This document shows positions 1 through 64,000 of a stretch of 64,000 nucleotides of DNA, in pieces (the stretch's first letter is position 1; each line of letters opens with the position of its first letter). The stretch lies in contig NC_007796.1 in assembly GCF_000013445.1 (NCBI RefSeq), positions 1,462,936 to 1,526,935 on the forward strand. The letters run 5' to 3'. Source of the stretch: Methanospirillum hungatei JF-1 (GTDB taxonomy: Archaea; Halobacteriota; Methanomicrobia; Methanomicrobiales; Methanospirillaceae). The notes beneath the pieces were generated by a model. It ran no database searches and had not been told where the DNA came from. It saw only the letters and a list, made by a program, of their open reading frames with translations. Both the position numbers and the translations under genes were made by a program.

Positions 1-211
1 ACTGGTAGACCTCTGGTATCCTCCCTTTCTCCCAATTCTTCCATTTCCATCGCAAAAGGATGTATGACCTCAAATATTGGAGATAAGGACAAATAGCTAG
101 TAAAGACGGACATTAATAGATACATTGATAAACGTCCGGATTATCACTAGTTATCCATACCCACAATATTAATATTATCAATCTCCATAAGGATAAAGTA
201 AGGGACATCTC

Positions 212-850
212 ATGGGGAAAAACCCTAAGAAAATACTCATTATCGATGACGAAGCGGTATTCAGAGAGGCAATGACACGAGCGCTGACCTCTTGCGGGTA
301 TCGGTGTGTTCCAGAGGAAGATCCAGCGAAAGGGATAATGAGACTGAAACGAGAACCATATGATCTGGTTCTCCTTGATATCATGATGGACCCTGTTGAT
401 GGATGGGATACCTTAGCTCATCTCCGAACTTTCTCAAATGGCAGAGAAACACCTGTTATAATGGCATCGGCGAAAAAACTCAATATCGACGAGGTCATCA
501 GGTATGGTGAATATCTTGCAGGTTTTGTCGAAAAACCATTTGTAGATACAGAATTCTGTGATGCAATAGATGAATTCTTTGACTGGTATGATCCCCTTAT
601 AGCAAACGCAAATGCTGCACGATTACAGGGCGTCTCTCCGGATATATGTACTTCCTGGATTCGTGTTGGGAGGCAGATAAAAGCAATCACCCAGATGTTG
701 GAATATGTGAATCCATCCTGCATACCTGACGAGTCAATGTCAGAAGATGAATGTATGGACCGGCGGATGGCCCAGGTTAGGGAGATATTAGAAAGAAAGA
801 GGAGAGAGCGAGACAATATAAAAATTCTCTATCCGGTTTTTTCTATTTAG
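212..850 (+). CDS. Response regulator, receiver domain with unknown C-terminal tail
   Basis: Single-domain CheY-like receiver protein of 212 residues. Residues 7-125 show the receiver pattern: the acidic pair in IIDDEA near the N-terminus, the phosphoacceptor Asp in LVLLDIMMD near residue 56, and the conserved Lys in FVEKPF near residue 109. The last 85 residues are charged and probably helical and match no output domain I know, so the protein may act by protein-protein contact rather than DNA binding. No kinase gene is adjacent; the nearest kinase in view is the hybrid protein near 31 kb. The ATG start has a weak purine-rich AGGGA stretch upstream. Confidence 0.85.
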   Translation: MGKNPKKILIIDDEAVFREAMTRALTSCGYRCVPEEDPAKGIMRLKREPYDLVLLDIMMDPVDGWDTLAHLRTFSNGRETPVIMASAKKLNIDEVIRYGEYLAGFVEKPFVDTEFCDAIDEFFDWYDPLIANANAARLQGVSPDICTSWIRVGRQIKAITQMLEYVNPSCIPDESMSEDECMDRRMAQVREILERKRRERDNIKILYPVFSI

Positions 851-907
851 GTACATGGTTTTTCCAGATGAGTATCATCAAATAATTAGATTAGAATTTT
901 TCTCTCT

Positions 908-3900
908 TTAAGGAGAGGAGGGAAGGGGAATCCCTTCAATCCCAAAGAAGGTCAACCTACCCATATTATCTGAAGAAGTACATAACCGGCCATCATCCAA
1001 CTTTAACTCGAAAGTTCCAGGTGGGGCTACTTCTCGGATATAATCTTCCATGACGACACAATTTTCGCATCCTTCTGCTTTTTCATCCTCATCAGGTTTC
1101 AAAGTACCCCTGTACCAGGGTTTTCCATTCCAATACAATGTATATGGAATGCTGCCAGACTCATCAGGTTTCATTGCCACGGTACTTATTTTAAATACCT
1201 CTGAATAATCCATTTGAGAGGTTTTTGCATGAACTTCCTGAATCGTGCAGCAATCTTTACATGGCTCTTTTTCTCCTGCCAGGACTGCTATCTTATAGAC
1301 AGGTTCAGTTCTTTTAGGTTTAACTTCCCCACCTGTATCTGGAACCTCAACTACCTGGTCTTCATATCCATCTTCATGTTCAAAGGTTAGGAGATATTTC
1401 CCTGGATCTACTCCAGTTATCAGTAAGGGAGTCAATCCTTGGGGTTCTCCATTAATGTATACCTCAATATTTTCAGGCTGTTCCAAGAGGTTGATCGAAC
1501 CATTCACAATTTCTATTGATTCAATTTGGGATGGTTCTTCAGGAATTTTGCTTAATAATCCTTCATCCGGATTTGGAGTAATTATTGGCTGAATTTCTGG
1601 AGTGACCTCTTCGGTAGGTTCAGGAGTCAACGTAGGCTCTGGAGTGACCTCTTCGGTAGGTTCAGGAGTCATCGTAGGCTCTGGAGTGACCTCTTCGGTA
1701 GGTTCAGGAGTCAACGTAGGCTCTGGAGTGACCTCTTCGGTAGGTTCAGGAGTCAACGTAGGCTCTGGAGTGACCTCTTCGGTAGGTTCAGGAGTCAACG
1801 TAGGCTCTGGAGTGACCTCTTCGGTAGGTTCAGGAGTCATCGTAGGCTCTGGAGTGACCTCTTCGGTAGGTTCAGGAGTCATCGTAGGCTCTGGAGTGAC
1901 CTCTTCGGTAGGTTCAGGAGTCATCGTAGGCTCTGGAGTGACCTCTTCGGTAGGTTCAGGAGTCATCGTAGGCTCTGGAGTGACCTCTTCGGTAGGTTCA
2001 GGAGTCATCGTAGGCTCTGGAGTGACCTCTTCGGTAGGTTCAGGAGTCATCGTAGGCTCTGGAGTGACCTCTTCGGTAGGTTCAGGAGTCAACGTAGGCT
2101 CTGGAGTGACCTCTTCGGTAGGTTCAGGAGTCAACGTAGGCTCTGGAGTGACCTCTTCGGTAGGTTCAGGAGTCATCGTAGGCTCTGGAGTGACCTCTTC
2201 GGTAGGTTCAGGAGTCAACGTAGGCTCTGGAGTGACCTCTTCGGTAGGTTCAGGAGTCAACGTAGGCTCTGGAGTGACCTCTTCGGTAGGTTCAGGAGTC
2301 AACGTAGGCTCTGGAGTGACCTCTTCGGTAGGTTCAGGAGTCATCGTAGGCTCTGGAGTGACCTCTTCGGTAGGTTCAGGAGTCATCGTAGGCTCTGGAG
2401 TGACCTCTTCGGTAGGTTCAGGAGTCATCGTAGGCTCTGGAGTGTCCTCTTCGGTAGGTTCAGGAGTCATCGTAGGCTCTGGAGTGACCTCTTCGGTAGG
2501 TTCAGGAGTCAACGTAGGCTCAGGGGTGACTTCTTCACCTAACTCTGGAGTGACTGTTGGCTCTGGAGTAACTTCTTCTGTAGATTCAGGAGTCAACGTA
2601 GGCTCAGGGGTGACTTCTTCACCTAACTCCGGAGTAACCGTGGGTTCAGGAGTAATCTCTTCGCCTAACTCCGGAGTGACCGTGGGTTCAGCAGTAACCT
2701 CTTTACCGAATTCCGGAGTGACTGTCGGTTCAACAGTGACCTCTTCGGTGGGTTCGGGACTGACCGTAGGTTCAGGGGTGACTTCTTCACCTAACTCTGG
2801 AGTGACTGTCGGTTCAGCAGTAACCTCTTTACCGAATTCCGGAGTGACTGTCGGTTCAACAGTGACCTCTTCGGTGGGTTCGGGACTGACCGTAGGTTCA
2901 GGAGTAATCTCTTCGCCTACTTCAGGAGTGACTGTTGGCTCAGGAGTAAACTCTTCACCGATTTCGGGAGTGACCGTGGGTTCAGCAGTAACCTCTTCAC
3001 CTACTTCAGGAGTGACCGTGGGTTCAGCAGTAACCTCTTCACCTACTTCAGGAGTGACCGTGGGTTCAGCAGTAACCTCTTCACCTACTTCAGGAGTGAC
3101 TGTTGGCTCAGGAGTAAACTCTTTACCGATTTCGGGAGTGACCGTGGGTTCAGCAGTAACCTCTTCACCTAACTCGGGAGTGACTGTTGGTTCAGGAGTA
3201 ACCTCTTCGCCTAACTCCGGAGTGACCGTAGGTTCAGGGGTAACCTCTTCGCCTAACTCCGGAGTGACCGTAGGTTCAGGGGTAACCTCTTCGCCTAACT
3301 CCGGAGTGACTGTCGGTTCAGGGGTAACTTCTTCACCATACTCCGGAGTAACCGTAGGTTCAGGGGTAACCTCTTCGCCTAACTCCGGAGTGACCGTAGG
3401 TTCAGGGGTAACCTCTTCGCCTAACTCCGGAGTGACTGTCGGTTCAGGGGTAACTTCTTCACCATACTCCGGAGTAACCGTAGGTTCAGGGGTGACTTCT
3501 TCACCTAACTCCGGAGTAACTGTCGGTTCAGGGGTGACCTCTTCGCCTAACTCCGGAGTAACTGTCGGTTCAGGGGTGACCTCTTCGCCTAACTCCGGAG
3601 TGACTGTCGGTTCAGGGGTGACTTCTTCACCTAACTCCGGAGTGACCGTGGGTTCAGGAGTAACTTCTTCACCTAACTCTGGAGTAACCGTAGGTTCGGG
3701 GGTAACTTCTTCACCTAACTCCGGAGTCACTGTCGGTTCAGGGGTGACCTCTTCGCCTACTTCAGGAGTCACTGTCGGTTCAGGGGTGACCTCTTCGCCT
3801 ACTTCAGGAGTGACTGTTGGCTCAGGAGTAACCTCTTCACCGAATTCAGGAGTGACTGTTGGCTCAGGGGTGACTTCTTCGCCTAACTCTGAAGTGACCG

Positions 3901-6900
3901 TAGGTTCAGGGGTGACTTCTTCGCCTAATTCAGGAGTGACTGTTGGCTCAGGGGTGACTTCTTCGCCTAATTCAGGAGTGACTGTTGGCTCAGGAGTATC
4001 CTCTTCACCGATTACGGGAGTGACCGTAGGTTCAGGGGTGACTTCTTCGCCTACTTCAGGAGTGACTGTTGGCTCAGGAGTATCCTCTTCACCGATTACG
4101 GGAGTGACCGTAGGTTCAGGGGTGACCTCTTCGCCTACTTCAGGAGTGACTGTTGGCTCAGGAGTAACCTCTTCACCGAATTCAGGAGTGACTGTTGGCT
4201 CAGGGGTGACTTCTTCGCCTAACTCTGAAGTGACCGTAGGTTCAGGGGTGACTTCTTCGCCTAATTCAGGAGTGACTGTTGGCTCAGGAGTAACCACTTC
4301 ACCGAATTCAGGAGTGACTGTTGGCTCAGGGGTGACTTCTTCGCCTAACTCTGGAGTGACCGTAGGTTCAGGGGTGACTTCTTCGCCTACTTCAGGAGTG
4401 ACTGTTGGCTCAGGAGTATCCTCTTCACCGATTACGGGAGTGACCGTAGGTTCAGGGGTGACTTCTTCACCTAAATCCGGAGTGACCGTAGGTTCAGGGG
4501 TGACTTCTTCACCATACTCTGGAGTGACTGTCGGTTCAGGGGTGACTTCTTCACCATACTCTGGAGTGACTGTCGGTTCGGGGGTGACTTCTTCACCATA
4601 CTCTGGAGTGACTGTCGGTTCGGGGGTGACTTCTTCACCGAATTCAGGAGTGACTGTTGGTTCAGGGGTAACATCTTCGCCTAACTCCGGAGTGACCGTA
4701 GGTTCAACAGTGACCTCTTCGCCTACTTCAGGAGTGACCGTAGGTTCAACAGTGACCTCTTCGCTGAGTTCAGGAGTCAACATAGGCTCTGGAGTAACTT
4801 CTTCGCCTACTTCAGGAGTGACTGTCGGTTCAGGAGTAACTTCTTCGCCAAATTCCGGAGTAACTGTCGGTTCGGGGGTAACTTCTTCACCGATTTCAGG
4901 AGTAACCGTAGGCTCAGGGGTGACTACTTCGCCTAATTCATGAATGACCGCGGGCGTACTAGTAACGGTGGGCATTACAGTCGGAGTGGCAGTCCTCTGA
5001 CTGTTGACATTAGCATTGTCATTCAATTTCCCGGAATTGCCAGTAGTGATTACGGGAGTAGAGGTTGGAGACACAGTGGCTACAACAACTGGTGTTGGAA
5101 GAGTGACCACGGGTGTACTTGTAACGGTGGGCATTACAGTCGGAGTGGCAGTCCTTTGACTGTTGACATTGGCTTTGTCATTCAATTTCCCGGAATTGCC
5201 AGTAGTGATTACGGGAGTAGAGGTTGGAGACACAGTGGCTACAACAACTGGTGTTGTAGGAGTGACCACGGGTGTACTTGTAACGGTGGGCATTACAGTC
5301 GGAGTGGCAGTCCTCTGACTGTTGATATTGGCTTTGTCATTCAATTTCCCGGAATTGCCAGTAGTGATTACGGGAGTAGAGGTTGGAGACACAGTGGCTA
5401 CAACAACTGGTGTTGTAGGAGTGACCACGGGTGTACTTGTAACGGTGGGCATTACAGTCGGAGTGGCAGTCCTCTGACTGTTGACATTGGCTTTGTCATT
5501 CAATTTCCCGGAATTGCCAGTAGTGATTACGGGAGTAGAGGTTGGAGACACAGTGGCTACAACAACTGGTGTTGTAGTTGTGACCACTGGAATGACAGTT
5601 ACAACTGGCTCGACACTGGAGGTCTTTTCAGATTCTGGTTTCTCTTTCTTGTCCTTATCTGGCAGTAAAACCTGAGCACCGGGCTTAATTCCAGTTGTAC
5701 CGTCATAATTCGGAGTGGCAAGAGTTGCACCTTCATCAGTGATCTCCTGAGAACCGGAAGGAGTAGTGACCTGGGCTCCTTTCTTCTCCTTATCTTCCTC
5801 AGTCTCCTGAACGGTAACAGGAGTCGGAGTGACATCAGGACTAATAGTTACAACTGGCTCGACACTTGATGACTTATCAGATTCTGGTTTCTCTTTCTTA
5901 TCCTTATCGGGCAGTAAAACCTGAGCACCAGGCTTGGTACCGGTTGTGCCGTCATAATTCGGAGTGGTAAGAGTTGTACCTTCATCAGTGATCTCCTGAG
6001 AACCGGAAGGAGTAGTAACCTGGGCACCTTTTTTCTCCTTCTCTTCCTCTGTCTCCTGATCAGGGACAATAATCGGGGTGGCTTCGGGACTGACAGTTAC
6101 AACTGGCTCGACATCGGAAGCCTTTTCAGATTCTGGTTTCTCTTTCTTGTCCTTATCTGGCAGTAAAACCTGAGCACCAGGCTTGGTACCGGTTGTGCCG
6201 TCATAATTCGGAGTGGTAAGAGTTGTACCTTCATCAGTGATCTCCTGAGAACCGGAAGGAGTAGTAACCTGGGCACCTTTCTTCTCCTTCTCTTCCTCAG
6301 TCTCCTGAACAGGGATTATAGTTGACGTGGGCTCAGGACTAACAGTTACAACTGGCTCGATATCCGAAGTCTTTTCGGATTCTGGTTTCTCTTTCTTGTC
6401 CTTATCTGGAAGTAAAACCTGTGCACCAGGCTTGGTACCGGTTGTACCATCATAATTCGGGGTAGCAAGAGTTGTACCTTCATCGGTGATCTCCTGAGAA
6501 CCGGAAGGAGTAGTGACCTGGGCGCCTTTCTTCTCCTTATCTTCCTCAGTCTCCTGAACAGGGATTATAGTTGACGTGGGCTCAGGACTAACAGTTACAA
6601 CTGGCTCGATATCCGAAGTCTTTTCGGATTCTGGTTTCTCTTTCTTGTCCTTATCTGGAAGTAAAACCTGTGCACCAGGCTTGGTACCGGTTGTACCATC
6701 ATAATTCGGGGTAGCAAGAGTTGTACCTTCATCGGTGATCTCCTGAGAACCGGAAGGAGTAGTGACCTGGGCGCCTTTCTTCTCCTTCTCTTCCTCAGTC
6801 TCCTGAATAGGGACAGTAGTCGGGGTGACTTCAGGACTGACAGTTACAACAGGCTCGACATCAGAAGTCTTTTCTGTTTCTGGTTTCTCTTTCTTGTCCT

Positions 6901-7969
6901 TATTGGGCAGTAAAACCTGAGCACCAGGCTTAGTCCCGGTTATGCCGTCATAATTGGGGGTGGCAAGAGTTTGACCTTCATCGCTGATCTCCTGAGAACC
7001 GGAAGGAGTAGTAACCTGGGCACCTTTCTTCTCCTTATCTTCCTCTGTCTCCTGAACAGGGACAGTAGTCGGGGTGACTTCGGGAATGACCGTTACAACA
7101 GGTTCTACCTCGGAAATCTTTTCGGATTCTGGTTTCTCTTTCTTATCCTTATCGGGCAGTAAAACCTGAGCACCGGGCTTAGTACCGGTTGCACCATCAT
7201 AATTCGGGGTAGCTAGAGTTGGACCTTCATCGGTTATCTCCTGAGAACCGGAAGGAGTAGTAACCTGGGCACCTTTCTTTTCTATTTCACTTACAGGCTC
7301 TTCAACCTGAAGCATGAACGGAGAAATTCCGCTTTGAAACTCTTCTTCCAGTATTGAGAGAGATTCGCCAAAAATTGCTCCATTGGCTGTTGAAAATTCA
7401 AAGTTATCCTGCTCTATTTCATTTTCACTCTTTTCAACAATCAAAACCGGCTCAATCGTCGATAGAGCTTCTATTACAGGGGGACCCTCTTCGGATGCCA
7501 GTCCTTCTCCAAATATCGCCCCATTCGCAGTAGAGAGCTCAAAATCAATATCGAAATCAGCCCATGAACCAAAAAAATCCTCTTCAACAGACTCAATGGA
7601 AGAAATTGATTCAAATTCCAGCAATCCTTCTTCCTCATTCAGTCCGACCCCATAAACTGCACCATTAGCAAGAGAGATTTCATACTCAAGATTTTCTACA
7701 GGAGCAGTATCAGTTTCCGGAGCGGGTTCTGTTTCTGGAGAAGGAACTGGTTCATCCCAGTCGAGAGATTCGGAAATATCTATCTCCTCCCAATCGACTG
7801 GTTCTTCAAACTCTTCCTCTATTAATTCATTCCAATCAAATTGACCTTCAGGTTCTATTGGTTCGGGCGTAGGAACATCAGTAAAATTATCAGCACATGC
7901 ATAACTACCGATTAATAAAAATAAGAATATTAATAGCGGACCTGATAATTTGTAATAATTTATTTTCAT
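908..7969 (-). CDS. Giant secreted repeat protein with PEGA domain
   Basis: A very long gene of about 2,353 codons. The ATG at 7969 is preferred over one 33 bases upstream because GGGGTGA lies just before it and it opens directly on a signal peptide (LLIFLFLLIGSYACA). After an acidic N-terminal part with three copies of an ANGAxxGxxL motif come seven 83-residue repeats, four 53-residue repeats and about 79 repeats of 14 residues built on VTPELGEEVTPEPT. The C-terminus holds a PEGA domain (IEVYINGEPQGLTPLLITGV) and about 120 residues with Cys pairs CKDCC and CENC. No C-terminal membrane anchor or sorting motif is visible. It is probably a secreted or surface protein; the repeats look like an extended stalk, which is inference. 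No enzymatic domain was seen. Confidence 0.85.
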   Translation of the reverse strand: MKINYYKLSGPLLIFLFLLIGSYACADNFTDVPTPEPIEPEGQFDWNELIEEEFEEPVDWEEIDISESLDWDEPVPSPETEPAPETDTAPVENLEYEISLANGAVYGVGLNEEEGLLEFESISSIESVEEDFFGSWADFDIDFELSTANGAIFGEGLASEEGPPVIEALSTIEPVLIVEKSENEIEQDNFEFSTANGAIFGESLSILEEEFQSGISPFMLQVEEPVSEIEKKGAQVTTPSGSQEITDEGPTLATPNYDGATGTKPGAQVLLPDKDKKEKPESEKISEVEPVVTVIPEVTPTTVPVQETEEDKEKKGAQVTTPSGSQEISDEGQTLATPNYDGITGTKPGAQVLLPNKDKKEKPETEKTSDVEPVVTVSPEVTPTTVPIQETEEEKEKKGAQVTTPSGSQEITDEGTTLATPNYDGTTGTKPGAQVLLPDKDKKEKPESEKTSDIEPVVTVSPEPTSTIIPVQETEEDKEKKGAQVTTPSGSQEITDEGTTLATPNYDGTTGTKPGAQVLLPDKDKKEKPESEKTSDIEPVVTVSPEPTSTIIPVQETEEEKEKKGAQVTTPSGSQEITDEGTTLTTPNYDGTTGTKPGAQVLLPDKDKKEKPESEKASDVEPVVTVSPEATPIIVPDQETEEEKEKKGAQVTTPSGSQEITDEGTTLTTPNYDGTTGTKPGAQVLLPDKDKKEKPESDKSSSVEPVVTISPDVTPTPVTVQETEEDKEKKGAQVTTPSGSQEITDEGATLATPNYDGTTGIKPGAQVLLPDKDKKEKPESEKTSSVEPVVTVIPVVTTTTPVVVATVSPTSTPVITTGNSGKLNDKANVNSQRTATPTVMPTVTSTPVVTPTTPVVVATVSPTSTPVITTGNSGKLNDKANINSQRTATPTVMPTVTSTPVVTPTTPVVVATVSPTSTPVITTGNSGKLNDKANVNSQRTATPTVMPTVTSTPVVTLPTPVVVATVSPTSTPVITTGNSGKLNDNANVNSQRTATPTVMPTVTSTPAVIHELGEVVTPEPTVTPEIGEEVTPEPTVTPEFGEEVTPEPTVTPEVGEEVTPEPMLTPELSEEVTVEPTVTPEVGEEVTVEPTVTPELGEDVTPEPTVTPEFGEEVTPEPTVTPEYGEEVTPEPTVTPEYGEEVTPEPTVTPEYGEEVTPEPTVTPDLGEEVTPEPTVTPVIGEEDTPEPTVTPEVGEEVTPEPTVTPELGEEVTPEPTVTPEFGEVVTPEPTVTPELGEEVTPEPTVTSELGEEVTPEPTVTPEFGEEVTPEPTVTPEVGEEVTPEPTVTPVIGEEDTPEPTVTPEVGEEVTPEPTVTPVIGEEDTPEPTVTPELGEEVTPEPTVTPELGEEVTPEPTVTSELGEEVTPEPTVTPEFGEEVTPEPTVTPEVGEEVTPEPTVTPEVGEEVTPEPTVTPELGEEVTPEPTVTPELGEEVTPEPTVTPELGEEVTPEPTVTPELGEEVTPEPTVTPELGEEVTPEPTVTPELGEEVTPEPTVTPEYGEEVTPEPTVTPELGEEVTPEPTVTPELGEEVTPEPTVTPEYGEEVTPEPTVTPELGEEVTPEPTVTPELGEEVTPEPTVTPELGEEVTPEPTVTPELGEEVTAEPTVTPEIGKEFTPEPTVTPEVGEEVTAEPTVTPEVGEEVTAEPTVTPEVGEEVTAEPTVTPEIGEEFTPEPTVTPEVGEEITPEPTVSPEPTEEVTVEPTVTPEFGKEVTAEPTVTPELGEEVTPEPTVSPEPTEEVTVEPTVTPEFGKEVTAEPTVTPELGEEITPEPTVTPELGEEVTPEPTLTPESTEEVTPEPTVTPELGEEVTPEPTLTPEPTEEVTPEPTMTPEPTEEDTPEPTMTPEPTEEVTPEPTMTPEPTEEVTPEPTMTPEPTEEVTPEPTLTPEPTEEVTPEPTLTPEPTEEVTPEPTLTPEPTEEVTPEPTMTPEPTEEVTPEPTLTPEPTEEVTPEPTLTPEPTEEVTPEPTMTPEPTEEVTPEPTMTPEPTEEVTPEPTMTPEPTEEVTPEPTMTPEPTEEVTPEPTMTPEPTEEVTPEPTMTPEPTEEVTPEPTLTPEPTEEVTPEPTLTPEPTEEVTPEPTLTPEPTEEVTPEPTMTPEPTEEVTPEPTLTPEPTEEVTPEIQPIITPNPDEGLLSKIPEEPSQIESIEIVNGSINLLEQPENIEVYINGEPQGLTPLLITGVDPGKYLLTFEHEDGYEDQVVEVPDTGGEVKPKRTEPVYKIAVLAGEKEPCKDCCTIQEVHAKTSQMDYSEVFKISTVAMKPDESGSIPYTLYWNGKPWYRGTLKPDEDEKAEGCENCVVMEDYIREVAPPGTFELKLDDGRLCTSSDNMGRLTFFGIEGIPLPSSP
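1602..4943 (-). repeat. 42-bp tandem repeat array (about 79 copies)
   Basis: Direct repeats with an exact 42-bp period encode the 14-residue TPE-rich unit of the giant protein. Units at 1602-2510, the 3' end of the gene, are almost identical at the base level and differ mainly at one codon (Leu or Met). Units at 2510-4943 are more diverged, with T/A/V/P substitutions and LG, VG, FG, YG, IG endings. This gradient suggests recent expansion at the 3' end. Confidence 0.95.
4955..5595 (-). repeat. 159-bp tandem repeat, four copies
   Basis: The string aacggtgggcattacagtcg recurs at 4964, 5123, 5282 and 5441, an exact 159-bp period (53 residues). The repeat encodes a Thr/Val/Pro-rich segment containing GNSGKLND and NSQRTATPTV. 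The copies are nearly identical, so the array is recent or homogenised. Confidence 0.95.
5610..7290 (-). repeat. 249-bp tandem repeat, seven copies
   Basis: Seven copies of an 83-residue unit, each beginning KKGAQVTTPSGSQE and containing a TPNYDG core and KPGAQVLLP(D/N)KDKKEKPE. The two copies near 6301 and 6550 are essentially identical over the full 249-bp period. The charged Lys/Glu ends alternate with Thr/Val/Pro linkers. Confidence 0.93.
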
Positions 7970-8306
7970 TTTGGTCACCCCTTCCGTTTCCTTTGCCATC
8001 ATCCTATTTGTCTATTCATTTCTGTAGAACTTACTTCGAATAAAAAAATTATCATTTTCACACGATATGACCATGGGATAGAGAGATTTCATGATACAAG
8101 GTTGGTCATGGATGGAAAAACAAGAGGATGAAATCTCATAAACTTTCGATAACTGTTAGTAGGCTATCAATCCATAAATACATATCGACAATTTTTGAAA
8201 ATTTGCTAAAAATGAGCTGAATGGTTTTTAATTATTTATTTTTATATTATCTTTTTATTGCTATGTGAGCGATATGAATTTATATGACCTATTCTAACAA
8301 TACCAT
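7970..8306. other. AT-rich divergent spacer
   Basis: A 337-base spacer between the divergently transcribed repeat protein and the secreted protein starting at 8307. It must hold both promoters. The stretch 8220-8270 is extremely AT-rich and plausibly includes TATA elements for the rightward gene. I see no clear palindrome, RNA gene or ORF here. Confidence 0.5.
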
Positions 8307-9185
8307 ATGAAAGTAATAACCCTGTTTGCGACATTATTTTTTTTTGCGAGTCTTGTGGTAACAGGGACTACTGTTGAAATAGACACAGACAACCCCCCTG
8401 AATGGAAAGAAGGGTATTTTCCAACGTATCCATTGGATCCACAGATTACCTGGATTGGAAATTTATCCCTGGAAGCAGGATATCCCCTTGTCGATCATGC
8501 ATTTGGACCGTTTACTGAAAAAGACTGGGAGATGTATGGTGTTGGAAAAGAACATGTCATTCGAATAATTGCATACGAAAACCCACCACTCTTCCCAAAC
8601 AAAACAGCATATGCGATTTATCATGAGGGGATTGAAACGATGCCATGGTTAATCGAGATGAAAAATCCGGTGACTGGAGATGATATGTTGGCTCAGGTTG
8701 CTTCAACCCCCAAGGGAAAATATAATCCTAATTTAACTCCTCATGAAAATGATCTTGCAAATAATATTGGCTGGTATGTTGTTGATGGAACACTATATCC
8801 ACGAACCTGGATAAGTGGTCACTTGGCAGAAGGACAGACCTGGGTTGAGTACTGGGGGCCATTTAATCCGGACAAAGATGGATCTAAACTGAGAAAAAGA
8901 ACCTATACCATATCAGAAGAACCTGTTCCTTTTGCTGGAAAAACGTATGATGGCTATAAGGTAAGAATTGTCGGACCTCATGTTATCGCAAATGTACCAG
9001 TAGAATCAGTTGAGGAATTAACCTTGGTAGACGGTATCGGAGTCACATCACGGTTATTGACGCACACTGCAACCGAACCATTTGTTAGAAATTCGTCAAT
9101 CACCGGAAAACAAACAATGCCGAAAGGAACTATGATATTCCGTCATCTGGTGACGATGCACTCAATGGAGAATAAAACATCATAA
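8307..9185 (+). CDS. Secreted protein of unknown function
   Basis: 292 residues with a clear signal peptide (residues 1-20, ending near VVTGTT). The mature part is rich in Trp, Tyr, Pro and Gly and has no motif I recognise. Segments such as IGWYVVDGTLYPRTWISG and EGQTWVEYWGPFNPD suggest an all-beta extracellular domain. It stands alone, 120 bases ahead of another secreted protein in the same direction; the two share no obvious sequence similarity. No catalytic signature or membrane anchor was found. Confidence 0.75.
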   Translation: MKVITLFATLFFFASLVVTGTTVEIDTDNPPEWKEGYFPTYPLDPQITWIGNLSLEAGYPLVDHAFGPFTEKDWEMYGVGKEHVIRIIAYENPPLFPNKTAYAIYHEGIETMPWLIEMKNPVTGDDMLAQVASTPKGKYNPNLTPHENDLANNIGWYVVDGTLYPRTWISGHLAEGQTWVEYWGPFNPDKDGSKLRKRTYTISEEPVPFAGKTYDGYKVRIVGPHVIANVPVESVEELTLVDGIGVTSRLLTHTATEPFVRNSSITGKQTMPKGTMIFRHLVTMHSMENKTS

Positions 9186-9306
9186 ATGCTTTTTTATATA
9201 TTATCATTTATGAACAAATGCTAAAAAAGGAAAAACACAATAAAAGAACATACAGAATCGATCAATTATCAATTGGAAACCTAATCATGAGAATAAGAAG
9301 AATATC

Positions 9307-10143
9307 ATGAAAATAATTTCTGTCTGTTTATTTTTTTTAGTAGGATTAAACCTCTTTTTTTTTGCCAGTGCTGACCGATTGCCAACAGAAACTGATGAAA
9401 ACCAGATATTTTCTATTGATACTGAAATCAAAGCAATTGGAATAATAAGTGAGGAGAGTTCAGTTGACTGGATAATTGATTATCAGCGGTTGTTTGTGAA
9501 TGGAACATACGATTATGGAAATATCCATGATGGAAAACTCAATCGAACCGAGAGCATTGCAATACTCCAATGGGATGATTCACTCCGTAGTTCTGGCGGG
9601 AGTATCGCAATGGGTAAAAAAATCTCCTATAATTCGAAAAATAAGGCATCCTCGCGATATAATCTGCAAGCTGAAAAAGTTCTGACATACCGGACAAAAG
9701 AAGGATCACATCTTTTCGGTGAGGAGTCGTGGTCGCTCGATGTTGCTGGCGACTGGGATCTGAAGCGTGAAAATATCCGATGTGTCTTCGCAGATATAGA
9801 ACCGAATTATTTCCCTGCATTCTGTACCATTGTCAAAGCAGGAAGCAGCATTGTAAATCTGAACACCGGACAACTTACCACAAAAGGAGTATCTAGAGCG
9901 GTGACGTATTATGCACAATACCCGGCGGCTCTGAATTATCTCATAGCAGTCAGACCAGATTCCAGCATGAATAGTCCGGCAACGGGCACGATTAAGACAA
10001 ACTTTGGAGGGGCCATTATGGAGGCAAGGAATCAGTCCAATAATGTTTCTGCTACGAATTCCTGGAAAGACTCAACAACTGCAACCGGTGGAATAGAGAA
10101 GTTCCAGAAGAAATTCACCTATGAATCGGGATTAAAAATTTGA
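9307..10143 (+). CDS. Secreted protein of unknown function
   Basis: 278 residues with an N-terminal signal peptide (LFFLVGLNLFFFASA, cut near residue 22). The mature region is polar with many Asn, Ser and Thr and several N-glycosylation-like NxT/S sites, as expected of an exported archaeal protein. It has two Cys residues (ENIRCVF and FPAFCTIV) that could form a disulfide. I do not recognise the family. It follows another secreted-protein gene after a 121-base AT-rich gap, so independent transcription is likely. Confidence 0.75.
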   Translation: MKIISVCLFFLVGLNLFFFASADRLPTETDENQIFSIDTEIKAIGIISEESSVDWIIDYQRLFVNGTYDYGNIHDGKLNRTESIAILQWDDSLRSSGGSIAMGKKISYNSKNKASSRYNLQAEKVLTYRTKEGSHLFGEESWSLDVAGDWDLKRENIRCVFADIEPNYFPAFCTIVKAGSSIVNLNTGQLTTKGVSRAVTYYAQYPAALNYLIAVRPDSSMNSPATGTIKTNFGGAIMEARNQSNNVSATNSWKDSTTATGGIEKFQKKFTYESGLKI

Positions 10144-10270
10144 TTTATATGGAAAGGGATCATAAGAAGAAGGATCGATAAGAACCCTGATTCTATTTTT
10201 TTGAGGGCATAATAACTCGGATATCTCACAGAGCAGATTTCTTCAGGATAATTCCACTATAAAAAAGGGT

Positions 10271-11971
10271 TCAGGTAAGACCTCTTCCCAGGTAGATCCC
10301 AGACCCAACAAACCAGTCCTCCCCTGCCGGAAGAACATAACAGAGTTTCAGTTCATTGTTCCCCGAATCCGGATTGTAATACACAACATAAACAAATCCT
10401 CCACCCCGCTCAGCAGCTCGTACCTCCTGAGTTATTATCGGAACTCCATAGACATCAGTTAAGTTCATCCGGTTCGTACCAATAAGTTCAGGCTGATGGG
10501 GAAGAGCCAGGGTAGTCCCATCATACCCATAGGCAAAGATGTATGACCCGCCATCTGCAAAGGACTGGTTCAGGTCATTAAAGTCCATAATCGCTTGTTC
10601 CTTTCCGACCAGATCTGCATGACGGACGGCTTGTCTCACCCTGCTTATAAGGGCATCAATCTCTTCAGATCCGAATTCTGCCTGAATCCAAGGGATATAT
10701 AATCCGGAGCCAATAAACCAGTCTGAATCTACCGGTTCAACATAATAGATTTTCAACTGGTTCTGAAAATCCTGATCAGGATTAGGGTAAACCCCATACA
10801 TAAAGCCCCCTCCTTGCCCAGCGGTATCAATCAGGGCAGGCATGATGGAAAAGCCATTCATATCGAAAAGATCAGGCCGATCCTTTCCTAACAGTCCCTG
10901 CTGATAAGGTAGGGCGAGGGTGGTACTATTCATCGTATAAGCAAAGATATACCGATCTCCGGAGACATATGGACCTGAAAGATTGTTAAAAGCAGCACAG
11001 GCAGATTCCTGCCCTGTTGTCCGCGCAAATATGGCTGCATCCTGAACAAACTGAGTGAGATTGGTCAGGCTTGCATTCAGATTATCTGACCCTAATTCCT
11101 GGTCTTCGGCCCCCTTCTGTTTCTCTGCCTCTTCTAGGTTTCTGACGACAGCTACTCGCCATTCCTGATTATCAAGGGAAAGGGTATCCCAGATTGCCTG
11201 ACGGGGGACCTGTCGGTTCGAGTTTTTATCCCAGAACGTATAGGTGACGGTTCCATCCTCATTCTCTAGTACAGCATGCGATACATTTCGCATCTCCGGG
11301 ATATCATAGATGGGATCGGTCAGGAAATTTTTCCCAACCTCAAATTCATTTGTTGCATAGACCGTCATACCATCTGTCTGAAGGATAAAAACTTCATAGC
11401 CGGTCTGCTCAGTAAAGGGACCGATAACCGGTCTGAAGAACTCTTCAGGACGGATGGTAACATCAGTATAACCAAGATATTCATCGCCTTCTGAAAAAAT
11501 GGGATAGCTGATAGAGATTCCATAAAATCCTTCTTCAAGGTAGAAAATATTGCTTATGACTGGTTCTTGTCTTTCGTTCGCAAAGCTGGTTTCTGGCTGA
11601 TAACTCAGATCAGTACCGATAAGACCTGAAAACGTGACCGGAGCTGCAGCAGTAACGATATTATCTGGAGAAATAATAAGAGAGGAATGTCCATAGTGAA
11701 CGGATTCTAACTTTCTTTCCAATACAGAGGTTGCATTTTCTCCCGATATTCCAATGGTCCGGAGAGATTCAGCACTTTTTTGGTTCTCTTCTCTGATAAT
11801 TGCCAGATCATTCGATATCTCACCAGTAATTCGATCCAGTGCTGAAAGCATATCCGAAGGGGGAACCAGGTTCTGGTTTAATGAAGAATCTGGGGCAATA
11901 TCATCTGCATACGCGGGATTCAGAAAGATCAATATGAGAAAGATGAGTACGGACCATCGTTTCATACTCAT
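10271..11971 (-). CDS. Secreted multi-Cache sensor protein without output domain
   Basis: About 566 residues. The start is placed at the ATG at 11971 (an alternative is 11965) because the signal peptide RWSVLIFLILIFLNPAYA follows directly; upstream codons read through non-signal sequence. The first half resembles a double-Cache ligand-binding region (SISYPIFSEGDEYLGYTDVTI). The second half holds two similar Cache_2-type domains, each with YIFAY, TTLALP(Y/H)Q, a GGGF(M/V)Y(G/V)VY strand and a (DW)F(I/V)GSG(L/I)Y ending. There is no C-terminal transmembrane helix, HAMP, kinase or methyl-accepting domain. It should bind small ligands outside the membrane and pass the signal to a partner, or simply bind the ligand. 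That role is inference. Confidence 0.8.
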   Translation of the reverse strand: MSMKRWSVLIFLILIFLNPAYADDIAPDSSLNQNLVPPSDMLSALDRITGEISNDLAIIREENQKSAESLRTIGISGENATSVLERKLESVHYGHSSLIISPDNIVTAAAPVTFSGLIGTDLSYQPETSFANERQEPVISNIFYLEEGFYGISISYPIFSEGDEYLGYTDVTIRPEEFFRPVIGPFTEQTGYEVFILQTDGMTVYATNEFEVGKNFLTDPIYDIPEMRNVSHAVLENEDGTVTYTFWDKNSNRQVPRQAIWDTLSLDNQEWRVAVVRNLEEAEKQKGAEDQELGSDNLNASLTNLTQFVQDAAIFARTTGQESACAAFNNLSGPYVSGDRYIFAYTMNSTTLALPYQQGLLGKDRPDLFDMNGFSIMPALIDTAGQGGGFMYGVYPNPDQDFQNQLKIYYVEPVDSDWFIGSGLYIPWIQAEFGSEEIDALISRVRQAVRHADLVGKEQAIMDFNDLNQSFADGGSYIFAYGYDGTTLALPHQPELIGTNRMNLTDVYGVPIITQEVRAAERGGGFVYVVYYNPDSGNNELKLCYVLPAGEDWFVGSGIYLGRGLT

Positions 11972-12197
11972 CCATCTTCTGATCAGGAGATAAAAACTTC
12001 GATTCAGATCACAGGGATGAAAAGGACATGTGGGCATAAATGAAGATTGAAGCCCATATCATCCGGAAAAATGAGGAGGCTCCCCATGTAGATTATAAAT
12101 GATGCAGCCATTTCCATATCGTTTGGCTACCCAAAAAATTTTTTTTCCCAATTCCCTGAACGAAGGTTTTCATCATTTCACGTGCAAAGAGGGAAGT

Positions 12198-13074
12198 ATG
12201 ACGCTTGATCACAGGGAAGGATTCGTGGAATTTCAGGGGCGAAATATCTGGTTCAGAATGGATGGAGCACGTAATTCCGGGATTCCACTTCTCATTCTTC
12301 ATGGAGGACCGGGTGTTCCCCATGATTACCTTACCCCCCTCTCGGCCCTCTCTGGAGATCGACCGGTCATCCTATATGATCAACTGGGATGTGGAAATTC
12401 TGATAAACCAACAGACGTATCACTGTATACCCTGGACTATTTCACGCAGGAACTTGAAGCGATTCGCCGGGCACTTGATTTGAAAGAAGTTCATATTCTG
12501 GGTCAGTCCTGGGGTACCATGCTGGCGGTTCATTATATCCTGACTATGGATCCGCAGGGAGTTCGTTCACTTATCCTATCAGCCCCCTGTCTTTCAGCGT
12601 CCCGGTGGCATGATGATCAACGTCGGTACATCAATGAACTTCCAGCAGATGTCCGGGAGATAATTCTGACAAGTGAAAGAGAGGGAACCTGTGATACCCC
12701 GGAATACCAGGAAGCGATGATGGTATTTTACCGGAAACATGTCTGCCGGATGGATTCCTGGCCCGAATGTCTTCAAAAGTCCATGGAAAAAATGGCTTTT
12801 GATGTGTATGAACATATGTGGGCCGAGTGAATATACCATAACCGGAACTCTGAAAAATTATGAGCGGGCTAATGACTTAAAAAACATAACAATACCCACT
12901 CTCTTTACGTGTGGCCGTTATGATGAAGCATCCCCAGAATCAACCACGTATTATCAGAGTATGCTCCCAGGCTCCAGAATTGTCATTTTTGAGGATGCAT
13001 CCCATTCCCACCATCTTGAACAGGAGGCCGCATATCTCAATACGGTCAGGGAATTTTTGTCATCCGGAGAATGA
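12198..13074 (+). pseudogene. Proline iminopeptidase-like hydrolase, frameshifted
   Basis: Reads as a full-length (about 292-residue) alpha/beta hydrolase of the proline iminopeptidase family, split between two frames. Frame one (from the ATG at 12198, after GAGGGAAG) carries the oxyanion motif HGGPG and the nucleophile elbow GQSWG, and ends at the TGA at 12828. Frame two continues with GPSEYTITGTL, then the Asp loop CGRYDEAS and the catalytic His in ASHSHH. The join lies at the GGG at 12820-12822, where two more G residues would restore MWGPSE. Catalytic residues are intact, so the break is either recent or a sequencing error in a G run. It was probably a cytosolic N-terminal prolyl peptidase. 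Confidence 0.85.
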
Positions 13075-13191
13075 TGCTTATATTGTTCACATTCCCATGT
13101 ATCATTTCCTTGGCCTTCCCTGGGAGTTCTTATTGAATCCAAAAAAAGTAATCACTTTCCGAAGGCTGCCATAAACAAAATCCGATTCACT

Positions 13192-13816
13192 TCATCCCGG
13201 CATTTCAGCCATCGGAACATGAGAGGCTGGGACCTCATACCAGGTCCACTCTCCGTCAGACAATGCAATTTTTTCTTTAACAGCATGAGAAAGAATGGAG
13301 AAATTACTGTTTGAACAATACACATGCGTTTTTGGTATTGATGCAATCGTTTGGGGATCAAATACAATTCTCTACATAGGGGGGATCCGGGACAAAACCC
13401 GCGTATGATGAGGGATCCTGACCGCCTGAAAGCATCATATCATAAAGCGATTGTCCGGATTCCGGGTATGCTGCATCAATATAGACCAGGTGGGAGATTT
13501 TTTCAGGCATTCTGGCTGCAACCCCAGTTATGATCATCCCTCCATAACTATGACCGACCAGGATAATGGTATCCAGATCATGCTCATGAACAAGCGAACA
13601 GATCTGGGTTATATGATCAGTGAGGTTGGAAATCTTCTCATCTCCAAGGGTGGGAGCATATCCCTGAATGCCCTGATCAGCAAGGGCAGATAGTGCTGTA
13701 TCCCAGATCCTACCTCCCATCAGGCCATCGGAAGTATGTACCGGATCTCAGGTGGTGCGTTCATTCCAGGCCTCTGTGGATATATTCCCCCCATGAACAC
13801 AGATGAATGATACCAT
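13192..13816 (-). pseudogene. Alpha/beta hydrolase, stop codon plus frameshift
   Basis: A roughly 208-codon alpha/beta hydrolase starting at the ATG at 13816 (GGAG upstream, MVSFICVHGG). An in-frame TGA sits at 13748-13750, between NERTT and DPVHTSDGL; in relatives I recall a Gly there, so one base change from GGA explains it. The nucleophile motif GHSYGG follows. A second lesion near 13367-13370 shifts the frame after PPYVE; the other frame continues FDPQTIASIPKTHVYC and ends with the catalytic His in PASHVPMAEMPG. With two lesions this is a real pseudogene. It is convergent with the broken iminopeptidase next to it. Confidence 0.85.
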
Positions 13817-14050
13817 ATTGTCTCCTGTATGCATTCAATGATGCCTTCAGTTATATAAATCGGTTTTGATTCCCCGATTATATTCAAAATTTCCCATCGG
13901 ATTATTTTCATGTGGAAACCTGAATATCAAACACTGAATATGGGGAAGAGAGTGAGTGAGTGATGGCACTTGATTATGAGAGAGGACCATCTGGCATGAA
14001 AAAAACAACCTGATTTCAGAAATTGGGTCAATGAACCATAGATATAGTGC

Positions 14051-14097
14051 TCATTACTAATGAGAAACGATATATCATTTTACTAATTAGTAATTAG
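14051..14097. promoter_or_regulatory. Twin ATTASTAAT operators before DUF4143 ATPase
   Basis: Two palindromes centred at 14057 (TCATTACTAATGA) and 14090 (CTAATTAGTAATTAG) lie directly upstream of the ATG at 14099. They share the core ATTASTAAT, and their centres are 33 bp apart, about three helical turns. The second ends against the start codon, so a bound protein would block initiation or RNA polymerase. The same arrangement recurs at 63.0 kb before a homologous gene. Site identity is inference; the palindromes are directly visible. Confidence 0.65.
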
Positions 14098-14098
14098 T

Positions 14099-15366
14099 AT
14101 GGTTTCTAAGGAGCTTCTGAGACATCTGGTTCGCCAGCAGAAGACACGGATTGATCAGAAAGATGATTCAGTTCGCCGTAATATCCTTGATCAGCTCCTT
14201 AATTCGTTTGAGGATAACCGGGTAATCATTCTTACCGGTATTAGGAGATGCGGGAAATCAACGCTCCTGAAACAGATCATGCAGACAAAATCCACTCCTG
14301 TTATGTGAATTTTGATGATGAACGACTCCTTACATTTCCTGCAGAAGAGTTCGAAATTCTAAACGAAGTTCTGATAGAGGTATATGGACCATCTGATATC
14401 TATTTTTTTGATGAAATCCAAAATATTGCCGGTTTTGAGACATTCGTGCGGCGGCTTTTCGACGAGGGAAAAAAGATAGTTATCACCGGTTCAAACGCAT
14501 CCCTTCTCAGCAGGGAATTTGGAACCAGGCTCACAGGGAGATATAAACTCTTCGAAATATTTCCATTCTCTTTTGCTGAATACCTCTGCTTTCAAAAGGT
14601 AAACGTGAGAAAGGACTCCCTGTACATACCAAATGAACGGGTCACCCTGATTACATCATTCGCAAAATATGTTGAGAATGGTGGAATGCCGGAATATCTC
14701 ATTCATTATGACCCTGAATATATTAAAACACTCTATGATAATATCCTGTATCGGGACATTATTGCCAGGTATGCAATTCGGAGACAACGACTCATTCGTG
14801 AACTCGTGGGAATTCTGATATCGAACATCTCACTCCCCTTTACGTATAACTCACTTAAAAAAACTCTGGGGCTGACAAATGCCATTACAGTCAAGGAATA
14901 CATCACCTACCTGCATAGTGCGTACATTTTCTTTGAACTGTCTCGATTTGATTATTCAGTAAAAAAACAACTCAATTCACCAAGAAAATGCTATTGTATT
15001 GATACTGCATTTGGGATACTTGGGGGTTTCTCACTTTCACCTAATAAAGGGTGGCTTTTAGAAAATATTGTCTATGTGGAGCTGCTTCGACGCGGAATGG
15101 ACGTGTATTATTTTCAGGAAAAACGAGAATGTGATTTTATCACAAAAGATGGCCCACATATTACTGGAGCACTTCAGGTATGCTTCGAACTGACGAATGA
15201 AAACCGGGACCGGGAGATTGGAGGGATATTGGAGGCTATAGAATTCTTTGGTTTAAAAGAAGGGTTTATTCTGACCAACGATGAAGAGGATCTTCTGGTA
15301 ATGGGTGAGGTTAGAATAATTATTATGCCAGTCTGGCGGTGGCTCCTGAACTATATTCCCGAGTAA
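14099..15366 (+). pseudogene. AAA_14/DUF4143-type ATPase, frameshifted
   Basis: Homologue of the ATPase that begins at 63060, split by one frameshift. The first frame (from the ATG at 14099) holds the Walker A motif GIRRCGKST and ends at the TGA at 14306-14308. The second frame takes over near 14290-14300 with CYVNFDDERLLTF, Walker B YFFDEIQ, the TGSNASLLSREFGTRLTGR segment and a C-terminal DUF4143-like region ending with an ECDFI-type nuclease-like strand. A single-base change would restore about 422 codons. These ATPases are common in archaea and their biological role is unknown. Transcription would be leaderless or nearly so, because the twin palindrome abuts the ATG. Confidence 0.85.
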
Positions 15367-15656
15367 AAAAGAATGGATCTGTTATCCTTTCTATTACCGC
15401 CCCAATTATATAACAGGTTATTTCAAGTCCATTTCATGTCCCGGTATTCATCGAATGCCAGAGGGTTCATCATTCACTCTTTGAACACCATAATCTATCA
15501 CTTACCAATCAAATATCGATATAAATAACTTGGATATTAACTCATTTACTAAGCAGCAATCATAACAGTTATAGCACATGGTCGAATTTTAAAATTTTCT
15601 ATGCATAACATGAATGAAAAATTGAGATTCAAGATTCGCGATTTATTGCTTTTCGC

Positions 15657-18656
15657 GTGAAATTTATACACGCTCTCCATGAAGATGATGTTCCATTTTA
15701 TTTTGCCAATAATAAGGGGGAAAAATTGACAGAAGAGATTGCTTTTGATAAAAACAATGATGAATCCTATGGAATTAGCTCATTGGAGATTATATCTCCA
15801 AATGTTGCTCTCAAAACACTTGACAAATCAACTTTTTTTGCAGGTGGCCTAGCAATACCTAAAAAGTCGTATAAATATTTTGGAATTGAAAATTTACAAT
15901 CAAATCAGAGAAAACCAACCACAATAATCTATAGAAATAAAAAATTTGAAGCATATTTTACTGCACAAAAAAGTTACAAGGCTTTACAATATTATAACGA
16001 CTTCATGGTAGAAATAAGAAACAAATATCCCTATGCTGCGAAAAAATTAAGAGAATATCGAGGGAAAATTGACAACGGCCCAAAAATGGAAATTACCATA
16101 AATCTTGAAAAAAATGAATTGAACATTGACTTCATTGGAGATGATATTATGAATGATTACATCCCCTTTTCTTCAGAAGACTTTTTAAAACTTTTTTCAG
16201 ACATTAAAAAGTTCGTTGCGCAATCTCATTCGCATGATCTTACCACAAAAAGTTATATTGAATATTTTGGAGAATTCCAAGTAACAAAATCATTTGGACA
16301 AGGAACTCCTGCTAAGGTTTCATGGTTATCACTAAGTGTTTCTTCAGAACAACAGAAGCGATATTTTGTTTCTTTTTATTATGATAAATTCGGTAAACTT
16401 TTTCTTGTTCTAGGCATTAAAGAAGACATCCAAGAAAAATACGATTGGCCTAGCGATATTCAAAAAATTTATCCAAGATTTTCTGACATTAATGTATCTG
16501 ATGCAATAGCAAATCGATATCCAAAATCAAGAATTTTCAAAGAATTCTCTGTTGATATTAAAAATATTGATACCTCTTTAGAGGCTCTCAAAGAGGATAT
16601 AGAGCAAAGCCTCTCTAATGCCCTACAATTATTATTTCAGGTTATTAATAGCAGTGAAAAACCTAAAATTATTTGGAGATTGTCTCCGGGTAAAAAGGGA
16701 ATTTATTGGGAAGAATGGAGAAATGCGAATATTTGTTCTTTAAACATACCTGAATACAAACCATATTTCAATGAACTGGACCAAATAACTGACAGGGACT
16801 CATTTAAAACTCGCTTGAAAGAATTAGCAAGAATAGTTCATCCTGAAAATTCAAATTTTGATCTCTCTATTAGTCACCAAAATACAATTTGGTCTTATTT
16901 TCATGAAATGAAAATCGGAGACACTATTATCGCATCTACTGGAAAAAGTAGAATATATGGCATTGGAACAATAAAATCGAATGTCTTATTTCAAGATTCT
17001 GAAGATTGTCCTGTGATTAGAGAAGTGCATTGGGAATATGATGATCTAAATATTCCGATCCCTTCAGAAGTAAGTGGTAATTTTCTTAGTGCGTTAAATA
17101 AACTATCATTAGATGATTACTCAAAAATTATTACATCTATTGAGAGCGGTTTTTCTACTAATCTAGATTCAATAATTCAGTTATTAGAGAGAAAGGGACA
17201 GATTATACTTTATGGGCCTCCTGGAACTGGAAAAACTTATTCGGTTCAATCATTAATTAAAAAAACAGCATCAACACCCTATATATCAACTACAAAGGAT
17301 TATGGAAATATCCAATTCTTTTGGCTAATTACCTATAAAGACAAATATGACGATATTTCTACGATAAATTCTAAATCAATTTACACCTATCAATGGAAAT
17401 CAAATTATAATTATTCCAAATATTTCTACATGATTAATGAGGGAGACTATTTTGCAATTTACCTTTGGGATGAGAATAAAATTATTGGATATGCAAAATG
17501 TATCAAAAAAGATGAAGAATCTTTTCAATATCAATTTATCACCTTACTTGATGGACCGAAATATGGAATACTTAAGTCAGATCCTGAATTTAGCAAAGGA
17601 AAGATAATCCGCACCAAAGGGAATGCACGCATCACCATATTAGAGAATGAAGAATTTGAAAGACTCATTTTCCTTTCTGGAATAAAATATGAAGAATTAG
17701 GAATCAAGATAACTGGAAATGAAATTATTCAATATCCTTCAGAGTTCATTACATTTCATCAATCATTCTCCTATGAAGAATTTATTGAAGGCTTACGACC
17801 CATAACCGATGCGGATGGCCGGATCAGTTATTCGGTGAAAGAAGGAATATTCAAGGATTTATGTAGAACTGCATACAACACCTTACTTACGCTTGCAAAC
17901 ATTGATAAAAGGTGGAATGAAGATCAGGACGTTCCACATCTGACTGATGAAGAGACTCAATATGCACTTTCTCTCGCACCAAAAGTCCCATTTTACCTTG
18001 TTATCGATGAGATTAACCGGGGAGATATCTCCAGAATCTTTGGCGAACTCATCACATTGCTTGAAAAAGATAAACGCTTACTTGCCCCACATGAGATCAC
18101 GACAAAACTTCCCTCATCCCGGACGAGATTTGGAATCCCCCCTAACCTTTTCCTGATCGGAACGATGAATACCGCTGACAAATCTATTGCCCTCATTGAC
18201 ATCGCATTACGGAGAAGATTCGGATTTATTGAAATGATGCCGGATTATGATCTCCTCTATCGGACCTTATCCAGCGATGATGAAAGTCTTCTTGAAGTAT
18301 ATTCCATCGCAATTGCACTCCTTCGAACAATCAATCAAAGGATTCTTGAAGAGCATGATAGAGAGCACCAGATAGGGCATAGTTTCCTCCTGAAACTCAA
18401 AGATGCCAGGACAAGGGACCAGGCTATATCAGAATTGTCCATGATCTGGTATCATGAAATCATCCCCCTCCTCCATGAATATTTTTACGATGCTCCCAGG
18501 AAATTATTCAAGGTCATAGGACCTGAGTTTATGAAGTCAGATCCAAAATGCATCTACTTTTACCCGGAAAAAGAAGGTGAATCCTTCCTGTCTGCATGCA
18601 AATCGATCTCAAAGGGTTATGATCTGAATGGGTTATCCTCCACTGACGCTCTTTGA
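15657..18656 (+). CDS. mcrB: McrB-like AAA+ restriction GTPase/ATPase
   Basis: About 1,000 residues, motor subunit of a McrBC-type modification-dependent restriction system. An N-terminal part of unknown fold is followed near residues 205-330 by a region like the McrB N-terminal DUF3578 domain (SFGQGTPAKVSWLSL). Next is a PUA/EVE-like segment near 420-480 (MKIGDTIIASTGKSRIYGIG). The AAA+ core has Walker A GPPGTGKT near 520, Walker B YLVIDEINRGD near 780 and the McrB signature GTMNTADKS followed by ALRRRF near 835. A roughly 150-residue insertion with a second EVE-like pattern lies between Walker A and Walker B. The listed start is GTG and overlaps the stop of a short upstream frame, so the true N-terminus may be longer. 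It overlaps mcrC by 29 bases. Confidence 0.85.
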   Translation: MKFIHALHEDDVPFYFANNKGEKLTEEIAFDKNNDESYGISSLEIISPNVALKTLDKSTFFAGGLAIPKKSYKYFGIENLQSNQRKPTTIIYRNKKFEAYFTAQKSYKALQYYNDFMVEIRNKYPYAAKKLREYRGKIDNGPKMEITINLEKNELNIDFIGDDIMNDYIPFSSEDFLKLFSDIKKFVAQSHSHDLTTKSYIEYFGEFQVTKSFGQGTPAKVSWLSLSVSSEQQKRYFVSFYYDKFGKLFLVLGIKEDIQEKYDWPSDIQKIYPRFSDINVSDAIANRYPKSRIFKEFSVDIKNIDTSLEALKEDIEQSLSNALQLLFQVINSSEKPKIIWRLSPGKKGIYWEEWRNANICSLNIPEYKPYFNELDQITDRDSFKTRLKELARIVHPENSNFDLSISHQNTIWSYFHEMKIGDTIIASTGKSRIYGIGTIKSNVLFQDSEDCPVIREVHWEYDDLNIPIPSEVSGNFLSALNKLSLDDYSKIITSIESGFSTNLDSIIQLLERKGQIILYGPPGTGKTYSVQSLIKKTASTPYISTTKDYGNIQFFWLITYKDKYDDISTINSKSIYTYQWKSNYNYSKYFYMINEGDYFAIYLWDENKIIGYAKCIKKDEESFQYQFITLLDGPKYGILKSDPEFSKGKIIRTKGNARITILENEEFERLIFLSGIKYEELGIKITGNEIIQYPSEFITFHQSFSYEEFIEGLRPITDADGRISYSVKEGIFKDLCRTAYNTLLTLANIDKRWNEDQDVPHLTDEETQYALSLAPKVPFYLVIDEINRGDISRIFGELITLLEKDKRLLAPHEITTKLPSSRTRFGIPPNLFLIGTMNTADKSIALIDIALRRRFGFIEMMPDYDLLYRTLSSDDESLLEVYSIAIALLRTINQRILEEHDREHQIGHSFLLKLKDARTRDQAISELSMIWYHEIIPLLHEYFYDAPRKLFKVIGPEFMKSDPKCIYFYPEKEGESFLSACKSISKGYDLNGLSSTDAL

Positions 18657-19974
18657 ATGGGTGGAATATCCGGTCACCATTGGATCCCACCCAAAGATTA
18701 CTGATGGAGTTCTAACTCTTCCCCAGGAATTTTTTGATATTCTGGATGAATGTGATCCAAAGCAGCAAATATTTGCAAGAACGACAAAAACGCTTACCCC
18801 CATCAATATGGTAGGAGTAATTCGGATTGGTGACGTAACTATCCAGATTTTACCAAAGTTATTTCGCGACCATCTGAATGAGCATAAAGGGACCATATTT
18901 CGAAACCTTGCAGTCATGCTCAGTTATACCAATCTCAAACCCTTATCGAGCGATCTTACATCCATGGATCAGGAGGATATAGACATGCTTGAATTATTCC
19001 TCCGGATCTTTTCAGAGCAACTCCACCATCTTCTCTTTCGGTGTCAACACCGGCAATATCTGAACAGGGATGAACATCTGAAGTTTATTAAGGGTCGAAT
19101 TCAGGTCAATAAATATTGGAATCCCGCACAGTTGGAGAGAATTCCCTGCACTTTTAAAGAACTGACACAGGATACTCTTCTCAACAGGATCTTTAAGTTT
19201 TGCGCCACTCTGATGTCCCGGCACACACAAAATGAGGAGACGAAGGAGCATCTAAAGGGAATTTTACAGATCCTGGAACCAGTTACGTATACTCATGTTA
19301 CCTCATCAGAAACCAGATTCGTCATTCTTGACCGGTTGACAGAACAGTTTGCCCCTTTGCTCCGGTTTTGTGAGATTTATCTCAGGCATAGCACCATTAC
19401 CTTACAGGCATCACAGGTTGAGATCTTCTCTCTTCTTATCCCAATGGAAAGAGTCTTTGAACAATTCATTTCAGGAGTTTTATCAGAGCAGTCACACCTC
19501 CTTCCTGAAGGAGCAACTGTTTATTCACAATACCCAGGGGGACATCTCGCTCAAACCCTTGACGGAAGAGGTATTTTTGAATTGAGGCCTGATATCTTTA
19601 TTGATCATCCTCGCATTCCGGTCATCATTGACACGAAATATAAAATGCCTAAAAAATCATCTTCGAATTCTGGTATTAAACAATCCGACATTTACCAGAT
19701 GTTTGGATATGGAGCGAAAAAGAATGTTCCAGCCCTGATGCTCCTCTACCCGGACATTGGAGAGAAAATTGATATTGACTTGGAATTTTCATATGACAAT
19801 TGCCGGTTATCTGCATTATTGATACGGTCCATAACACTGACGTATGATCTCGCTGACCCAGTGCAATGGGAAATGTGGTTAGAGGAACTGAGAGGAATTA
19901 TGCATGATATGTATGATCGGGCTTCCCACTATGCACAGGTGGATACATCAATTCCAGTCCAGATCCATGTATGA
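18628..19974 (+). CDS. mcrC: McrC-like nuclease subunit
   Basis: 448 residues of the McrC family, the endonuclease partner of the upstream McrB-like motor. The N-terminal 150 residues match the McrC beta-rich domain (FARTTKTLTPINMVGVIRIGD and IQILPKLF). The C-terminal nuclease is of the PD-(D/E)xK type: ELRPDIFID supplies the first Asp near residue 320, and VIIDTKYK supplies the D-x-K near 335. The start overlaps the end of mcrB by 29 bases, the usual arrangement, so the two are co-translated. In known systems the complex cuts DNA carrying methylated cytosines; the recognition specificity here cannot be read from sequence. Confidence 0.88.
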   Translation: MGYPPLTLFEWVEYPVTIGSHPKITDGVLTLPQEFFDILDECDPKQQIFARTTKTLTPINMVGVIRIGDVTIQILPKLFRDHLNEHKGTIFRNLAVMLSYTNLKPLSSDLTSMDQEDIDMLELFLRIFSEQLHHLLFRCQHRQYLNRDEHLKFIKGRIQVNKYWNPAQLERIPCTFKELTQDTLLNRIFKFCATLMSRHTQNEETKEHLKGILQILEPVTYTHVTSSETRFVILDRLTEQFAPLLRFCEIYLRHSTITLQASQVEIFSLLIPMERVFEQFISGVLSEQSHLLPEGATVYSQYPGGHLAQTLDGRGIFELRPDIFIDHPRIPVIIDTKYKMPKKSSSNSGIKQSDIYQMFGYGAKKNVPALMLLYPDIGEKIDIDLEFSYDNCRLSALLIRSITLTYDLADPVQWEMWLEELRGIMHDMYDRASHYAQVDTSIPVQIHV

Positions 19975-20010
19975 CATGAAATCCTATTGACCACGATTAA
20001 CCCATAATTT

Positions 20011-20511
20011 TTACAGATTTTTACTTTTTTCCGCAATCATCTCAATCTCAACCAGTGCCCCTTTCGGAAGGCTCGCCACCCCAACCGTTGATCGTGACGG
20101 AGTTTCATTTCCCATATAGCCGGAATATATCGCATTCACCGTCGGAAAGTCAGAGATATTCGTCAGGTAGATATGAGTATTGACAACATCATCAAACTCC
20201 AGCCCTGATACAGCAAGAATTGCCCGGAGGTTTTTCATAACCTGATGAGTCTGATCCTCTAATGTATCCAGGAGAACTCCCGTCTGTGGATCAATCCCGA
20301 TCTGACCTGATGTATATTCATAATCATTCACGGCAACCCCCTGACTATACGGCCCGATTGGTTTTGGAGCCTGATCGGTGTAGATAGTCTCCTTATGTGG
20401 CATATTGATCAGTACCATAATCAGACTCATAAGAACCATTCCAAGGATAATACATGCAATTGCGAGCAGGAAAGTATTTTTATCGTTTTTCAAATCCATA
20501 AAGAATGTCAT
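20011..20511 (-). CDS. Membrane-anchored RidA/YjgF family protein
   Basis: About 166 residues. An N-terminal hydrophobic helix (LLAIACIILGMVLMSLIMVLI) precedes a complete RidA domain (QAPKPIGPYSQG, YTSGQIGIDP, QVMKNLRAIL, TPSRSTVGVASLPKGALVEIEMIA). The Arg in PSRSTVGV corresponds to the active-site Arg of imine/enamine deaminases, and the Glu near the end is kept. Most RidA proteins are about 125-residue soluble cytosolic trimers, so the anchor is unusual. It could place the enzyme outside the membrane or attach the trimer to it. An in-frame GTG at 20541 could add ten residues; no start has a convincing ribosome site. Confidence 0.82.
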   Translation of the reverse strand: MTFFMDLKNDKNTFLLAIACIILGMVLMSLIMVLINMPHKETIYTDQAPKPIGPYSQGVAVNDYEYTSGQIGIDPQTGVLLDTLEDQTHQVMKNLRAILAVSGLEFDDVVNTHIYLTNISDFPTVNAIYSGYMGNETPSRSTVGVASLPKGALVEIEMIAEKSKNL

Positions 20512-20707
20512 ATTTCTTTCATAATATACATACTCTGTCACTCAAGAACCATGCAGAAATGATGTGAGTATCATCATATCAGAAAACTCATCATGAAAAG
20601 GGATTTATCTACCGGACTGAAGATTTTCAGTTCATTAGGAGTGGAGAAGGGAGTACCACAGAAAAGACTATCTGGATGCATCGGGATCAATACTATGATT
20701 GATTGTT

Positions 20708-20968
20708 TCATTGCCATAATTGTGTATACGAACCAATCAACCAAACCAGGGGAATAAAGGTAATTCCATGAATTATCAGGATCAATCCGGTATTGACGGG
20801 ATCAAGACAGACCATCTCCTGTAGAAAGATCCGGTAAAACACAGCACCCCGGTATACCGAAAGCAGCACAATGATAATGCTTAACAGATGGAGAATACCC
20901 GGAACCCTGTACCACCCAGTGGTCAAAAATGGATTCTTTGAATGTTTCTGGTGATACCACAGGAGCAT
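20708..20968 (-). CDS. Possible small membrane protein
   Basis: An 86-codon frame with two strongly hydrophobic stretches (ILHLLSIIIVLLSVYRGAV and GLILIIHGITFIPLVWLIG). These look like transmembrane helices joined by a loop with one Cys. It lies alone between the RidA-like gene and the S9 peptidase and has no clear ribosome binding site. It matches no family I know, so it may be a small integral membrane protein or chance. Confidence 0.35.
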   Translation of the reverse strand: MLLWYHQKHSKNPFLTTGWYRVPGILHLLSIIIVLLSVYRGAVFYRIFLQEMVCLDPVNTGLILIIHGITFIPLVWLIGSYTQLWQ

Positions 20969-21432
20969 TGATTAAGAATTCCCAAAAGCCAGGAAAGAAA
21001 GACGAGAGGCGAAAGATTGAATTTGAAGACCTCAACCAAAGAATACATGAAAAGGAGACAGATTAAAATGAGAAGAACTACCCCTCAAAAAAAACCATCA
21101 ACCTAACTGGTATTCAGGAGATGGGGCATAATTTCTGATGTTGCATAGACGAACTGAACCTCAGGCTGCATAAACGTCAGACTCACAACACTAACGAAAA
21201 AAAGACATATCCAAATACTAGAGAGATAAGGATAAGGAAACAGATCAGAGGAAGATACCTGATCCTCATTTCAAGTATAGCCCTAATCCATATTTACCAG
21301 TACTCTCATCTGAAGTATCGTCGCGTAACATGCAAAATATCAGAAAAAATTCATGAACCAACGATATTATGTCACAAAAGCAAATATTTTATTGATTGAG
21401 AACTGACACTCTGATTTAAAAAGAAGGCTAAA
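20969..21432. other. Non-coding spacer
   Basis: A 464-base spacer downstream of the S9 peptidase and upstream of the small membrane frame. I see no convincing ORF, RNA gene or strong hairpin. The AT content rises toward 21350-21420. Confidence 0.5.
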
Positions 21433-23469
21433 TTAAGATAGGCCGAGGCCGTTTGATAGCCAGTCTATCTCTTCACTCACCTTTCTCAGCTGATTTGGAT
21501 ACGTTGTCATATGATGAGGCTGATCCTTGAAGAGAATCATCCGTACATCCGCTTTACTTGCCATCTTATATGCCCGGTACGTGGACAGAGCACTTGCCGG
21601 AGCAACAGCATTATCCTCTGTTCCCTGAAGCATAAGAAGAGGAGTCTGTACATGCTCTGCTTTATACACCCCCATGATCGGAATATAATATTCAGGATTC
21701 TCAAAGGGCGTATATTCATGATACATCAGGTTCATCACAATACCATTGGTATTTGAGACCTGTGAGTTCTCATCTGCATATCCGGCACCAGCAACCGCTA
21801 CCTTGAGGGATGGATCCTGGGTAATCCAATAGAGAGTGAGAATTCCTCCATTTGACCATCCGGTCACACCAACCCGGTTCTTATCAATAATCCCCTGTTC
21901 TGAGAGATATTCAATACCCTTCATGAAATCTTCTGTCGGGTAATCGTGGATATGACCGCCCTCAATGGACTGTGCAAACTCAAAGCCCCAGTTACTGCTT
22001 CCATGATAATTCGTAGATAGGGTAATTGCTCCCCGGTCGGTGATCAGATGGTACGGAAACTCCCAGGTATCACGCCAACTGTCAAAATCAGTATATGTCG
22101 GTCCGCCATGGATTACAAAGACGAGCGGATACGGTGTTCCTGGTGTGTAACCCGGAGGGAACCGGAGAATACCCTGAACCGTATCACCCCTTGCACCGGT
22201 CCATTCAATAACCTCCGAGGTTCCGAGCGGTTTCTTCAGAAGGTCTTCATTCAGGCTTGTCATTCTTTTCAGATTCCGTATCTCCCCTGCGATAACATCC
22301 GCTGCATAGATCTGTGGCGGCACTGATGCTGAATTAAAATTATAGAAGATCCGTGAACCATCTCTGCTTGATTCCAGGGCAAAGATGTTCCCCTGATGCT
22401 CACCGGAAAGCAGGGTCTTTGTCCAGCCCGTATCGTTCTTATCATACCTTGCCAACTGTGGATTTGTTCCGTCAGCAAGAAGGACATACACACCTCCGTC
22501 AAAAGGTCTCATCTCTACATCATCATTGAAGAGATCTTTGTGCATTTTTTTCTCCCATTGGAGAGGGATCTCTTCCAATATCCGGGTTGCAGGAGTATAT
22601 ACCACGATATCACTCGCATACGAAACAGGATATCGAAGGCCGCCATTCAGATTTCGTCCGATATAGACCATTGAACTATCCGGAGACCAGGCAAACTCAT
22701 TCTCATCCTGGTATCCCTCAATACGGGTCATGACTTCATCTTCAGTCCCGGTCGTCGTGTCAAGCACATAATAGGAAAATGATGGTTTCTCTGTCCAGAC
22801 TTCAGGATAGATGGACGATTTATATGCAATATACCTCCCGTCAGGAGACGGATGATATGCGTAGATAATATCAGTATTGGATGTCAGCTCTGTTACTGCT
22901 CCGCTCCTGATGTCATAGGACTTCAAAATCACCGGGTCAGGGATCTCATCCATGATGATGACATCACCAGGCCGGGTATCCTCCGGAGTATCAGGAGAAG
23001 CTCCTGCATATACCAGAGAATGATCTCCGAGCCATGCAAAACCGGAGAGGAGCTCATCAGATACCTTTTGTTTCTTCTCCCGCTGCATCGTGGAGAGATC
23101 AAGGAGAGTCAATATCTCTTTCCCGCCATTCCGGGGCATTGATGCGTAGGCAAGAAGCGGTCTCAATGAAGATAATGCCCATACCGTAACCGATTCATCA
23201 GGACCGGTAAGGGTGACCACTTTTCCGGTTGATGTATTCACCATCATCAGGGTCCCGTTATCAGCCGGGGGTGTAAAATCATCTCCGGTTATGAGCATGA
23301 ACACAATATTTTCTTCATCAGATGTGAGTGCAAAATGACGAAGAGAATCCATCTTCAGGATATCATCATAATCGAGATTTCCAAAAGGCTCAGCTGAAAC
23401 AACCGGGAATACCACCGCTCCACAACCAATTATTACCATCAGGATAAAAATTACGTTCAGTCTGGACAT
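21433..23469 (-). CDS. Secreted S9-family prolyl oligopeptidase/dipeptidyl peptidase
   Basis: 678 residues. A signal peptide (residues 1-26, VIFILMVIIGCGAVVFPVVSA) is followed by a WD40-like beta-propeller region (repeated FAWLGD, FAWSPDSSMVYIG, HPSPDGRYIAY motifs). A C-terminal alpha/beta hydrolase domain begins near residue 430 (YPLVFVIHGGPTYTDFDSW). The catalytic triad is visible: Ser in GWSNGG, Asp in LQGTEDNAV and His in DQPHHM. Family enzymes of this layout cleave short peptides, often after Pro or from the N-terminus. The signal peptide puts it outside the cytoplasmic membrane. It is monocistronic, with a purine-rich leader. Confidence 0.88.
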   Translation of the reverse strand: MSRLNVIFILMVIIGCGAVVFPVVSAEPFGNLDYDDILKMDSLRHFALTSDEENIVFMLITGDDFTPPADNGTLMMVNTSTGKVVTLTGPDESVTVWALSSLRPLLAYASMPRNGGKEILTLLDLSTMQREKKQKVSDELLSGFAWLGDHSLVYAGASPDTPEDTRPGDVIIMDEIPDPVILKSYDIRSGAVTELTSNTDIIYAYHPSPDGRYIAYKSSIYPEVWTEKPSFSYYVLDTTTGTEDEVMTRIEGYQDENEFAWSPDSSMVYIGRNLNGGLRYPVSYASDIVVYTPATRILEEIPLQWEKKMHKDLFNDDVEMRPFDGGVYVLLADGTNPQLARYDKNDTGWTKTLLSGEHQGNIFALESSRDGSRIFYNFNSASVPPQIYAADVIAGEIRNLKRMTSLNEDLLKKPLGTSEVIEWTGARGDTVQGILRFPPGYTPGTPYPLVFVIHGGPTYTDFDSWRDTWEFPYHLITDRGAITLSTNYHGSSNWGFEFAQSIEGGHIHDYPTEDFMKGIEYLSEQGIIDKNRVGVTGWSNGGILTLYWITQDPSLKVAVAGAGYADENSQVSNTNGIVMNLMYHEYTPFENPEYYIPIMGVYKAEHVQTPLLMLQGTEDNAVAPASALSTYRAYKMASKADVRMILFKDQPHHMTTYPNQLRKVSEEIDWLSNGLGLS

Positions 23470-23564
23470 GCCATAACCTCGGTTTCACGATAATACGATA
23501 CCTTCCACCCTACCCTCTTGTTGAGTGATACATTACTACTCCATCATGGTATCATTTATAAGTA

Positions 23565-23912
23565 TCAGGGGGAGAGGGATCTCATATTTGAAGACCTTAT
23601 CACCATATAAGGTTCAATCGTCAGATATACTGCCTGAAAAAGAAGAGTTTCAGTCCGAATCCGCTCAGGTTCAAAGGATCGGAGGAGGGCATCCCCTGCA
23701 ACCAGGCCATCGTATTCAGCCGGAAGGCGTAAAATTATATGCCAAAGTGTCCAGAAAAAGACTTTCCCAAACCGGCGGGGGCGTGATAAAAAGTAATATT
23801 TTCCTGAAGAAACGAGATCTGCCAGAAATGGAGTTTTATCAACATATACATAGCCACCAGTACGTATTTCGGAGTAAGACTGGATACCGATCGGAAGTTT
23901 ATGGAGTACCAT
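23565..23912 (-). pseudogene. Remnant of AAA-ATPase-like/PD-(D/E)xK family gene
   Basis: The first 50 residues match the start of the large AAA-ATPase-like family common in methanogens and Bacteroidetes ([38 protein letters not shown]). The Walker-type motif runs straight into altered sequence (VFFWTLWH). The end ([16 protein letters not shown]) resembles a region that lies some 250 residues later in intact members, which are about 500 residues long. So most of the ATPase core has been deleted. It lies in the space between two complete genes and is most likely non-functional. Confidence 0.7.
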
Positions 23913-24066
23913 GCACGTTTTGGATGATATAGAAAGTATGAGAATATATCAGCTTGCAATGAAGAACCAAAGCAAACTCCACCATGGATGCACATACACC
24001 ATTCACAGAACCATGGCATTACCCATCAGGAGCCAGAATTAGTACTCACAAGAAAAAGGGTACTGG

Positions 24067-26766
24067 TCAGTATCCTGAAACCAGGGTCCCAATCCGGTCA
24101 ACAAACTGCTGATATTCTCCCAGACTTCCTGAACTCAATGCCTGCTGTGCCTGCTTGTACAGTCCAGATATCTGCCCGAGAATCGAGGATGACTGATCAT
24201 CACCCGGTTGTTCCACTCGTTTGGTGATATCCTGCCTGGCTTGTCTTCCCCCAAAGATGACCTGCAAAGCCTCATTCAGGGTGGGCTGCATTGTCAGCTT
24301 ATCCCCGTATGATACAATAACCCGCTGGAGCTGGGGAAGAGTTCCCTTCTGAGTCGCTTCAAGATAGAGGGGTTCAACATAGAGGAGGGACTGCTCAACC
24401 GGAATGATCAGGGTATTCCCCCTGACGACGGATGACCCTGCCTGTGACCAGAGCGTAATACTCTGTGAAATATCGGTATCCTGGTCGATTCTCGCTTCAA
24501 TCTGCATCGGCCCATAGGTCAGCTCCTGCTTGGAGAACTGGTATACTATCATCTCACCATATCGGTCAGGATCACATCTCACTGCCATCCATCCGATGAG
24601 ATTCTGCTTATTTCGGGGTGTGAAAGGCAGCATCAGGATGAATTCCTCTCTCTCTTCACCCGGCAATTTCATGATTACATAGTATGGTTCAAACCGCTGC
24701 TGCGTTTTCCGATAGATCTCATCAGGAATAACCCAGGCATCTTCCCGGTTGTAAAAGACACGGGGATCAGTCATATGATATATTCCATAAATTTCTGCCT
24801 GAATGTTAAATAATCCATGTGGATACCGTAAATGGGAACGGAGATCATCAGGTATATCATCAACCGGACGGAACAGACCTGGGAACATCTTTGCATAGGT
24901 CTGAATGACCGGATCATCAGGATCAACGATATAATACCTGATATCTCCGGTATATGCATCAACAATAACTTTTACACTGTTCCGTACATAATTCATGGAT
25001 TTGGCAGATAATTCCCCCGTTCTGACCGGTTCTGAATAGGGGTACCGATCAGATGTGGTATAGGCATCAATGATCCAGGATAATTTTCCATCACTCATGA
25101 CGACATACGGATCAGAGTCATAGGTAAGGAAGGGAGCGATTTTAGAAGTCCGTTCCAGAATATTCCGATACAGGTGAAGTTTACTATCCGGTGTCAAAGA
25201 GCCGGAAACAAGGAGCTCTACTGATCCCAACTGAATGGCATACACGAGCCGGGGAAGGAGCGAAAGTTCGACCCCTGCATTCCCGTCATACAAACTATAG
25301 ATGTTTTCATCGCCGGATGGGTAATCAAACTCTTCAGTCCGGGTATTGGTAATGCAATAAGGGATGTCTCCTTCCCCATAGTAGATCTGTGGATGATCAA
25401 GGGAAAGGGACGGGAACGGAGATGATGGCGGTATATCTTTAACAAAAAATTCAGGAAGACCATTGGTCGTTATCCGGTCAACCGGACTCATAACCGCCCC
25501 ATACCCGTGGGTAAAAACAAGATGACGATTCACCCAGGTCTGTGCCTGCTGTGGAAGATTGTATGAGTTCATCTCACGGGCAGAGATATGCACCTGTTTA
25601 TAATTGCCATCCAGCCAATACCGGTCCACATCCACGTCATTGAAGGTATAATAGGTCCTGAAGAGTTGGAGTTGTTCAAGGGTCGTTTTCATCGGCCTCC
25701 AGTCCCAGAGACGGATATTTGATATTGTGGCATTATTATTCCTGATATCTGTTTCAGTGAGGTTGTAAAGAACGGGAAAATCCCGTGCATTGATATTTGC
25801 AAGATTGTATCCGTCAAGCGTGCTGTTGATATTGTATCCAAGATACGTCCGTTCAAGATTGAATTCATTCGGTTCAACGATGAGGGTCTGAACCAGAAAT
25901 CCTGCCCCGGCTGAAAGAATAGCGATTATGAAAAATCCACCTATTCCGTAGGCTATCATCTCCGAACGCTTTATCTTCTCATTCAAAAGGAAGAGAAGCC
26001 CGATAAGGAAGGCTATGACGGTCAGGATAGTGAGTGCAGGGATGGTTATGGTAACATCGGTATATCCTGCACCGATTACAGTCCCTTTCGAGGTATACAA
26101 GGTTGAATATCGGGTAAGCCAGAGAAATGCTGCAAGGGTGGTGAAGATGAGAAATAACAGGCAGTTCACCTGGGGAAGGAATCTCCCGACCGTATCTTTC
26201 CATGATAATCCGAACGGAAAAGGTCCGGGGATATACTGGAATACACCGTACTCATCAATTCTGACACCTGCACGATGAGCAGCATACATGACAGAAGAGA
26301 TGATGAGAGTAAAGACAAAAAGGGCCAGGAGGTACTGGATCAAAATGGTATAGAACGGAAGCGAGAAGATGTAGAAACTGATATCCAGGCCAAACACCGG
26401 GTCGGATATATGGAAAGGTGTCTGATCAAGAAATGCCAGAATAATCTCCCATGATGATGAGAGGGAGAGACCGGTAATACCGGCTGCAACAGCACAAGCA
26501 ATTCCTCCAAGATACTGGATCTCTTTTTCCACTCCGAATGCCCCTGCTCCGGTGCGGGCGGCCAGGATGACATTTCCATAACTGAACGCGAAAAAGAGCA
26601 GTGTTCCGATCACAAAGAGGGCTGCCGATGTGATCAGGATGGTCAGGAAGACAGGGGAGTATCCAACTGACGCATACCAGAAGAGATCGGAGAGCAGATC
26701 GGTGAGCAGAAAAAAGAGCAGGATGACTGCTGCCGGGATGAATATCAGAAGTTTTCGAAGTCGCAT
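24067..26766 (-). CDS. UPF0182 family membrane protein
   Basis: 899 residues, the usual length for UPF0182 (COG1615). The first 310 residues hold about seven transmembrane helices, starting LLIFIPAAVILLFFLLTDLL. The remaining 590 residues form one large soluble part predicted to lie outside the membrane, with family landmarks such as NEFNLERTYLGYNI, IRLWDWRPMKTTLEQLQLFR and NRHLVFTHGYGAVMSPV. The function of the family is not established. The ATG start is immediately followed by the RLRK positive patch expected before the first helix. It is a single-gene unit, divergent from the transglutaminase-like gene. Confidence 0.9.
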   Translation of the reverse strand: MRLRKLLIFIPAAVILLFFLLTDLLSDLFWYASVGYSPVFLTILITSAALFVIGTLLFFAFSYGNVILAARTGAGAFGVEKEIQYLGGIACAVAAGITGLSLSSSWEIILAFLDQTPFHISDPVFGLDISFYIFSLPFYTILIQYLLALFVFTLIISSVMYAAHRAGVRIDEYGVFQYIPGPFPFGLSWKDTVGRFLPQVNCLLFLIFTTLAAFLWLTRYSTLYTSKGTVIGAGYTDVTITIPALTILTVIAFLIGLLFLLNEKIKRSEMIAYGIGGFFIIAILSAGAGFLVQTLIVEPNEFNLERTYLGYNINSTLDGYNLANINARDFPVLYNLTETDIRNNNATISNIRLWDWRPMKTTLEQLQLFRTYYTFNDVDVDRYWLDGNYKQVHISAREMNSYNLPQQAQTWVNRHLVFTHGYGAVMSPVDRITTNGLPEFFVKDIPPSSPFPSLSLDHPQIYYGEGDIPYCITNTRTEEFDYPSGDENIYSLYDGNAGVELSLLPRLVYAIQLGSVELLVSGSLTPDSKLHLYRNILERTSKIAPFLTYDSDPYVVMSDGKLSWIIDAYTTSDRYPYSEPVRTGELSAKSMNYVRNSVKVIVDAYTGDIRYYIVDPDDPVIQTYAKMFPGLFRPVDDIPDDLRSHLRYPHGLFNIQAEIYGIYHMTDPRVFYNREDAWVIPDEIYRKTQQRFEPYYVIMKLPGEEREEFILMLPFTPRNKQNLIGWMAVRCDPDRYGEMIVYQFSKQELTYGPMQIEARIDQDTDISQSITLWSQAGSSVVRGNTLIIPVEQSLLYVEPLYLEATQKGTLPQLQRVIVSYGDKLTMQPTLNEALQVIFGGRQARQDITKRVEQPGDDQSSSILGQISGLYKQAQQALSSGSLGEYQQFVDRIGTLVSGY

Positions 26767-26826
26767 AGTGACGTATGCATCTTCCCTTTGAGATGAAATA
26801 AGGTTTTTGGAAAAACCCCGGAAGAA

Positions 26827-26835
26827 ATATTTAAA
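26827..26835 (+). promoter_or_regulatory. Probable TATA box
   Basis: The sequence ATATTTAAA lies 31-39 bases before the ATG at 26866. Archaeal start sites usually fall about 25 bases after such a box, which would give a leader of only a few bases. This fits the lack of a ribosome binding site for the first ATG. Confidence 0.45.
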
Positions 26836-26865
26836 CTCATACGGTCATCATGTATTCAATCAGGA

Positions 26866-27594
26866 ATGAATACCATGAAAGAGAGAGACATGCATTCCCA
26901 TAGAAAAACGATGATGCGAATCATCGCGATTCTTACTTGTATCTGTCTTTTGAGTGCAATCGGGTACGGGTCTTCGGTTGACCGCTCCTCTTGGAAAAAT
27001 AAAGGGACTGAACTTTTATTGGTGAATCAAAAAATTTCCTCTTTAGATTCATTTGGCAAAGCATTTATGGCGTACAACTATTACTGCACCACAATGACAA
27101 ACCAGAATGCTCCCCTGAACTCAAACCTGGAAACCCGGGCAACATACGGGACTGATTATACCTGTGAATTCCACACCGAAAACCTCATGGGATTATTTGA
27201 AGGACTTGGAATTCCAAGCACCGATATCTATTATATTGCTGCAGATGATGCGGACTGTCTGGCTACCATGATGAATTGTAACCACATCGCTGCAATGATT
27301 CAGTATAATGGCAACTGGTATGTCTTTGATCCATGGGAAGCAGCATTTACCAACAATGGATCATACACCGGGGGAACCACCCTGGAATGGAATGCAATGA
27401 CGAGTGGTGAGTGGAATAACAGGATGGTAGAGCAGGGATATGACAGATTCTCTCTGGATGGTGGTGATAGCTGGTCGCCCACGGTATTTGATGCTATAAC
27501 TGATTATCAGGAGACATTTGAAGGAAAAAGGACTCCTATACCTACACAGATCATCTATGATACGTCCCAGATTGTGTATCCACCCGGATTATAA
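26866..27594 (+). CDS. Secreted transglutaminase-like protein (probable)
   Basis: About 242 residues with a signal peptide whose hydrophobic core is IIAILTCICLLSAIGYG near residue 20. Start is ambiguous between 26866 and 26875. The mature part shows the order Cys-His-Asp typical of transglutaminase/papain-like folds. The Cys is in YTCEFHTENLMGLFEGLGI, the His in CNHIAAMIQYNG, and the Asp follows closely in NWYVFDPW, resembling the 'H..V.v.NgkWyv.Dp' core of transglutaminase-like enzymes. The assignment is inferred from motif order, not overall similarity. Possible roles are peptide cleavage or cross-linking at the cell surface. Extra Cys residues may form disulfides. Confidence 0.65.
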   Translation: MNTMKERDMHSHRKTMMRIIAILTCICLLSAIGYGSSVDRSSWKNKGTELLLVNQKISSLDSFGKAFMAYNYYCTTMTNQNAPLNSNLETRATYGTDYTCEFHTENLMGLFEGLGIPSTDIYYIAADDADCLATMMNCNHIAAMIQYNGNWYVFDPWEAAFTNNGSYTGGTTLEWNAMTSGEWNNRMVEQGYDRFSLDGGDSWSPTVFDAITDYQETFEGKRTPIPTQIIYDTSQIVYPPGL

Positions 27595-27710
27595 TCTCTT
27601 TTTCCCACAGGTGATTGCGAGTCCCGTTTCGTCATCGAATGAATCCTGTGGATTTGGTATGATCATCTCTTATGCATACATTAAGAAGGGAGTGGGGATG
27701 ATTATTACAG

Positions 27711-28004
27711 ATGAATATATACACCACATCATTTCATCCGGAAAGCCCTGATGAACCGGTTCCATGGTATGAAATCGTTGAGAACGAGATTTATACAACC
27801 CTGTACCATCCGACTCATCCCCAGGAACCAGTCTCATGGTATATAATACGGAACCAGGAAATTTTTACATCCCCTGATCACCCGACACATCCGGATGAAC
27901 CATTTCCATGGTTTGAAATCAATAAGAATCTTATTTACCCTTCAGAAAATCATCCGACTCATGCAGATAATGATCTGCCCTGGTTTGAAATACGGGAGAT
28001 ATAA
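27711..28004 (+). CDS. Small four-repeat protein (HPxHPxEPxPWxEI)
   Basis: 97 residues made almost entirely of four copies of a roughly 24-residue unit: IYTTxxHPTHPDEPxPWYEIxxN. The repeats sit at about residues 3-25, 26-50, 51-74 and 75-97, and each keeps HP, a Pro, PW or SW and a Glu-Ile or Ile-Ile strand. The start is ATG after GGGGATGA. It has no signal peptide or membrane segment. The fourfold pattern with an IY strand in each unit suggests a closed beta structure of fourfold symmetry, but this is inference and I know no function. The base sequences of the copies are diverged, so the pattern is under selection at protein level. Confidence 0.7.
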   Translation: MNIYTTSFHPESPDEPVPWYEIVENEIYTTLYHPTHPQEPVSWYIIRNQEIFTSPDHPTHPDEPFPWFEINKNLIYPSENHPTHADNDLPWFEIREI

Positions 28005-28039
28005 AAAAAGGGGAGTGAGGTCTGCGACGGACCTTTTCC

Positions 28040-29038
28040 CTATGGTACAAGAGAGGATAATTCAGGCGGTATATCACCAATACCTTCAGCAGGCTGGATA
28101 GGATCCTGACCTAATCCCTGTAACACGTCTTTTCCTTTTTCGCTCAGCATGAGCCTGATAAAATCAATTCCGGCACCCCTGTTTTGAGCATTGACCGGGA
28201 TGGAAACTGTAAAGACAATGGGTGGAGAGTGTTTCATTCCTGAACCGGTGTCAACTCCAACACTCCAGTATTCCTCCTGAAAATCAGGAACCGACAGGTC
28301 GATCTCTTTTGGAAGGTGAATCATATGTAAACCATGCTGAAATGCACCCCCCTGTTAATTCCAGGCATAATCTACCGTGCCATTCTTTGTATATTCGATG
28401 AGCTCGGTTGTTGTATTCAGAACCCTGAAATTACCATGACTGTGGGGAGTGACTGCTGACAGCACGGTTCCATTCTCTGATTCTAAACGGGTTATATCAG
28501 ACTCTGATGGAATAATAGTACTGAAGACTGGTTTTTCATAATAATCATCTGCAAGGCTCATAGTCACCAGCGAACGCCAACCCCTGGCATCTGCATCAGG
28601 GTGCACAATGGCAGTTGTTACATTTTTTTGGCTTAAAATATCATACCAGTTGTCAGACGTTATCATTTCAGCACAGGCACTGTCCGAGGTGTATGAAAGC
28701 ACCATAGCACAATTGCCATACCTGATATCCCATGTGATTTGAGATGGCATCAGCCCTTTTTCAAAGGACACATAATCTGGAACAATGAGAACATCATAAC
28801 CGGATTCACTGTTCTTAACCATGGAAACCAGCTCACCGGTCCCGTTAGTTTTCACCGGATGAACCTGGATATCCGGGTAGTTTTCTTCGAAGAGTGCAAT
28901 AATTCCTTCCATTTGAGAATCGATGGAAACCGGATATATAACCTGAAGTTCATTACTGGCTGAATCTGCAGTACCAAAACATCCCAGGAGAGACAATAAC
29001 ATAAGTATCCAAATGAACATTGACCACTTGAAGATCAT
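28040..29038 (-). pseudogene. WtpA-type tungstate/molybdate binding protein, nonsense-broken
   Basis: The frame at 28355-29038 holds a signal peptide (LMLLSLLGCFG) and the first two thirds of a WtpA-like solute-binding protein (GTGELVSMVKN, SDNWYDIL). It stops at a TAA (28355-28357) just after TVDYAW. The same frame continues without interruption past the stop as AFQHGLHMIHLPKEIDLS to 28040 and completes the protein (about 332 codons). Family members have a Tyr at the stop position, so TAT/TAC to TAA explains it. No permease or ATPase gene is adjacent. An intact transporter set lies at 54.8-58.1 kb. Either this copy is dead or a truncated product is made. Confidence 0.8.
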
Positions 29039-29102
29039 ATCATCCCTGATATTATCTGGAAATTCTAATAACTATCGGTAATAGTGAAAAAAAAGGAAAA
29101 AA

Positions 29103-29981
29103 TTAATATCCGCGAATTTCTGCCCTGACTTTTTCAAGGTTTTCAATCCGCTTCTCAAGAGCCGGGTGAGTTGAGAAGAGCCCTGCAAGAGTTTTTCCAG
29201 ACAGAGCGGGGATGATGTAAAATGCATTTGCTCCTTCTGCCTGAACTTTTGCCTGTGTTGGCAGACGTTCCATCTTACCGCTGATCTTCTGAAGAGCTGA
29301 GATCAGGGCATCGGGATTATTGGTAATATATGCGGCTCCCCGGTCGGCTGCAAATTCCCGGTACCTGGAGAGTGCCATCATCAAAAGCGTTGCAATAACC
29401 CATACCACTGCTGCAACAATACCTGCAATGATCCATGCTCCTCCCTGTTCCCGGTTACTGAATATTGATGCGAACAGGAAATTGTTCATGATCATGGATG
29501 CAATCATGGCAACAAAGCTGGCAACCGTCATGGTCAGGATATCACGGTTTTTTACATGAGAGAGTTCATGTGCCAGGACCGCCTCAAGTTCATCGCGGTT
29601 TAAGGTCTGCATGATGGAATCCGTCACTGCCACCACGGCATGATTCGGGCTTCTGCCGGTTGCAAATGCATTTGGCATCGGGGAGTGCATGACAGCTATC
29701 CGTGGCTTTGGAAGATCTGCTTCCTGGCATAACTTCTCAATAGTGCGGTGAAGGTCCGGTGCTTCATCATATTCAACAATCTTTGAACCGGTGGTCATGA
29801 GCACCAGCTTGTCGGAGAAGAAATACTGAACAAGACCCATGACGACTGCAATCAGGATAATAAATCCGGACGGAAGTCCCAGGGCCATCAGGATACCCAT
29901 GAACACAAGATACACGAGTAAGAGCAGTGCCCAGGTCAGGAAAATTCGTCCTGTCAGGCCTGCATCACGTTTCCACTTCAT
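29103..29981 (-). CDS. htpX: HtpX-like M48 membrane protease
   Basis: 292 residues, the normal length of HtpX. Two N-terminal transmembrane helices (LTWALLLLVYLVFMGILMAL and FIILIAVVMGLVQYFF) precede the zinc-site motif HELSHVKNRD near residue 138. Two further helices follow (FVAMIASMIMNNFLFASIF and WIIAGIVAAVVWVIATLLMM), then the third zinc ligand Glu in REFAADRGAA. The C-terminus keeps LFSTHPALEKRIENL. The family degrades misfolded membrane proteins with the active site on the cytosolic side. It is a single gene, not linked to the neighbouring transport pseudogene. Confidence 0.93.
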   Translation of the reverse strand: MKWKRDAGLTGRIFLTWALLLLVYLVFMGILMALGLPSGFIILIAVVMGLVQYFFSDKLVLMTTGSKIVEYDEAPDLHRTIEKLCQEADLPKPRIAVMHSPMPNAFATGRSPNHAVVAVTDSIMQTLNRDELEAVLAHELSHVKNRDILTMTVASFVAMIASMIMNNFLFASIFSNREQGGAWIIAGIVAAVVWVIATLLMMALSRYREFAADRGAAYITNNPDALISALQKISGKMERLPTQAKVQAEGANAFYIIPALSGKTLAGLFSTHPALEKRIENLEKVRAEIRGY

Positions 29982-30070
29982 ATCGGTCTAAGGTACTTTT
30001 ATCTTTGAGGATAAAGAGTTATACCATCCAAAAGGGGATTCCTGCCGGAACACAAGAAGAAAGGATTTAT

Positions 30071-30529
30071 TCAGGGATCAATTATCGCCCGATGCACTGC
30101 TTCATCAGGGTTTTCGCAGGGTATCACTCCGGGAATATCCCAGGTTGAAATTCCATATACCGGGATCCCTGATTTGAGAGCAAAAGCAATCTCCGATAGT
30201 GTCCCATATTCTCCACCAATGGCGATAACCGCATCAGCTGATCCAACAAGGATGACATTGCGAGCATGATCCATCCGGGTTTTTACTATTGCCGATAGAT
30301 AGGAATTGCCTTCTGAACCGGGAACAATCCCGACCACCATGCCTCCTGCATTGGAAGCACCACGACATGAGGCCTCCATAACTCCACCCCTTCCTCCGGA
30401 AAGAAGAACAATTCCTTTGTGTGCAAGAAGCACACCGACCCGTTCTGCATGGATCAGGTCCTGCTCTCCTGCATGGGATCCTCCGATTACAGCGACCTGT
30501 TTTCCAGTATTTCTTGTCCCGTCACCCAT
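30071..30529 (-). CDS. SLOG-fold (TIGR00725/LOG-like) nucleotide-binding protein
   Basis: About 152 residues of the small Rossmann-type family related to LOG/'lysine decarboxylase-like' proteins. Visible landmarks are VAVIGGSHA at the N-terminus, the LLSGGRGGVMEA loop, RNVILVGSADAVIAIGGEYGTLSE with the phosphate-binding GGEYGTLSE motif, and the GIPVYGI strand. The related LOG enzymes release cytokinin-like bases from nucleotides, and other SLOG proteins bind nucleotide signals, so a nucleotide ligand is likely but unproven. The ATG at 30529 is preferred to a TTG at 30550. The gene lies close to htpX in the same direction (about 90 bases) but need not be co-regulated. Confidence 0.8.
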   Translation of the reverse strand: MGDGTRNTGKQVAVIGGSHAGEQDLIHAERVGVLLAHKGIVLLSGGRGGVMEASCRGASNAGGMVVGIVPGSEGNSYLSAIVKTRMDHARNVILVGSADAVIAIGGEYGTLSEIAFALKSGIPVYGISTWDIPGVIPCENPDEAVHRAIIDP

Positions 30530-30656
30530 ATACACCCACGACTCCTTCAAATGGTAAGAGATTTATCCTCTATCCGGCTGATCCGAACGTTATAATTCGT
30601 TTATGCACTACCCGAAAAATTTACCCATGAACCTTCTTTTTCCGGATATCGGAATA

Positions 30657-32075
30657 CTATACTATAACCGGTGATGCAATCGCATCTGCATAGATCCCGT
30701 TTGGAATACTGATATCAAACCTGGCACCTTTCCCTTCTGTTCCCGTCTCGGTAATTGATATCCCGGTTAAAGCAAGGATCTCCCTGACAAGAAAGAGTCC
30801 AAGACCTGTGTGTTTCCCATGTCCACGTTCAAATATTGCCTCTTTCTCATCATCCCTGACACCGGTCCCGTTATCCTCCCACGAAATAGTGTACCCGTCA
30901 GGATGCCTGGTTCCAGAAACCAGAATATGAGATATTGTTCCCCCATGACGAAGGGAATTATCAAGGAGGTTGAAAAAGACTTTTTCCAGCATCGGATCAG
31001 CAAAAACAGAAATATCTTCCAGAGTAACATCCAATGTCAGGCCCTCGGGAATCTGCAGCCCCTTTATGATCATGGCCGGGGATTGCCAGGCAGGTTCATG
31101 GATTCCCAGATCCTGGTAGAGACGGGTAAATTCAATCTGCTTTTGTATTGCAGTTGTGGCAGCTTCAAGGGTTTTGAAGTAATGGGAAATTGTGGGATCA
31201 CTGCATTCCATCTCTGCAATCTCAATTGCACCCAGTATGATGGTAACCTTGTTCAGAATATCATGCCTGGTGATGCTGTTCATGAGATTTATCTGCCGTG
31301 ATGCCTTCCGCAGGGATTTTTCTATCTGTTTCCGGTCAGTAACATCACGAAGTGAGAGAAGGATTGCAGGCTTATCCTCATATTGAATCAGTTTTCCAAT
31401 ACTCTCTACCGTGACAGGCCGGCCATGAGACGTAACCGCTTCATATTCGGCAATATAGGAATCATGCCCCTGTGCAACTTCAGAAAAATCACGAATGACC
31501 GCTTCATGTGATTCAGGAGAGATAAATTCCATGACATTCCGGCCGAGATTGCCAGGGATATCTGCCACTTCAATCATCTGTGCAGCAGCATTATTCGCAA
31601 AGAGAAGCCTTCCGTACAGATCAACAATGAGTATGGGCTCTAAGGCATGGGTCACCAGGAACCGGTATTTCTCCTCACTCTCAAAAAGGTCTTTTTTTGT
31701 TTTGTACCGTTCGACGACCTTATCAATGGTATAGGCCAGGTCAGAAAAAACCGTTATTGGATCATTCCCTTTCCTGACGTAATAATCCGCTTTCTGCTCA
31801 ATGGCATGGATCACAACCTCCTCATCACCCTTTCCGGTGAAGAGAATAAAAGGGATATCCCCATGGTTCTTTCTGACTTCGGTAAGGAGAGAGATACCAT
31901 CCATTCCCGGCATCATGTAATCGGAAACGATGACATCATATCGGGTCTGTGAAAGAGAATCCAATGCTTCTTTTGCTGAAGAACAGGTTGTTACAGAAAA
32001 CCCCTTCCGGGTCAGAAAAAGAGATGAGGCAATACAGAGATCCTCTTCGTCATCTACATATAATACCGAAACCAA
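30657..32075 (-). CDS. Hybrid receiver-PAS-histidine kinase
   Basis: About 472 residues. A receiver domain (SVLYVDDEEDL, phosphoacceptor Asp in VIVSDYMMPGMDG, Lys in VRKGND) is followed by a PAS domain (EKYRFLVTHALEPILIVDLY), then a kinase module. The phosphoacceptor His lies in SITRHDILNKVTIILGAIE, the archaeal-type box. The ATPase has the N box LLDNSLRHGG, G1 DNGTGV and G2 GKHTGLGLFLV. No transmembrane segment, so the kinase is cytosolic. The listed start is TTG at 32075, after a strong GGTGGGGGGAG. An upstream GTG at 32144 would add 23 residues but has no ribosome site. Confidence 0.87.
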   Translation of the reverse strand: MVSVLYVDDEEDLCIASSLFLTRKGFSVTTCSSAKEALDSLSQTRYDVIVSDYMMPGMDGISLLTEVRKNHGDIPFILFTGKGDEEVVIHAIEQKADYYVRKGNDPITVFSDLAYTIDKVVERYKTKKDLFESEEKYRFLVTHALEPILIVDLYGRLLFANNAAAQMIEVADIPGNLGRNVMEFISPESHEAVIRDFSEVAQGHDSYIAEYEAVTSHGRPVTVESIGKLIQYEDKPAILLSLRDVTDRKQIEKSLRKASRQINLMNSITRHDILNKVTIILGAIEIAEMECSDPTISHYFKTLEAATTAIQKQIEFTRLYQDLGIHEPAWQSPAMIIKGLQIPEGLTLDVTLEDISVFADPMLEKVFFNLLDNSLRHGGTISHILVSGTRHPDGYTISWEDNGTGVRDDEKEAIFERGHGKHTGLGLFLVREILALTGISITETGTEGKGARFDISIPNGIYADAIASPVIV

Positions 32076-32343
32076 AAGACTCCCCCCACCGTATCCACTT
32101 TTATCCGACCTGGTGAACCCTTCATCCCCCTGTATCGTGTTCACATGCCCGGATTTAATTATAAATTATCCATCTTTTTTCCTTCATAATATATATGCAT
32201 ATGCCTCCCGACCAAGGAGAGGAGACTTGGACACATAATATTCGAAAATTTTTTCGGATACATCAGGATTCTGATCTCACATTTCCCTCCATGCAGGGCA
32301 AATACTTATTGCTCTCGTGTTCCTCATAATGGAGGAAGATATC

Positions 32344-32907
32344 ATGATCAAGAAGATTTTATCAACCGATAAAGAATCATTTGAATGTAAAATTCTCAAT
32401 CCGATTGAGTACTGGCTTTGGAAATTCCGGTATGTATCATTTCTTGCAGTCATATTTTGTGCCATTGCGTCAGTGGCCCTGTTTGTCATGGGCACTCTGG
32501 AGATCATCCACCCGGTTAAGGAAATATTGCTGAGTATTGCGGGTGTTGCAACAGAACATGCAAGTCTTGAAAATGAAGAGATACTGAAAGGCTTTATCGG
32601 TGCACTTGATCTGTACCTGATTGCAGTATTCTTCCTAATCTTCAGTTTCGGTTTATACGAGCTGATTATTTCGAAGATAGATGTTGCACGTGATGCATGC
32701 GATGACGTCGAGCACCCGCTTCTTCAGATTACGTCACTGGATGAACTGAAAAGTAAAATCATCAAAGTTATCATCATCATCCTGATGGTTGCATTCTTCA
32801 AGAATGTCATATCAATGAAGATGATTGCAGTCAGTGATGCCCTGCTCCTTGCACTCGCGATACTTGCCCTCTGTATCGGGTCATACTTCCTGACAAAAGA
32901 ACATTAA
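32344..32907 (+). CDS. YqhA/UPF0114 family membrane protein
   Basis: About 187 residues. The ATG at 32344 is chosen because GGAGGA lies seven bases upstream. Hydrophobic helices at YVSFLAVIFCAIASVALFVMG, LYLIAVFFLIFSFGLYEL, VIIIILMVAFFKNVIS and ALLLALAILALCIGSYFL, with the family landmarks GALDLYLIA and FGLYELIISKID, place it in UPF0114. The function of the family is not established; members are often near oxidative or metabolic stress genes, and a rubrerythrin gene is the next complete gene here, on the other strand. It is a single-gene unit. Confidence 0.85.
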   Translation: MIKKILSTDKESFECKILNPIEYWLWKFRYVSFLAVIFCAIASVALFVMGTLEIIHPVKEILLSIAGVATEHASLENEEILKGFIGALDLYLIAVFFLIFSFGLYELIISKIDVARDACDDVEHPLLQITSLDELKSKIIKVIIIILMVAFFKNVISMKMIAVSDALLLALAILALCIGSYFLTKEH

Positions 32908-33049
32908 AACGGGTGGAAAAACCCTCACATCTTTTTTGGATCGTACGAATTATCAGAGCATTTCACCAGTATGACTGGAGATCTATCTTCGTTTAGAGAA
33001 CTTCTGATTCGAAAAAAAGAGTTATTTAAAGGGATAAGAAAAATGGGTA

Positions 33050-33622
33050 TTAATAGTTATCGCACCAGAGTTCAAAGTGTGCCTGTGCATGTGCACAAAC
33101 CGGGCAGGGATTTGGTGCTTCTGATCCTTCATGGACATACCCACAGTTTCTGCATTTCCACCTGGTGGGAGTGTTCCGCTTAAACACGGTTCCCTGCTCA
33201 ACCGCTGCAAGGAGTTTGCGGAACCGTTGCTCATGAGATACTTCCACTTTCGCGATGTGACGGAATGTCTCTGCAATTTCCTTAAAGCCTTCCTTTTCTG
33301 CAGTTTCTGCAAATCCGGGATAGAGGGCCCCCCACTCATGGCTCTCACCATCTGCTGCGGCCTTAAGGTTCTCCGGGGTTGTTTTTATCATTCCTGACGG
33401 ATAGGATGCAGTTATTTCTGCATCTCCACCAGGCAGAAGTTTAAAGAAGAGCTTTGCATGTTCCTTCTCATTATCTGCAGTTTCGGTGAAGATTGCAGAT
33501 ATCTGTTCATATCCTTCCTTCTTAGCAACACTTGCAAAGTAGTTGTATCGCATCCGGGCCTGGGATTCCCCTGCAAATGCTGCAAGGAGATTCTTTTCGG
33601 TCTGGCTTCCTTTTAACTCCAT
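33050..33622 (-). CDS. rbr: Rubrerythrin
   Basis: 190 residues. The N-terminal ferritin-like domain holds the diiron ligands in pairs ([54 protein letters not shown]). The C-terminal rubredoxin-like domain has the iron-binding cysteines CRNCGY and CPVCAH. Rubrerythrin reduces hydrogen peroxide in the cytosol of anaerobes. The start at the ATG at 33622 opens directly on the conserved [19 protein letters not shown]. Transcribed alone, divergent from a small membrane-protein gene. Confidence 0.96.
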
Positions 33623-33725
33623 ATTGATCAGCCTCTACCATAACATGATCTGTTATGTCGTACAGATAATAATCTGCTCTGGGTCAATAAATAGATGACA
33701 GATAACGATATACAATAGAGGTTAT

Positions 33726-34199
33726 ATGATAGCCGATCCTTTCGTCTTTATAATCGCCCCTTTTTTTATCGTCCTCTCCATACTGGTGATCGTCCTATTT
33801 TTCGTTGTTTTCTATATGTTAAAAAACCTTGATAAATCGGGTGGATATAGCATACTGGTTGAGCAATGGCCAGCAAGTCAGGAACCTACGGGCACGCTGT
33901 TTTCACGTCAGACCCTTGGGCTGGGAAAGGTCTGGTATAAGAACTGTGTGAAGATCGTGATCTCCAGGGAAGGACTCTTCATCTCATTAGGGTTTCCTTT
34001 CAGACTTTTATCCCTCATTCATTCAGAGAGTGGAAAGAGTGCCCTCATCCCCTGGGGATCATTACGGTACCGACAAAAAAGCAGTGCATTCTGGACACAT
34101 GTGTATGAATATGAGGTTCAAAGTGAAAAACCAGTTATTCTTACCGTTTCAAAACAGATTGCTCACTCATTTCCTGAATATGTAAAACCGCCAACATGA
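33726..34199 (+). CDS. Membrane-anchored protein of unknown function
   Basis: 157 residues. One long N-terminal hydrophobic segment (FIIAPFFIVLSILVIVLFFVVFYML) is followed by a soluble domain of about 120 residues predicted to be beta-rich (KNCVKIVISREGLFISLG and ALIPWGSLRYRQ). This pattern resembles small membrane-tethered PH-like domains, but I have no firm family match. AGAGGTT lies shortly upstream of the ATG. It is convergent with the DtxR-family gene to its right. Confidence 0.7.
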   Translation: MIADPFVFIIAPFFIVLSILVIVLFFVVFYMLKNLDKSGGYSILVEQWPASQEPTGTLFSRQTLGLGKVWYKNCVKIVISREGLFISLGFPFRLLSLIHSESGKSALIPWGSLRYRQKSSAFWTHVYEYEVQSEKPVILTVSKQIAHSFPEYVKPPT

Positions 34200-34213
34200 G
34201 TAGTGATGAACGT

Positions 34214-34651
34214 TCAGCTTTTTTTCAGAACTATTTTTTCAAAACGCTTTTTCAGGGCAGGATCTGTGCAGCATTCCTCAATAAATTCGACTACTCCCAG
34301 GAGCTTACCATACGATTCCGGTGATAATCCATGTTCCATGATACAGGCATCATGGTCTGCAACGGTTCCATCTGCCCCTATTAGTTCAAGAAGCGTGCGA
34401 AGTATGGTGTGAGATTGTATGGTTCTCTCTGCAATACACCGCCCTTCATCAGTCAGGGTCACTCCCCCGTATGGCTCGTAATTCACCAGTCCTGCATCCT
34501 GTAACCGCTTGAATCCGTCGGTAACGGTGGCAGGGGTGATATGTAATGCCTGGGCGATGTCCCGTGATTTTGCATATCCTTTCTCTTCGGAGATTTCAAA
34601 GATCACTTCCAGGAGATCCTCGTTCCGTCTCGTTACTTTCTCTTCAGCCAT
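34214..34651 (-). CDS. DtxR/MntR-family metal-dependent repressor (first copy)
   Basis: 145 residues. A winged helix at residues 8-70 (EEKGYAKSRDIAQALHITPATVTDGFKRLQDAGLVNYEPYGGVTLT) is followed by the metal-binding dimer domain, with candidate ligands in ERTIQSHTILRTLL and DACIMEHGLSPE (Cys, Glu, His). There is no SH3-like third domain, as in MntR. Such proteins repress metal-uptake genes when loaded with Fe(II) or Mn(II). It stands 1.3 kb before the first binding-protein gene of the transport cluster and has a paralogue at 46.8 kb, so control of that cluster is plausible. I could not identify its operator. Confidence 0.9.
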   Translation of the reverse strand: MAEEKVTRRNEDLLEVIFEISEEKGYAKSRDIAQALHITPATVTDGFKRLQDAGLVNYEPYGGVTLTDEGRCIAERTIQSHTILRTLLELIGADGTVADHDACIMEHGLSPESYGKLLGVVEFIEECCTDPALKKRFEKIVLKKS

Positions 34652-35975
34652 GTCAGATATTATATGTAAAAATGCTCTGATACTACTCAGTCACGTTTGA
34701 CTCGGTAAACTATGTGTTCTAATCTACCATATAATAATAAGAATCAGAGCACAATCGCATTTAAGTTTAATGGAGAAAGCAACACTATTATGAGAAGAGG
34801 TATGCGATAAGAAAGAGCAATAAGACCGGTTACAATGGTACGACATAAAAGCACGGTATTACCGGTCAGGCTGATGCTCATATGCAAAGGCGATTTTTTC
34901 GAGGAATCTTATCATGTTGGACCTTGTTATTCTGCAACCTCCAGACAGATCCGGACATACCGGTTGTCTGATCAATACTTCCTTTTTTGGTTGATATGAG
35001 AGGTTCCCAAACCTTTTTTCAGAAAAGCATACTGGGTATAAAACCTCTCGTTCAAGGGGAGAGGATCTCAGAAATTCGCAGAAGAAACACACAATATGAA
35101 AAGTGTATCACTATCGGCTACCAAATCTTTCATAAAAATCCCCCTTTTTTGGGCAACCAGGTATCTTTACAAAGTCACCCCCTTAAAACCTTCAATTTGA
35201 CCCCTATTATCAAAAATACGGCCATTTGATATATCAGACTACCTGCGACTTAAGGTTGCACCAGATAAGCGAATTAAATCGATTATTTTGCTGAATAAAG
35301 GCTGAATCGCAGAGTTATAGAAGCACGCTATCATACATGAAATCTACCCATGAGTTAGTATACCTGAAGGTGAGATCCTGCAATAGAGGGCGGATATATG
35401 AATGTTATTTTTGAGAATATAAATATATATAATTTAATACAATGGCGTCGTATGGATGAAAAACGGTGATTGCATATTTTTCTCTTTAAGGTTTATCAAA
35501 CGTAATCGTTCTTCCCATGTGATCGGTTATTACAATCGGGGATTCAAAAGACAGAATTATCATAATTTCAGCACAGATTAGAAGAAATCCCAAAATTGAA
35601 TAAAACAGAATTTTGTTGCCATAATGAAATGATTCTCCATTGTTTGATTGCTCTCTGTCAGGTGCTGATTGTAAAAAAAGGATTTAGCAATAGTATGATT
35701 TTAAAAGTTTTATTCAAACTATCATTTTCTATACCCGATTTGGTCAATAATAAAGTAAGCCAAAATTGAGGACGTTTTTTCAATAAAAGCTAAATCATTG
35801 CTGAAACCAGATAGCCAATTTTCTCAATCACAGGTCCCAGCCTATCCTTCCATGCCAAGAATTGCAGAGAGGTGTTCCATCCTTACATTCACGATTTTTG
35901 TGCTAAGACAAAAAAACCGAGATTATATATTCTGAAAATATCATAGTATATTTGCAACCGTTGTGAGATGACTAA
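34652..35975. other. Long non-coding spacer, possibly decayed sequence
   Basis: About 1.3 kb with no gene I can support. Only short frames occur (for example 34859-35092 and 34987-35229) and neither has a recognisable domain or ribosome site. The arms GCTCTGAT (34674) and ATCAGAGC (34743) form an 8-bp inverted pair upstream of the DtxR gene. The stretch 35400-35970 is strongly AT-rich. It may hold decayed genes, regulatory DNA for both flanking genes, or both. Confidence 0.45.
35922..35931 (+). promoter_or_regulatory. Probable TATA box before first binding-protein gene
   Basis: The stretch ATTATATATT lies about 50 bases before the ATG at 35979, preceded by a purine-rich element (ACCGAG). A start site 25 bases downstream would leave a leader of about 30 bases containing GAGATGA, so promoter and ribosome site are mutually consistent. 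Confidence 0.45.
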
Positions 35976-35978
35976 TTG

Positions 35979-37121
35979 ATGAAAATACTAGATAAAAAAA
36001 CATGTTCTCATGTTACACGTATCAGACCATCATTATGCATTCTTTTGATCCTTTTCCTCACTGTCTGCATGGTTAGCTCAGCTGACACAAACAGCGGAGA
36101 TACTGGCAGTGTAACGATAACAGATGACTGGGGAAGAGAAGTTATCCTTGACCATCCCGCTGAACGAATTGTCTTTGGCCATACCGCTGCAGGTGAAGGA
36201 ATTCTTCTCGCTGGTGGCTGGGATAAAGTAGTCGGAAGGGACGCTTCAATCACGAACTACAAATTTTATCCAAATCTTGATTCACTTCCGGTAATAAACG
36301 GGCTGAATCAGGCATTTACCCTGGATTTCGAAAAAATTACTGAGTTAGAGCCGGACCTCGTAATTCTCCAAAAGAAATACTCAGACCGGGAAAACTTTGA
36401 TGTAATTGCTGAAACACTGGCACCGGACATTCCGGTTGTGGGTCTTGATTTCCTTGATCCGGAATCTGCTGATAGTATTCAAAAGTTAGGCGTTCTCCTT
36501 GGAACAAGTGATGTTGCTGATGAATATGTCAGATTTCATGATGATACCATCACAAGCATTCGGGAAAAAACAAGTTCACTTCCAGATACTGAAAAGCCAC
36601 ATGTATTTATCGATGCAGTCGGAATGGGTCCAGAACAGATTTCAACCTACGGAAAAGAGGCTTCGTTCTGGAATAAGATATGTGACATTGCTGGAGCAAA
36701 GAACGTAGCACAGGATTTACCTTCGGATTTTGTAAAAACAGTAGATCTGGAATGGCTGCTTGAACAGGATATTGACAGTATTGTTGTTCAGGTGTGGGAC
36801 AAAGAAAAGCCGGAATATGTTGGCTATACCGCAACACAGCCCGCAAAGGCAACTGAGGAAGCAGAGGTTATTATTCAGGAAATTTCAGAAAAAGATATAT
36901 ATTCACATACCGACGCAGTTCAGAACGGACAAGTATTTGTCCAGGACTATCAACTAGCAAATAACCCGAAATCTTTCATTGGAGTTGTGTACCTGGCCAA
37001 ATGGATCCATCCGGACCTGTTTGCAGACATTAATCCTGAGCAGATTCACCAGGAATACCTGAAGAAGTTTATTGGAACAGACCTTGATTTGAATAATGCC
37101 GGGATATTTGGGTATCCCTGA
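35979..37121 (+). CDS. FecB/BtuF-type metal-complex binding protein (copy 1)
   Basis: About 380 residues. A signal peptide (LCILLILFLTVCMVSSA, residues 16-33) is followed by a periplasmic-binding-protein-like domain of the iron-siderophore/cobalamin class, opening SVTITDDWGREVILDHPAERIV. It shares with the two paralogues at 38.3 and 43.2 kb the motif GGWDKVVGRD, the LEPDLVILQK strand and the C-terminal YLAKW(I/L/F)HPDLF block that ends in GYP. It should capture a metal chelate outside the membrane and deliver it to the FecCD permease at 40.3 kb. The methyltransferase gene follows after 16 bases. ATG preferred over a TTG three bases upstream. The ligand is unknown. Confidence 0.9.
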   Translation: MKILDKKTCSHVTRIRPSLCILLILFLTVCMVSSADTNSGDTGSVTITDDWGREVILDHPAERIVFGHTAAGEGILLAGGWDKVVGRDASITNYKFYPNLDSLPVINGLNQAFTLDFEKITELEPDLVILQKKYSDRENFDVIAETLAPDIPVVGLDFLDPESADSIQKLGVLLGTSDVADEYVRFHDDTITSIREKTSSLPDTEKPHVFIDAVGMGPEQISTYGKEASFWNKICDIAGAKNVAQDLPSDFVKTVDLEWLLEQDIDSIVVQVWDKEKPEYVGYTATQPAKATEEAEVIIQEISEKDIYSHTDAVQNGQVFVQDYQLANNPKSFIGVVYLAKWIHPDLFADINPEQIHQEYLKKFIGTDLDLNNAGIFGYP

Positions 37122-37137
37122 ATAATTTTTGAGAAAT

Positions 37138-38163
37138 ATGAATGAATTTCCTGTAATGAATGAGTCCCTGAATCGGATATATGAACAATCCCTCTCGATG
37201 ATTTCAGCAAATGCTCTTGCCGCAGGAGTGAAACTCTGTGTTTTCGATAACTTAAGGGAACCCGTTACCGTAGAATCACTGGCAAAGAAACAGGGATTAA
37301 ATCCCGGAGCGACACAGGTTCTCCTGGATACTCTTACATCTTGTGGACATCTTCATAAAAAAGATGGAATGTACAGGAATATGCCAGATACTGACAGTTT
37401 TTTGGTATCAAGTAGCCCCACGTATTATGGAGAGATCCTGCTTCGCGAATACCAGAGAAATTCAATAAGTCCTGATGTCATCATAGAGCGGGTCAAATCC
37501 GGACCGGTTCCCCAGTCACACACAAATGATATGTGTAACGAAGGGTTTTGGGAGAGATATGCCCGTTCCATGGCAAATTGGGAACGAGCCGGAACAGCCC
37601 AGATGCTGGCATCCGAAATATCCGGCCTCCCTGAATTTCAATCATTCAAAACCATGCTGGACCTTGGCGGGGGGCCAGGTCTGATGAGTATAGCGATTCT
37701 CAAAAACCACCCTACGATGACCGGGGTTGTATTTGATCAGCCTTCCGTTATCCCGGTTACGCGGCAGTTTATCGCAGAATATGGCATGGATAATCGTATG
37801 AGCACTCAGGGAGGAAATTATCTCGAAGAATCATTTGGATCCGGGTATGATCTTATCCTCTGCAGTTGTACGCTTAATTTTGCAAAATACTGCATGGATA
37901 CTATGGTAGAGCGGATTTATGATGCCCTTAATCCGGGGGGAATTTTTGTGAGTTTGCATGATGGGATGAATGAGGAAGGAACATATCCACGAGTTCATGT
38001 CCTGAACATGATGACCAGTGCGTTATCCGGGTTCTCCTGCAGTCTTGAAAAAGGGTTTATTGCAGATGCAATGAAAAATGCGGGGTTTTCCAGTGTCACC
38101 TCTAAGCAGGTCATAATGGATGTGGGACCATTTGAATTGGATATAGCCCGGAAAGACACATAG
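37138..38163 (+). CDS. O-methyltransferase-type SAM methyltransferase (copy 1)
   Basis: About 341 residues. An N-terminal winged-helix dimerisation domain (LAAGVKLCVFDNL, LAKKQGLNPGATQVLLDTL) is followed by a SAM-binding Rossmann domain with LDLGGGPGLMSIAIL as motif I and FDQPSVIPVTRQF as motif II. This is the layout of acetylserotonin/hydroxyindole-type O-methyltransferases. It lies 16 bases after the binding-protein gene and is almost certainly co-transcribed with it. A close paralogue lies at 60.8 kb (shared HPTM.GV.FDQP). The pairing suggests it methylates the ligand handled by the transporter or a step in its synthesis; that is inference. Start is ATG at 37138, with TTGAG upstream. Confidence 0.85.
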   Translation: MNEFPVMNESLNRIYEQSLSMISANALAAGVKLCVFDNLREPVTVESLAKKQGLNPGATQVLLDTLTSCGHLHKKDGMYRNMPDTDSFLVSSSPTYYGEILLREYQRNSISPDVIIERVKSGPVPQSHTNDMCNEGFWERYARSMANWERAGTAQMLASEISGLPEFQSFKTMLDLGGGPGLMSIAILKNHPTMTGVVFDQPSVIPVTRQFIAEYGMDNRMSTQGGNYLEESFGSGYDLILCSCTLNFAKYCMDTMVERIYDALNPGGIFVSLHDGMNEEGTYPRVHVLNMMTSALSGFSCSLEKGFIADAMKNAGFSSVTSKQVIMDVGPFELDIARKDT

Positions 38164-38275
38164 GAGTGAATCTTACATAGTGGTTTTTTTGAGTGTGAAT
38201 AGAAGATAAACTTTTTTGGATATAACTAAAGAATTTTAGATAAAGTAAAATAGAATTATCTTCAAATAAGTATTC

Positions 38276-39448
38276 ATGAAACGGTTATTACCTAAACCAT
38301 TCATTAAAGATTCACTGGAATACAAGAGTAAAAAATCAAATGGCTTTTTTATAATTACTTATTTCCTTATGATTATTGCCATCGCATCCTCTCCGGTGAG
38401 TTCTGCAGACATAGAAAAAACAGCGGGAGATTCCAGTATCACTATTATCGACGACTGGGGTAGAGAAGTGACCCTTGATAAACATGCTGAACGAATCGCA
38501 TTCAGCCATACAGCAGCCGGTGAAGGAATTCTCCTGGCGGGTGGATGGGATAAAGTTGTCGGTAGAGATGGCTCTCTTACAGATTCCAGGTTTTATTCAA
38601 ATCTAGACACTATTCCTGCTGTGAGCACTCCTAATCAGGCATTTTCTCTTGATTTTGAAAAAATTACGGAACTTCATCCTGATCTTTTCATCATCCAGAA
38701 ACACTATGATTCAAGGGAGCAGTTTGATGAAATTGCCAATAAACTTGAACCTGATACCCCGATAGTCGGCCTGGATTTTCTTGAACCTGAAAATGCTGAC
38801 AGTATCAAAAAACTGAGCATTTTAATCGGAACAGAGCAAGTCGCTGATGATTATGTTAATTTTCATGATGAGATCATTAAAAACCTGAAAGAAAAAACAG
38901 ATACATTATCACCAGACGAAAAGCCAAATGTTTTTTTAAAAGGTGGAACTACTGATAAAATTAGCACATTTGGAAGAGATGCTTCATTCTGGAATAGAAT
39001 GTGTTCTCTTGCAGGTGGAAAAAATATCGCTGACGGTCTTCCCGGTGATAATCAAGAGGTAGATCTTGAGTGGCTTACCCAGCAGGACATTGACACTATT
39101 GTTGGCTCATGCAGTTATAGAAATTACCCGGAATCTTTTGGTTATCTGGCAACCGAACCATTCCATGCATCTGAAAAAGCTGACGAGATAATCATTGATA
39201 TTAAGAATAACGAGATTTTTTCACATTCAGATGCAGTTTTAGATGATAATGTCTTCTTACTGGAAGGAACGATGATAAGCAATCCAAAAGCATTCATTGG
39301 ATCTGCTTATCTGGCAAAATGGCTCCATCCAGACCTCTTCAGCGATCTCGATCCAGAACAAATCCACCAGGAATATTTGAGCAGATTCATTGGAACTGAT
39401 TATGATCTTAAGAATATTGGATTATTCGGATACCCGGCTAATTCATAA
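38276..39448 (+). CDS. FecB/BtuF-type metal-complex binding protein (copy 2)
   Basis: 390 residues, a close paralogue of the protein at 35.9 kb. A rather long N-terminus precedes the signal helix (FFIITYFLMIIAIASSPVSSA). The mature domain begins SITIIDDWGREVTLDKHAERIAF and ends in YLAKWLHPDLF and GYPANS. GGWDKVVGRDGSLTD is conserved. An ATG-only start at 38276 has no clear ribosome site; a later start before the signal helix cannot be excluded. It is 112 bases after the methyltransferase gene and 11 bases before the next methyltransferase gene. It likely presents the same or a related ligand to the permease at 40.3 kb. Confidence 0.88.
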   Translation: MKRLLPKPFIKDSLEYKSKKSNGFFIITYFLMIIAIASSPVSSADIEKTAGDSSITIIDDWGREVTLDKHAERIAFSHTAAGEGILLAGGWDKVVGRDGSLTDSRFYSNLDTIPAVSTPNQAFSLDFEKITELHPDLFIIQKHYDSREQFDEIANKLEPDTPIVGLDFLEPENADSIKKLSILIGTEQVADDYVNFHDEIIKNLKEKTDTLSPDEKPNVFLKGGTTDKISTFGRDASFWNRMCSLAGGKNIADGLPGDNQEVDLEWLTQQDIDTIVGSCSYRNYPESFGYLATEPFHASEKADEIIIDIKNNEIFSHSDAVLDDNVFLLEGTMISNPKAFIGSAYLAKWLHPDLFSDLDPEQIHQEYLSRFIGTDYDLKNIGLFGYPANS

Positions 39449-39459
39449 AACCTACAAAA

Positions 39460-40299
39460 ATGGCTGCTGATTCTAACATTAACTGGAATGAGATCTGGAA
39501 AAACACATTTGAGAATCACATGATCTCCCGTGGTCAGGGGGAATATGCTCTCATGTGGGATACAAAGGAAAAAGCCGAAAAATATCTCCAGATGATGAAT
39601 CAAAACCCTGAAAGGACTGAAAAGATTATCTCGCAACTTTCTTTCTCTCCCGAATTCAGGATTCTTGATATTGGGGCAGGTCCTGGCACTCTGTCAATTC
39701 CCATCTCTGGAAAAGTGCATCATGTTACCGCTGTAGAACCAGCCATCGGGATGGCAGAACTGCTAAGGGAACGAACGAAAACAGAAACGAAAGGAAATAT
39801 CGATATTGTTCAGAAAAGATGGGAAGATATCGATATACAAAAGGACCTGACTCCCCCCTATGATATGGTCATTGCTTCGTATTCTCTGGTTATGCTGGAC
39901 CTGAAACAGGCCATTGAAACCATGCAAAAAGTATGCTCCGGCGAGATATGGCTGTTCTGGATGGCTGGGATGAACAGCTGGGAAGACCATATGAAAAAAC
40001 TCTGGCCGGTTATTCATGGGAGATCCTTTACCTCACCACCGAAAGCCGATATCCTGTTTCAGGTTCTGTACCAGATGAATATCTATCCAAATATGTCGGT
40101 CATGGAAATGGAACATGTAAAGACATATCCTACCATTGAGGAGGCAGTTCTGGAGACGAGAAAACAACTGAACTGCTCCGCAGATTATGATGATCAGATT
40201 CGGGAACTAGTACTCCCAGGCCTGATTTACCAGAATGGGACATACATCAATCAGGAACGGTACAAGAGCGTTTGTTTTTCATGGAAAAATGAAACATGA
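39460..40299 (+). CDS. Class I SAM-dependent methyltransferase (copy A)
   Basis: 279 residues. The SAM-binding core has motif I RILDIGAGPGTLSIPIS near residue 70 and the acidic end of strand 2 in VTAVEPAIGMAELL. Later strands include YDMVIASYSLVMLD. It has no winged-helix domain. It is paralogous to the protein at 42.2-43.1 kb: both begin INWxxxWKxxF, share RWED(I/V), and have (W/Y)LFWMAGMNSW or YLIWFSGVNSW. The gene starts 11 bases after the second binding-protein gene and sits 44 bases before the permease gene, so it belongs to the transport operon. The substrate is unknown; an SAM-dependent change to the transported complex or its free ligand is the simplest reading. Confidence 0.83.
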   Translation: MAADSNINWNEIWKNTFENHMISRGQGEYALMWDTKEKAEKYLQMMNQNPERTEKIISQLSFSPEFRILDIGAGPGTLSIPISGKVHHVTAVEPAIGMAELLRERTKTETKGNIDIVQKRWEDIDIQKDLTPPYDMVIASYSLVMLDLKQAIETMQKVCSGEIWLFWMAGMNSWEDHMKKLWPVIHGRSFTSPPKADILFQVLYQMNIYPNMSVMEMEHVKTYPTIEEAVLETRKQLNCSADYDDQIRELVLPGLIYQNGTYINQERYKSVCFSWKNET

Positions 40300-40343
40300 A
40301 CTAATTTTTTTATCAGGATGAATTTTGAAATTTTGAGATCTCC

Positions 40344-41426
40344 ATGACAGCAGAATCTACCCACACACAGAACCAGCCGGAATCCATATATGACATGTAT
40401 GCACAGTTTATCCGAAGGAAATTACTCTTTATTCTTCTTTTGATTGGTATTATCATCATTCTTGTTGGCATTGCCGCTTCAACCGGATCAGCAAATCTGT
40501 CTTTATATGAAGTGTATGCTGCTCTTGTCGGAAGATTTTTCTCATGTGGTCCGGAGAGTTCCTGGGTTGCTGATGTATGCCTCTGGAAACTTCGGTTTCC
40601 ACGGATATTCATGGCAATTTTCGCAGGTATTGCCCTCGGTGCCACCGGAGTCGTTATGCAGAGCGTTCTGAAGAACCCCCTGGCAGATCCCTACATGATG
40701 GGTATTCAGTCTGCTGCAGGATTTGGTGCATCCCTTGCGATTATATGTGGAGCAGGGATATTCGGAGGATCATATTTGATTGCCGGGAATGCCTTTTTAT
40801 TCTCACTCATCTCGGTTGGAATCATTATTACACTGGCTGATATGAAAGGAGCGTCTGCTGAAACGATGCTTTTAACCGGAATCGCAGTCATGTTTCTTTT
40901 TTCTGCCATGACGACCTTTATTCAGTATTTTGCCGAGGCAGAAGCGGTAAAAAGTGCAATGTTCTGGGCTGTTGGAGATCTTGGGAAGACCAGTTGGGAT
41001 GATTTTTATGTGGTCATCCCCCTTGTAGCCATCTGTTTTCTTTACCTGCTCTGGAAAACCTGGGACATGAATATCCTTGCATCTGGTGATGAAACCGCGA
41101 AAAGTCTTGGAATTCCGGTCAGAAGGGTCAGAATATCGGTGATGATTGTCTCATCTCTGCTGGTTTCAGGAGTTGTCTGTTTTATCGGGGCCATAGGATT
41201 TGTCGGTCTTGTATCGCCCCATATCTGCCGGATTATTATCGGAGGGAATAACCAGTACCTGCTTCCTGCAGCCGGACTTATGGGAGCAATTCTTCTTATT
41301 GTATCTGATACGATTGCCCGGACCGTGATGAGTCCTGCAATTATTCCAGTGGGTGTGGTTACGGCATTTCTTGGTGTTCCCTTCTTTATCTACCTGATCA
41401 TGTTCAGAAAGGGGGAATTCTGGTGA
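40344..41426 (+). CDS. FecCD-family ABC transporter permease
   Basis: 360 residues, a typical FecCD/BtuC permease. About ten transmembrane helices begin LFILLLIGIIIILVGIA. Family landmarks are RFPRIFMAIFAGIALGATGVVMQSVLKNPLADP, GISAG-like VQSAAGF, and the coupling region SGDETAKSLGIPVRRVR, which docks on the ATPase. The helical pattern PAAGLMGAILLIVSDTIAR is also typical. It imports iron chelates, haem or corrinoids in known relatives. It overlaps the ATPase gene by four bases and serves, I infer, all three nearby binding proteins, because no second permease is present. Confidence 0.93.
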   Translation: MTAESTHTQNQPESIYDMYAQFIRRKLLFILLLIGIIIILVGIAASTGSANLSLYEVYAALVGRFFSCGPESSWVADVCLWKLRFPRIFMAIFAGIALGATGVVMQSVLKNPLADPYMMGIQSAAGFGASLAIICGAGIFGGSYLIAGNAFLFSLISVGIIITLADMKGASAETMLLTGIAVMFLFSAMTTFIQYFAEAEAVKSAMFWAVGDLGKTSWDDFYVVIPLVAICFLYLLWKTWDMNILASGDETAKSLGIPVRRVRISVMIVSSLLVSGVVCFIGAIGFVGLVSPHICRIIIGGNNQYLLPAAGLMGAILLIVSDTIARTVMSPAIIPVGVVTAFLGVPFFIYLIMFRKGEFW

Positions 41427-42199
41427 CTCTTTCATTTCATGGGATATCCCTATCCTATGGGACAAATCAGGTTCTTCATGACCTCTCATTTGAATTTCAG
41501 GATGCCGAGATTGTTGCCATTGTCGGACCGAATGGTTCAGGGAAAAGTTCCCTTGTCCGGTGCCTGAATAAACTGGTAACTCCCCAGTCGGGAGAGGTTA
41601 TTGTCGGGGGAGAAAAGGTGTATGGGATGCATGCTCGGGAAGTTGCGAAAATTTTCGGATATGTTCCACAGAATTTTCAGGATACCTTCCCGGCAACGGT
41701 TATCGATACCATCCTGATGGGAAGAAAACCCTATGCAACCTGGAGATCCGGCAAAAGTGATATCCTGAAAGTAACCGAAGTGATGAAACTGCTACACCTT
41801 GAACAGTTTGCACTCCGGTATCATTCAGAACTCTCCGGCGGACAGAGGCAGAAAGTGATGATTGCCCGGGCATTTGCACAGGAGAGTAAAGTTCTGCTCT
41901 TCGATGAACCGACGTCACAACTGGACATAAAACATCAGCTTGAGATAATGGATCTGGTCAAAGAGACCGTCCGGATGAAAAAGATTCTTGCGATTCTTGT
42001 GGTCCATGACCTGAACCTTGCATCCCGGTATGCTGATCGAATAATTATGCTAAAGGACGGGAGAATTCATGCAGTTGGGGATCCAAAGAACGTGCTAACC
42101 GAAGATAATATCCGGGCTGTCTATGATGTTGATAGTCTGATCATGCATGACGGGGAGGTGCCATGTGTTGTTCCGAAAAAAAGGTTACATGCGGGATAG
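41423..42199 (+). CDS. FecE/BtuD-type ABC transporter ATPase
   Basis: 258 residues. Walker A GPNGSGKSS near residue 36, Q-loop in VPQNFQDTFP, signature LSGGQRQKV near 139, Walker B VLLFDEPTSQLD near 158 and the His switch in VVHDLN. It starts at a GTG that overlaps the stop of the permease gene by four bases, so translational coupling is expected. It powers import through the FecCD permease. The gene that follows, another methyltransferase, is on the opposite strand and ends 31 bases away. Confidence 0.95.
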   Translation: MTLSFHGISLSYGTNQVLHDLSFEFQDAEIVAIVGPNGSGKSSLVRCLNKLVTPQSGEVIVGGEKVYGMHAREVAKIFGYVPQNFQDTFPATVIDTILMGRKPYATWRSGKSDILKVTEVMKLLHLEQFALRYHSELSGGQRQKVMIARAFAQESKVLLFDEPTSQLDIKHQLEIMDLVKETVRMKKILAILVVHDLNLASRYADRIIMLKDGRIHAVGDPKNVLTEDNIRAVYDVDSLIMHDGEVPCVVPKKRLHAG

Positions 42200-42230
42200 T
42201 TCTTCAAGTTTGCTTGAACAGACTCTTGTT

Positions 42231-43106
42231 TCAAGCCCGAATAAGATGATTTTTCTGTTCCTTTTTCCTTTCAGTTTTCCAGCTGACAATACTCATCGTA
42301 ATTAAGGGGTTCCAGATATAAAACCCATCAAGGGATATGAGGTTTTGGAAAACCCATTGTTTAATGAATTCATGTTTTCCAGGATAGGAATGACCGCATC
42401 TTTGCTCTATCTCAATAACCGCTTTATCAATTGATTCAAACTTTTCATAAAATGGTTGACGGATATGAATAATATCAGGGTAAATTCCGATTTCATTTAA
42501 GACCAAAACAAGAAGGTTCGTTTTTGGACTTTCATGGTAATGCATACCACAGGCACCGGTACAAATGCTTTTCATCATCTGATCCCAGGAATTTACACCA
42601 GAAAACCAGATCAAGTAAATTGTTCCTGCTGATACTGCCATCATTTTTTTAAGACTGCTCCGAATATCAGGCATTCCCAAAGAAAAACAAGCAATAATAT
42701 GATCATATGATCCCAATTGTTCAGGTAACACATCCTCCCACCGGGAATGGATGATTTTAATATTTGAAAATCCCTGATCTGCAATGTTATCAGAAAGAAC
42801 TGATACTATTCCGACAGCAGGTTCAACAACCGTAACATGAGCACCTTTTTGTGCTAAAGGGAGGGCAATAGTTCCTGGACCGCCACCAATGTCAAGAACC
42901 GCCTCTCCTTCTCTGATAGGGATTCTGGATAATATCGGAGTATAAAATGATTTTTGTTCCTGAGTTTTTTTCCAAAATATGAATGCTTGTTCCTTAGATG
43001 ACCAAAAATCTGATAGATTTCTATTTGCCTGGCATTGCCAATTCAGGTTGAATTCTGATTTCCAGACCCCAGACCAGTTAATTTTACTTAAATCCATCGC
43101 TGTCAT
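42231..43106 (-). CDS. Class I SAM-dependent methyltransferase (copy B)
   Basis: 291 residues, a paralogue of the protein at 39.5 kb. Motif I is AVLDIGGGPGTIALPLA near residue 70, followed by VTVVEPAVGIVSVL, HSRWEDVLP and YDHIIACFSLGMPD. The region IYLIWFSGVNSW aligns with the same block in copy A, and the N-terminus keeps INWSGVWKSEF. It is transcribed leftward, convergent with the ATPase gene. It is divergent from the third binding-protein gene (137 bases between starts), so the pair likely shares a control region. The substrate is unknown. Start at 43106 or the ATG nine bases later. Confidence 0.82.
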   Translation of the reverse strand: MTAMDLSKINWSGVWKSEFNLNWQCQANRNLSDFWSSKEQAFIFWKKTQEQKSFYTPILSRIPIREGEAVLDIGGGPGTIALPLAQKGAHVTVVEPAVGIVSVLSDNIADQGFSNIKIIHSRWEDVLPEQLGSYDHIIACFSLGMPDIRSSLKKMMAVSAGTIYLIWFSGVNSWDQMMKSICTGACGMHYHESPKTNLLVLVLNEIGIYPDIIHIRQPFYEKFESIDKAVIEIEQRCGHSYPGKHEFIKQWVFQNLISLDGFYIWNPLITMSIVSWKTERKKEQKNHLIRA

Positions 43107-43243
43107 AATTTTAGGATGTTCCTTATTGTGAAGCCAGGATGCTTTTACGAATTATTTGTATTAGATCAATATATATTGTATTGGGGAGAACCAACTAGAG
43201 TTAGACTATTCATACGAGGATACGTCTTACTCCTGGAGATTAT

Positions 43244-44344
43244 ATGAAACAATTATGGCGAGTAACGCTTTGGTGTATCCTGATAGCATGTATCTGCCTT
43301 TGTTCAGCAGAGGGATCCGTAACGGTAACTGATGATCTTGGGCGTGAGGTCACATTGGAAAAACCAGCAGAAAAAATAGCTTTCGAGCATTATGCACCCG
43401 CTGAAGCAATCAAGATCGTAGGTGCCTGGGATAAACTAGTAGCCCGTGACGGGTATACTACTGATCCAGAATTTTTCCCAGACCTGGATAAAATTCCAGC
43501 AATCAGCCCAGTAAAACCAACCGGGAAGTTGGATCTTGATTATGAAAAAATCTATGAATTAAAACCGGATCTTATGATTATCCAGAAACAGGACTGGAAT
43601 AATTATCAATACAATGACCTTTTTAAAAAGTTAGAACCAGAGATACCTGTAGTGATTTTGGATTTCATAGATCCACTCACCCAGGCAGAAAGCATTGAAA
43701 AACTCGGAAAACTAACAGGCACAGAAACTAGTGCTCAAGCATATGCAAGTTTTGTCAGGGGTATAACCTCCGATATTAATGCTAAAACATCAATCCTTTC
43801 TGATGAGGAAAAACCGGATGTCTTTTTTAAAGGTCCTGCTTACAAGCCAGAGCAGATATTTACCTACGGAAATGGCATGAAATTATGGGCAAACATGCTG
43901 AATCTCGCAGGTGGAAGGAATGCCGTGGATAATCAAAGTGCTGCATGGTTTGAAGTGGATTCAGAATGGCTCATTAAAAAACCTATTGATATCATGGTAG
44001 TGCATAATCGTGAAGCCATGTATCCAGATGTGTTCGGATATAATGCGAAGGATCAGGATGCAGCCAAAGAAAAGGCCAATTCTCTTATTACAAACCTAAC
44101 TTCAAACCCGGTTTTCTCCGGTAATGACGCGGTTAAAAACCAAAAGATATACCTGATTGCTGATCCACTGACCGGAACACCCAGATCAATTATCGGCGTT
44201 GCATACCTGGCAAAGTGGTTCCACCCGGATCTCTTCAATGATTTAAATCCGGAAGAGATACACCAGAAATATCTGGATTTCATCGGTGCCAATTATGATT
44301 TGAAAAATACAGGTTTATTTGGATATCCAGGTGAATCATCATAA
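43244..44344 (+). CDS. FecB/BtuF-type metal-complex binding protein (copy 3)
   Basis: 366 residues. Signal peptide ILIACICLCSA (residues 12-22), mature domain opening SVTVTDDLGREVTLEKPAEKIAF and ending in YLAKWFHPDLFNDL and GYPGESS. It is the most diverged of the three. GAWDKLVARDGYTTD replaces GGWDKVVGRD, and AFEHYAPAEAI replaces the FGHTAAGEGI-like block of the other two, so its ligand preference may differ. A GGAG lies seven bases before the ATG. It is divergently paired with methyltransferase copy B and has no permease of its own. Confidence 0.88.
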   Translation: MKQLWRVTLWCILIACICLCSAEGSVTVTDDLGREVTLEKPAEKIAFEHYAPAEAIKIVGAWDKLVARDGYTTDPEFFPDLDKIPAISPVKPTGKLDLDYEKIYELKPDLMIIQKQDWNNYQYNDLFKKLEPEIPVVILDFIDPLTQAESIEKLGKLTGTETSAQAYASFVRGITSDINAKTSILSDEEKPDVFFKGPAYKPEQIFTYGNGMKLWANMLNLAGGRNAVDNQSAAWFEVDSEWLIKKPIDIMVVHNREAMYPDVFGYNAKDQDAAKEKANSLITNLTSNPVFSGNDAVKNQKIYLIADPLTGTPRSIIGVAYLAKWFHPDLFNDLNPEEIHQKYLDFIGANYDLKNTGLFGYPGESS

Positions 44345-44634
44345 AACAGATAATCAACTCACTTTTTTTCATGTAGCAGTTCCTCGAATCAAATCCCCAT
44401 AATCCGGAGTAGTTACAGTACCTGTACCATAAGAAAAAATGGTGGATTCGCCTGTGAATGAAGCAATGAACCTAGCAATATCTAGTTTCATACAGATTTC
44501 TATCGTTCCTGATTTGATGCATGAAATTGACACTCGTAAATTCAGGATAACAATCCTTATGTAAAACTATCTCATGAACATTACAAGGATAATATTTGAG
44601 ATCCATTGATACGAGAGAAATAATGAGGCAGGAG

Positions 44635-45576
44635 ATGACCATCAGACCAGACATATTTTCAGAAATAAAGCAGTATATCGACATCTTCCACATCGAACCG
44701 GTTCGCAAGGGGTACTCTGAAGATATGAAATATCTCCTCACGGCAAAATCCGGAGAAAGATTCCTGCTTCGGATAACAGAATCTGACAATACTCAAATCC
44801 TCGCCGGAAGGAAGGAGATGTATTCATTGATGGATACACTCGCCAAATATTCATCACTGGTTCCCCGGTCACGGGCATGTTGGATCTCTCATAACGCTTA
44901 TTCCTGCATCATGATCCATGAGTATATTGAAGGTGATGATGGAGAAGAATCATTGCACCGGTATAGTCAGGAAACCCAGTATGAAATAGGATATCGTGCC
45001 GGAATAGAACTGAAAAAACTCCACCAGCTTGCTGCTCCAGCCACTCTTTCCTCATGGTATACCAGAAAAAAACAAAAGCACGAACGATACTGCGATGCAT
45101 GTAACCGGGAGCATCTGGCACCGGAAGAACTAGATTTAGAACCGATTCATAGATATATTGCTGATAACATCCATCTGATGAAGAATGTCAGCCAGACATT
45201 TCAGCATGATGATTACCATCCTGCAAACCTGATCATCAATAATGGACAACTGACGGGTATTATCGATTTTAACCGGTATGATTGGGGAGATCCCATACAC
45301 GATTTTTACAAACTGGCATTTTTTTCCCGTGAAATCAGCATCCCTTTCTCACGGGGTCAGATTGATGGTTATTTTATGGGAAATGTCCCTTCTGATTTCT
45401 GGAAAAGATATGCCCTGTATAATGCAATGAGCATTGTCCCTTCAATTGTCTGGTTCTCGCGAATGGCATCCCGAAAAGAATTCAGGGATGAACTAAAAAG
45501 AGCAATTACTCTTATACGAACCCTGATAGATGACCATAAAGGGTTTACTTCAGCGATTCCGCAGTGGTACCAGTAG
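44635..45576 (+). CDS. Aminoglycoside-phosphotransferase-like small-molecule kinase
   Basis: About 313 residues of the APH/choline-kinase fold. The catalytic loop QHDDYHPANLI (Asp and Asn near residue 204), the metal-binding GIIDFNRYDWGDP, and FLLRITES for the ATP-binding Lys/Arg region near residue 43 are visible. The start is placed at ATG 44635 because GAGG lies six bases upstream; ATG 44623 and TTG 44596 are alternatives. Relatives phosphorylate small alcohols such as antibiotics, choline or sugars. Placed inside the transport/methyltransferase cluster, it could phosphorylate the ligand or its precursor, but this is inference. It has no membrane segment, so it acts in the cytosol. Confidence 0.8.
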   Translation: MTIRPDIFSEIKQYIDIFHIEPVRKGYSEDMKYLLTAKSGERFLLRITESDNTQILAGRKEMYSLMDTLAKYSSLVPRSRACWISHNAYSCIMIHEYIEGDDGEESLHRYSQETQYEIGYRAGIELKKLHQLAAPATLSSWYTRKKQKHERYCDACNREHLAPEELDLEPIHRYIADNIHLMKNVSQTFQHDDYHPANLIINNGQLTGIIDFNRYDWGDPIHDFYKLAFFSREISIPFSRGQIDGYFMGNVPSDFWKRYALYNAMSIVPSIVWFSRMASRKEFRDELKRAITLIRTLIDDHKGFTSAIPQWYQ

Positions 45577-45616
45577 GATACCACTCCTGAAAAATGATGG
45601 AAAGTCATCCTCTCCG

Positions 45617-46366
45617 TTACTGGTGAGGTGATCCCGGACTTGAAAATGCCAGGAGCCTGACTCCGGTAACCTGCTGAAATGTCGCACCCTGTCCGATGGC
45701 ATTGAGCACAGCATTCTCGTCAATAATTTTGGATCCGGCAATGATGTTTGCTCCATGATCAAAGAGAACCGGAGATATGGGCGTACTTGGACCAAGAATG
45801 ACCACAAGTGCTTCCGGTTTACATAGCCCAAGCAGATCATCAAGAGTGTGATTGATCAGAGAACTTCCGGTAATTGCCACAACATCTGCCTGGGGAATTA
45901 AATCAGAAGCTGCATGGGCCGGATGATCTCCTTCTAACGGGTTTTGTTCTATCACCCAGAGATTCTTTACTGCCTTTTTTACCTTTGGAATGAATGGGAA
46001 ATGACCAACGATTGCCACATTTTTTCCTGCACCCCGCTCCATCAGAACTTCAGACGCATTCATCTCCACGGCATCATTTTCATTATACTCCATCAGTGAA
46101 TTAATCGCAGCTATTCCAATTCCTGCTTCTATGGTATTTTCAGATAGGGCATACTGTGCCAGTTCCTGAGCACTCTTCTGGTGAAGAGTCCCTACATTCC
46201 GGACATGAGTGGTGTGATCATGGGGTTTATCCGGAGCAAAGGTTGTCGCGAGACCGCAATGACTGCTGCACACAGCGGTCCAATGAACACCAACCATCAC
46301 CGAACGGACAGTAACATCTTTTTTTGGCAGATTAGACAGTAATTCTTCAATAATGTGAGTACTCAT
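45617..46366 (-). CDS. DUF4213/DUF364 protein, possible metal-chelation enzyme
   Basis: 249 residues. The N-terminal half matches the DUF4213 enolase-N-like region (SVMVGVHWTAVCSSHCGLATTF). The C-terminal half matches the DUF364 Rossmann-like domain (VAIVGHFPFIPKV, QADVVAITGSSLINHTLDDLL, LVVILGPSTPISPVLFDHGA). The one solved structure of the family was interpreted as having a possible heavy-metal-chelation role; its reaction is not established. Start at the ATG 46366, with GAGGTT upstream. It is transcribed leftward, convergent with the kinase gene and divergent from the DtxR gene 391 bases away. Its position supports a role in metal handling. Confidence 0.85.
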   Translation of the reverse strand: MSTHIIEELLSNLPKKDVTVRSVMVGVHWTAVCSSHCGLATTFAPDKPHDHTTHVRNVGTLHQKSAQELAQYALSENTIEAGIGIAAINSLMEYNENDAVEMNASEVLMERGAGKNVAIVGHFPFIPKVKKAVKNLWVIEQNPLEGDHPAHAASDLIPQADVVAITGSSLINHTLDDLLGLCKPEALVVILGPSTPISPVLFDHGANIIAGSKIIDENAVLNAIGQGATFQQVTGVRLLAFSSPGSPHQ

Positions 46367-46757
46367 AATAACCTCAATATGAATAATAAGAAACCCGAAA
46401 TATCGAACATTGAAAGTTGAAGCCCGAATTTTCTGATTTCAGGAATAATAAGATCTGATGTGCAGACATAAAGCAATTACTCAAAACCAGGTAATAATTA
46501 ATATATATTACACCGCGTTGAAATTTCTCACTCCCCTTTAGTACAATTATTTTAGTCATTTCGGGTTTTTTCGGTGTGTCAAAACTGTTTTGGAAAGATT
46601 TATTATGACCGAATAGAAATACATAGTTTTAGTTAGAATTAAACCGTTAAAATAAAACCATAAGAAATCCTGGATTCAAGGAATCCGAAACGAAAACTTG
46701 TGTATTTCATGGTTTTCTGACTTATGACTGGCCGATAAAACAAAATGGATTGAACAT
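46367..46757. promoter_or_regulatory. Divergent control region, DUF364 and DtxR genes
   Basis: A 391-base AT-rich spacer between two divergent genes. An imperfect inverted pair, GGTAATA at 46491 against a rightward arm ending TTACACC, spans an AT core (46491-46515). TATA-like AT runs occur near 46630-46660. A DtxR-type operator would be expected here, but I could not single one out. Confidence 0.4.
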
Positions 46758-47174
46758 ATGATGGAAAAGAGAACATCACCAAGAAATGAAGATCTTCTGG
46801 AAGAAATTTATAAGATCTCACTGGAGAAGGGGTATGCCAAATCCCGCGACATTGCAGGTGCACTCATTATCTCCCCGGCAACCGTGACTGAACGGTTTAA
46901 AAAATTAGAGGAAGCAGGCTATGTAAATTATGAAAGGTACGGCGGAGTGACCCTGACACCCGAAGGAATACGTATTGCCGAACGGACGATTCAGTCCCAC
47001 TATGCAATCCGAAGACTTCTTGAACTGGCCGGAGTTGAAACAACAATCGCCAACCGGGATGCATGCATCATGGAGCATGGCCTTTCACCTGATTCGTATA
47101 AAAAACTGGTCCCATTTATTAAATTCATTGAGGAAAGATGCAAAGGTATGGAGATGAAAAAGCAATTATCCTGA
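46758..47174 (+). CDS. DtxR/MntR-family metal-dependent repressor (second copy)
   Basis: 138 residues, a close paralogue of the regulator at 34.2 kb: same GYAKSRDIA, SPATVTERFKKLEEAGYVNYERYGGVTLT and DACIMEHGLSPDSY blocks. Candidate metal ligands in the last block are Cys, Glu and His. It lacks the SH3-like third domain. It sits between the divergent DUF364 gene and the large activase-like gene, so it may control either or both. Having two copies, one at each side of the binding-protein/methyltransferase genes, suggests they share targets or respond to different metals. Confidence 0.9.
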   Translation: MMEKRTSPRNEDLLEEIYKISLEKGYAKSRDIAGALIISPATVTERFKKLEEAGYVNYERYGGVTLTPEGIRIAERTIQSHYAIRRLLELAGVETTIANRDACIMEHGLSPDSYKKLVPFIKFIEERCKGMEMKKQLS

Positions 47175-47370
47175 TCTTTTTCTTAGTACAATAATCCCCA
47201 CCCTTCAGTATCTGCTCGCTGTCTGGTATTCTAACATTCTGACAGAACTCAAAAACTCTTTGATTCAGATTTCGGGAAACTCCGGTTTTTCGAAAAAAGT
47301 TGGGCCATCATCTAAATATGCCATCGTTGCGTAATTGTAATAGTTTAAAATAAACCGTTGAGAAGTAAGT

Positions 47371-50300
47371 ATGAACACATTAACATCCCAAATGAAATCA
47401 GATCCGGACCATTCGGATCTCGCTGATGAAAAGATAAACCCAGAAACATACAGTATCGGTATTGATATCGGATACTCATCGATCAAAATCGGCCTGGTGA
47501 ACAGTTCTTTGCAACCAGTATATGCAGATTACATCCTTCATAAAGGAAAAATCAAAGAAACCCTGCAGAAAATACTTGCAACGCTTGCAGGGCAGTATGA
47601 TCCAACATCAATAACACATGGGGCGGTAACCGGAAGTGAATCAAAATGGATATCCAAAGATCAGACCATTCATCACGTCAATGATGTATCGGCACTCCTT
47701 GAAGGGAGCCTGTGCCTGGATGATTCGGTTCATTCAATCATTGATATCGGGGGACAGACCGCCAGGTATATTACCGGATTTACGAGCAGGGAAAAATCAT
47801 GCATCGAAATTTCTATGAACTCCAATTGTGCTGCAGGGACGGGTTCATTTCTTGAAGAACAGGTGTCACGGCTGAATCTGTCTATTGAGGATTATGCAGC
47901 CTATGCGGCTAAAAGTTCAAGCATTCCACGAATTGCCGGGAGATGCAGTGTATTTGCCAAAACCGACATCATCCATCATCAGCAGGAAGGTGTTCCAGTT
48001 GAGGATATTCTCCAGGGTCTTGCATATGCTCTTATCAGGAATTACCGGGGAGCAGTAATCAAAAAACTGCCCATTACAAGACCAGTATTCTTCGCTGGCG
48101 GAGTAGCACACAATGACGCTATTGTCAATGCCATATCAGACATCCTAGATCTCTCTGATGGAAAACTCATCGTTTCAGATTTGAGTGGAAATGCTGCAGC
48201 AATAGGAACGGCAATTATTGCTAAGCAGAATAATCTGACAATCTCACCTGATGAATTATCCTCGATTCTCACCCGCAACGAATGCAATTCAAACAATTCG
48301 GAACTCAGCCTGCCAGCTCTTGCCCGGTTCGGAAAGGAAGACTGCACAAACAAACATATCTGTGCTCCAATCTCTTCAGGAGATGAGATAACCGATTGTT
48401 TTCTAGGCATTGATATCGGTTCAACCAGTACAAACCTGGTTCTCATGAATGAAAACAAGGAGATTGTTGCATTCAGGTATCTAAGAACTCTGGGAGACCC
48501 ATTCCATGCAGTCAGTACCGGGCTTGCTGACCTTGGAAGAGAATTCAAAGACAAGGTACGGGTTATCGGAGTTGGAACAACCGGTTCAGGACGGTACATG
48601 ATTGCAAGGCTGTTCGGAGCTGATGTTGTGAAAGATGAGATCACCGCCCAGGCAAGAGCTGCAATCACGCTTGATCCCCTGGTAGATACCGTGTTTGAAA
48701 TCGGCGGTCAGGACTCCAAGTTTATCAGCCTGAGAAATGGTGTCGTCACTGACTTTCAGATGAATAAGATATGTGCTGCAGGTACCGGATCATTTATCGA
48801 AGAGCAGTCCAAAAAATTCGATATTCCCATTGATGATTTTGGAGATAAGGCACTTGCCAGTACAAAACCGGAGTATCTTGGTGAACGGTGCACCGTATTC
48901 ATCGAAACCAGTATTGCCGCCTGCCTTGCCAATGGAACTAGTACTGAAGATATCGTATCAGGCCTGTGCTATTCCATTGTGAAAAATTATCTGAACCGGG
49001 TGGTCGGACAGAAGAAGATCGGAGATCGGATATTCCTGCAGGGAGGTATCGCCTATAACCAGGGAGTGATCAACGCATTCCGTTCACTGACCGGGAAAGA
49101 GATCATTGTTCCTCCATTCTTTAGTGTGACCGGAGCCTATGGAGCGGCAATCCTGACCTGCGAAGAGATGGGATCACGGAAGACCTCATTCAAAGGATTT
49201 GACCATATCGCCTCATCCGGTGAGGGAGAGATAGAAAAAGTAGCGAATTCCGATTCAGGATCTGATTTTGAAGAGATGGTCACGGACCTTATCTTTGAAG
49301 GGTATGATGGAACACTGGATCCCAGTAAAAAGACCATCGGAATCCCACGGGCTCTCTTCACCTATGGCATGTATCCAATGTTTGACGCCTTTTTCCGAGA
49401 GCTGGGGTATAATGTCCTCCTGTCAGATCCGACAAGTGAAAAGACCATCTGGCTCGGACAGGATTATTCACTTGACGAGACCTGTTACCCGGTCAAACTG
49501 ATCAATGGTCATGTGGCAGAGCTGGTGGAGAAAAAGGTGGACTACATCTTTTTCCCAGACCTGTACACGGTTGTTCACCCAAACTCCCATACCCGCCAGG
49601 ATTTTGGCTGCCCGTACATGCAACTTGCATTCAAACTGGTAAACCGGGCAATGGAACTTGATACGAAAGGCATCAAACTGCTTGCTCCTACCATCGGTTT
49701 TAGTCTTGGTGAACAATTCATGAAAAACAGTTTTATGAATCTTGGAACGATGCTTGACCGGACAACGGAGGAAACAGGGAAAGCCCTTCAGAAAGGGATG
49801 CAGGCATTCCATGATTTTGAAACCCGGATTATGGAAAAGGGGAAACAAATCGTGCAGGGCCTTCAGGCTGATGAAAAGGCATTTGTCCTGATTTCAAAAA
49901 CCTACGGGGTAGCAGATCCTGTCTTAAACCTTGGTATCCCCGGAAAACTGAAAGAGATGGGATATAAAACCCTTGCATTCTATAACCTCCCGGAATGTGA
50001 TGTTTCGAGCGAACACCCAAACATGTTCTGGCCATTTGGTCAGCATATCCTCGAAGCGGCGCAGGTTGTCAGGCAACATCCAAACCTGTATGCAATCTTC
50101 CTGACCCATCATGGATGTGGTCCGGATACCGTATTCACCCACTATTTCAAGGAGATTATGGGAGATAAACCATATCTGAACATAGAAGTTGATGAACATT
50201 CTTCAGGAGTCGGTGTGATAACCAGACTTGAAGCATTCGTAAACAGTCTGAACCATATACCCTCACAGCCTGCAGAGGATATGAATTGTTACCCGGAACG

Positions 50301-51435
50301 TGTTCCTCACCCGAAAGCCGGGATAACAACCAACGGTCTTGCATTTTCCAGTTCCTGTGAGTATTACCTGCCTGATCTCTATCCATATTCCGGACTTTTT
50401 TGCGAACATTTCAGTAAAAAAGGAATCCGTGCTCACCCGTTTCCACCTACGAGTGAAAAGTCCATTGATGAAGGGAGAAAACACACCATAACAAATGAAT
50501 ACTTCTCAATGGCTGCACTTGTCGGTGATGTACTGAATATTCCGGACATTCGAAACAAAGGAGATATCCCAAAAGTTCTCTTCATTCCACAGAACGAGGG
50601 AGCAGAAGTTGACGGGCAGTATAACAGGTTTATACGCACGATTCTTGATGAAGAAGGGCTATCTCACGTCTGGGTTGAATCTCCGTTCATTGAAGATATC
50701 ATATACGAGGATGAGAGTTTTCTCACATCACTCTTCTGTCTCCTCATTGCAGGAGACTTAATTCTGGTGACCCCCGTGTCTGACCGGGCCAGGTACCTGA
50801 ACCAGATGAAAGGTATGATACAGAGAAATGAACTTGATATCCGTTCTCTGAAAAGAGTCGCCTGGGAGATTTCAATGATCCTGCAGTCAGCACCTCCGGA
50901 AAAAACCATCCTTGCCATAGGTGAGCCACTCATTCTCTACAATGATATGCTGAATAACCAGATCCTGAATGGATTAGAAGAGAACAACGTCCGGGTTATG
51001 TTTGCACCTTTGAGCGAATGCTTCTGGCAGACCTGGAAGGATTACATTCTCCAGTACGGGAACGACAGGACTGATGTCCTCTTAAAGAAACTTGCCATAC
51101 TCGAAGATTATATGAATCAAATCCATCAGGTACTTGGTGTATTCAGCCCATATGAAGAGAAAACAGAAGACCTTATCAGACTCGCAGATGCCACCACCGG
51201 GTACTATGCCGGTGGATTTGGAAGATACAGGGAGGCAAAAGTTCTTGGGTTACCGTCATCGGTCAAAGGCGTGATAACCGTTTCATCAATGTATGAAAAC
51301 ACCGGAATCCTGCTTAATACTCTTCATAAAGGATTTGAATCAGACCACCAGAAGCCGGTGCTAAACCTGACATTTGACGGAACACACAATGACCATGACA
51401 AAAGCAAGGTTGAATCATTTCTCTACTATCTGTAA
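47371..51435 (+). CDS. Fused double ASKHA activase with DUF2229-type reductase region
   Basis: 1,354 residues. Two BcrA/BcrD-HgdC-like ATPase modules in tandem: the first from residue 27 (IGIDIGYSSIKIG, CAAGTGSFLEEQ), the second from about 344 (LGIDIGSTSTNLVL, IGGQDSKF, CAAGTGSFIEEQ, RCTVFIETSI). In the activase family the CAAGTGS and RCxVF Cys residues bind a [4Fe-4S] cluster at the dimer interface. After residue 650 come the DUF2229-type region (IGIPRALFTYGMYPMF, DETCYPVKL, FGCPYM) and a further region with HHGCGPDT, like the dehydratase/reductase partner. Such fusions use ATP to push electrons to very low potential; the acceptor is unknown. DGC-type gene follows after 22 bases. Confidence 0.85.
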   Translation: MNTLTSQMKSDPDHSDLADEKINPETYSIGIDIGYSSIKIGLVNSSLQPVYADYILHKGKIKETLQKILATLAGQYDPTSITHGAVTGSESKWISKDQTIHHVNDVSALLEGSLCLDDSVHSIIDIGGQTARYITGFTSREKSCIEISMNSNCAAGTGSFLEEQVSRLNLSIEDYAAYAAKSSSIPRIAGRCSVFAKTDIIHHQQEGVPVEDILQGLAYALIRNYRGAVIKKLPITRPVFFAGGVAHNDAIVNAISDILDLSDGKLIVSDLSGNAAAIGTAIIAKQNNLTISPDELSSILTRNECNSNNSELSLPALARFGKEDCTNKHICAPISSGDEITDCFLGIDIGSTSTNLVLMNENKEIVAFRYLRTLGDPFHAVSTGLADLGREFKDKVRVIGVGTTGSGRYMIARLFGADVVKDEITAQARAAITLDPLVDTVFEIGGQDSKFISLRNGVVTDFQMNKICAAGTGSFIEEQSKKFDIPIDDFGDKALASTKPEYLGERCTVFIETSIAACLANGTSTEDIVSGLCYSIVKNYLNRVVGQKKIGDRIFLQGGIAYNQGVINAFRSLTGKEIIVPPFFSVTGAYGAAILTCEEMGSRKTSFKGFDHIASSGEGEIEKVANSDSGSDFEEMVTDLIFEGYDGTLDPSKKTIGIPRALFTYGMYPMFDAFFRELGYNVLLSDPTSEKTIWLGQDYSLDETCYPVKLINGHVAELVEKKVDYIFFPDLYTVVHPNSHTRQDFGCPYMQLAFKLVNRAMELDTKGIKLLAPTIGFSLGEQFMKNSFMNLGTMLDRTTEETGKALQKGMQAFHDFETRIMEKGKQIVQGLQADEKAFVLISKTYGVADPVLNLGIPGKLKEMGYKTLAFYNLPECDVSSEHPNMFWPFGQHILEAAQVVRQHPNLYAIFLTHHGCGPDTVFTHYFKEIMGDKPYLNIEVDEHSSGVGVITRLEAFVNSLNHIPSQPAEDMNCYPERVPHPKAGITTNGLAFSSSCEYYLPDLYPYSGLFCEHFSKKGIRAHPFPPTSEKSIDEGRKHTITNEYFSMAALVGDVLNIPDIRNKGDIPKVLFIPQNEGAEVDGQYNRFIRTILDEEGLSHVWVESPFIEDIIYEDESFLTSLFCLLIAGDLILVTPVSDRARYLNQMKGMIQRNELDIRSLKRVAWEISMILQSAPPEKTILAIGEPLILYNDMLNNQILNGLEENNVRVMFAPLSECFWQTWKDYILQYGNDRTDVLLKKLAILEDYMNQIHQVLGVFSPYEEKTEDLIRLADATTGYYAGGFGRYREAKVLGLPSSVKGVITVSSMYENTGILLNTLHKGFESDHQKPVLNLTFDGTHNDHDKSKVESFLYYL

Positions 51436-51457
51436 ATTCCTAGAAAAGAGGTAAACC

Positions 51458-51877
51458 ATGAACACATCTACCAGTGATACGAAAAATAATGAATCGCACG
51501 GACATCCATCAAACGAACCGGGTTCAAAAACCGGTTCTGATCATATTATCATCCCCTGTTGTGGTCAGGCAAACACCGGACAGATATCCAATGAGGTTGC
51601 AATGGTCCTGTCAGATGAAGGATTCGGGATGTATTACTGTACTGCTCTTCTTGCAACGAAACCAGAGGTTATTATAAGCCGAATGCAGGGAACGGAGAAG
51701 ATCATCGCCATCGATGGATGCACTATAGCCTGTGCAAAGAAAATTGCATTGCAGGCAGGATTTAAGGTGAACCACCATGTTCTGGTTACTGACCTTGGGA
51801 TTGAAAAGAAAAAAGGGCGTAACTTTACTTCTGAACAGGTTGCATGCGTCATTGATGTTATCCGGAAGGGATGCTGA
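51458..51877 (+). CDS. DGC-domain cysteine protein, putative zinc-binding
   Basis: 139 residues. A polar N-terminal tail of 30 residues precedes a DGC-type domain named for its conserved Asp-Gly-Cys: IIPCCGQANTGQISNEVA near residue 31 and IAIDGCTIACAKKIA near 88, with a further Cys in VACVIDVIRKGC. The family is annotated as putative zinc binding; no reaction is known. It lies 22 bases after the large activase gene with GAGGT upstream, so both are one transcription unit. The Cys-rich motifs would suit a metal or sulfur carrier for the activase, which is inference. Confidence 0.82.
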   Translation: MNTSTSDTKNNESHGHPSNEPGSKTGSDHIIIPCCGQANTGQISNEVAMVLSDEGFGMYYCTALLATKPEVIISRMQGTEKIIAIDGCTIACAKKIALQAGFKVNHHVLVTDLGIEKKKGRNFTSEQVACVIDVIRKGC

Positions 51878-52086
51878 CCTTCAGGACATGACAATTCCCT
51901 CCTCTTGCAATCCAGATATTATATGATTTCACCTGCAGCATTCAGTTATTCTTTCGTTGGAATGCATATACTCCGAGAGTTACAATTATTGACACATGTA
52001 CAACAGACAGGATCTATAGTTAAATATTAACCGTAATAAAAACAACCGTTAGACATAATGAAAGGAAAACCCAACATGTGTTTATC

Positions 52087-52566
52087 ATGAAAAATATCTG
52101 GAAATTTGCTCCTGAGGATGGAAAAGAGAGAGGGCTACTCACCCTTCTCGTCCTTCATTTCCTGGAGAAAAAACCACAATCTGGATATGAACTGCTAAAG
52201 GAGATCGATGAGACAACCGATAGTACCTGGGTGCCAAATAAAGGGACTTTGTATCCTCTTCTGAAATCATTGGAGCAGGAGGGCTTGATACAAGTGAAAG
52301 AGGTAGGCAAACGATCAAAGATTACGTTTGAACTAACAGAAGATGGAAGACAGATGCTCTCCACTCTGAAAGGGAAAAAAGAAGAAGCAGAGACGAGGGT
52401 TACTTTCTTCAAAAAATTGCACCGGGAAGTATTTGGCGAAGAAAATTTCTCTTTCATCAATTTTATGATGGATGTCAGGTTTTACGTCGAAGATCTTCCT
52501 GAAGAGAAAAAACCGGCAGCAATTAAAATTTTACAGACAGCCTTTGACGAGATAAAAAATTTATAA
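52087..52566 (+). CDS. PadR-family transcriptional regulator
   Basis: About 159 residues. A winged helix with the PadR pattern: LLTLLVLHFLEKKPQSGYELLKEID, PNKGTLYPLLKSLEQEGLI, GKRSKITFELTEDGR. The C-terminal part is a helical dimerisation region. The ATG at 52087 is preferred; a GTG at 52078 would add three residues. It heads a run of four same-strand genes (TrmO-like, FmdE-like, methyltransferase; gaps of 50, 13 and 15 bases) and likely controls them. The signal is unknown. The AT-rich 52020-52060 region upstream carries two ACCGT-type elements that could be promoter parts. Confidence 0.88.
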   Translation: MKNIWKFAPEDGKERGLLTLLVLHFLEKKPQSGYELLKEIDETTDSTWVPNKGTLYPLLKSLEQEGLIQVKEVGKRSKITFELTEDGRQMLSTLKGKKEEAETRVTFFKKLHREVFGEENFSFINFMMDVRFYVEDLPEEKKPAAIKILQTAFDEIKNL

Positions 52567-52616
52567 CAAGGCACCACAGACCCATTTCTCATATTTCACA
52601 AAACACATAGGATACC

Positions 52617-53159
52617 ATGACAAAAAGCACCATTCAGGATACTACTATTTGTATTACACCCGTCGGAATCGTGAAAAATAATCTTCTTGCTCCACCTCTC
52701 ATAGCCGGAAAAGACGGCCTTGAGCATAACCAGGCATGTACTTCTGCCATGAAAGACATGACCGATACCAATACCCGTGTTTCAGAGATTATTCTCTCCG
52801 AAGAATTCTCAGAGCTTCTCGAGGGTATTGAAGAATATTCACATGTAATAATCCTGTACTGGGGACATGAGGTCCCAGTCTCCGGGAGGACAATGAAGAA
52901 AACCCACCCGGCTGGTATGACCAATTATCCAAAACAGGGAATTTATGCAACATACAGCCCTGCACGGCCTAACCCGGTATTGATGACAGTCGTTCAACTG
53001 GTGAAAAAAGAAAAAAACCGGCTCTATGTATCCGGCCTTGATGCCATCAATAACAGCCCGGTGCTTGATATCAAACCATATGTTCCCCTCTTATTTCCTC
53101 AGGAAGGAGTAATCATCCCTGAGTGGATGACAAAGATCATGACAGAATTTCATTCGTAA
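52617..53159 (+). CDS. TrmO/TsaA-like protein (diverged copy)
   Basis: 180 residues of the TsaA (YaeB/VirR-like) SAM-dependent methyltransferase family. It keeps ITPVGIVKN at the N-terminus, EEYSHVIILYW, SPARPNPVLMTVV and LDIKPY. The usual DGTPLLDIKPY motif is altered to NNSPVLDIKPY, and RPNPIG is altered to RPNPVL. Typical TrmO adds a methyl group to the threonylcarbamoyl adenosine of tRNA, but these changes and the company it keeps suggest another substrate. It is the second gene of the PadR operon. A second family member sits in the molybdate operon at 56.6 kb with the canonical motif. Confidence 0.85.
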   Translation: MTKSTIQDTTICITPVGIVKNNLLAPPLIAGKDGLEHNQACTSAMKDMTDTNTRVSEIILSEEFSELLEGIEEYSHVIILYWGHEVPVSGRTMKKTHPAGMTNYPKQGIYATYSPARPNPVLMTVVQLVKKEKNRLYVSGLDAINNSPVLDIKPYVPLLFPQEGVIIPEWMTKIMTEFHS

Positions 53160-53172
53160 AGGAGATCATACC

Positions 53173-53985
53173 ATGGAAAAATCTCAGGATGCAAAGAAAA
53201 AAACTGATAGTACTTCAGGTGTGCTGAGCAGAGAGATGATTGATGAACTCAAAAAAGATCCGAGAGCTCTCTTTAAAGAAGCGATTCGAAAGAATGATGC
53301 AGCCTCCTGCCTGGTAAAGACCGCTGAGATTCATGGGCATTATTGTCCGGGTAGTACTCTCGGTGTTATGGCAACGCTATATGGACTTAGTCTTCTGAAG
53401 AAAGAAACGGCCGATTCGGATGGAATCATGGAGAACCTTCTCGCCATCATTGAGGTGAATGCCTGTTTTGCAGATGGTGTGCAGGCGGTCTCCGGGTGTA
53501 CACTTGGAAACAACTCACTCATTTATCGCGATCTTGGAAAACATGCCGTAACTTTTGTATCCAGAAATGAAAAAGAAGGAGTCAGAATCCGTCTGCTTCC
53601 TGATTTCAAGACCTATATTCATAAAGAGGTGCCGGAATTTTACCCTCTCATGGACAAGGTGATCATGAAAAGGAAGGGAACACAGGAAGAAGAGAAATTA
53701 TTCAGGGAAAAAGCAACCGAAGCAGCATTTGCAATAATTACGTATCCATTTGAAAAACTCTTTGCTTTCGAGCGGGTTATACCAGTTATCCCTGAACGTG
53801 CACCGATAACCGGCACGATGGTATGCCCGGAATGTGGTGAAGAGGTCATGGAAACAAAAACGGGGAAACGTGGCCTGCTCCGGAATATGTGTTTCGCATG
53901 TGGAGGAAAATTCCAGGAAGTGAATGGGCAGGGAATCATTGAAAGAAACTTCCGGGACCATGGCCATCATACGGAGCCGGAATAA
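53173..53985 (+). CDS. FmdE-family protein with zinc ribbon
   Basis: 270 residues. The FmdE domain shows the paired motifs EIHGHYCPGSTLGVMA near residue 55 and VNACFADGVQAVSGCTLGNNSL near 95, which supply Cys/His metal ligands. Near 217 a zinc ribbon follows (CPECGEE and CFACGG). FmdE was first noted in the operon of formylmethanofuran dehydrogenase, a molybdenum/tungsten enzyme, but the family has many stand-alone members of unknown role. The gene lies 13 bases after the TrmO-like gene and 15 before a methyltransferase gene. Next to it, convergently, is a molybdate/tungstate transporter, so a role in Mo/W handling is plausible. Confidence 0.85.
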   Translation: MEKSQDAKKKTDSTSGVLSREMIDELKKDPRALFKEAIRKNDAASCLVKTAEIHGHYCPGSTLGVMATLYGLSLLKKETADSDGIMENLLAIIEVNACFADGVQAVSGCTLGNNSLIYRDLGKHAVTFVSRNEKEGVRIRLLPDFKTYIHKEVPEFYPLMDKVIMKRKGTQEEEKLFREKATEAAFAIITYPFEKLFAFERVIPVIPERAPITGTMVCPECGEEVMETKTGKRGLLRNMCFACGGKFQEVNGQGIIERNFRDHGHHTEPE

Positions 53986-54000
53986 GAGGAGAGTGATCCC

Positions 54001-54618
54001 ATGAATGAATCACATATTTGTAAAGGAGCTCTGCATATGACACAGCCCGGCCCAGGACACCGGAGAGGAAAAGGTCCAAGTAGTTTTTGGATGCAGGATC
54101 CGGATATCGTCTTCAGGGAATTAAACCTGAATGAAGGCGATACATTTCTTGATATCGGGTGTGGGACCGGAGATTATACAATCCGGGCAGCAACTGAAGT
54201 TGGCAGGAATGGAACCGTTTTTGCTACCGATATACAGGAAGGACTTGTTCATGAACTCATGAAAAAAGCGGAGGATTCAGGACTGGAAAATATCCAGGCA
54301 TTTGTAAATGATATTCAAAACCCATTGCCATTTGAGAATAATAGTATCGACATATGCTTCATCTCAACAGTTCTGCATAGTCTTGATCTGAATCAGACTG
54401 GACCATTGCTACTTCGGGAGATAAAGCGTGTTTTAAAAAAAGACGGAATTCTAGTGATAATTGAATGCAATAAAGAAAACCTGACCTTTGGCCCGCCTGT
54501 CCACATGCGGATATCTGCAGATGAAATAGAAAAAATCGTGTCGCCCTATGGGTTTGTCCAGATCTCCCATGCTGACCTTGGTTTTAATTATTTAGTTACG
54601 TTCATCATCCAAACCTGA
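54001..54618 (+). CDS. Class I SAM methyltransferase of PadR operon
   Basis: 205 residues. The SAM-binding core is complete: FLDIGCGTGDYTIRAA as motif I, VFATDIQEGLVHELMKKA as motif II, and SIDICFISTVLHSLD and GILVIIECNKENLTFGPP as later strands. It resembles ubiquinone/arsenite-type class I methyltransferases (COG2226 style). GAGAGTGA lies just before the ATG at 54001. It is the last gene of the PadR-TrmO-FmdE operon and is convergent with the molybdate transporter ATPase. The substrate is unknown. Confidence 0.87.
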   Translation: MNESHICKGALHMTQPGPGHRRGKGPSSFWMQDPDIVFRELNLNEGDTFLDIGCGTGDYTIRAATEVGRNGTVFATDIQEGLVHELMKKAEDSGLENIQAFVNDIQNPLPFENNSIDICFISTVLHSLDLNQTGPLLLREIKRVLKKDGILVIIECNKENLTFGPPVHMRISADEIEKIVSPYGFVQISHADLGFNYLVTFIIQT

Positions 54619-54783
54619 AATTCTTAAATTTTTTGGGGGTTCAGATATACCAATTATTCAGATTATCCCTTTTGGCTCTTCGACGCAATAAATGAGTTCG
54701 TCAAATTTTTTTTATCCGTAACTTAAGTTGAAACTGGTATCAAATAATCATCCAGTCATTTCAAAAAATATATTGGTTAAAAT

Positions 54784-55830
54784 TTAAAAAACATGAACTG
54801 CTGAAGCTTTAAATGTAAGATATACTTCTTCATCTTCGGTCAAATGCATTTCATCCCATCCTCTTCTGGTCATGACTGATACTATTGGTATCCCAACATC
54901 AATAGTTACTTTGATTACCATCCCGTTATTTTTAATATCAGTGATCCTGCCTTTGAAAGAATTTCTTGCACTGGAAACTATAGGATCCCGGGATAGAAGA
55001 ATATCCTCGGGACGTACTGTTGCATACACCTCTCTTTCTCCGATGCAGGTTGCTGAATAGATAGTATACCCATCAATCTTGATAGCGGAGATACCCTCCT
55101 GATGAGAACATTCCCCTTTAAAAATATTTTCCATACCGGTGAATGCAGCAATGAACTCTGATTCCGGTTTTCTGAACACTTCATCAGGATCTCCAATCTG
55201 AGATATCTCTCCCTTATTCATAATAGCAACCCGATCTGCCAGAGAAAAAACCTCCTCAAAATTATGAGTAATATGAATTACTGTAACATTGGTGATATCA
55301 TGAATTCTGCGAAGTTCAGTCCGGAGTTTGTCTCTGGTCTGACCATCAAGAGCACTCAGTGGTTCATCCAGCAGCAGAAGGTTCGGTTCCATAACCAGGG
55401 ACCGAGAAATTGCGGCTCTCTGTTGTTCTCCTCCACTCAGGGTTTCGGGTTTTCGATGAAGGAGATGATCAATGCTCAGCAGTCTGGCCATCTCAAGCGT
55501 CTTCTTTTTGATGAATTCAGGATTTTTTTTCCGGGTCTTTAAACCAAACCCGATGTTTTCCTCTACCGTCAGATGGGGAAAAAGCATGTAATCCTGGTAT
55601 ACCATGCAGATATTTCGGTCCTTGGGTGCTAAATTGGTAATATCCTTCCCATCCATGATAATTCGTCCTGAATCGGGAGGGTAAAATCCTGCAATTGTTT
55701 CAAGAAGAATGGTCTTTCCAGCCCCTGTCGGACCAATAATTACCAGGTATTCTCCGGGAGAAACATCAAGAGTCACGTTCCGGAGAACAAATTCACCCAT
55801 GTCTTTAGATAAATTCTCGGTATGTAACAT
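54784..55830 (-). CDS. modC: Molybdate/tungstate ABC transporter ATPase
   Basis: 348 residues. Walker A GPTGAGKT near residue 33, Q-loop MVYQDYMLFPH, signature LSGGEQQRA near 132, Walker B LLLLDEPLSALD near 152, His switch THNFEE. The C-terminal 110 residues form a TOBE-type domain (VYATVRPEDILLS, FKASAVHVF) which in ModC/WtpC binds oxyanion and inhibits transport. It is the last gene of a leftward operon: binding protein, TrmO-like, permease, this ATPase. I cannot tell molybdate from tungstate. Confidence 0.93.
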   Translation of the reverse strand: MLHTENLSKDMGEFVLRNVTLDVSPGEYLVIIGPTGAGKTILLETIAGFYPPDSGRIIMDGKDITNLAPKDRNICMVYQDYMLFPHLTVEENIGFGLKTRKKNPEFIKKKTLEMARLLSIDHLLHRKPETLSGGEQQRAAISRSLVMEPNLLLLDEPLSALDGQTRDKLRTELRRIHDITNVTVIHITHNFEEVFSLADRVAIMNKGEISQIGDPDEVFRKPESEFIAAFTGMENIFKGECSHQEGISAIKIDGYTIYSATCIGEREVYATVRPEDILLSRDPIVSSARNSFKGRITDIKNNGMVIKVTIDVGIPIVSVMTRRGWDEMHLTEDEEVYLTFKASAVHVF

Positions 55831-55839
55831 AGGAACCCC

Positions 55840-56634
55840 CTATAATCTTGATGCCCCACCATACCGCTCGAAAAGGTAAAGTGATATCACACAGATAATG
55901 ATGAGAATCGTAGCTGCTGAAATTGCCATATTCAGTTTCCCACAGGACATATTCAGGAATAATGCAATCGGAAGGGTTTCAGTCTTCCATTGGATTGCTC
56001 CGGCTATTAAAAGAGCAGCCCCAAACTCTCCAATTCCTTTTGCCCAGGTTATTACAGATGCAGCAAAAAAGCCGGAACCAGCCATAGGAAGGGTCACCCG
56101 CCAAACTGCCTGGGCATCAGTACACCCAAGGGTTTTTGCGACAAATTCGTACCTGGTGCTGATGGATTCAAACGTTGAACGCATAATCCTCAGCATATAG
56201 GGAAAATTCACAAAAAACTGGGCTGCAATAATCCCGAGCGGAGTAAATACAAAAACCAGGCCCATATCTGCAAGTGCATTTCCAAAACCCGTCGTCCCAA
56301 AGAATAAGAGCAGACCAAGACCTGCGACCAGAGGGGGAAGAGCAAGGGGCATGTCAAGAATTGCATTGACCGCATCTTTTCCAAAAAAATTGTACCGGGC
56401 AAGAGCATATGCAGCGGGTACCGCAATAAGAATACAGAGAAATGTTGAGATTATTGAGGTTCCAAGACTCATGACTATGGCAAACTGAATCTCAGGACTT
56501 GTTATAGAAGCATACAGAGCATCAGGAGAAGGTTTTGTCACAATGAGGAGCAGTAGAATAATTATAAACAGAGTAAGCAGGATACTGGTTCCAATCGTTG
56601 CAGATCTCAGCCAGGAATTTCTCATGTCACTCAT
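55840..56634 (-). CDS. modB: Molybdate/tungstate ABC transporter permease
   Basis: 264 residues with six transmembrane helices and the inner-membrane-component motif EYxxxxTLGCxxxxxxxxVTLP (here RYEFVAKTLGCTDAQAVW followed by RVTLP). Helices include LLTLFIIILLLLIVT near residue 20. The region DMPLALPPLVAGLGLLLFFG is typical of ModB/WtpB. Its start overlaps the TrmO-like gene by four bases and its stop is nine bases from modC, so the three genes are translationally linked. Confidence 0.93.
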   Translation of the reverse strand: MSDMRNSWLRSATIGTSILLTLFIIILLLLIVTKPSPDALYASITSPEIQFAIVMSLGTSIISTFLCILIAVPAAYALARYNFFGKDAVNAILDMPLALPPLVAGLGLLLFFGTTGFGNALADMGLVFVFTPLGIIAAQFFVNFPYMLRIMRSTFESISTRYEFVAKTLGCTDAQAVWRVTLPMAGSGFFAASVITWAKGIGEFGAALLIAGAIQWKTETLPIALFLNMSCGKLNMAISAATILIIICVISLYLFERYGGASRL

Positions 56635-57176
56635 TTTTTAACCCTTTCCCGATTCCTCAGTTCCTTTGGAGTACTGTTCCATTCGGCAATATCATCCATA
56701 TGCTGGTTATCCACCCAGCCACACTTTACCTCATCGCGATGGTCAAACTGCCTTACATATGGCTTGATATCAAGAAGTGGTGTTCCATCCAGTACATCAA
56801 CTCCGGAAACTTTCAAAATATTATCTTGTACTTCAAGGAGCTCCATAATCGACATACCCATCGGATTTGGCCGATTGAAATGACGTATGGCAAAAATTCC
56901 CCTTTCTTTTTCACCATCAAGGAAGGGTTTCTGTACCAGATTTTTTCCTGTGGCCCGGTGGAAATAATAGAATGCGTAAATATGAGAAAATGATTCGACA
57001 TCTGCCAGTCCTGCCTTAAATTCATCAAATACTTCTATGTATCCAACTGATGGATTAAAAATCCCCTGAATAGGAGTATTTTCATGCTCAGTGTGGTCAG
57101 AATGAATAATTCCGATGGGATGAAATATGATGTCAGTATCTTTCCATTTGACTCCGTATTCCTTCGATAAACTCAT
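56631..57176 (-). CDS. TrmO/TsaA-like protein in molybdate operon
   Basis: 181 residues. Family motifs are complete: FHPIGIIHSDHTEHENTPIQ at the N-terminus, HIYAFYYFHRA, HFNRPNPMGMSIMEL near residue 105 and DVLDGTPLLDIKPYV near 130. The canonical DGTP is kept, in contrast to the copy at 52.6 kb. The gene lies between the binding-protein gene (47 bases away) and the permease gene (four-base overlap), so it is an integral member of the transport operon. TrmO modifies tRNA t6A in bacteria, but a transport link suggests a different or additional role, possibly tied to Mo/W cofactors. Confidence 0.9.
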   Translation of the reverse strand: MSLSKEYGVKWKDTDIIFHPIGIIHSDHTEHENTPIQGIFNPSVGYIEVFDEFKAGLADVESFSHIYAFYYFHRATGKNLVQKPFLDGEKERGIFAIRHFNRPNPMGMSIMELLEVQDNILKVSGVDVLDGTPLLDIKPYVRQFDHRDEVKCGWVDNQHMDDIAEWNSTPKELRNRERVKK

Positions 57177-57223
57177 AATATGCCTCCAAAAAAAATAGGG
57201 AAAATAAGAGAGAAATTACGGAG

Positions 57224-58069
57224 TTAAGCATCCCCGTACTTGGCTAACGGATAGATCTCAAATTTATGTTTTGTGTAAATTTCTTTCCCTTCATCAGAGG
57301 CAACAAAATTCATAAATTTCTCAGCCTCTTCCTTGTTTTCTGAGAATGTCAGAGTTCCGATTGGAACAACATCTACTTTACCAATCTCTTTTGGTATCTC
57401 AACAAGTTCCATACTTTCCGGGTTGAAAAGTTCGGTCCAGATAAGTGCAGCGTCTGCCTGATTCATGGAGACATATACCAGCAGTTCATTGACTGTACCT
57501 GATTTTACGACAATATTCTTCTCTGTTTCATTCCAGAGTTTATTCTTCTCAAGCATCTTCTTTGTTGCTGCTCCAACCGCCGGACCGGATGGTTCACCAA
57601 TTGCTACCCTGACACCTGGCCGTACGAGATCCTGAACACCAGTAATATTGCCAGGGTTTCCTTTCGGGACTGCAATCGCTAACACATGATATACAATATC
57701 CTGAGATTTATCCACATATCCCTTATCCATGGCAGACTGAATGTACGAGCGTGCACCAGGCATGTACACATCTCCTTTTTGATATAATTCAATCTGGCTG
57801 AGCAACTGGGCAGATCCTCCATAGGTATATTCAATTTTTGTTCCTTCTTTCTCTTCATATACCTTGGCAATCTCTTCCATTGGTTCTTTCATTCCAGCCC
57901 CGCAATAGACAAGAAGTGTCTTGGCAGATGAGGAATTCTGTTCAACAGCCTGCTCCTTTACCGGTTCCTGTGCCAGGTTATCCGACTGATTGCTAGAAGT
58001 ACATCCACACACAAGTAATGTCGCCATTAAGACGAATAAAATACAAAAAATCGAAGGTATCGCCTTCAT
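57224..58069 (-). CDS. modA: Molybdate/tungstate binding lipoprotein
   Basis: 281 residues. The N-terminus (FCILFVLMATLLVCGC) ends in a lipobox-like LVCGC, so the mature protein is probably tethered through Cys. The mature domain has ModA landmarks: LVYCGAGMKEPMEEIAKVY, EYTYGGSAQLLSQI, VAIGEPSGPAVGAAT, VSMNQADAALIW. It presents oxyanion to the ModB/ModC components encoded downstream. It is the first gene of the leftward operon; a 390-base AT-rich region upstream holds the promoter and ends at the group II intron. Confidence 0.9.
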   Translation of the reverse strand: MKAIPSIFCILFVLMATLLVCGCTSSNQSDNLAQEPVKEQAVEQNSSSAKTLLVYCGAGMKEPMEEIAKVYEEKEGTKIEYTYGGSAQLLSQIELYQKGDVYMPGARSYIQSAMDKGYVDKSQDIVYHVLAIAVPKGNPGNITGVQDLVRPGVRVAIGEPSGPAVGAATKKMLEKNKLWNETEKNIVVKSGTVNELLVYVSMNQADAALIWTELFNPESMELVEIPKEIGKVDVVPIGTLTFSENKEEAEKFMNFVASDEGKEIYTKHKFEIYPLAKYGDA

Positions 58070-58459
58070 AAAAGAATGATAAATTAAGCAATGATAAAGA
58101 TTACGAAATAACTCCTAAAAAACCAGTGAGAATCAATAATCCTCATTTGTGAATCTATTTTTTATCATTGTGGATTAAGTAGCTTTACAACGATGAATTA
58201 GGTATAAACATTTGGCATAACAGATGATATATCAAAGAAGAGAGAAAGCGTGAGGAAAAAATAGCGCTCGTGAATGAACCTTATCATAATATTTTACATA
58301 AATAAATTTAATCGGATTATCTAGAATTTAAAAGCACATTTATTTTACCAATTCTTATACTCCCCACCATCATTCGTCAAATTCATCACCCCCATTCTGT
58401 TATTTCAAAATATATAATTTAATTATCGGGGCCCCATCTAAATTAAAAAAAATGATTAG
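58070..58459. other. Promoter spacer of molybdate operon
   Basis: About 390 bases between the start of modA and the 3' end of the group II intron. It is AT-rich, with several TATA-like runs. I could not find a palindrome resembling a ModE site, and I see no ORF or RNA gene. Confidence 0.4.
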
Positions 58460-58499
58460 TCGAATAGGGGAATTGGATTACTCCTCTCCCCCCTTCCAA

Positions 58500-58533
58500 G
58501 AACGCATTGTGCGATTTTCACCGCAATACGCTC
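58500..58533 (-). ncRNA. Group II intron domain V
   Basis: A 34-base hairpin on the minus strand, with GAGCGTATTG pairing with CAATGCGTTC around an inner GCGG/TCGC stem and an AAAA-type loop. The AGC triad at positions 2-4 is the catalytic triad of group II introns. Confidence 0.85.
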
Positions 58534-58543
58534 AGGTTCTTCA

Positions 58544-60016
58544 CTACCCGCTTTTATGGGCGCAATAGAGAAACATACGAATCGACTTTTGTGTTGAAAG
58601 GAATATTCCCGGTCTTTTATCAAAATAGACAGAATCTATAAATGGGTTTTTATCCAGTTTAAGGAATCTTCTGTATTGAATCTTCGTGTCCGAGAAGTTT
58701 GCAAGAGTTACACTCGCCGTTTTAAAAACAGACTTACGGGTCAAAGTAGGTTGCCAGTATTTCCTCGCTATCCACTTTTTCCCTTTGTTATTATGTCTGC
58801 GTTTCGCCCATGTCCAGAGCATATTCCTGAGTATCCAATCCAGTTTCTGGAAGGTTACGCTTGATGATACTGTTTTATGGTACATCGCCCATCCTCGGAT
58901 GATTGGATTTAACTTTTTAATCAGGTCTTCTTGTTTCCAAGCTTTTGCAGACTTAATGACCTCGCTCAGTTTATGAGTGATTGCAGCAATAGCTTTCTTT
59001 GAAGGTTTAATCAGGAGTTTACCCTTGAATTTTCGAAAATTCCATCCCAGAAAATCAAAACCATCATCGATATGAACAATTCTCGTTTTCTCCTCGGAGA
59101 GTTCAAGACCACGTTCTTTAAGAAAATCGATAATGACCAGTTTACACTGGGCTGCAGTCTCCTTTGATTCAGCCGTTACGAGGAAATCATCCGCAAACCG
59201 AATGAGATGCACCTTCTTTCCCGGAAAACGTTCCTTTAGAATTTGTTCCATACCGTCAAGAGCCATGTTAGCCAGAGTTGGGGAAATAATTCCGCCTTGG
59301 GGCGTTCCAGATTCATTACGGTAGAGTATTCCATCAAAAATGTATCCCGCTTTCAGGAATTGGTTAAGAACTCTTGTATCCATGGGGATGTTGGTTAATA
59401 ACCAGGAGTGAGAGAAATTATCAAAGCACCCCTTGATATCGCCTTCAAGAATCCATTGGGCAGAGTCTTTTCTGCTTAAACATTGAAATGCATATGCAGC
59501 TGCATCCTGTGCACTGCGATTCGTTCTGAATCCAAATGAGGTTCTGTCTGCTATGGTTTCTGCCCATGGGGTGAGAGCCATTGCAAACAGTGCCTGCATT
59601 GCACGGTCGTACATTGTGGGAATGGAGAGAGGACGCATTTTGCTCGATTGAGGTTTGGGGATGAAGGTTCGCCGGAGAGGTTTAGCCTGATATCCCTTGT
59701 CTGAAAGACTAAGAACTGCTCTCATCTTATCCTGAGGAGTACTCCATTTTTCTCCGTCCACTCCTGCACTTTTTCTTCCTTTGTTGCCAGCTACCCGGTG
59801 AACTGCTAACACTTTGGCATAATACGAATGAGTTAGCAGGTACTGGAGACGCTCAGCAAGCCGATAATTGCCATTCTTTACTGCTTTTGCGATACGTGTC
59901 TGGAGTCGCTTGACAAACGCCCTTGCTTTCTTCCATGGGAATTTTCGCCATTGTTTGGCAAGAGTTTTGTCCGAGACGTCCTCGCTGTGTTGCGTAATTG
60001 AACTTATCTCGTTCAT
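58544..60016 (-). CDS. ltrA: Group II intron reverse transcriptase/maturase
   Basis: About 490 residues from the ATG at 60016; upstream codons in frame belong to intron RNA domains. The N-terminal RT0-type region ends with AGVDGEKWSTPQDKM near residue 85. Next come the fingers-palm motifs RPLSIPTMYDR, GFRTNRSAQDA, ILEGDIKGCFDNF, GTPQGGIISP and the catalytic IRFADDFLV near residue 265. The maturase (X) domain is seen as LNPIIRGWAMYHK and MLWTWAKRRH. I see no HNH endonuclease motif at the C-terminus, so target entry may depend on single-stranded DNA or RNA. The reading frame is intact, so the intron could be active. Confidence 0.92.
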   Translation of the reverse strand: MNEISSITQHSEDVSDKTLAKQWRKFPWKKARAFVKRLQTRIAKAVKNGNYRLAERLQYLLTHSYYAKVLAVHRVAGNKGRKSAGVDGEKWSTPQDKMRAVLSLSDKGYQAKPLRRTFIPKPQSSKMRPLSIPTMYDRAMQALFAMALTPWAETIADRTSFGFRTNRSAQDAAAYAFQCLSRKDSAQWILEGDIKGCFDNFSHSWLLTNIPMDTRVLNQFLKAGYIFDGILYRNESGTPQGGIISPTLANMALDGMEQILKERFPGKKVHLIRFADDFLVTAESKETAAQCKLVIIDFLKERGLELSEEKTRIVHIDDGFDFLGWNFRKFKGKLLIKPSKKAIAAITHKLSEVIKSAKAWKQEDLIKKLNPIIRGWAMYHKTVSSSVTFQKLDWILRNMLWTWAKRRHNNKGKKWIARKYWQPTLTRKSVFKTASVTLANFSDTKIQYRRFLKLDKNPFIDSVYFDKRPGIFLSTQKSIRMFLYCAHKSG

Positions 60017-60179
60017 TATAATCCATCCTGCTCGCCGTGAAAGAACCAGCTGCACGTCAGCACCCTTTCGGGTCAGGGCAAAGTCTGAACCCTTATCCAC
60101 AACCATTACAGCCGGGCATTCGCTTTTTGCAGCATCCTACTCCCACTACGCATATAGTCCTCCTCACGAAGTTCCTACC

Positions 60180-60204
60180 TAAAAAAATTTTTTTTTTTTT
60201 TTAG
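60180..60204. repeat. A7/T-rich homopolymer tract in intron
   Basis: A run of A residues followed by about 16 T residues on the plus strand, near the middle of the intron's 5' ribozyme part. It could form a simple hairpin loop or reflect slippage; no other role is visible. Confidence 0.6.
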
Positions 60205-60759
60205 GAGCGTATTGGGGTTTCCAAGTTCAATAAACCAGATAATTGTGGTATTTTAGGACTCGCCCATAGACCGGAACCAGCTACGTCCATTCGTACCAGC
60301 ATCACTCAAACTACTGATACCGTGATTCTCCCTCAATGGGGACAGGGGCAAATCTCTTTCCTCCTGCTATATTTAACGATCCTGCAGCGATTCAACGTTT
60401 GTTTGTCCATGATACCTTTCCCTAGCAGTATATCCCAATGAGACTATGGGAGTAACCACTTTGTTCCTGCAGCTTCGCACCCATTTATTGCTAAACACGC
60501 ACGTGCAGGTAGGGACACCCAGAATGGATTGGGGGGCTTTTTTTACCGAATTAAACCGGAATAGCAATCTGATTTACCGCTTCTTGTCGCACTGAGATCC
60601 AATAATTCTGACACCATATAGATTTTCATAGGGCTTTTAATGAATGAACAGGTATTCTGGATGCTTTTTCCGGCTCCAGATCCATGAAGAGATTTGGATG
60701 TGCCCTTTTCGTTCGGTAGGACACATATGCAATCGGAGTTTTTTACAAATAATTACGAC

Positions 60760-61779
60760 TCATCGTTTTTTCCCGATGGTGCACTCAACTTCTCCAACCG
60801 GAGTCTGAACCGGCCTGCTCCTGACTTTATAAAACCCAGCATCGAGCATGGCATTTGCAATAAAATCTTCATGAATAGCCATATTCTGTCCCATTAGATC
60901 AGGAAGCAGCATCGAAATAACCATCTCCTCCGGTTTGGTACCATTCCGTATCGTTCCATCTGATATAGTTACAAACACTCCTCCCGGTCTTAATGCCTCA
61001 TAGATCTTTTTCATGAGAGAATCAAAAGAGCCAAGGGCATAATTCAGGGTCATTGAAGCAAGGATGAGATCATACTCTTCTCCTATCGAATCATTCAGGT
61101 AATCTCCGGACATGACCGTAACTCTGTCAGACACACCATATTCAGCAGCACATCGCCTCGCAACCTCTGCAACCGGGGGTTGATCAAATAGGACTCCATT
61201 CATGGTGGGATGATCAAGGATCAGGGCAATACCAAGAAGACCCGGACCACATCCCAGATCAAGCATTCGGGAAAAGCCATTATATTCCGGAAGTGAAGAT
61301 ATCAGTTTTACTACTATCTGAGCCATTCCCGACCGCTGATAATTGATAGAACCCCGGGTCTGCATCTCCTGAAACTCCCTCGAACTCATAATAATCTCAT
61401 TCGCACCACTATCAGGTCCATCACGAACGAGTCTTGAGATCTTTTCTGGATGAATTGAATACCAGGGATCACTTGCACAAAGATAATCACCCAGATAGGT
61501 GTCATTTCCCTTTACCAGAAAATCATGAGCAATAGGAGAATTGTAGTAACAATCACCATCTTTTTGGATCACATCAAACGCAGCAAGTGCATTCAGAAGA
61601 TGAATGGTGTTTTGTTTGTGAAGATGATGTGTTTGCGCAATATCTTCTGCAGAGTGAGTCTTTTCCAGCAGGGTAAAAAGATCAAGTTCAATTGCAGCAA
61701 GGAGTATATTTGCCTCTGATTTCTTCAGGAGGAGATCCTGAAGAGGTTTGAAACTTCGTTGAATATCAGGAATATCCAT
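60760..61779 (-). CDS. O-methyltransferase-type SAM methyltransferase (copy 2)
   Basis: 339 residues, a clear paralogue of the protein at 37.1 kb. Winged-helix dimerisation domain (LLAAIELDLFTLLEK, IAQTHHLHKQNTIHLLNAL) and SAM core with MLDLGCGPGLLGIALIL, HPTMNGVLFDQPPV and EYDLILASMTLNYA. It ends with the conserved strand GEVECTIGKKR. It lies three bases after the transporter gene upstream and is surely in one operon with it. The N-terminal domain is the dimerisation part; the substrate is unknown. Its presence with a His-rich transporter repeats the transporter-plus-methyltransferase theme of the window. Confidence 0.85.
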   Translation of the reverse strand: MDIPDIQRSFKPLQDLLLKKSEANILLAAIELDLFTLLEKTHSAEDIAQTHHLHKQNTIHLLNALAAFDVIQKDGDCYYNSPIAHDFLVKGNDTYLGDYLCASDPWYSIHPEKISRLVRDGPDSGANEIIMSSREFQEMQTRGSINYQRSGMAQIVVKLISSLPEYNGFSRMLDLGCGPGLLGIALILDHPTMNGVLFDQPPVAEVARRCAAEYGVSDRVTVMSGDYLNDSIGEEYDLILASMTLNYALGSFDSLMKKIYEALRPGGVFVTISDGTIRNGTKPEEMVISMLLPDLMGQNMAIHEDFIANAMLDAGFYKVRSRPVQTPVGEVECTIGKKR

Positions 61780-61782
61780 GGA

Positions 61783-62847
61783 TTAATCACCTTTATCATG
61801 GTCATGGAAATGATGCAGGTCCGGGGTATGAGGATGTGTATGGGAAACCAGCTCATGTTCATGGGGATGGGCATGGACAACTCCTTTCATAGCCGGATCA
61901 TGGTGATGATTATGATGCCCATCATCATGACTGTGCCGGTGCTCATGCCTGGACGATACATGAATATGACGATGACTATGCTCTTCGGTGGCAATCAGCC
62001 ATGCACCGGCTGCCATCAGGGGCAGACTGATGAGTATCTGTAATCCGGGGTTCTCACCGGGGAGTGGAAGAGAGAGGACCAGACCGATAAATGGAGCTGT
62101 TGCAAATAATGCACCGGTCCTGGCAGAACCAAGGACTCTCATCGCCCGGATGACAAAGAATATTGAAACCCCATACCCCAGGCACCCAATGAGGAGGACT
62201 ACCGGGATAATTGTCAGGGACGGGGCCGGTTCTCCGATAGCATACCCCAGGCAGACACTGAATATTCCGGCTACAAATCCCTTGATCATGACAATCTGGG
62301 CAGGTTCCTTTCCGGATATAACCCGGGTAAAATTATTGTCCATACCCCAGCAGCAACATGCCAGAATTATCAGGACTGAACCCGTTGAGAGCCCAAAGGT
62401 CCCTGTAGGATCATATGATAAAACAAATCCACCAAGAACGACTGCAATAATTGCATACAGCCCACGTCTTCCCAGCGGTTCACGAAATCCAATCACCGCA
62501 ATGAGGGTTGTAAAAGCCAACTCAGCATTGAGGAGCAGGGAAGCAGTTGATGCCGGTGTGGTGGTAAGACCGACCATGCAGAGGATAGGGCCGATGATGC
62601 TGCCAAAGGCTATGATCCCAACAAGCCAGGGAATATCACTTCTCCGTATAGGAGCCTCGGTTTTTCCTTCGGGATCTGTAAATCTTCGGATCAAAAGCCC
62701 CCCGGCACCGGCTCCGAGATACAGGAGCCCGGCAAGTGTGACCGGACCGATATCGAAAAGGAGAATACGGGAAGCAGGAATAACTGCACCAAACAGGACT
62801 GCGGCAAGGAGTGCCATCAGGATCGCGTCCCGGTTGGCAGGTTGCAT
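61783..62847 (-). CDS. EamA/DMT-family transporter with His-rich tail
   Basis: 354 residues. About ten transmembrane helices form two EamA repeats, the first starting AILMALLAAVLFGAVIPASRILL, with RRSDIPWLVGIIAFGSIIGP-like and AGAWLIATEE elements. The last 65 residues are soluble and hold more than 20 His residues (for example HEHRHSHDDGHHNHHHD and HTHPHTPDLHHFHDHD), a likely site for Ni, Co, Zn or Cu. Such tails occur in metal exporters and in metal-delivery proteins, whereas most DMT proteins carry metabolites. It is the first gene of an operon with the methyltransferase. Metal or metal-complex export is the best guess. Confidence 0.87.
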   Translation of the reverse strand: MQPANRDAILMALLAAVLFGAVIPASRILLFDIGPVTLAGLLYLGAGAGGLLIRRFTDPEGKTEAPIRRSDIPWLVGIIAFGSIIGPILCMVGLTTTPASTASLLLNAELAFTTLIAVIGFREPLGRRGLYAIIAVVLGGFVLSYDPTGTFGLSTGSVLIILACCCWGMDNNFTRVISGKEPAQIVMIKGFVAGIFSVCLGYAIGEPAPSLTIIPVVLLIGCLGYGVSIFFVIRAMRVLGSARTGALFATAPFIGLVLSLPLPGENPGLQILISLPLMAAGAWLIATEEHSHRHIHVSSRHEHRHSHDDGHHNHHHDPAMKGVVHAHPHEHELVSHTHPHTPDLHHFHDHDKGD

Positions 62848-63009
62848 GATAAGTTATAGTATTTGAGATCAGATAAGCTCTATCCAGCCTAATTTTTCCG
62901 AATACCCAATCTAAAATAATTATTTCTAATTGAATACCTTTTCGGATATTCGAAGCATCTCCAATGGCATGCACGTACCGATATCTTTTTAAGAAAATTT
63001 TTCCTGAAT

Positions 63010-63063
63010 CCACATATTACTAATATATAGTTTGAGAACAATCCATATATTACTAATATATGG
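63010..63063. promoter_or_regulatory. Twin ATTACTAAT operators at second ATPase
   Basis: Two palindromes centred at 63020 and 63053, 33 bp apart, each with core ATATTACTAATAT. The second extends symmetrically over 21 bases (63043-63063) and covers the ATG at 63060. Core, spacing and distance to the start match the site at 14.05 kb, before a homologous gene. Confidence 0.68.
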
Positions 63064-64000
63064 ATCCGTTCTCACATCACAATCTTGAAACCGTCCTGAT
63101 CAACCAGATTCAGCGGTTTAAAAATTCAAGCCCGGGAATACAAAGAAGAATTGACTTTTCACAGTATGTGAACCACCCTCAAATAATTGTAATTACCGGG
63201 GTTCGAAGATGTGGGAAATCCACCCTATTGAGACAAATCGCGGACTATTTTTCTTCGTATTTGTATGTTAACCTGGATGATGAAAGATTTGCAGGGATGG
63301 GAATTCATCATCTTACTGAAATAATGACAATATTTGAAGAGAATAATCCAGGTGTTCGAACCATTTTCCTTGATGAAATTCAAAACATTCCAGAATGGGA
63401 GAGGTTTGTCAGGAGGATTCATGATGACGGATATCAGATTTTTCTTACCGGATCGAATGCGCAACTCCTGAGTTCAGAACTTGGAACCCGCCTTACTGGC
63501 AGATATGTTACCATATCACTCTGGCCATTCAGATTTGATGAATATTGTAATGGTTTGGGTGTGACGGAATTTCCACGAGGATCACAGGCTGAAGCAGAAG
63601 TTCAACGATTATGTGTAAAATATCTGGAAGAGGGGGGATTTCCTGGTTTTCTGCAATATAAGGATCCGGAGATATTACATCAGATTTTTGAAGGCATTAT
63701 CTATCGTGACATAATCGTCCGGTATGGAATTCGCGAAATTCTTCCCTTTCGTGAATTGTGCAGATACCTCTATTCTAATCTGACTCGAGAGGCTTCATAT
63801 CAATCTCTGGCAAAATCTATTGGCGTAAAAAATGCGATGACTATCCGGTCATGGATTGGATATCTTCAGGACTCCTTTCTCATATCTGAATGCTTTAGGT
63901 TTGATTATACACTCCGTCGTCAGCATGCATATCAGAAAAAGATGTATGGGGTTGATACCGGCCTTCGAAACACTGTATCATTCAGATTTTCAGGAGATAC
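63060..64000 (+). CDS. AAA_14/DUF4143-type ATPase, partial at window end
   Basis: Open from the ATG at 63060 to the edge of the window (313 codons seen, about 100 missing). Walker A TGVRRCGKSTLL near residue 50, Walker B FLDEIQNIPEW near 100, TGSNAQLLSSELGTRLTGRY near 130, the EEGGFPGF and GIIYRDIIVRYGIR blocks and the start of the DUF4143-like region. It is intact as far as seen, unlike its homologue at 14.1 kb. The family's role is unknown. The ATG lies inside the second twin palindrome, so the gene is probably leaderless and self-controlled. Confidence 0.88.
   Translation, partial: MDPFSHHNLETVLINQIQRFKNSSPGIQRRIDFSQYVNHPQIIVITGVRRCGKSTLLRQIADYFSSYLYVNLDDERFAGMGIHHLTEIMTIFEENNPGVRTIFLDEIQNIPEWERFVRRIHDDGYQIFLTGSNAQLLSSELGTRLTGRYVTISLWPFRFDEYCNGLGVTEFPRGSQAEAEVQRLCVKYLEEGGFPGFLQYKDPEILHQIFEGIIYRDIIVRYGIREILPFRELCRYLYSNLTREASYQSLAKSIGVKNAMTIRSWIGYLQDSFLISECFRFDYTLRRQHAYQKKMYGVDTGLRNTVSFRFSGD

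Follow-up and report, generated by a model that had tools for sequence, protein, structure and literature searches.

Twin palindromes 33 bp apart precede PDC-S01-like ATPase genes and suggest that the ATPase controls its own promoter

The window analysed here is a stretch of 64,000 nucleotides from Methanospirillum hungatei JF-1. It holds two genes for ATPases of the AAA_14-DUF4143 type, each preceded by a pair of palindromes (Table 1), which an earlier note had read as a twin operator before two homologous genes. At site 2 the gene encodes both domains in one protein (AAA_14, PF13173, E 6.5e-39; DUF4143, PF13635, E 4.7e-16). At site 1 the family assignment holds, with both domains detected in the remnant, but the gene is frameshifted: the frame that opens at ATG 14099 ends at a TGA at 14306, and the remainder is an ORF at 14248-15366 in another frame. 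The sister-species ortholog reads through the frameshift point. The site 1 operator is intact although its PDC-S01 gene is broken, and sister-genome orthologs show no break there.

Both window genes match the PADLOC model PDC-S01, a candidate phage defence. PDC-S01 is of the COG1373-type AAA_14-DUF4143 kind, and the window proteins match its profile, PDLC04787, over nearly the whole length (residues 27-414 of the site 2 protein align to profile positions 11-407 of 412, E 3.3e-102). PDC-S01 has been described as an ATPase fused to a PD-(D/E)XK domain, as the fourth most common prokaryotic defence candidate and as enriched in archaea, with experimental validation pending for most PDCs (PMC12988326). 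In the openly available journal papers searched, we found nothing on the function of AAA_14, COG1373 or DUF4143, and no promoter architecture or self-control for PDC-S01. No chain in the PDB matched by sequence, only three relatives were found in viral contigs, and the operator region gave no match when searched as DNA against plasmids.

Directly downstream of the broken PDC-S01 gene are McrB-like (AAA_5) and McrC genes at 15657-19974, a defence context. Elsewhere in the window are an alpha/beta hydrolase gene at 12099-12830 (+), a short second hydrolase fragment on the opposite strand at 13358-13720 (-), and a 2364-aa ORF at 908-8002 (-) whose only match among Pfam families is a weak one to Viral_helicase1 (E 7.5e-6).

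Table 1. Twin palindromes and ATPase genes at the two sites of the window.
Feature	Position	Strand	Remarks
Operator A, site 1: palindrome CTCATTACTAATGAG	14050..14064		centre 14057, -42 from ATG; counterparts in orthologs L079-L092, L170
Spacer, site 1	14065..14080	+	likely TATA element cgATATATCATT (TTTATCATC or TTTATCGTT in orthologs), placed from sequence
Operator B, site 1: TACTAATTAGTAATTAGTA	14081..14099		palindrome perfect over 19 bp; centre 14090, -9 from ATG 14099
AAA_14-DUF4143 (PDC-S01-like) ATPase gene, site 1	14099..15366	+	broken by one single-base frameshift
Operator A, site 2: palindrome ATATTACTAATAT	63014..63026		centre 63020, -40; kept in sister species L044, L045, L077
Operator B, site 2: CCATATATTACTAATATATGG	63043..63063		perfect over 21 bp; centre 63053, -7; overlaps start codon
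AAA_14-DUF4143 (PDC-S01-like) ATPase gene, site 2	63060..64000, past window end (G000:C1:1525995-1527272)	+	intact, 425 aa

The structure of the site 2 protein was predicted with AlphaFold (pLDDT 92.8). The model has helices at 227-239, 247-254 and 259-271 and strands at 275-280 and 293-297, and residues about 227-300 are predicted to form a winged-helix layout in which 259-271 would be the recognition helix. Among solved structures the nearest are the archaeal ATPases 2QEN (PABY2304) and 2FNA (SSO1545), at Z 16.1 each, followed by the STAND ATPases CED-4, a plant NLR and Avs5 at Z 12-15. The likeness to SSO1545/PABY2304 and the STAND ATPases is that the ATPase and winged-helix region superposes, over about 260 residues. 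The site 2 protein has a STAND-type arrangement, with residues about 14-316 superposing on CED-4, the NLR and the archaeal ATPases, and it is the arrangement only that is shared. The winged helix of STAND proteins generally has a regulatory role, whereas the PDC-S01-like winged helix carries a signature of sequence-specific DNA reading, as described below.

The C-terminal domain appears to be PD-(D/E)XK-like. Of 58 aligned members, all have E319 and D343 and 57 have Q357, but the complete D...(E/Q)-X-K motif is absent, although the domain may still resemble that fold. Because all 58 have C, S, T or W where the catalytic lysine would stand, ordinary PD-(D/E)XK cleavage seems doubtful in this subfamily. 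Other DUF4143 subfamilies of the same genome (L001, L003) do have E-X-K, and they have no convincing twin operator.

The palindromes share the core ATTASTAAT, and their centres are 33 bp apart at site 1 and site 2 alike. The pairs described in the earlier note are real: core, spacing and the distance of the second centre from the ATG (9 bp at site 1, 7 bp at site 2) can all be read from the letters. The window contains ATTASTAAT 4 times where 0.5 would be expected, and as a pair it occurs twice against 0.00 expected from shuffles. With a gap of 18-30 bp, the only pairs in the whole 3,544,738-bp genome are those of the two sites. An exact scan for ATTASTAAT pairs across the order returned nothing beyond the two window sites. 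Fixed-pattern searches miss the family because its geometry is conserved and its letters are not.

Spacing was scanned by scoring two palindromic, mutually similar 15-mers per upstream region at each spacing from 18 to 55 bp. Across 136 upstream regions from 24 protein clusters of one archaeal phylum, the mean score peaks once, at 33 bp (13.07, with about 11.2 at the other spacings), and the maximum falls at 32 or 33 in 15 of the 24 clusters. A broad set of 80 loci (79 usable) was then taken from a one-genome-per-species collection whose contigs were scanned with a 6-sequence alignment, and it includes Bacteroides, Chlamydiae, Omnitrophota, Patescibacteria, Woesearchaeota, Thermoplasmatota and others. 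These 79 loci also peak at 33 bp (14.27 against 11.6), with the maximum at 32 or 33 in 46. A strong pair, with a score of at least 16, stands at 32 or 33 bp in 47% of the 79 promoters against 1.5% of 197 promoters of neighbouring genes, and at other distances the share with a strong pair is 1.3%. This conservation of geometry across phyla strongly supports the reading of the palindromes as an operator.

The common core is YATTR-N-YAAT, with a half-site consensus of TnTnYATTR over 108 genes. Orthologs and paralogs in the same order have twin palindromes at the same position, spelled differently from clade to clade: TACATTASTAATGTA in one, ACTAATTASTAATTAGT in that of site 1, TTATTACTAATAA in a third, and others besides. 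The pair of the Methanosarcina-type clade is TTTGGTYTACYAGACCAAA, at -75/-42. The earlier note had expected other family members to have the motif and the spacing. The exact motif stands before two genes only, so on its face the expectation fails for the letters, but for the geometry it holds in part, in that at least three other paralogs in this genome have a pair of their own at 32-33 bp. Many of the distant paralogs in the same genome are without a clear pair.

The operators were also specific to the ATPase gene. In 199 genomes, all 11 places with CTAATTASTAATTAGT lie before orthologs of the site 1 gene. The same 199 genomes of the order hold the palindrome TACATTASTAATGTA at 12 sites. Of these, 10 immediately precede the gene, and the remaining 2 look like remnants: one keeps only the first gene codons before a deletion, and the other is a degraded pair 2.8 kb from an intact copy and has no matching gene. 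In the 199 genomes these two operator variants are found essentially only before these ATPase genes or at their remnants. The loci L134:3060-3140 and L133:3000-3090 have twin operators that apparently outlasted a lost ATPase gene.

In Methanosarcina, five single or twin sites have no matching ATPase gene nearby. Two of them, in L211 and L212, stand beside fibrillarin and are probably operator remnants, because this fibrillarin-adjacent place still has the gene in another species (L215). A twin site at L213:1500-1550 and a single site at L209:1500-1520 adjoin a gene for what we take, on our own reading, to be a DUF2254-like membrane protein, together with presumably RbkR-like or MNT-like genes. 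L209 and L213 have no PDC-S01 gene of that clade, and their sites could be extra targets or remnants. Another of the five is in L223. Around the loci the ATPase is the only gene to recur widely, and a regulator encoded by a conserved neighbour was rejected, as no neighbouring gene is widely conserved.

The ATPase itself is probably the regulator: it would bind its own twin operator through the winged helix and repress its own promoter. What the analysis shows in its favour is the conserved geometry, the gene specificity, the clade-specific flanks, the bacterial promoter overlap and the covariation of the recognition helix. The promoter overlap was seen in 11 of the 51 broad-set loci with a strong pair, where a TTGACA-type sigma70 -35 box lies inside palindrome A or B with a matching -10 downstream (shuffles give about 0.3). 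At L269 and L275 palindrome A is centred on the -35 box, while palindrome B starts at the -10 end, and with the promoter elements placed in this way the arrangement is the geometry of a repressor. In the clades of the window, palindrome B runs up to the start codon, and between the two palindromes is a TATA-like stretch, putatively the TATA element.

The ATPase might instead bind the twin sites as an activator, or as a sensor platform at its own promoter. At many archaeal loci (for example L191-L198) the pair stands at -75/-42, with both sites upstream of the TATA element, where activators can sit. STAND relatives such as MalT are activators. The ATPase regulator IniR of mycobacteria, which is activating, offers a precedent as well (PMC5760070). 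Where promoters are readable, however, the -35 box is inside the palindromes and the -10 between or after them, and a palindrome that abuts the start codon, as in the window clades, suits steric repression. We consider activation unlikely.

The operator follows the protein. Operators from the same clade in another genome agree at 12.3 of 14 positions (n=204), against 8.7 for another clade in the same genome (n=20) and 8.9 for another clade in another genome (n=674). The flanks differ by protein clade and not by genome. Simple mutual information with operator positions -5/-6 is highest at N258 and M260. When covariation was computed within identity bins, which reduce phylogenetic confounding while shared ancestry partly remains, M260 and R263 came first among 410 columns, and among 409 windows of 8 residues the highest was 257-264, at the start of the predicted recognition helix. 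Operator position -6 is most strongly coupled to R263 (r 0.40), with the next column at half that value. Columns outside the HTH are also high (M89, I88, F157, L250), and for residues 255-268 the rank test reaches only P=0.024. The covariation signal is strong, but not clean.

These comparisons bear on whether the sites are bound by some other, dedicated regulator, whose own gene lies elsewhere in each genome and which controls the ATPase gene. Palindrome pairs in promoters are the usual mark of ordinary repressors, and a few sites do stand away from ATPase genes. Yet paralogs in one genome differ in operator while orthologs in different genera share theirs, the geometry recurs in many phyla with no widely conserved neighbour, and the flank letters vary together with the recognition helix of the ATPase itself. 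A separate regulator would have to be a different one in every clade, inherited along with the gene. The earlier note had left the choice between a dedicated regulator and self-control. Operators that follow the clade, sites almost limited to the gene, the lack of a conserved neighbour and the recognition-helix covariation favour self-control, and a separate regulator seems distinctly improbable.

It is scarcely credible that the palindromes act in mRNA, as hairpins or translation signals: the second palindrome does abut or overlap the start codon in the window clades, but elsewhere both lie upstream of or inside the promoter (with the -35 inside B) and should escape transcription, a hairpin loop could form over the one central base between the arms only at the cost of base pairs, and the fixed 33-bp spacing fits DNA helical phasing. 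A reading as RNA structure was rejected, both sites being outside the transcript in several clades. Shared ancestry alone, with upstream regions that have simply not diverged, is just as implausible: orthologs within a genus are similar throughout, but arms and spacing persist while spacers and flanks vary, among proteins 35-50% identical and across phyla, and the palindromes stay symmetric while their sequences change.

In the self-control that we propose, the protein, here of the site 2 type, has its STAND-like ATPase module at the N-terminus, then the predicted winged helix, and a PD-(D/E)XK-like domain at the C-terminus. One dimer would sit on each palindrome, and in every half-site its recognition helix (259-271) would read positions -5/-6, next to the shared core ATTR-N-YAAT. 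Two dimers 33 bp apart, or about three turns, would face the same side of the double helix and could touch. Together they would cover the promoter elements and the start site, and the gene would stay self-repressed until something titrates or inactivates the protein, or a trigger, which might be infection, switches it. The dimers, the binding, the repression rather than activation and the link to defence are all what we infer.

The operators of self-regulated toxin-antitoxin systems and C proteins consist of paired palindromes across a promoter, bound by the product of the gene that this promoter drives, with clade-specific sequence. The likeness to the PDC-S01-like operators is in these paired promoter palindromes with clade-specific sequence. 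In those systems a separate antitoxin or controller regulates, whereas here the effector ATPase itself would do so, and the PDC-S01-like operators differ from them in a spacing fixed at three turns across phyla. We extend the reading to the whole PDC-S01 family only tentatively: its members, among the commonest and least understood of the candidate defence genes, may be STAND-like ATPases in which the winged helix reads specific DNA sequences by a code that changes within the family. Each member would hold its own promoter by a three-turn twin operator, and release from it may be part of switching on the defence protein.

A family-wide operator would be a first handle on PDC-S01, in that a DNA ligand can be named for each protein and the residues that read its bases can be predicted. 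It suggests a defence protein that is its own repressor and a STAND-like ATPase whose winged helix is a DNA reader. The operator can also serve as a DNA signature for finding remnants of lost copies. In L143, two PDC-S01-type genes lie on one contig within 5 kb, at 1306-2484 (-) and 4828-6096 (+).

Follow-up and report, generated by a model that had tools for sequence, protein, structure and literature searches.

Methyltransferase genes paired with a FecCD-type importer in Methanospirillum hungatei suggest methylation of an imported substance alongside trace-metal uptake

In Methanospirillum hungatei JF-1, a FecCD-type importer is encoded together with three binding proteins and three SAM methyltransferases. 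Pairing of this kind recurs in many methanogens and in a few bacteria, which suggests that an imported substance is methylated in connection with the uptake of trace metals. The locus lies within the 64,000 nucleotides analysed here (the window; NC_007796.1, positions 1,462,936 to 1,526,935 of the forward strand) and is set out in Table 1.

The genes BP1-MT1-BP2-MT2-FecCD-ATPase run in one direction, followed by the divergent pair MT3 and BP3. Each lies where an earlier note, made from the sequence alone, had placed it, and the spacings given there are exact: 16 bases from the end of BP1 (37121) to the first ATG of MT1 (37138), 11 from the end of BP2 (39448) to the start of MT2 (39460), and 137 between the starts of MT3 (43106) and BP3 (43244). 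The PF01497 binding proteins, FecCD permease and ATPase, all scoring above curated cut-offs, identify a type II (FecCD/BtuCD) ABC importer. Known importers of this type, serving siderophores, haem and vitamin B12, likewise have PF01497 proteins, a FecCD permease and a cognate ATPase in one operon; what sets the present kind of locus apart is the presence of dedicated SAM methyltransferase genes, one to three in number. The remark that only one permease and one ATPase are present is right for the locus but not for the genome, which has other FecCD sets, and the matching locus of M. stamsii has two transporter sets where that of M. hungatei has one. The permease is 93% and 83% identical to the two M. 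stamsii copies.

Table 1. Features of the importer locus and its surroundings, in window coordinates
Feature	Position	Strand	Remarks
DtxR-family regulator, CxxEH metal site	34214..34651	-	76% orthologue at corresponding place in M. stamsii
Remnant of further BP gene	35490..35721	-	70% DNA identity to start and promoter of M. stamsii L076 8703-8935
Shared promoter-proximal element, core AACCGTT	35956..35962	+	Upstream of BP1; more copies at 46642, 47353, 52044
BP1, PF01497 extracytoplasmic binding protein, 380 aa	35979..37121	+	Pfam 118 bits
MT1, class I SAM methyltransferase, Dimerisation + Methyltransf_2 domains	37129..38163 (first ATG 37138)	+	PF08100 + PF00891
BP2, PF01497 binding protein, 390 aa	38276..39448	+	Pfam 92 bits
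MT2, Methyltransf_25-type SAM methyltransferase, importer-associated family, 279 aa	39460..40299	+	Pfam
FecCD-type permease	40344..41426	+	Pfam 299 bits
ABC ATPase of FecCD importer	41423..42199	+	Pfam; 4-base overlap with permease end
MT3, Methyltransf_25-type SAM methyltransferase, MT2 paralogue	42231..43106	-	Pfam
BP3, PF01497 binding protein, 366 aa	43244..44344	+	Pfam 103 bits
DUF364/DUF4213 'putative heavy-metal chelation' protein	45617..46366	-	Family context in PMC2954201
Second DtxR-family regulator, CxxEH	46758..47174	+	64% to first; shared element upstream
1354-aa protein, two acyl-CoA dehydratase activase domains + DUF2229	47371..51435	+	Predicted ATP-driven reductase (DCCP-like)
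DGC-domain protein	51458..51877	+	Syntenic in genomes G019, G058
PadR regulator, TrmO_N (TsaA) protein, FmdE protein, further SAM methyltransferase (54001-54618)	52078..54618	+	Element at 52044

The methyltransferases do belong, as the earlier note held, to two unrelated subtypes (MT1 with PF08100 and PF00891, the others with Methyltransf_25), and those at 39.5 and 42.2 kb are paralogues, 31% identical over 277 amino acids. The note's further suggestion, that a functional unit of binding protein and methyltransferase was duplicated, is not borne out by the trees of both families. BP1 and BP2 are paralogues with 58% identity, and all three binding proteins fall into one clade, whose other members mostly adjoin MT1-type genes; MT2 and MT3 lie in a separate clade of the MT2 family and are not sister sequences there. 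MT1-type genes adjoin a binding protein also in genomes G019, G058, G493 and G503, and the operon of G019 and G058 reads BP-MT1-BP-FecCD-ATPase, with no MT2. Methanosarcina, too, seems to possess a BP-MT1-FecCD operon. By these relationships, the binding proteins were duplicated, whereas the methyltransferases were separate recruits. Whether methyltransferase and binding protein stay together in related genomes, a question the earlier note had raised, finds a divided answer. The M. stamsii BP3, 84% identical to that of M. hungatei, has no adjoining methyltransferase, but the closest homologue of MT3 (52% identical, genome G109) is likewise transcribed away from a BP-FecCD-ATPase operon, whose permease is 51% identical to the one considered here.

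The claimed link between methylation and uptake is itself well supported, since the pairing recurs across Methanomicrobiales, Methanosarcinales, Methanocella and a few bacteria and with several types of importer. Gene-to-gene distances, computed from search coordinates, cover 66 MT2-family genes from 12 complete genomes; 34 of them have a PF01497 gene no more than 5 kb away. The expected mean is 2.2 and the maximum in 5,000 rotations was 18, which puts the observed count far beyond chance. With the three Methanospirillum genomes removed, the count within 5 kb is 11/36, against 0.75 expected. All eight MT2-family copies of the M. hungatei genome are at ABC-importer loci, and 182 of 199 genomes in the class contain the family. 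In a non-random sample of 145 family genes, 62 have a Fec/BtuF context, 10 are beside SBP_bac_5 and 25 beside MacB, and for 46 no importer is labelled within 4.5 kb. Proximity to MacB does not evidently mean uptake. Besides NikA-type and MacB-type ABC genes, a heavy-metal P-type ATPase adjoins some other copies, and CobW pairs and TonB receptors adjoin bacterial ones. The literature available to us offered no direct description of the linkage.

Perhaps the methyltransferases only happen to lie in a metal-stress island, have nothing to do with the importer and use RNA or other metabolites as substrates. Some copies do lack a nearby importer, and the window also holds homologues of the TrmO-like tRNA methyltransferase. 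The rotation test argues the other way, however, as do the clustering of the context label across the whole MT2-family tree and the recurrence with different importers and in bacteria, and we consider this account very improbable.

Two metal-type regulators of the DtxR family, each with a CxxEH site, flank the cluster, and side-by-side reading of upstream regions brought out an element, AACCGTT, that precedes BP1, the second DtxR gene, the DCCP-like gene and the PadR gene. Genome G019 has it in the matching place before its BP, DCCP-like and PadR genes, M. stamsii has it before BP1, and G058 has weaker variants. A palindrome scan of the upstream regions returned mostly AT-rich noise, and scores for a wider motif are circular, because that motif derives from the very sites that it detects. 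The shared element ties the operon to the predicted ATP-driven reductase and to the FmdE and TrmO-like genes. According to a domain search, both activase domains and DUF2229 are fused in the one protein that resembles double-cubane cluster proteins (DCCP); its gene also follows the BP-MT1 operon, in conserved synteny, in G019 and G058. The order PadR-TsaA-FmdE is kept in G058, and FmdE is retained in G019. In G109, an activase and two HGD-D subunits adjoin an MT2-BP pair.

The predicted reductase, which shares promoter element and synteny with the operon, would fit a system that handles organometal, organo-sulphur or organo-selenium compounds and whose chemistry combines methyl transfer with ATP-driven reduction, along the lines put forward for the SAO (selenocysteine-assisted organometallic) operons of bacteria. 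There too an ABC importer is tied to organometal chemistry, and DCCP and SAO genes co-occur near bacterial methyl-selenium/sulphur clusters (PMC10418091); moreover, the best solved relative of MT1, DsyB, is an S-methyltransferase. Unlike the SAO systems, however, the M. hungatei locus has no selenoprotein, SaoL or corrinoid protein that we could identify. No SAO model is among the NCBIfam matches of the scanned proteins, no MerB-like gene was recognised here, and arsenite methylation of the ArsM type is rejected, the alignments having no conserved set of cysteines: none is among the invariant or near-invariant columns, and the best cysteine column has 26 of 37 rows. We consider a system of this kind improbable.

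What the methyltransferases act on is hinted at by their folds. The AlphaFold2 model of MT2 (pLDDT 93) aligns over most of its length with small-molecule methyltransferases, among them the dithiol S-methyltransferases TmtA (Z 17.8, 238 aa) and GtmA (Z 17.4, 240 aa). MT1 belongs with the DsyB/BchU/DtpM group (DsyB Z 23.3; the holomycin methyltransferase DtpM Z 19.9). It has the architecture of PF00891 family 2 despite the absence of the catalytic His of the LHDW-type O-methyltransferase motif, reading SCTLNFA there. Methylation of a dithiol chelator inactivates it, as with gliotoxin and GtmA (PMC10533825), and the M. hungatei enzymes may be alike in this as well as in fold. TmtA, GtmA and DtpM differ in being fungal or streptomycete self-protection enzymes, 12-18% identical and not linked to importers. 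The likeness is suggestive only, because class I folds are common to all acceptor types: the tetrapyrrole enzymes BchU and ChlM and N- and C-methyltransferases score equally well in the MT1 and MT2 searches, and the Foldseek ranking of MT2 matches does not discriminate acceptor types. In the VIA-align list, nicotianamine synthase and ArsM are not near the top, which taken alone is uninformative.

The presence of BchU and ChlM among the matches raises the possibility of a corrinoid, or another tetrapyrrole, as cargo, with its ring or bound metal methylated during salvage. The permease scores best with BtuC models, yet below the BtuFCD equivalog cut-offs (209 against 334 and 208 against 461 bits), as do BP3 (23 against 234) and the ATPase (129 against 281). 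MT2 and MT3 weakly match CbiT and the corrinoid protein-associated CpaM, at 36 and 40 bits where NCBIfam NF043040 requires at least 180. The binding proteins, for their part, fit siderophore-type models and YiuA-like structures better than BtuF. No cobalamin riboswitch reaches the gathering threshold in four bacterial family loci (L180, L191, L192, L193), a supporting but not obligatory sign, and the NikA-type and P-type ATPase contexts are a poor fit. Corrinoid salvage seems to us a rather unlikely role.

Nor does BP1 look like a binder of catechol or hydroxamate siderophores: unlike YiuA-type systems, it lacks the basic triad of cluster A-II, with Ala, Leu and a gap at the places of Arg64, Arg165 and Arg223, and BP2 and BP3 have a Lys near the third position only. 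The ligand, as the earlier note said, is not deducible from sequence, although several candidates can be cut back.

The methyltransferases might instead modify a metallophore made by the cell itself, which would be exported, take up metal outside and return through the FecCD importer. MT1-family clusters in f10 genomes look biosynthetic: several methyltransferases occur there with ABC-exporter pairs, an MMPL transporter and a nitroreductase. Chelators are also the proposed targets of DUF364 (PMC2954201). The DUF364 gene lies 1.3 kb downstream of BP3, in keeping with the published neighbourhoods of the family (Dhaf4260), which include metal ABC transporters, but is present in only a few related loci. 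Synthesis by NAS-type enzymes or by the NIS route is rejected, as neither PF03059 nor IucA/IucC (PF04183) is found in any of nine genomes, M. hungatei included, with positive controls (M. acetivorans for PF03059). In addition, no scaffold-building enzyme and no obvious exporter was recognised in the window's cluster. We regard a home-made metallophore as unlikely.

The reading we favour, tentatively and at somewhat short of even confidence, is a metal-regulated importer of metal chelates with cytoplasmic methyltransferases that act on the imported cargo. Metals recur in the surroundings of these enzymes. In Methanosarcinales, members of both methyltransferase families lie around an importer with a binding protein that recalls those of NikABCDE and CntABCDF, which serve nickel and opine-metallophores; in Methanolobus, the one adjoining MT2 and MT1 scores best with NikA and also matches CntA. 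The M. hungatei locus, in contrast, has no binding protein of that type. The heavy-metal P-type ATPase, the CobW pairs, the TonB receptors and the CxxEH regulators point the same way. BP1, BP2 and BP3, presumably of differing specificities, would feed the one permease and ATPase, and MT1, MT2 and MT3 would methylate the organic part of the cargo inside the cell, most plausibly at a donor atom, for instance a thiolate sulphur or an amine. With the donor methylated, the ligand would hold the metal less tightly, let it go and, once spent, be unable to bind it again; the effect may thus be to free the cargo, or else to trap it. The DCCP-like reductase and the FmdE and TrmO-like proteins, under the same element, probably belong to the same pathway. 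Gene content, conserved linkage, the common upstream element, the protein folds and the flanking metal-type regulators are observed; a metal chelate as the cargo, its methylation, the freeing of metal as the purpose and the part played by the reductase are inferred. Pointing against chelate methylation are the importer-less copies (46/145), the unpartnered BP3 of M. stamsii, the MacB context and the non-specific fold.

Methanogens have a high demand for nickel, cobalt, iron and molybdenum or tungsten, and to our knowledge their acquisition of metals in sulphide-rich mud is poorly known. It is possible, if doubtful, that the locus represents an undescribed route to trace metals, common among methanogens and shared by a few bacteria, in which a chelate is imported and SAM-dependent methylation of its ligand in the cytoplasm, together with ATP-driven reduction, frees the metal, the methyltransferase being a dedicated partner of the importer. 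That one methyltransferase family accompanies importers of several kinds suggests that the uptake of metals includes a chemical step, one open to direct test. If the proposal is true, a large number of methyltransferases that now lack a name would gain a function, and so would their FmdE, DUF364, DGC and TrmO-like companions.

The eight genes of the locus lie exactly where the earlier note had placed them, and its spacings between binding protein and methyltransferase (16, 11, and 137 bases) are confirmed. The three PF01497 binding proteins (BP1 to BP3) are close paralogues, 42-58% identical, while identity between the two Methyltransf_25 enzymes, MT2 and MT3, is 31%.

Positions of features, in window coordinates unless a locus (L-number) or genome position is named
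Feature	Position	Strand	Remark
BP1	35979-37121	+	PF01497
MT1	37129-38163 (first ATG 37138)	+	two-domain Methyltransf_2 enzyme
BP2	38276-39448	+	PF01497
MT2	39460-40299	+	Methyltransf_25 enzyme
FecCD permease	40344-41426	+	
ABC ATPase	41423-42199	+	
MT3	43106-42231	-	Methyltransf_25 enzyme
BP3	43244-44344	+	PF01497
AACCGTT element	35956, 46642, 47353, 52044		directly before BP1, second DtxR gene, 1354-aa gene, PadR
AACCGTT element, other loci	L105 7853, 13395, 18348; L106 13464; L076 12255		
MT2, MT3 (MT2 family)	window locus		two of eight copies in genome
MT2-family copy	271 kb of genome		behind BP-FecCD-ATPase
MT2-family copy	2,270 kb of genome		divergent from FecCD-ATPase
Two MT2-family copies	231-232 kb of genome		between SBP_bac_5 genes
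MT2-family copy	5 kb from BP at 245 kb		same importer cluster as that BP
MT2-family copy	2,259 kb of genome		in BP cluster
MinD/CooC-like NTPase, examples	L069 8005-8778; L118 2349-3134; L149 7893-8651		
SBP_bac_5 gene	G000:C1:228124-229203		in-frame TAG
Non-coding stretch upstream of DtxR gene	34661-35020		
Match to M. stamsii binding-protein gene, in non-coding stretch before BP1	35490-35721		
TrmO_N (TsaA) proteins	52617-53159; 56631-57176		
MT1-type/EamA pair	60760-62847		
2364-aa protein	908-8002		
Group II intron	58544-60535		Rfam RF02012 at 60388-60535

The note had also read the locus as a link between methylation and uptake, and the link is strong and conserved. PF01497 genes and genes of the MT2 family (the importer-associated methyltransferases) were mapped across 12 complete genomes from the class, and their positions were rotated 5,000 times. 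A PF01497 gene lies within 5 kb of 34 of the 66 MT2-family genes, as against an average of 2.2 and at most 18 in the rotations; without the three Methanospirillum genomes, the count is 11 of 36, with 0.75 expected. All eight copies in M. hungatei stand at ABC-importer loci. (One SBP_bac_5 gene beside two tandem copies has an in-frame TAG and is likely broken.) No description of the linkage was found in the searched literature, which covered few of the subscription journals.

In a larger, non-random sample of 145 family members, the context is of FecCD/BtuF type for 62, while MacB/FtsX genes adjoin 25, SBP_bac_5 importers 10, and a P-type ATPase 2; 46 have none of these beside them. The context labels track the family tree (35 changes, compared with 69 when shuffled). 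A MinD/CooC-like P-loop NTPase of about 260 aa partners 25 of the 62 genes in FecCD/BtuF context. Also, most sampled Methanoregulaceae (L265, L186, L188, and others) have a core copy after Yip1 and MacB/FtsX-type ABC genes.

Duplication of a functional unit, as the note had proposed, finds no support. The three binding proteins fall within a 16-member clade (support 95) in which the others are mostly neighbours of MT1-type genes. G019 and G058, which belong to a different family within the order, have operons that run BP-MT1-BP-FecCD-ATPase, lacking MT2, and those of G493 and G503, from the same phylum, run BP-MT1-FecCD-ATPase. MT2 and MT3 share a clade of 41 (support 98), 36 of them in FecCD/BtuF context, without being sisters there, although MT3 is on a long branch and its exact placement is unsure. 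Thus it was the binding proteins that were duplicated; the methyltransferases came in separately. The nearest homologue of MT3 (52%), in G109, is also divergent from a binding protein, 131 bases away; the permease that follows is 51% identical to that of the window, the binding protein only about 27% identical to BP3. At the matching locus of M. stamsii there are two transporter sets, 84% alike, and five binding proteins, BP3 having no methyltransferase beside it. Since the non-coding stretch before BP1 also contains a 70% match to the beginning of one more binding-protein gene of M. stamsii, three binding proteins on one transporter is likely a reduced state. Another non-coding stretch, about 360 bases and 77% identical to M. 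stamsii, is possibly a leader or small RNA.

Behind the operon, a DUF364 protein is encoded together with a DtxR-type regulator and a 1354-aa protein that carries two activase domains plus DUF2229; also there are a DGC protein, PadR, a TrmO-like protein, FmdE, and one more methyltransferase. G058 shares the gene order from FecCD-ATPase through the 1354-aa protein and DGC to PadR, TrmO-like protein, and FmdE, and G019 most of it. An MT2-BP pair in G109 adjoins an activase and two HGD-D subunits, which make up a split version of the reductase type predicted for the 1354-aa protein. An AACCGTT-centred element before the BP, DtxR, 1354-aa (DCCP-like), and PadR genes is a candidate operator. In G019 it occupies equivalent places (before BP, upstream of the 1354-aa gene, before PadR), and it also precedes BP1 in M. 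stamsii and lies upstream of the 1354-aa gene in G058. It is partly inside a longer inverted repeat (CAATAGTTT...AAACTATTG at L105 13395). With 13 copies of the 7-mer in the window and about 8 expected, the evidence lies in their positions, not their number. Both DtxR proteins have CxxEH, the motif of iron-type DtxR regulators.

Elsewhere in the window, a second MT1-type methyltransferase (38% to MT1) adjoins an EamA transporter, a pair that G137 (L108) also has, together with a DtxR homologue. The two TrmO_N proteins are 29% identical, and one is encoded within an ABC operon of Mo/W type; a role related to metals is possible for TrmO-like proteins here. There are also a 2364-aa protein that carries long TPEPTEEVTPEPT-type repeats and a group II intron with reverse transcriptase. 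In other genomes, L230, L236, L238, and L240 carry several MT1-type and other methyltransferases (LCM- and ICMT-like included), ABC-exporter pairs, an MMPL transporter, and a nitroreductase, and look like biosynthetic clusters.

Companion genes across genomes point to metals as the cargo. Methanosarcinales have an SBP_bac_5 importer with both methyltransferase families at its sides, and its binding protein matches NikA best and also CntA. A heavy-metal P-type ATPase comes after other copies, and two CobW proteins after an Anaerolineae copy. TonB-dependent receptors near copies in other MAGs, on contigs putatively bacterial as binned, argue for a cargo too large for porins. An ordinary siderophore is disfavoured, as BP1 is missing the basic triad of YiuA, and so is B12, with scores under the BtuFCD cut-offs and no riboswitch found in four bacterial loci of the family. 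A metallophore made by NAS- or NIS-type synthesis is likewise disfavoured: nine genomes searched had no such gene.

What is methylated may be approached through the enzymes. The predicted MT2 structure is confident (pLDDT 93), and its matches over most of the chain include histamine methyltransferase and TmtA and GtmA, which bis-methylate the dithiol gliotoxin. As all are class I enzymes, the model says of the acceptor only that it would be a small molecule. MT1 is closest in sequence to DsyB; its top fold group comprises DsyB, RedM, and BchU; the holomycin methyltransferase DtpM ranks a little below them. MT1 does not have the His that serves O-methyltransferases in catalysis, a lack that would suit an acceptor needing no base, e.g., a thiolate, thioether, or amine. 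Methylation in fungi inactivates gliotoxin in its reduced form, which chelates zinc (PMC10533825). By analogy with TmtA/GtmA, DsyB/DtpM, and this inactivation, perhaps, at a little under even chances, the imported ligand is methylated and its metal thereby freed.

Follow-up and report, generated by a model that had tools for sequence, protein, structure and literature searches.

TrmO, also called YaeB, is the tRNA N6-methyl-t6A37 methyltransferase, and its SAM ligands are Q22, R82, D111 and K122 (A. fulgidus numbering). In the Escherichia coli enzyme, a DPRxxY motif that sits in the C-terminal TrmO_C domain is also needed. Archaeal TrmOs are described as lacking this C-terminal domain, and as of 2014 the modification m6t6A had not been detected in archaeal tRNA, including that of an archaeon carrying TrmO. 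Kimura et al. left open what the numerous archaeal TrmO paralogues do (PMC4132733). Fusions of FmdE with UPF0066 have also been published previously (PMC2954224; PMC11237513).

The window, a stretch of 64,000 nucleotides from Methanospirillum hungatei JF-1, carries two TrmO genes in convergent operons (Table 1). A PadR–TrmO–FmdE–methyltransferase operon on the forward strand faces a modA–TrmO–modB–modC operon on the reverse strand. A sequence-only reading had proposed this layout, and every gene was found as it stated, together with a four-base overlap (56631–56634) shared by the start of modB and the stop of TrmO. The ModA-, permease- and WtpC-type genes resemble those of ModABC and WtpABC importers in that all exceed their NCBIfam cut-offs. 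In contrast to those systems, the operon includes a TrmO gene, its substrate-binding protein (SBP) belongs to another subfamily and its permease is NifC-like, scoring below the ModB model TIGR02141 (165.5 versus a cut-off of 182.6). The forward operon likewise pairs FmdE with a TrmO_N protein, although, unlike the published fusions, it does so with separate genes, a PadR regulator, a class I methyltransferase and a TrmO from a divergent clade. An Rfam scan of 51–61 kb matched only a group II intron; neither a Mo-cofactor riboswitch nor any other regulatory RNA was found. A third TrmO_N protein is encoded elsewhere (G000:C1:2178454-2178786), which brings the genome total to three.

Table 1 Genes of the two convergent operons and their surroundings; positions are those of the window, and scores are profile matches
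Feature	Positions	Strand	Remarks
Large dehydratase-activase-like protein	47371-51435	+	Upstream of the PadR-TrmO-FmdE-methyltransferase operon; association kept in locus L218
DGC-domain protein	51458-51877	+	Between activase and PadR
PadR-family regulator	52087-52566	+	Alternative GTG start possible at 52078
FmdE-linked TrmO_N protein, 180 aa, divergent clade	52617-53159	+	PF01980, 94.6 bits; Q22 lost, R82 to Y, DG to NN
FmdE	53173-53985	+	PF02663, 126 bits (cut-off 22.9)
Class I SAM methyltransferase, UbiE/ArsM-like	54001-54618	+	Below all specific cut-offs
WtpC/ModC-type ATPase with TOBE domain	54784-55830	-	WtpC NF040840, 464 (cut-off 440)
NifC-like/ModB-type permease	55840-56634	-	TIGR01581, 235.5 (cut-off 210.3)
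Mod-linked single-domain TrmO_N protein, 181 aa	56631-57176	-	PF01980, 129.7 bits; SAM ligands Q/R/D/K intact
ModA-like SBP, 'GAG-type'	57224-58069	-	TIGR01256, 105.9 bits (cut-off 62.5)
O-methyltransferase	60760-61779	-	Upstream of modA

The two TrmO copies differ most clearly in their SAM ligands. The mod-linked copy shares with TrmO/YaeB both the TrmO_N domain and all four ligands, and these are retained by every member of its clade except one (L209, in which Q22 is replaced by His). The FmdE-linked copy has K in place of Q22 and Y in place of R82, and both ligands are lost throughout its clade. The sequence-only reading had singled out NNSP in place of DGTP in this copy; the substitution is real, but the lost ligands are the more telling divergence. 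Against the TrmO equivalog model TIGR00104 (cut-off 93.25), the mod-linked copy scores 128 and the FmdE-linked copy 94.5, only just above the threshold. Neither window TrmO matches the TrmO_C profile (PF18389), whereas E. coli TrmO has this domain. The closest solved homologue of the mod-linked protein is AF0241 (2nv4), an archaeal single-domain protein whose structure, like that of RPA0152, was solved with endogenous SAM (PMC4132733). AlphaFold2 gave no usable model for either the mod-linked TrmO (mean pLDDT 56) or the SBP (pLDDT 50).

Phylogenetic analysis combined with operon context places the mod-linked copy in a clade of 45 sequences (UFBoot 99) in which the mod context recurs. A same-strand ModA or ModB gene lies no more than 1.2 kb away from 30 of these 45 TrmOs, compared with 4 of 101 others, and three of those four are second TrmOs within the same mod operons. 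Widening the distance to 6 kb and the search to any Mo/W gene gives 36/45 versus 18/101; the remaining nine clade members have no Mo gene in the sequence examined, which a contig end explains for some. The MOT1 molybdate transporter or a homologue of molybdenum storage protein occurs near 17 clade members and none of the 101 others (P = 1.7e-10). At three loci (L048, L050 and L051) where adjacent mod genes are absent, TrmO still lies beside MOT1, storage protein and TupA. The position of TrmO within the operon also varies: it can precede modA, fall between modA and modB or follow modC. In M. stamsii (L035), a relative of the window's O-methyltransferase gene immediately precedes modA.

The link extends beyond this clade, as a Comamonas plasmid carries a TrmO from a separate lineage upstream of modABC. 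The association of TrmO with mod genes is real and not unique to this genome: it is conserved among genera of the order and recurs in further families of the phylum as well as in a bacterium. In an unbiased set of 70 genomes from the phylum, TrmO adjoins a TIGR01581 permease in at least 12 cases, whereas roughly 0.08 are expected. Chance adjacency was rejected on this difference of two orders of magnitude. TrmOs overall are also enriched for nearby ABC ATPase genes on the same strand (24 of 101, against about 5 expected).

The canonical oxyanion ligands of ModA are Ser12 and Tyr170 (E. coli numbering). In the linked SBP, CGAGMKEPM replaces AASL (GAG versus AAS) and ADAALIW replaces the segment ending in VY (W versus Y). 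Because both canonical ligand positions are changed, the cargo may be something other than molybdate or tungstate, although a solved ModA (9wgd) departs at both positions too. The term 'molybdate operon' in the sequence-only reading needs qualifying, since the SBP represents a distinct subfamily without these ligands. The neighbours found in relatives (MOT1, molybdenum storage protein homologue, TupA and WtpA) support molybdate or tungstate transport as the predicted function. The SBP type also tracks TrmO: in a tally made by hand for the 33 TIGR01581 permeases found in the 70 genomes, leaving out five unclassified or unfetched loci, TrmO accompanies 12 of 18 GAG-type SBPs and 0–1 of 9–10 AAS-type SBPs (P between 0.001 and 0.006).

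FmdE in the window has both the HGHxC metal motif (IHGHYCPG) and a C-terminal CPEC...CFAC zinc-finger motif. TrmO–FmdE fusions occur at four loci (L159, L195, L160 and L162), other TrmOs adjoin MoeA, FdhD or FmdE, and FmdE–TrmO–MoeA–FdhD loci exist, as does a TrmO–DJ-1/PfpI fusion beside MoeA. These arrangements bear out the proposal that FmdE belongs to a shared Mo/W theme. The window's two TrmOs fall in separate clades and probably have different jobs.

Our preferred explanation, to which we assign a probability of about one half, sees the mod-linked TrmO as a SAM-dependent methyltransferase of class VIII (beta-barrel) recruited to Mo/W acquisition, and the FmdE-linked TrmO as a diverged partner within the FmdE module. 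The recurrence of the former inside Mo/W import operons, here and in many relatives, suggests that this TrmO branch aids the acquisition of scarce metals rather than tRNA modification. The enzyme would be translated together with an ABC importer of the Mod/Wtp type, and in place of t6A37 of tRNA it would most likely methylate some small molecule or cofactor accompanying the metal that is taken up. Candidate substrates include a Mo/W ligand or chelate and a pterin or nucleotide intermediate of the Mo/W cofactor. The sequences show gene order, its conservation, the clade structure, which SAM ligands are kept or lost and that TrmO_C is missing; beyond this we infer enzymatic activity, a small-molecule substrate and metal import as the functional link, in keeping with the earlier suggestion of family members that act on Mo/W-related small molecules. 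The FmdE-linked copy would more likely have an altered ligand or a binding or regulatory role, and methylation in its PadR-controlled module would fall to the separate class I enzyme.

A tRNA enzyme inside a mod operon had been called unexpected, a framing that loses its force since a tRNA role for archaeal single-domain TrmOs was already doubted in 2014 and multiple copies per genome are common. It seems unlikely that the mod-linked protein still methylates tRNA (m6t6A37) or another RNA, with its expression tied to Mo/W status so as to tune codon-specific translation when metal is scarce. Bacterial TrmO has m6t6A37 activity (PMC4132733), both window copies exceed the equivalog cut-off, and RNase H–TrmO fusions in related clades, like dCTP-deaminase–TrmO fusions, would be consistent with RNA or a nucleotide as the substrate. 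The equivalog scores and the fusions, along with the altered ModA ligand positions and the nine clade members lacking a Mo gene, also count against our explanation. The tRNA role is disfavoured by the missing C-terminal domain that E. coli TrmO possesses, by the failure to find m6t6A in archaeal tRNA and by the presence of multiple paralogues per genome, associated with different transporter types. The acidic median pI of the mod-linked proteins (5.7) is a weak point here, as a comparison of net charge and pI across clades gave no separation from bacterial TrmO N-domains.

The operon position of the mod-linked TrmO, its gene overlap with the permease gene, the endogenous SAM in AF0241 and RPA0152 (PMC4132733) and a fold family (the C-clade) that survived partial loss of the SAM site could all point to a non-enzymatic regulatory subunit or sensor that couples metal import to the SAM level, but the shifting placement of TrmO among operons and a SAM pocket conserved in full, as in an enzyme, make this improbable. 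Methylation of a protein of the Mo/W pathway (the importer, MoeA, FmdE or a Mo/W enzyme) would suit the FmdE fusions and the adjacency to MoeA and FdhD, and Kimura et al. proposed another RNA or a protein as the archaeal target (PMC4132733). No one partner protein recurs throughout the TrmO contexts, in which Mod-, Fec- and Opp/Nik-type importers all occur, and we consider this target quite unlikely. TrmO paralogues are also numerous, with up to seven in one genome and some on plasmids, as would be expected of common mobile genes that settled in mod operons by chance and were then inherited. Such passive adjacency is very hard to credit given that at least two TrmO lineages, and both archaea and bacteria, show the link, overlaps are kept while TrmO shifts within the operon or persists without adjacent mod genes, and the adjacency so far exceeds expectation.

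If our explanation is correct, SAM methyltransferases of a class that databases throughout label as tRNA enzymes serve in metal acquisition. This would imply that Mo/W uptake or the assembly of the cofactor in methanogens, whose carbon metabolism relies on Mo/W enzymes, involves a hitherto unrecognized methylated compound. The open-access literature searched yielded no TrmO–molybdate link, save one unrelated review. The conserved Mo/W context makes the question of archaeal TrmO paralogues directly testable.

A wider and more tentative possibility is that single-domain TrmO_N proteins of archaea and bacteria are general metal-acquisition enzymes, which would serve importers of the Mod, Fec and Opp/Nik types by methylating metal-binding small molecules, either chelators or precursors of cofactors. 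The label 'tRNA methyltransferase' would then be wrong for most of them. This idea stems from the range of TrmO contexts. Besides Comamonas modABC, these include iron ABC operons in Rhizobium and Paracoccus, SBP–permease–permease–ATPase operons in Phaeobacter and Tritonibacter, and DUF364 'heavy-metal chelation' genes. Archaeal TrmOs occur with FecBCD and FmdE, and with Opp/Nik importers and a class I methyltransferase, and a Salmonella plasmid carries a Lyase–TrmO fusion gene whose neighbours encode a MoaD/ThiS protein and an SBP.

The window carries two convergent gene sets, and the genes, strands and coordinates that the sequence-only reading assigned to them are correct on re-examination. 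Genes for a ModA-like substrate-binding protein (SBP), a TrmO_N protein (the mod copy), a permease and a WtpC-type ATPase form a compact minus-strand operon, wherein the described 4 bp overlap of TrmO stop and permease start is indeed seen. A plus-strand PadR-TrmO_N-FmdE-methyltransferase set, carrying the FmdE-linked copy, points towards this operon.

Features of the two convergent operons and their flanks (window positions)
Feature	Position	Strand	Remark
Dehydratase-activase-like protein (1354 aa) and DGC-domain protein	47371-51877	+	upstream of PadR-TrmO-FmdE operon
PadR	52087-52566	+
TrmO_N protein, 180 aa (FmdE-linked copy)	52617-53159	+
FmdE	53173-53985	+
Class I methyltransferase	54001-54618	+
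WtpC-type ATPase	55830-54784	-
Permease	56634-55840	-
TrmO_N protein, 181 aa (mod copy)	57176-56631	-
ModA-like binding protein	58069-57224	-	passes modA model
Group II intron	58544-60535	-	between modA and O-methyltransferase gene
Group II intron RT/maturase ORF	58544-60106	-
Group II intron D1D4-7 match	60388-60535	-	Rfam
O-methyltransferase gene	60760-61779		upstream of modA

In Methanospirillum stamsii (locus L035), a related methyltransferase gene directly precedes modA. At locus L218, the order activase, short gene, PadR, TrmO, FmdE and methyltransferase matches that of the window and is followed by FecBCD importer genes.

The link between TrmO and mod genes is not unique to this genome, which the sequence-only reading had named as grounds for refutation: modA-TrmO-modB-modC occurs in many genera of the Methanomicrobiales, at loci retrieved by TrmO sequence alone. 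For an unbiased sample, every TrmO_N match was collected with its flanks from 70 genomes spread evenly over the Halobacteriota, and 10 Methanomicrobiales genomes were added. In a tree of 146 archaeal TrmO_N domains and reference TrmO sequences, the mod copy falls in a 45-member clade (UFBoot 99). ModA or ModB is encoded within 1.2 kb on the same strand for 30 of these 45 (the mod clade) versus 4 of the 101 other archaeal TrmO_N, and three of those four exceptions are a second TrmO before modA in the same operons. Within the 70-genome set, at least 12 adjacencies of TrmO and a TIGR01581 permease were observed, where roughly 0.08 were expected. TrmO may precede modA, occupy the modA/modB gap or follow modC (L199); its position is thus flexible while its gene company is kept.

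Independent molybdenum/tungsten (Mo/W) markers show the same association. Neighbours of TrmO-mod operons code for MFS_MOT1 molybdate transporters and for molybdenum storage protein homologues (best match E=3e-56). At least one of the two is encoded within 6 kb of 17/45 mod-clade TrmOs and 0/101 others (P=1.7e-10), and any Mo/W gene lies within that distance of 36/45 versus 18/101 (P=8.5e-13), although both tests count related sequences as independent and their P values exaggerate the strength. Three loci without adjacent modA or modB (L048, L050 and L051) still have MOT1, the storage protein and TupA as neighbours of TrmO. In Methanomicrobiales, MOT1 and TrmO-mod genes form clusters with those for the storage protein homologues, which have an AA_kinase fold, and with an unclassified winged-helix-like gene (L042, L043, L045, L048, L050, L051, L136, L205, L208 and L210).

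Ser12 and Tyr170 have ligand roles in canonical ModA. The window SBP passes the modA model yet lacks both equivalents, having CGAGMKEP where canonical ModA has AASL, and W where it has Y. This GAG-type SBP is the type that accompanies TrmO: the 70 genomes encode 33 TIGR01581 permeases that score above cut-off, and in a hand tally of these TrmO is present with about 12 of 18 GAG-type versus 0 or 1 of 9-10 canonical AAS-type SBPs (P 0.001-0.006). A solved molybdate-binding protein (9wgd) likewise deviates at both positions, and thus the window SBP may still bind Mo/W; its cargo may also be a chelate, a thio-oxyanion or another anion.

The SAM ligands of TrmO are Q22, R82, D111 and K122 (A. fulgidus numbering), and mutating them in the E. 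coli enzyme abolishes or strongly reduces activity (PMC4132733). All four are present in the mod copy and its whole clade except L209 (Q22 to His), and an FDHRDEV..GWVD stretch is nearly invariant among its close relatives. In contrast, the FmdE-linked copy belongs to a separate ten-member clade (support 100) that has lost Q22 and carries Cys, Phe or Tyr at the R82 position. The NNSP divergence previously described for this copy is real, but is minor beside these losses. Judged by sequence, the two copies appear to be different things. Both lack the C-terminal domain of bacterial TrmO.

The mod copy would be a class VIII methyltransferase that can use SAM but lacks an RNA-binding C-domain; its gene is presumably co-translated with those of a metal importer and has stayed in the company of Mo storage and transport genes. 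This combination suggests that its most likely role is to methylate a small molecule, or a cofactor intermediate, in Mo/W acquisition. It is less likely to act on tRNA, given that m6t6A is not known from archaea and that those who discovered TrmO already had other targets in mind for its archaeal homologues (PMC4132733). The other serious rivals to small-molecule methylation are that the mod copy acts as a SAM-sensing regulator or as a protein-methylating enzyme.

Archaeal TrmO paralogy and the absent C-domain (PMC4132733), the FmdE-UPF0066 fusion and the location of FmdE genes next to those of metal transporters (PMC2954224), and FmdE-'tRNA methyltransferase' fusions (PMC11237513) have been published. 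We found no earlier report of the TrmO-mod association in a search of the open-access literature.

Related contexts occur in other lineages. In the betaproteobacterium Comamonas antarctica, a plasmid carries tsaA immediately before modA-modB-ATPase; the encoded TsaA is not a member of the archaeal mod clade and is placed, with weak support (0.25), near the archaeal 'before modA' lineage. Other archaeal clades include TrmO_N-FmdE fusions (L159, L195, L160 and L162), TrmO_N genes amid FmdE, MoeA, FdhD and formate dehydrogenase genes, and DJ-1/PfpI-TrmO_N fusions neighbouring two MoeA genes and an ABC ATPase (L104 and L105). Around TrmO_N genes as a whole, same-strand ABC ATPases within 3 kb are enriched (24/101 TrmO_N versus roughly 5 expected), and the types other than Mod are FecBCD-type importers with FmdE (L113, L141, L203, L213 and L218) and an Opp/Nik-type importer with a class I methyltransferase (L164). 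Bacterial TrmO_N genes stand beside iron ABC operons (Rhizobium and Paracoccus) or SBP-permease-permease-ATPase operons (Phaeobacter and Tritonibacter); some plasmid TrmOs lack any metal context.

The window genome, a single contig of 3,544,738 bp, has a third TrmO_N at 2.18 Mb (G000:C1:2178454-2178786; L002/L151), which carries E at SAM ligand D111 and is convergent with ThiE-like and thiazole-synthase-like genes. RNase H domains are fused to TrmO_N at L129:1887-2756, L132:5500-6423 and L178:6042-6893, the first two adjoining an Mrp/NBP35-type ATPase gene. Proteins of 280-330 aa make up one TrmO_N subclade (family f9: L142, L146, L148, L149 and L166); L142, the one member scanned, has a dCTP-deaminase-like domain after TrmO_N. 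On a Salmonella plasmid, an aspartase/fumarase-superfamily lyase fused to TrmO_N (L261:2148-3947) is followed by genes for a MoaD/ThiS-family protein and an ABC substrate-binding protein, a set that looks like a small-molecule biosynthesis operon.
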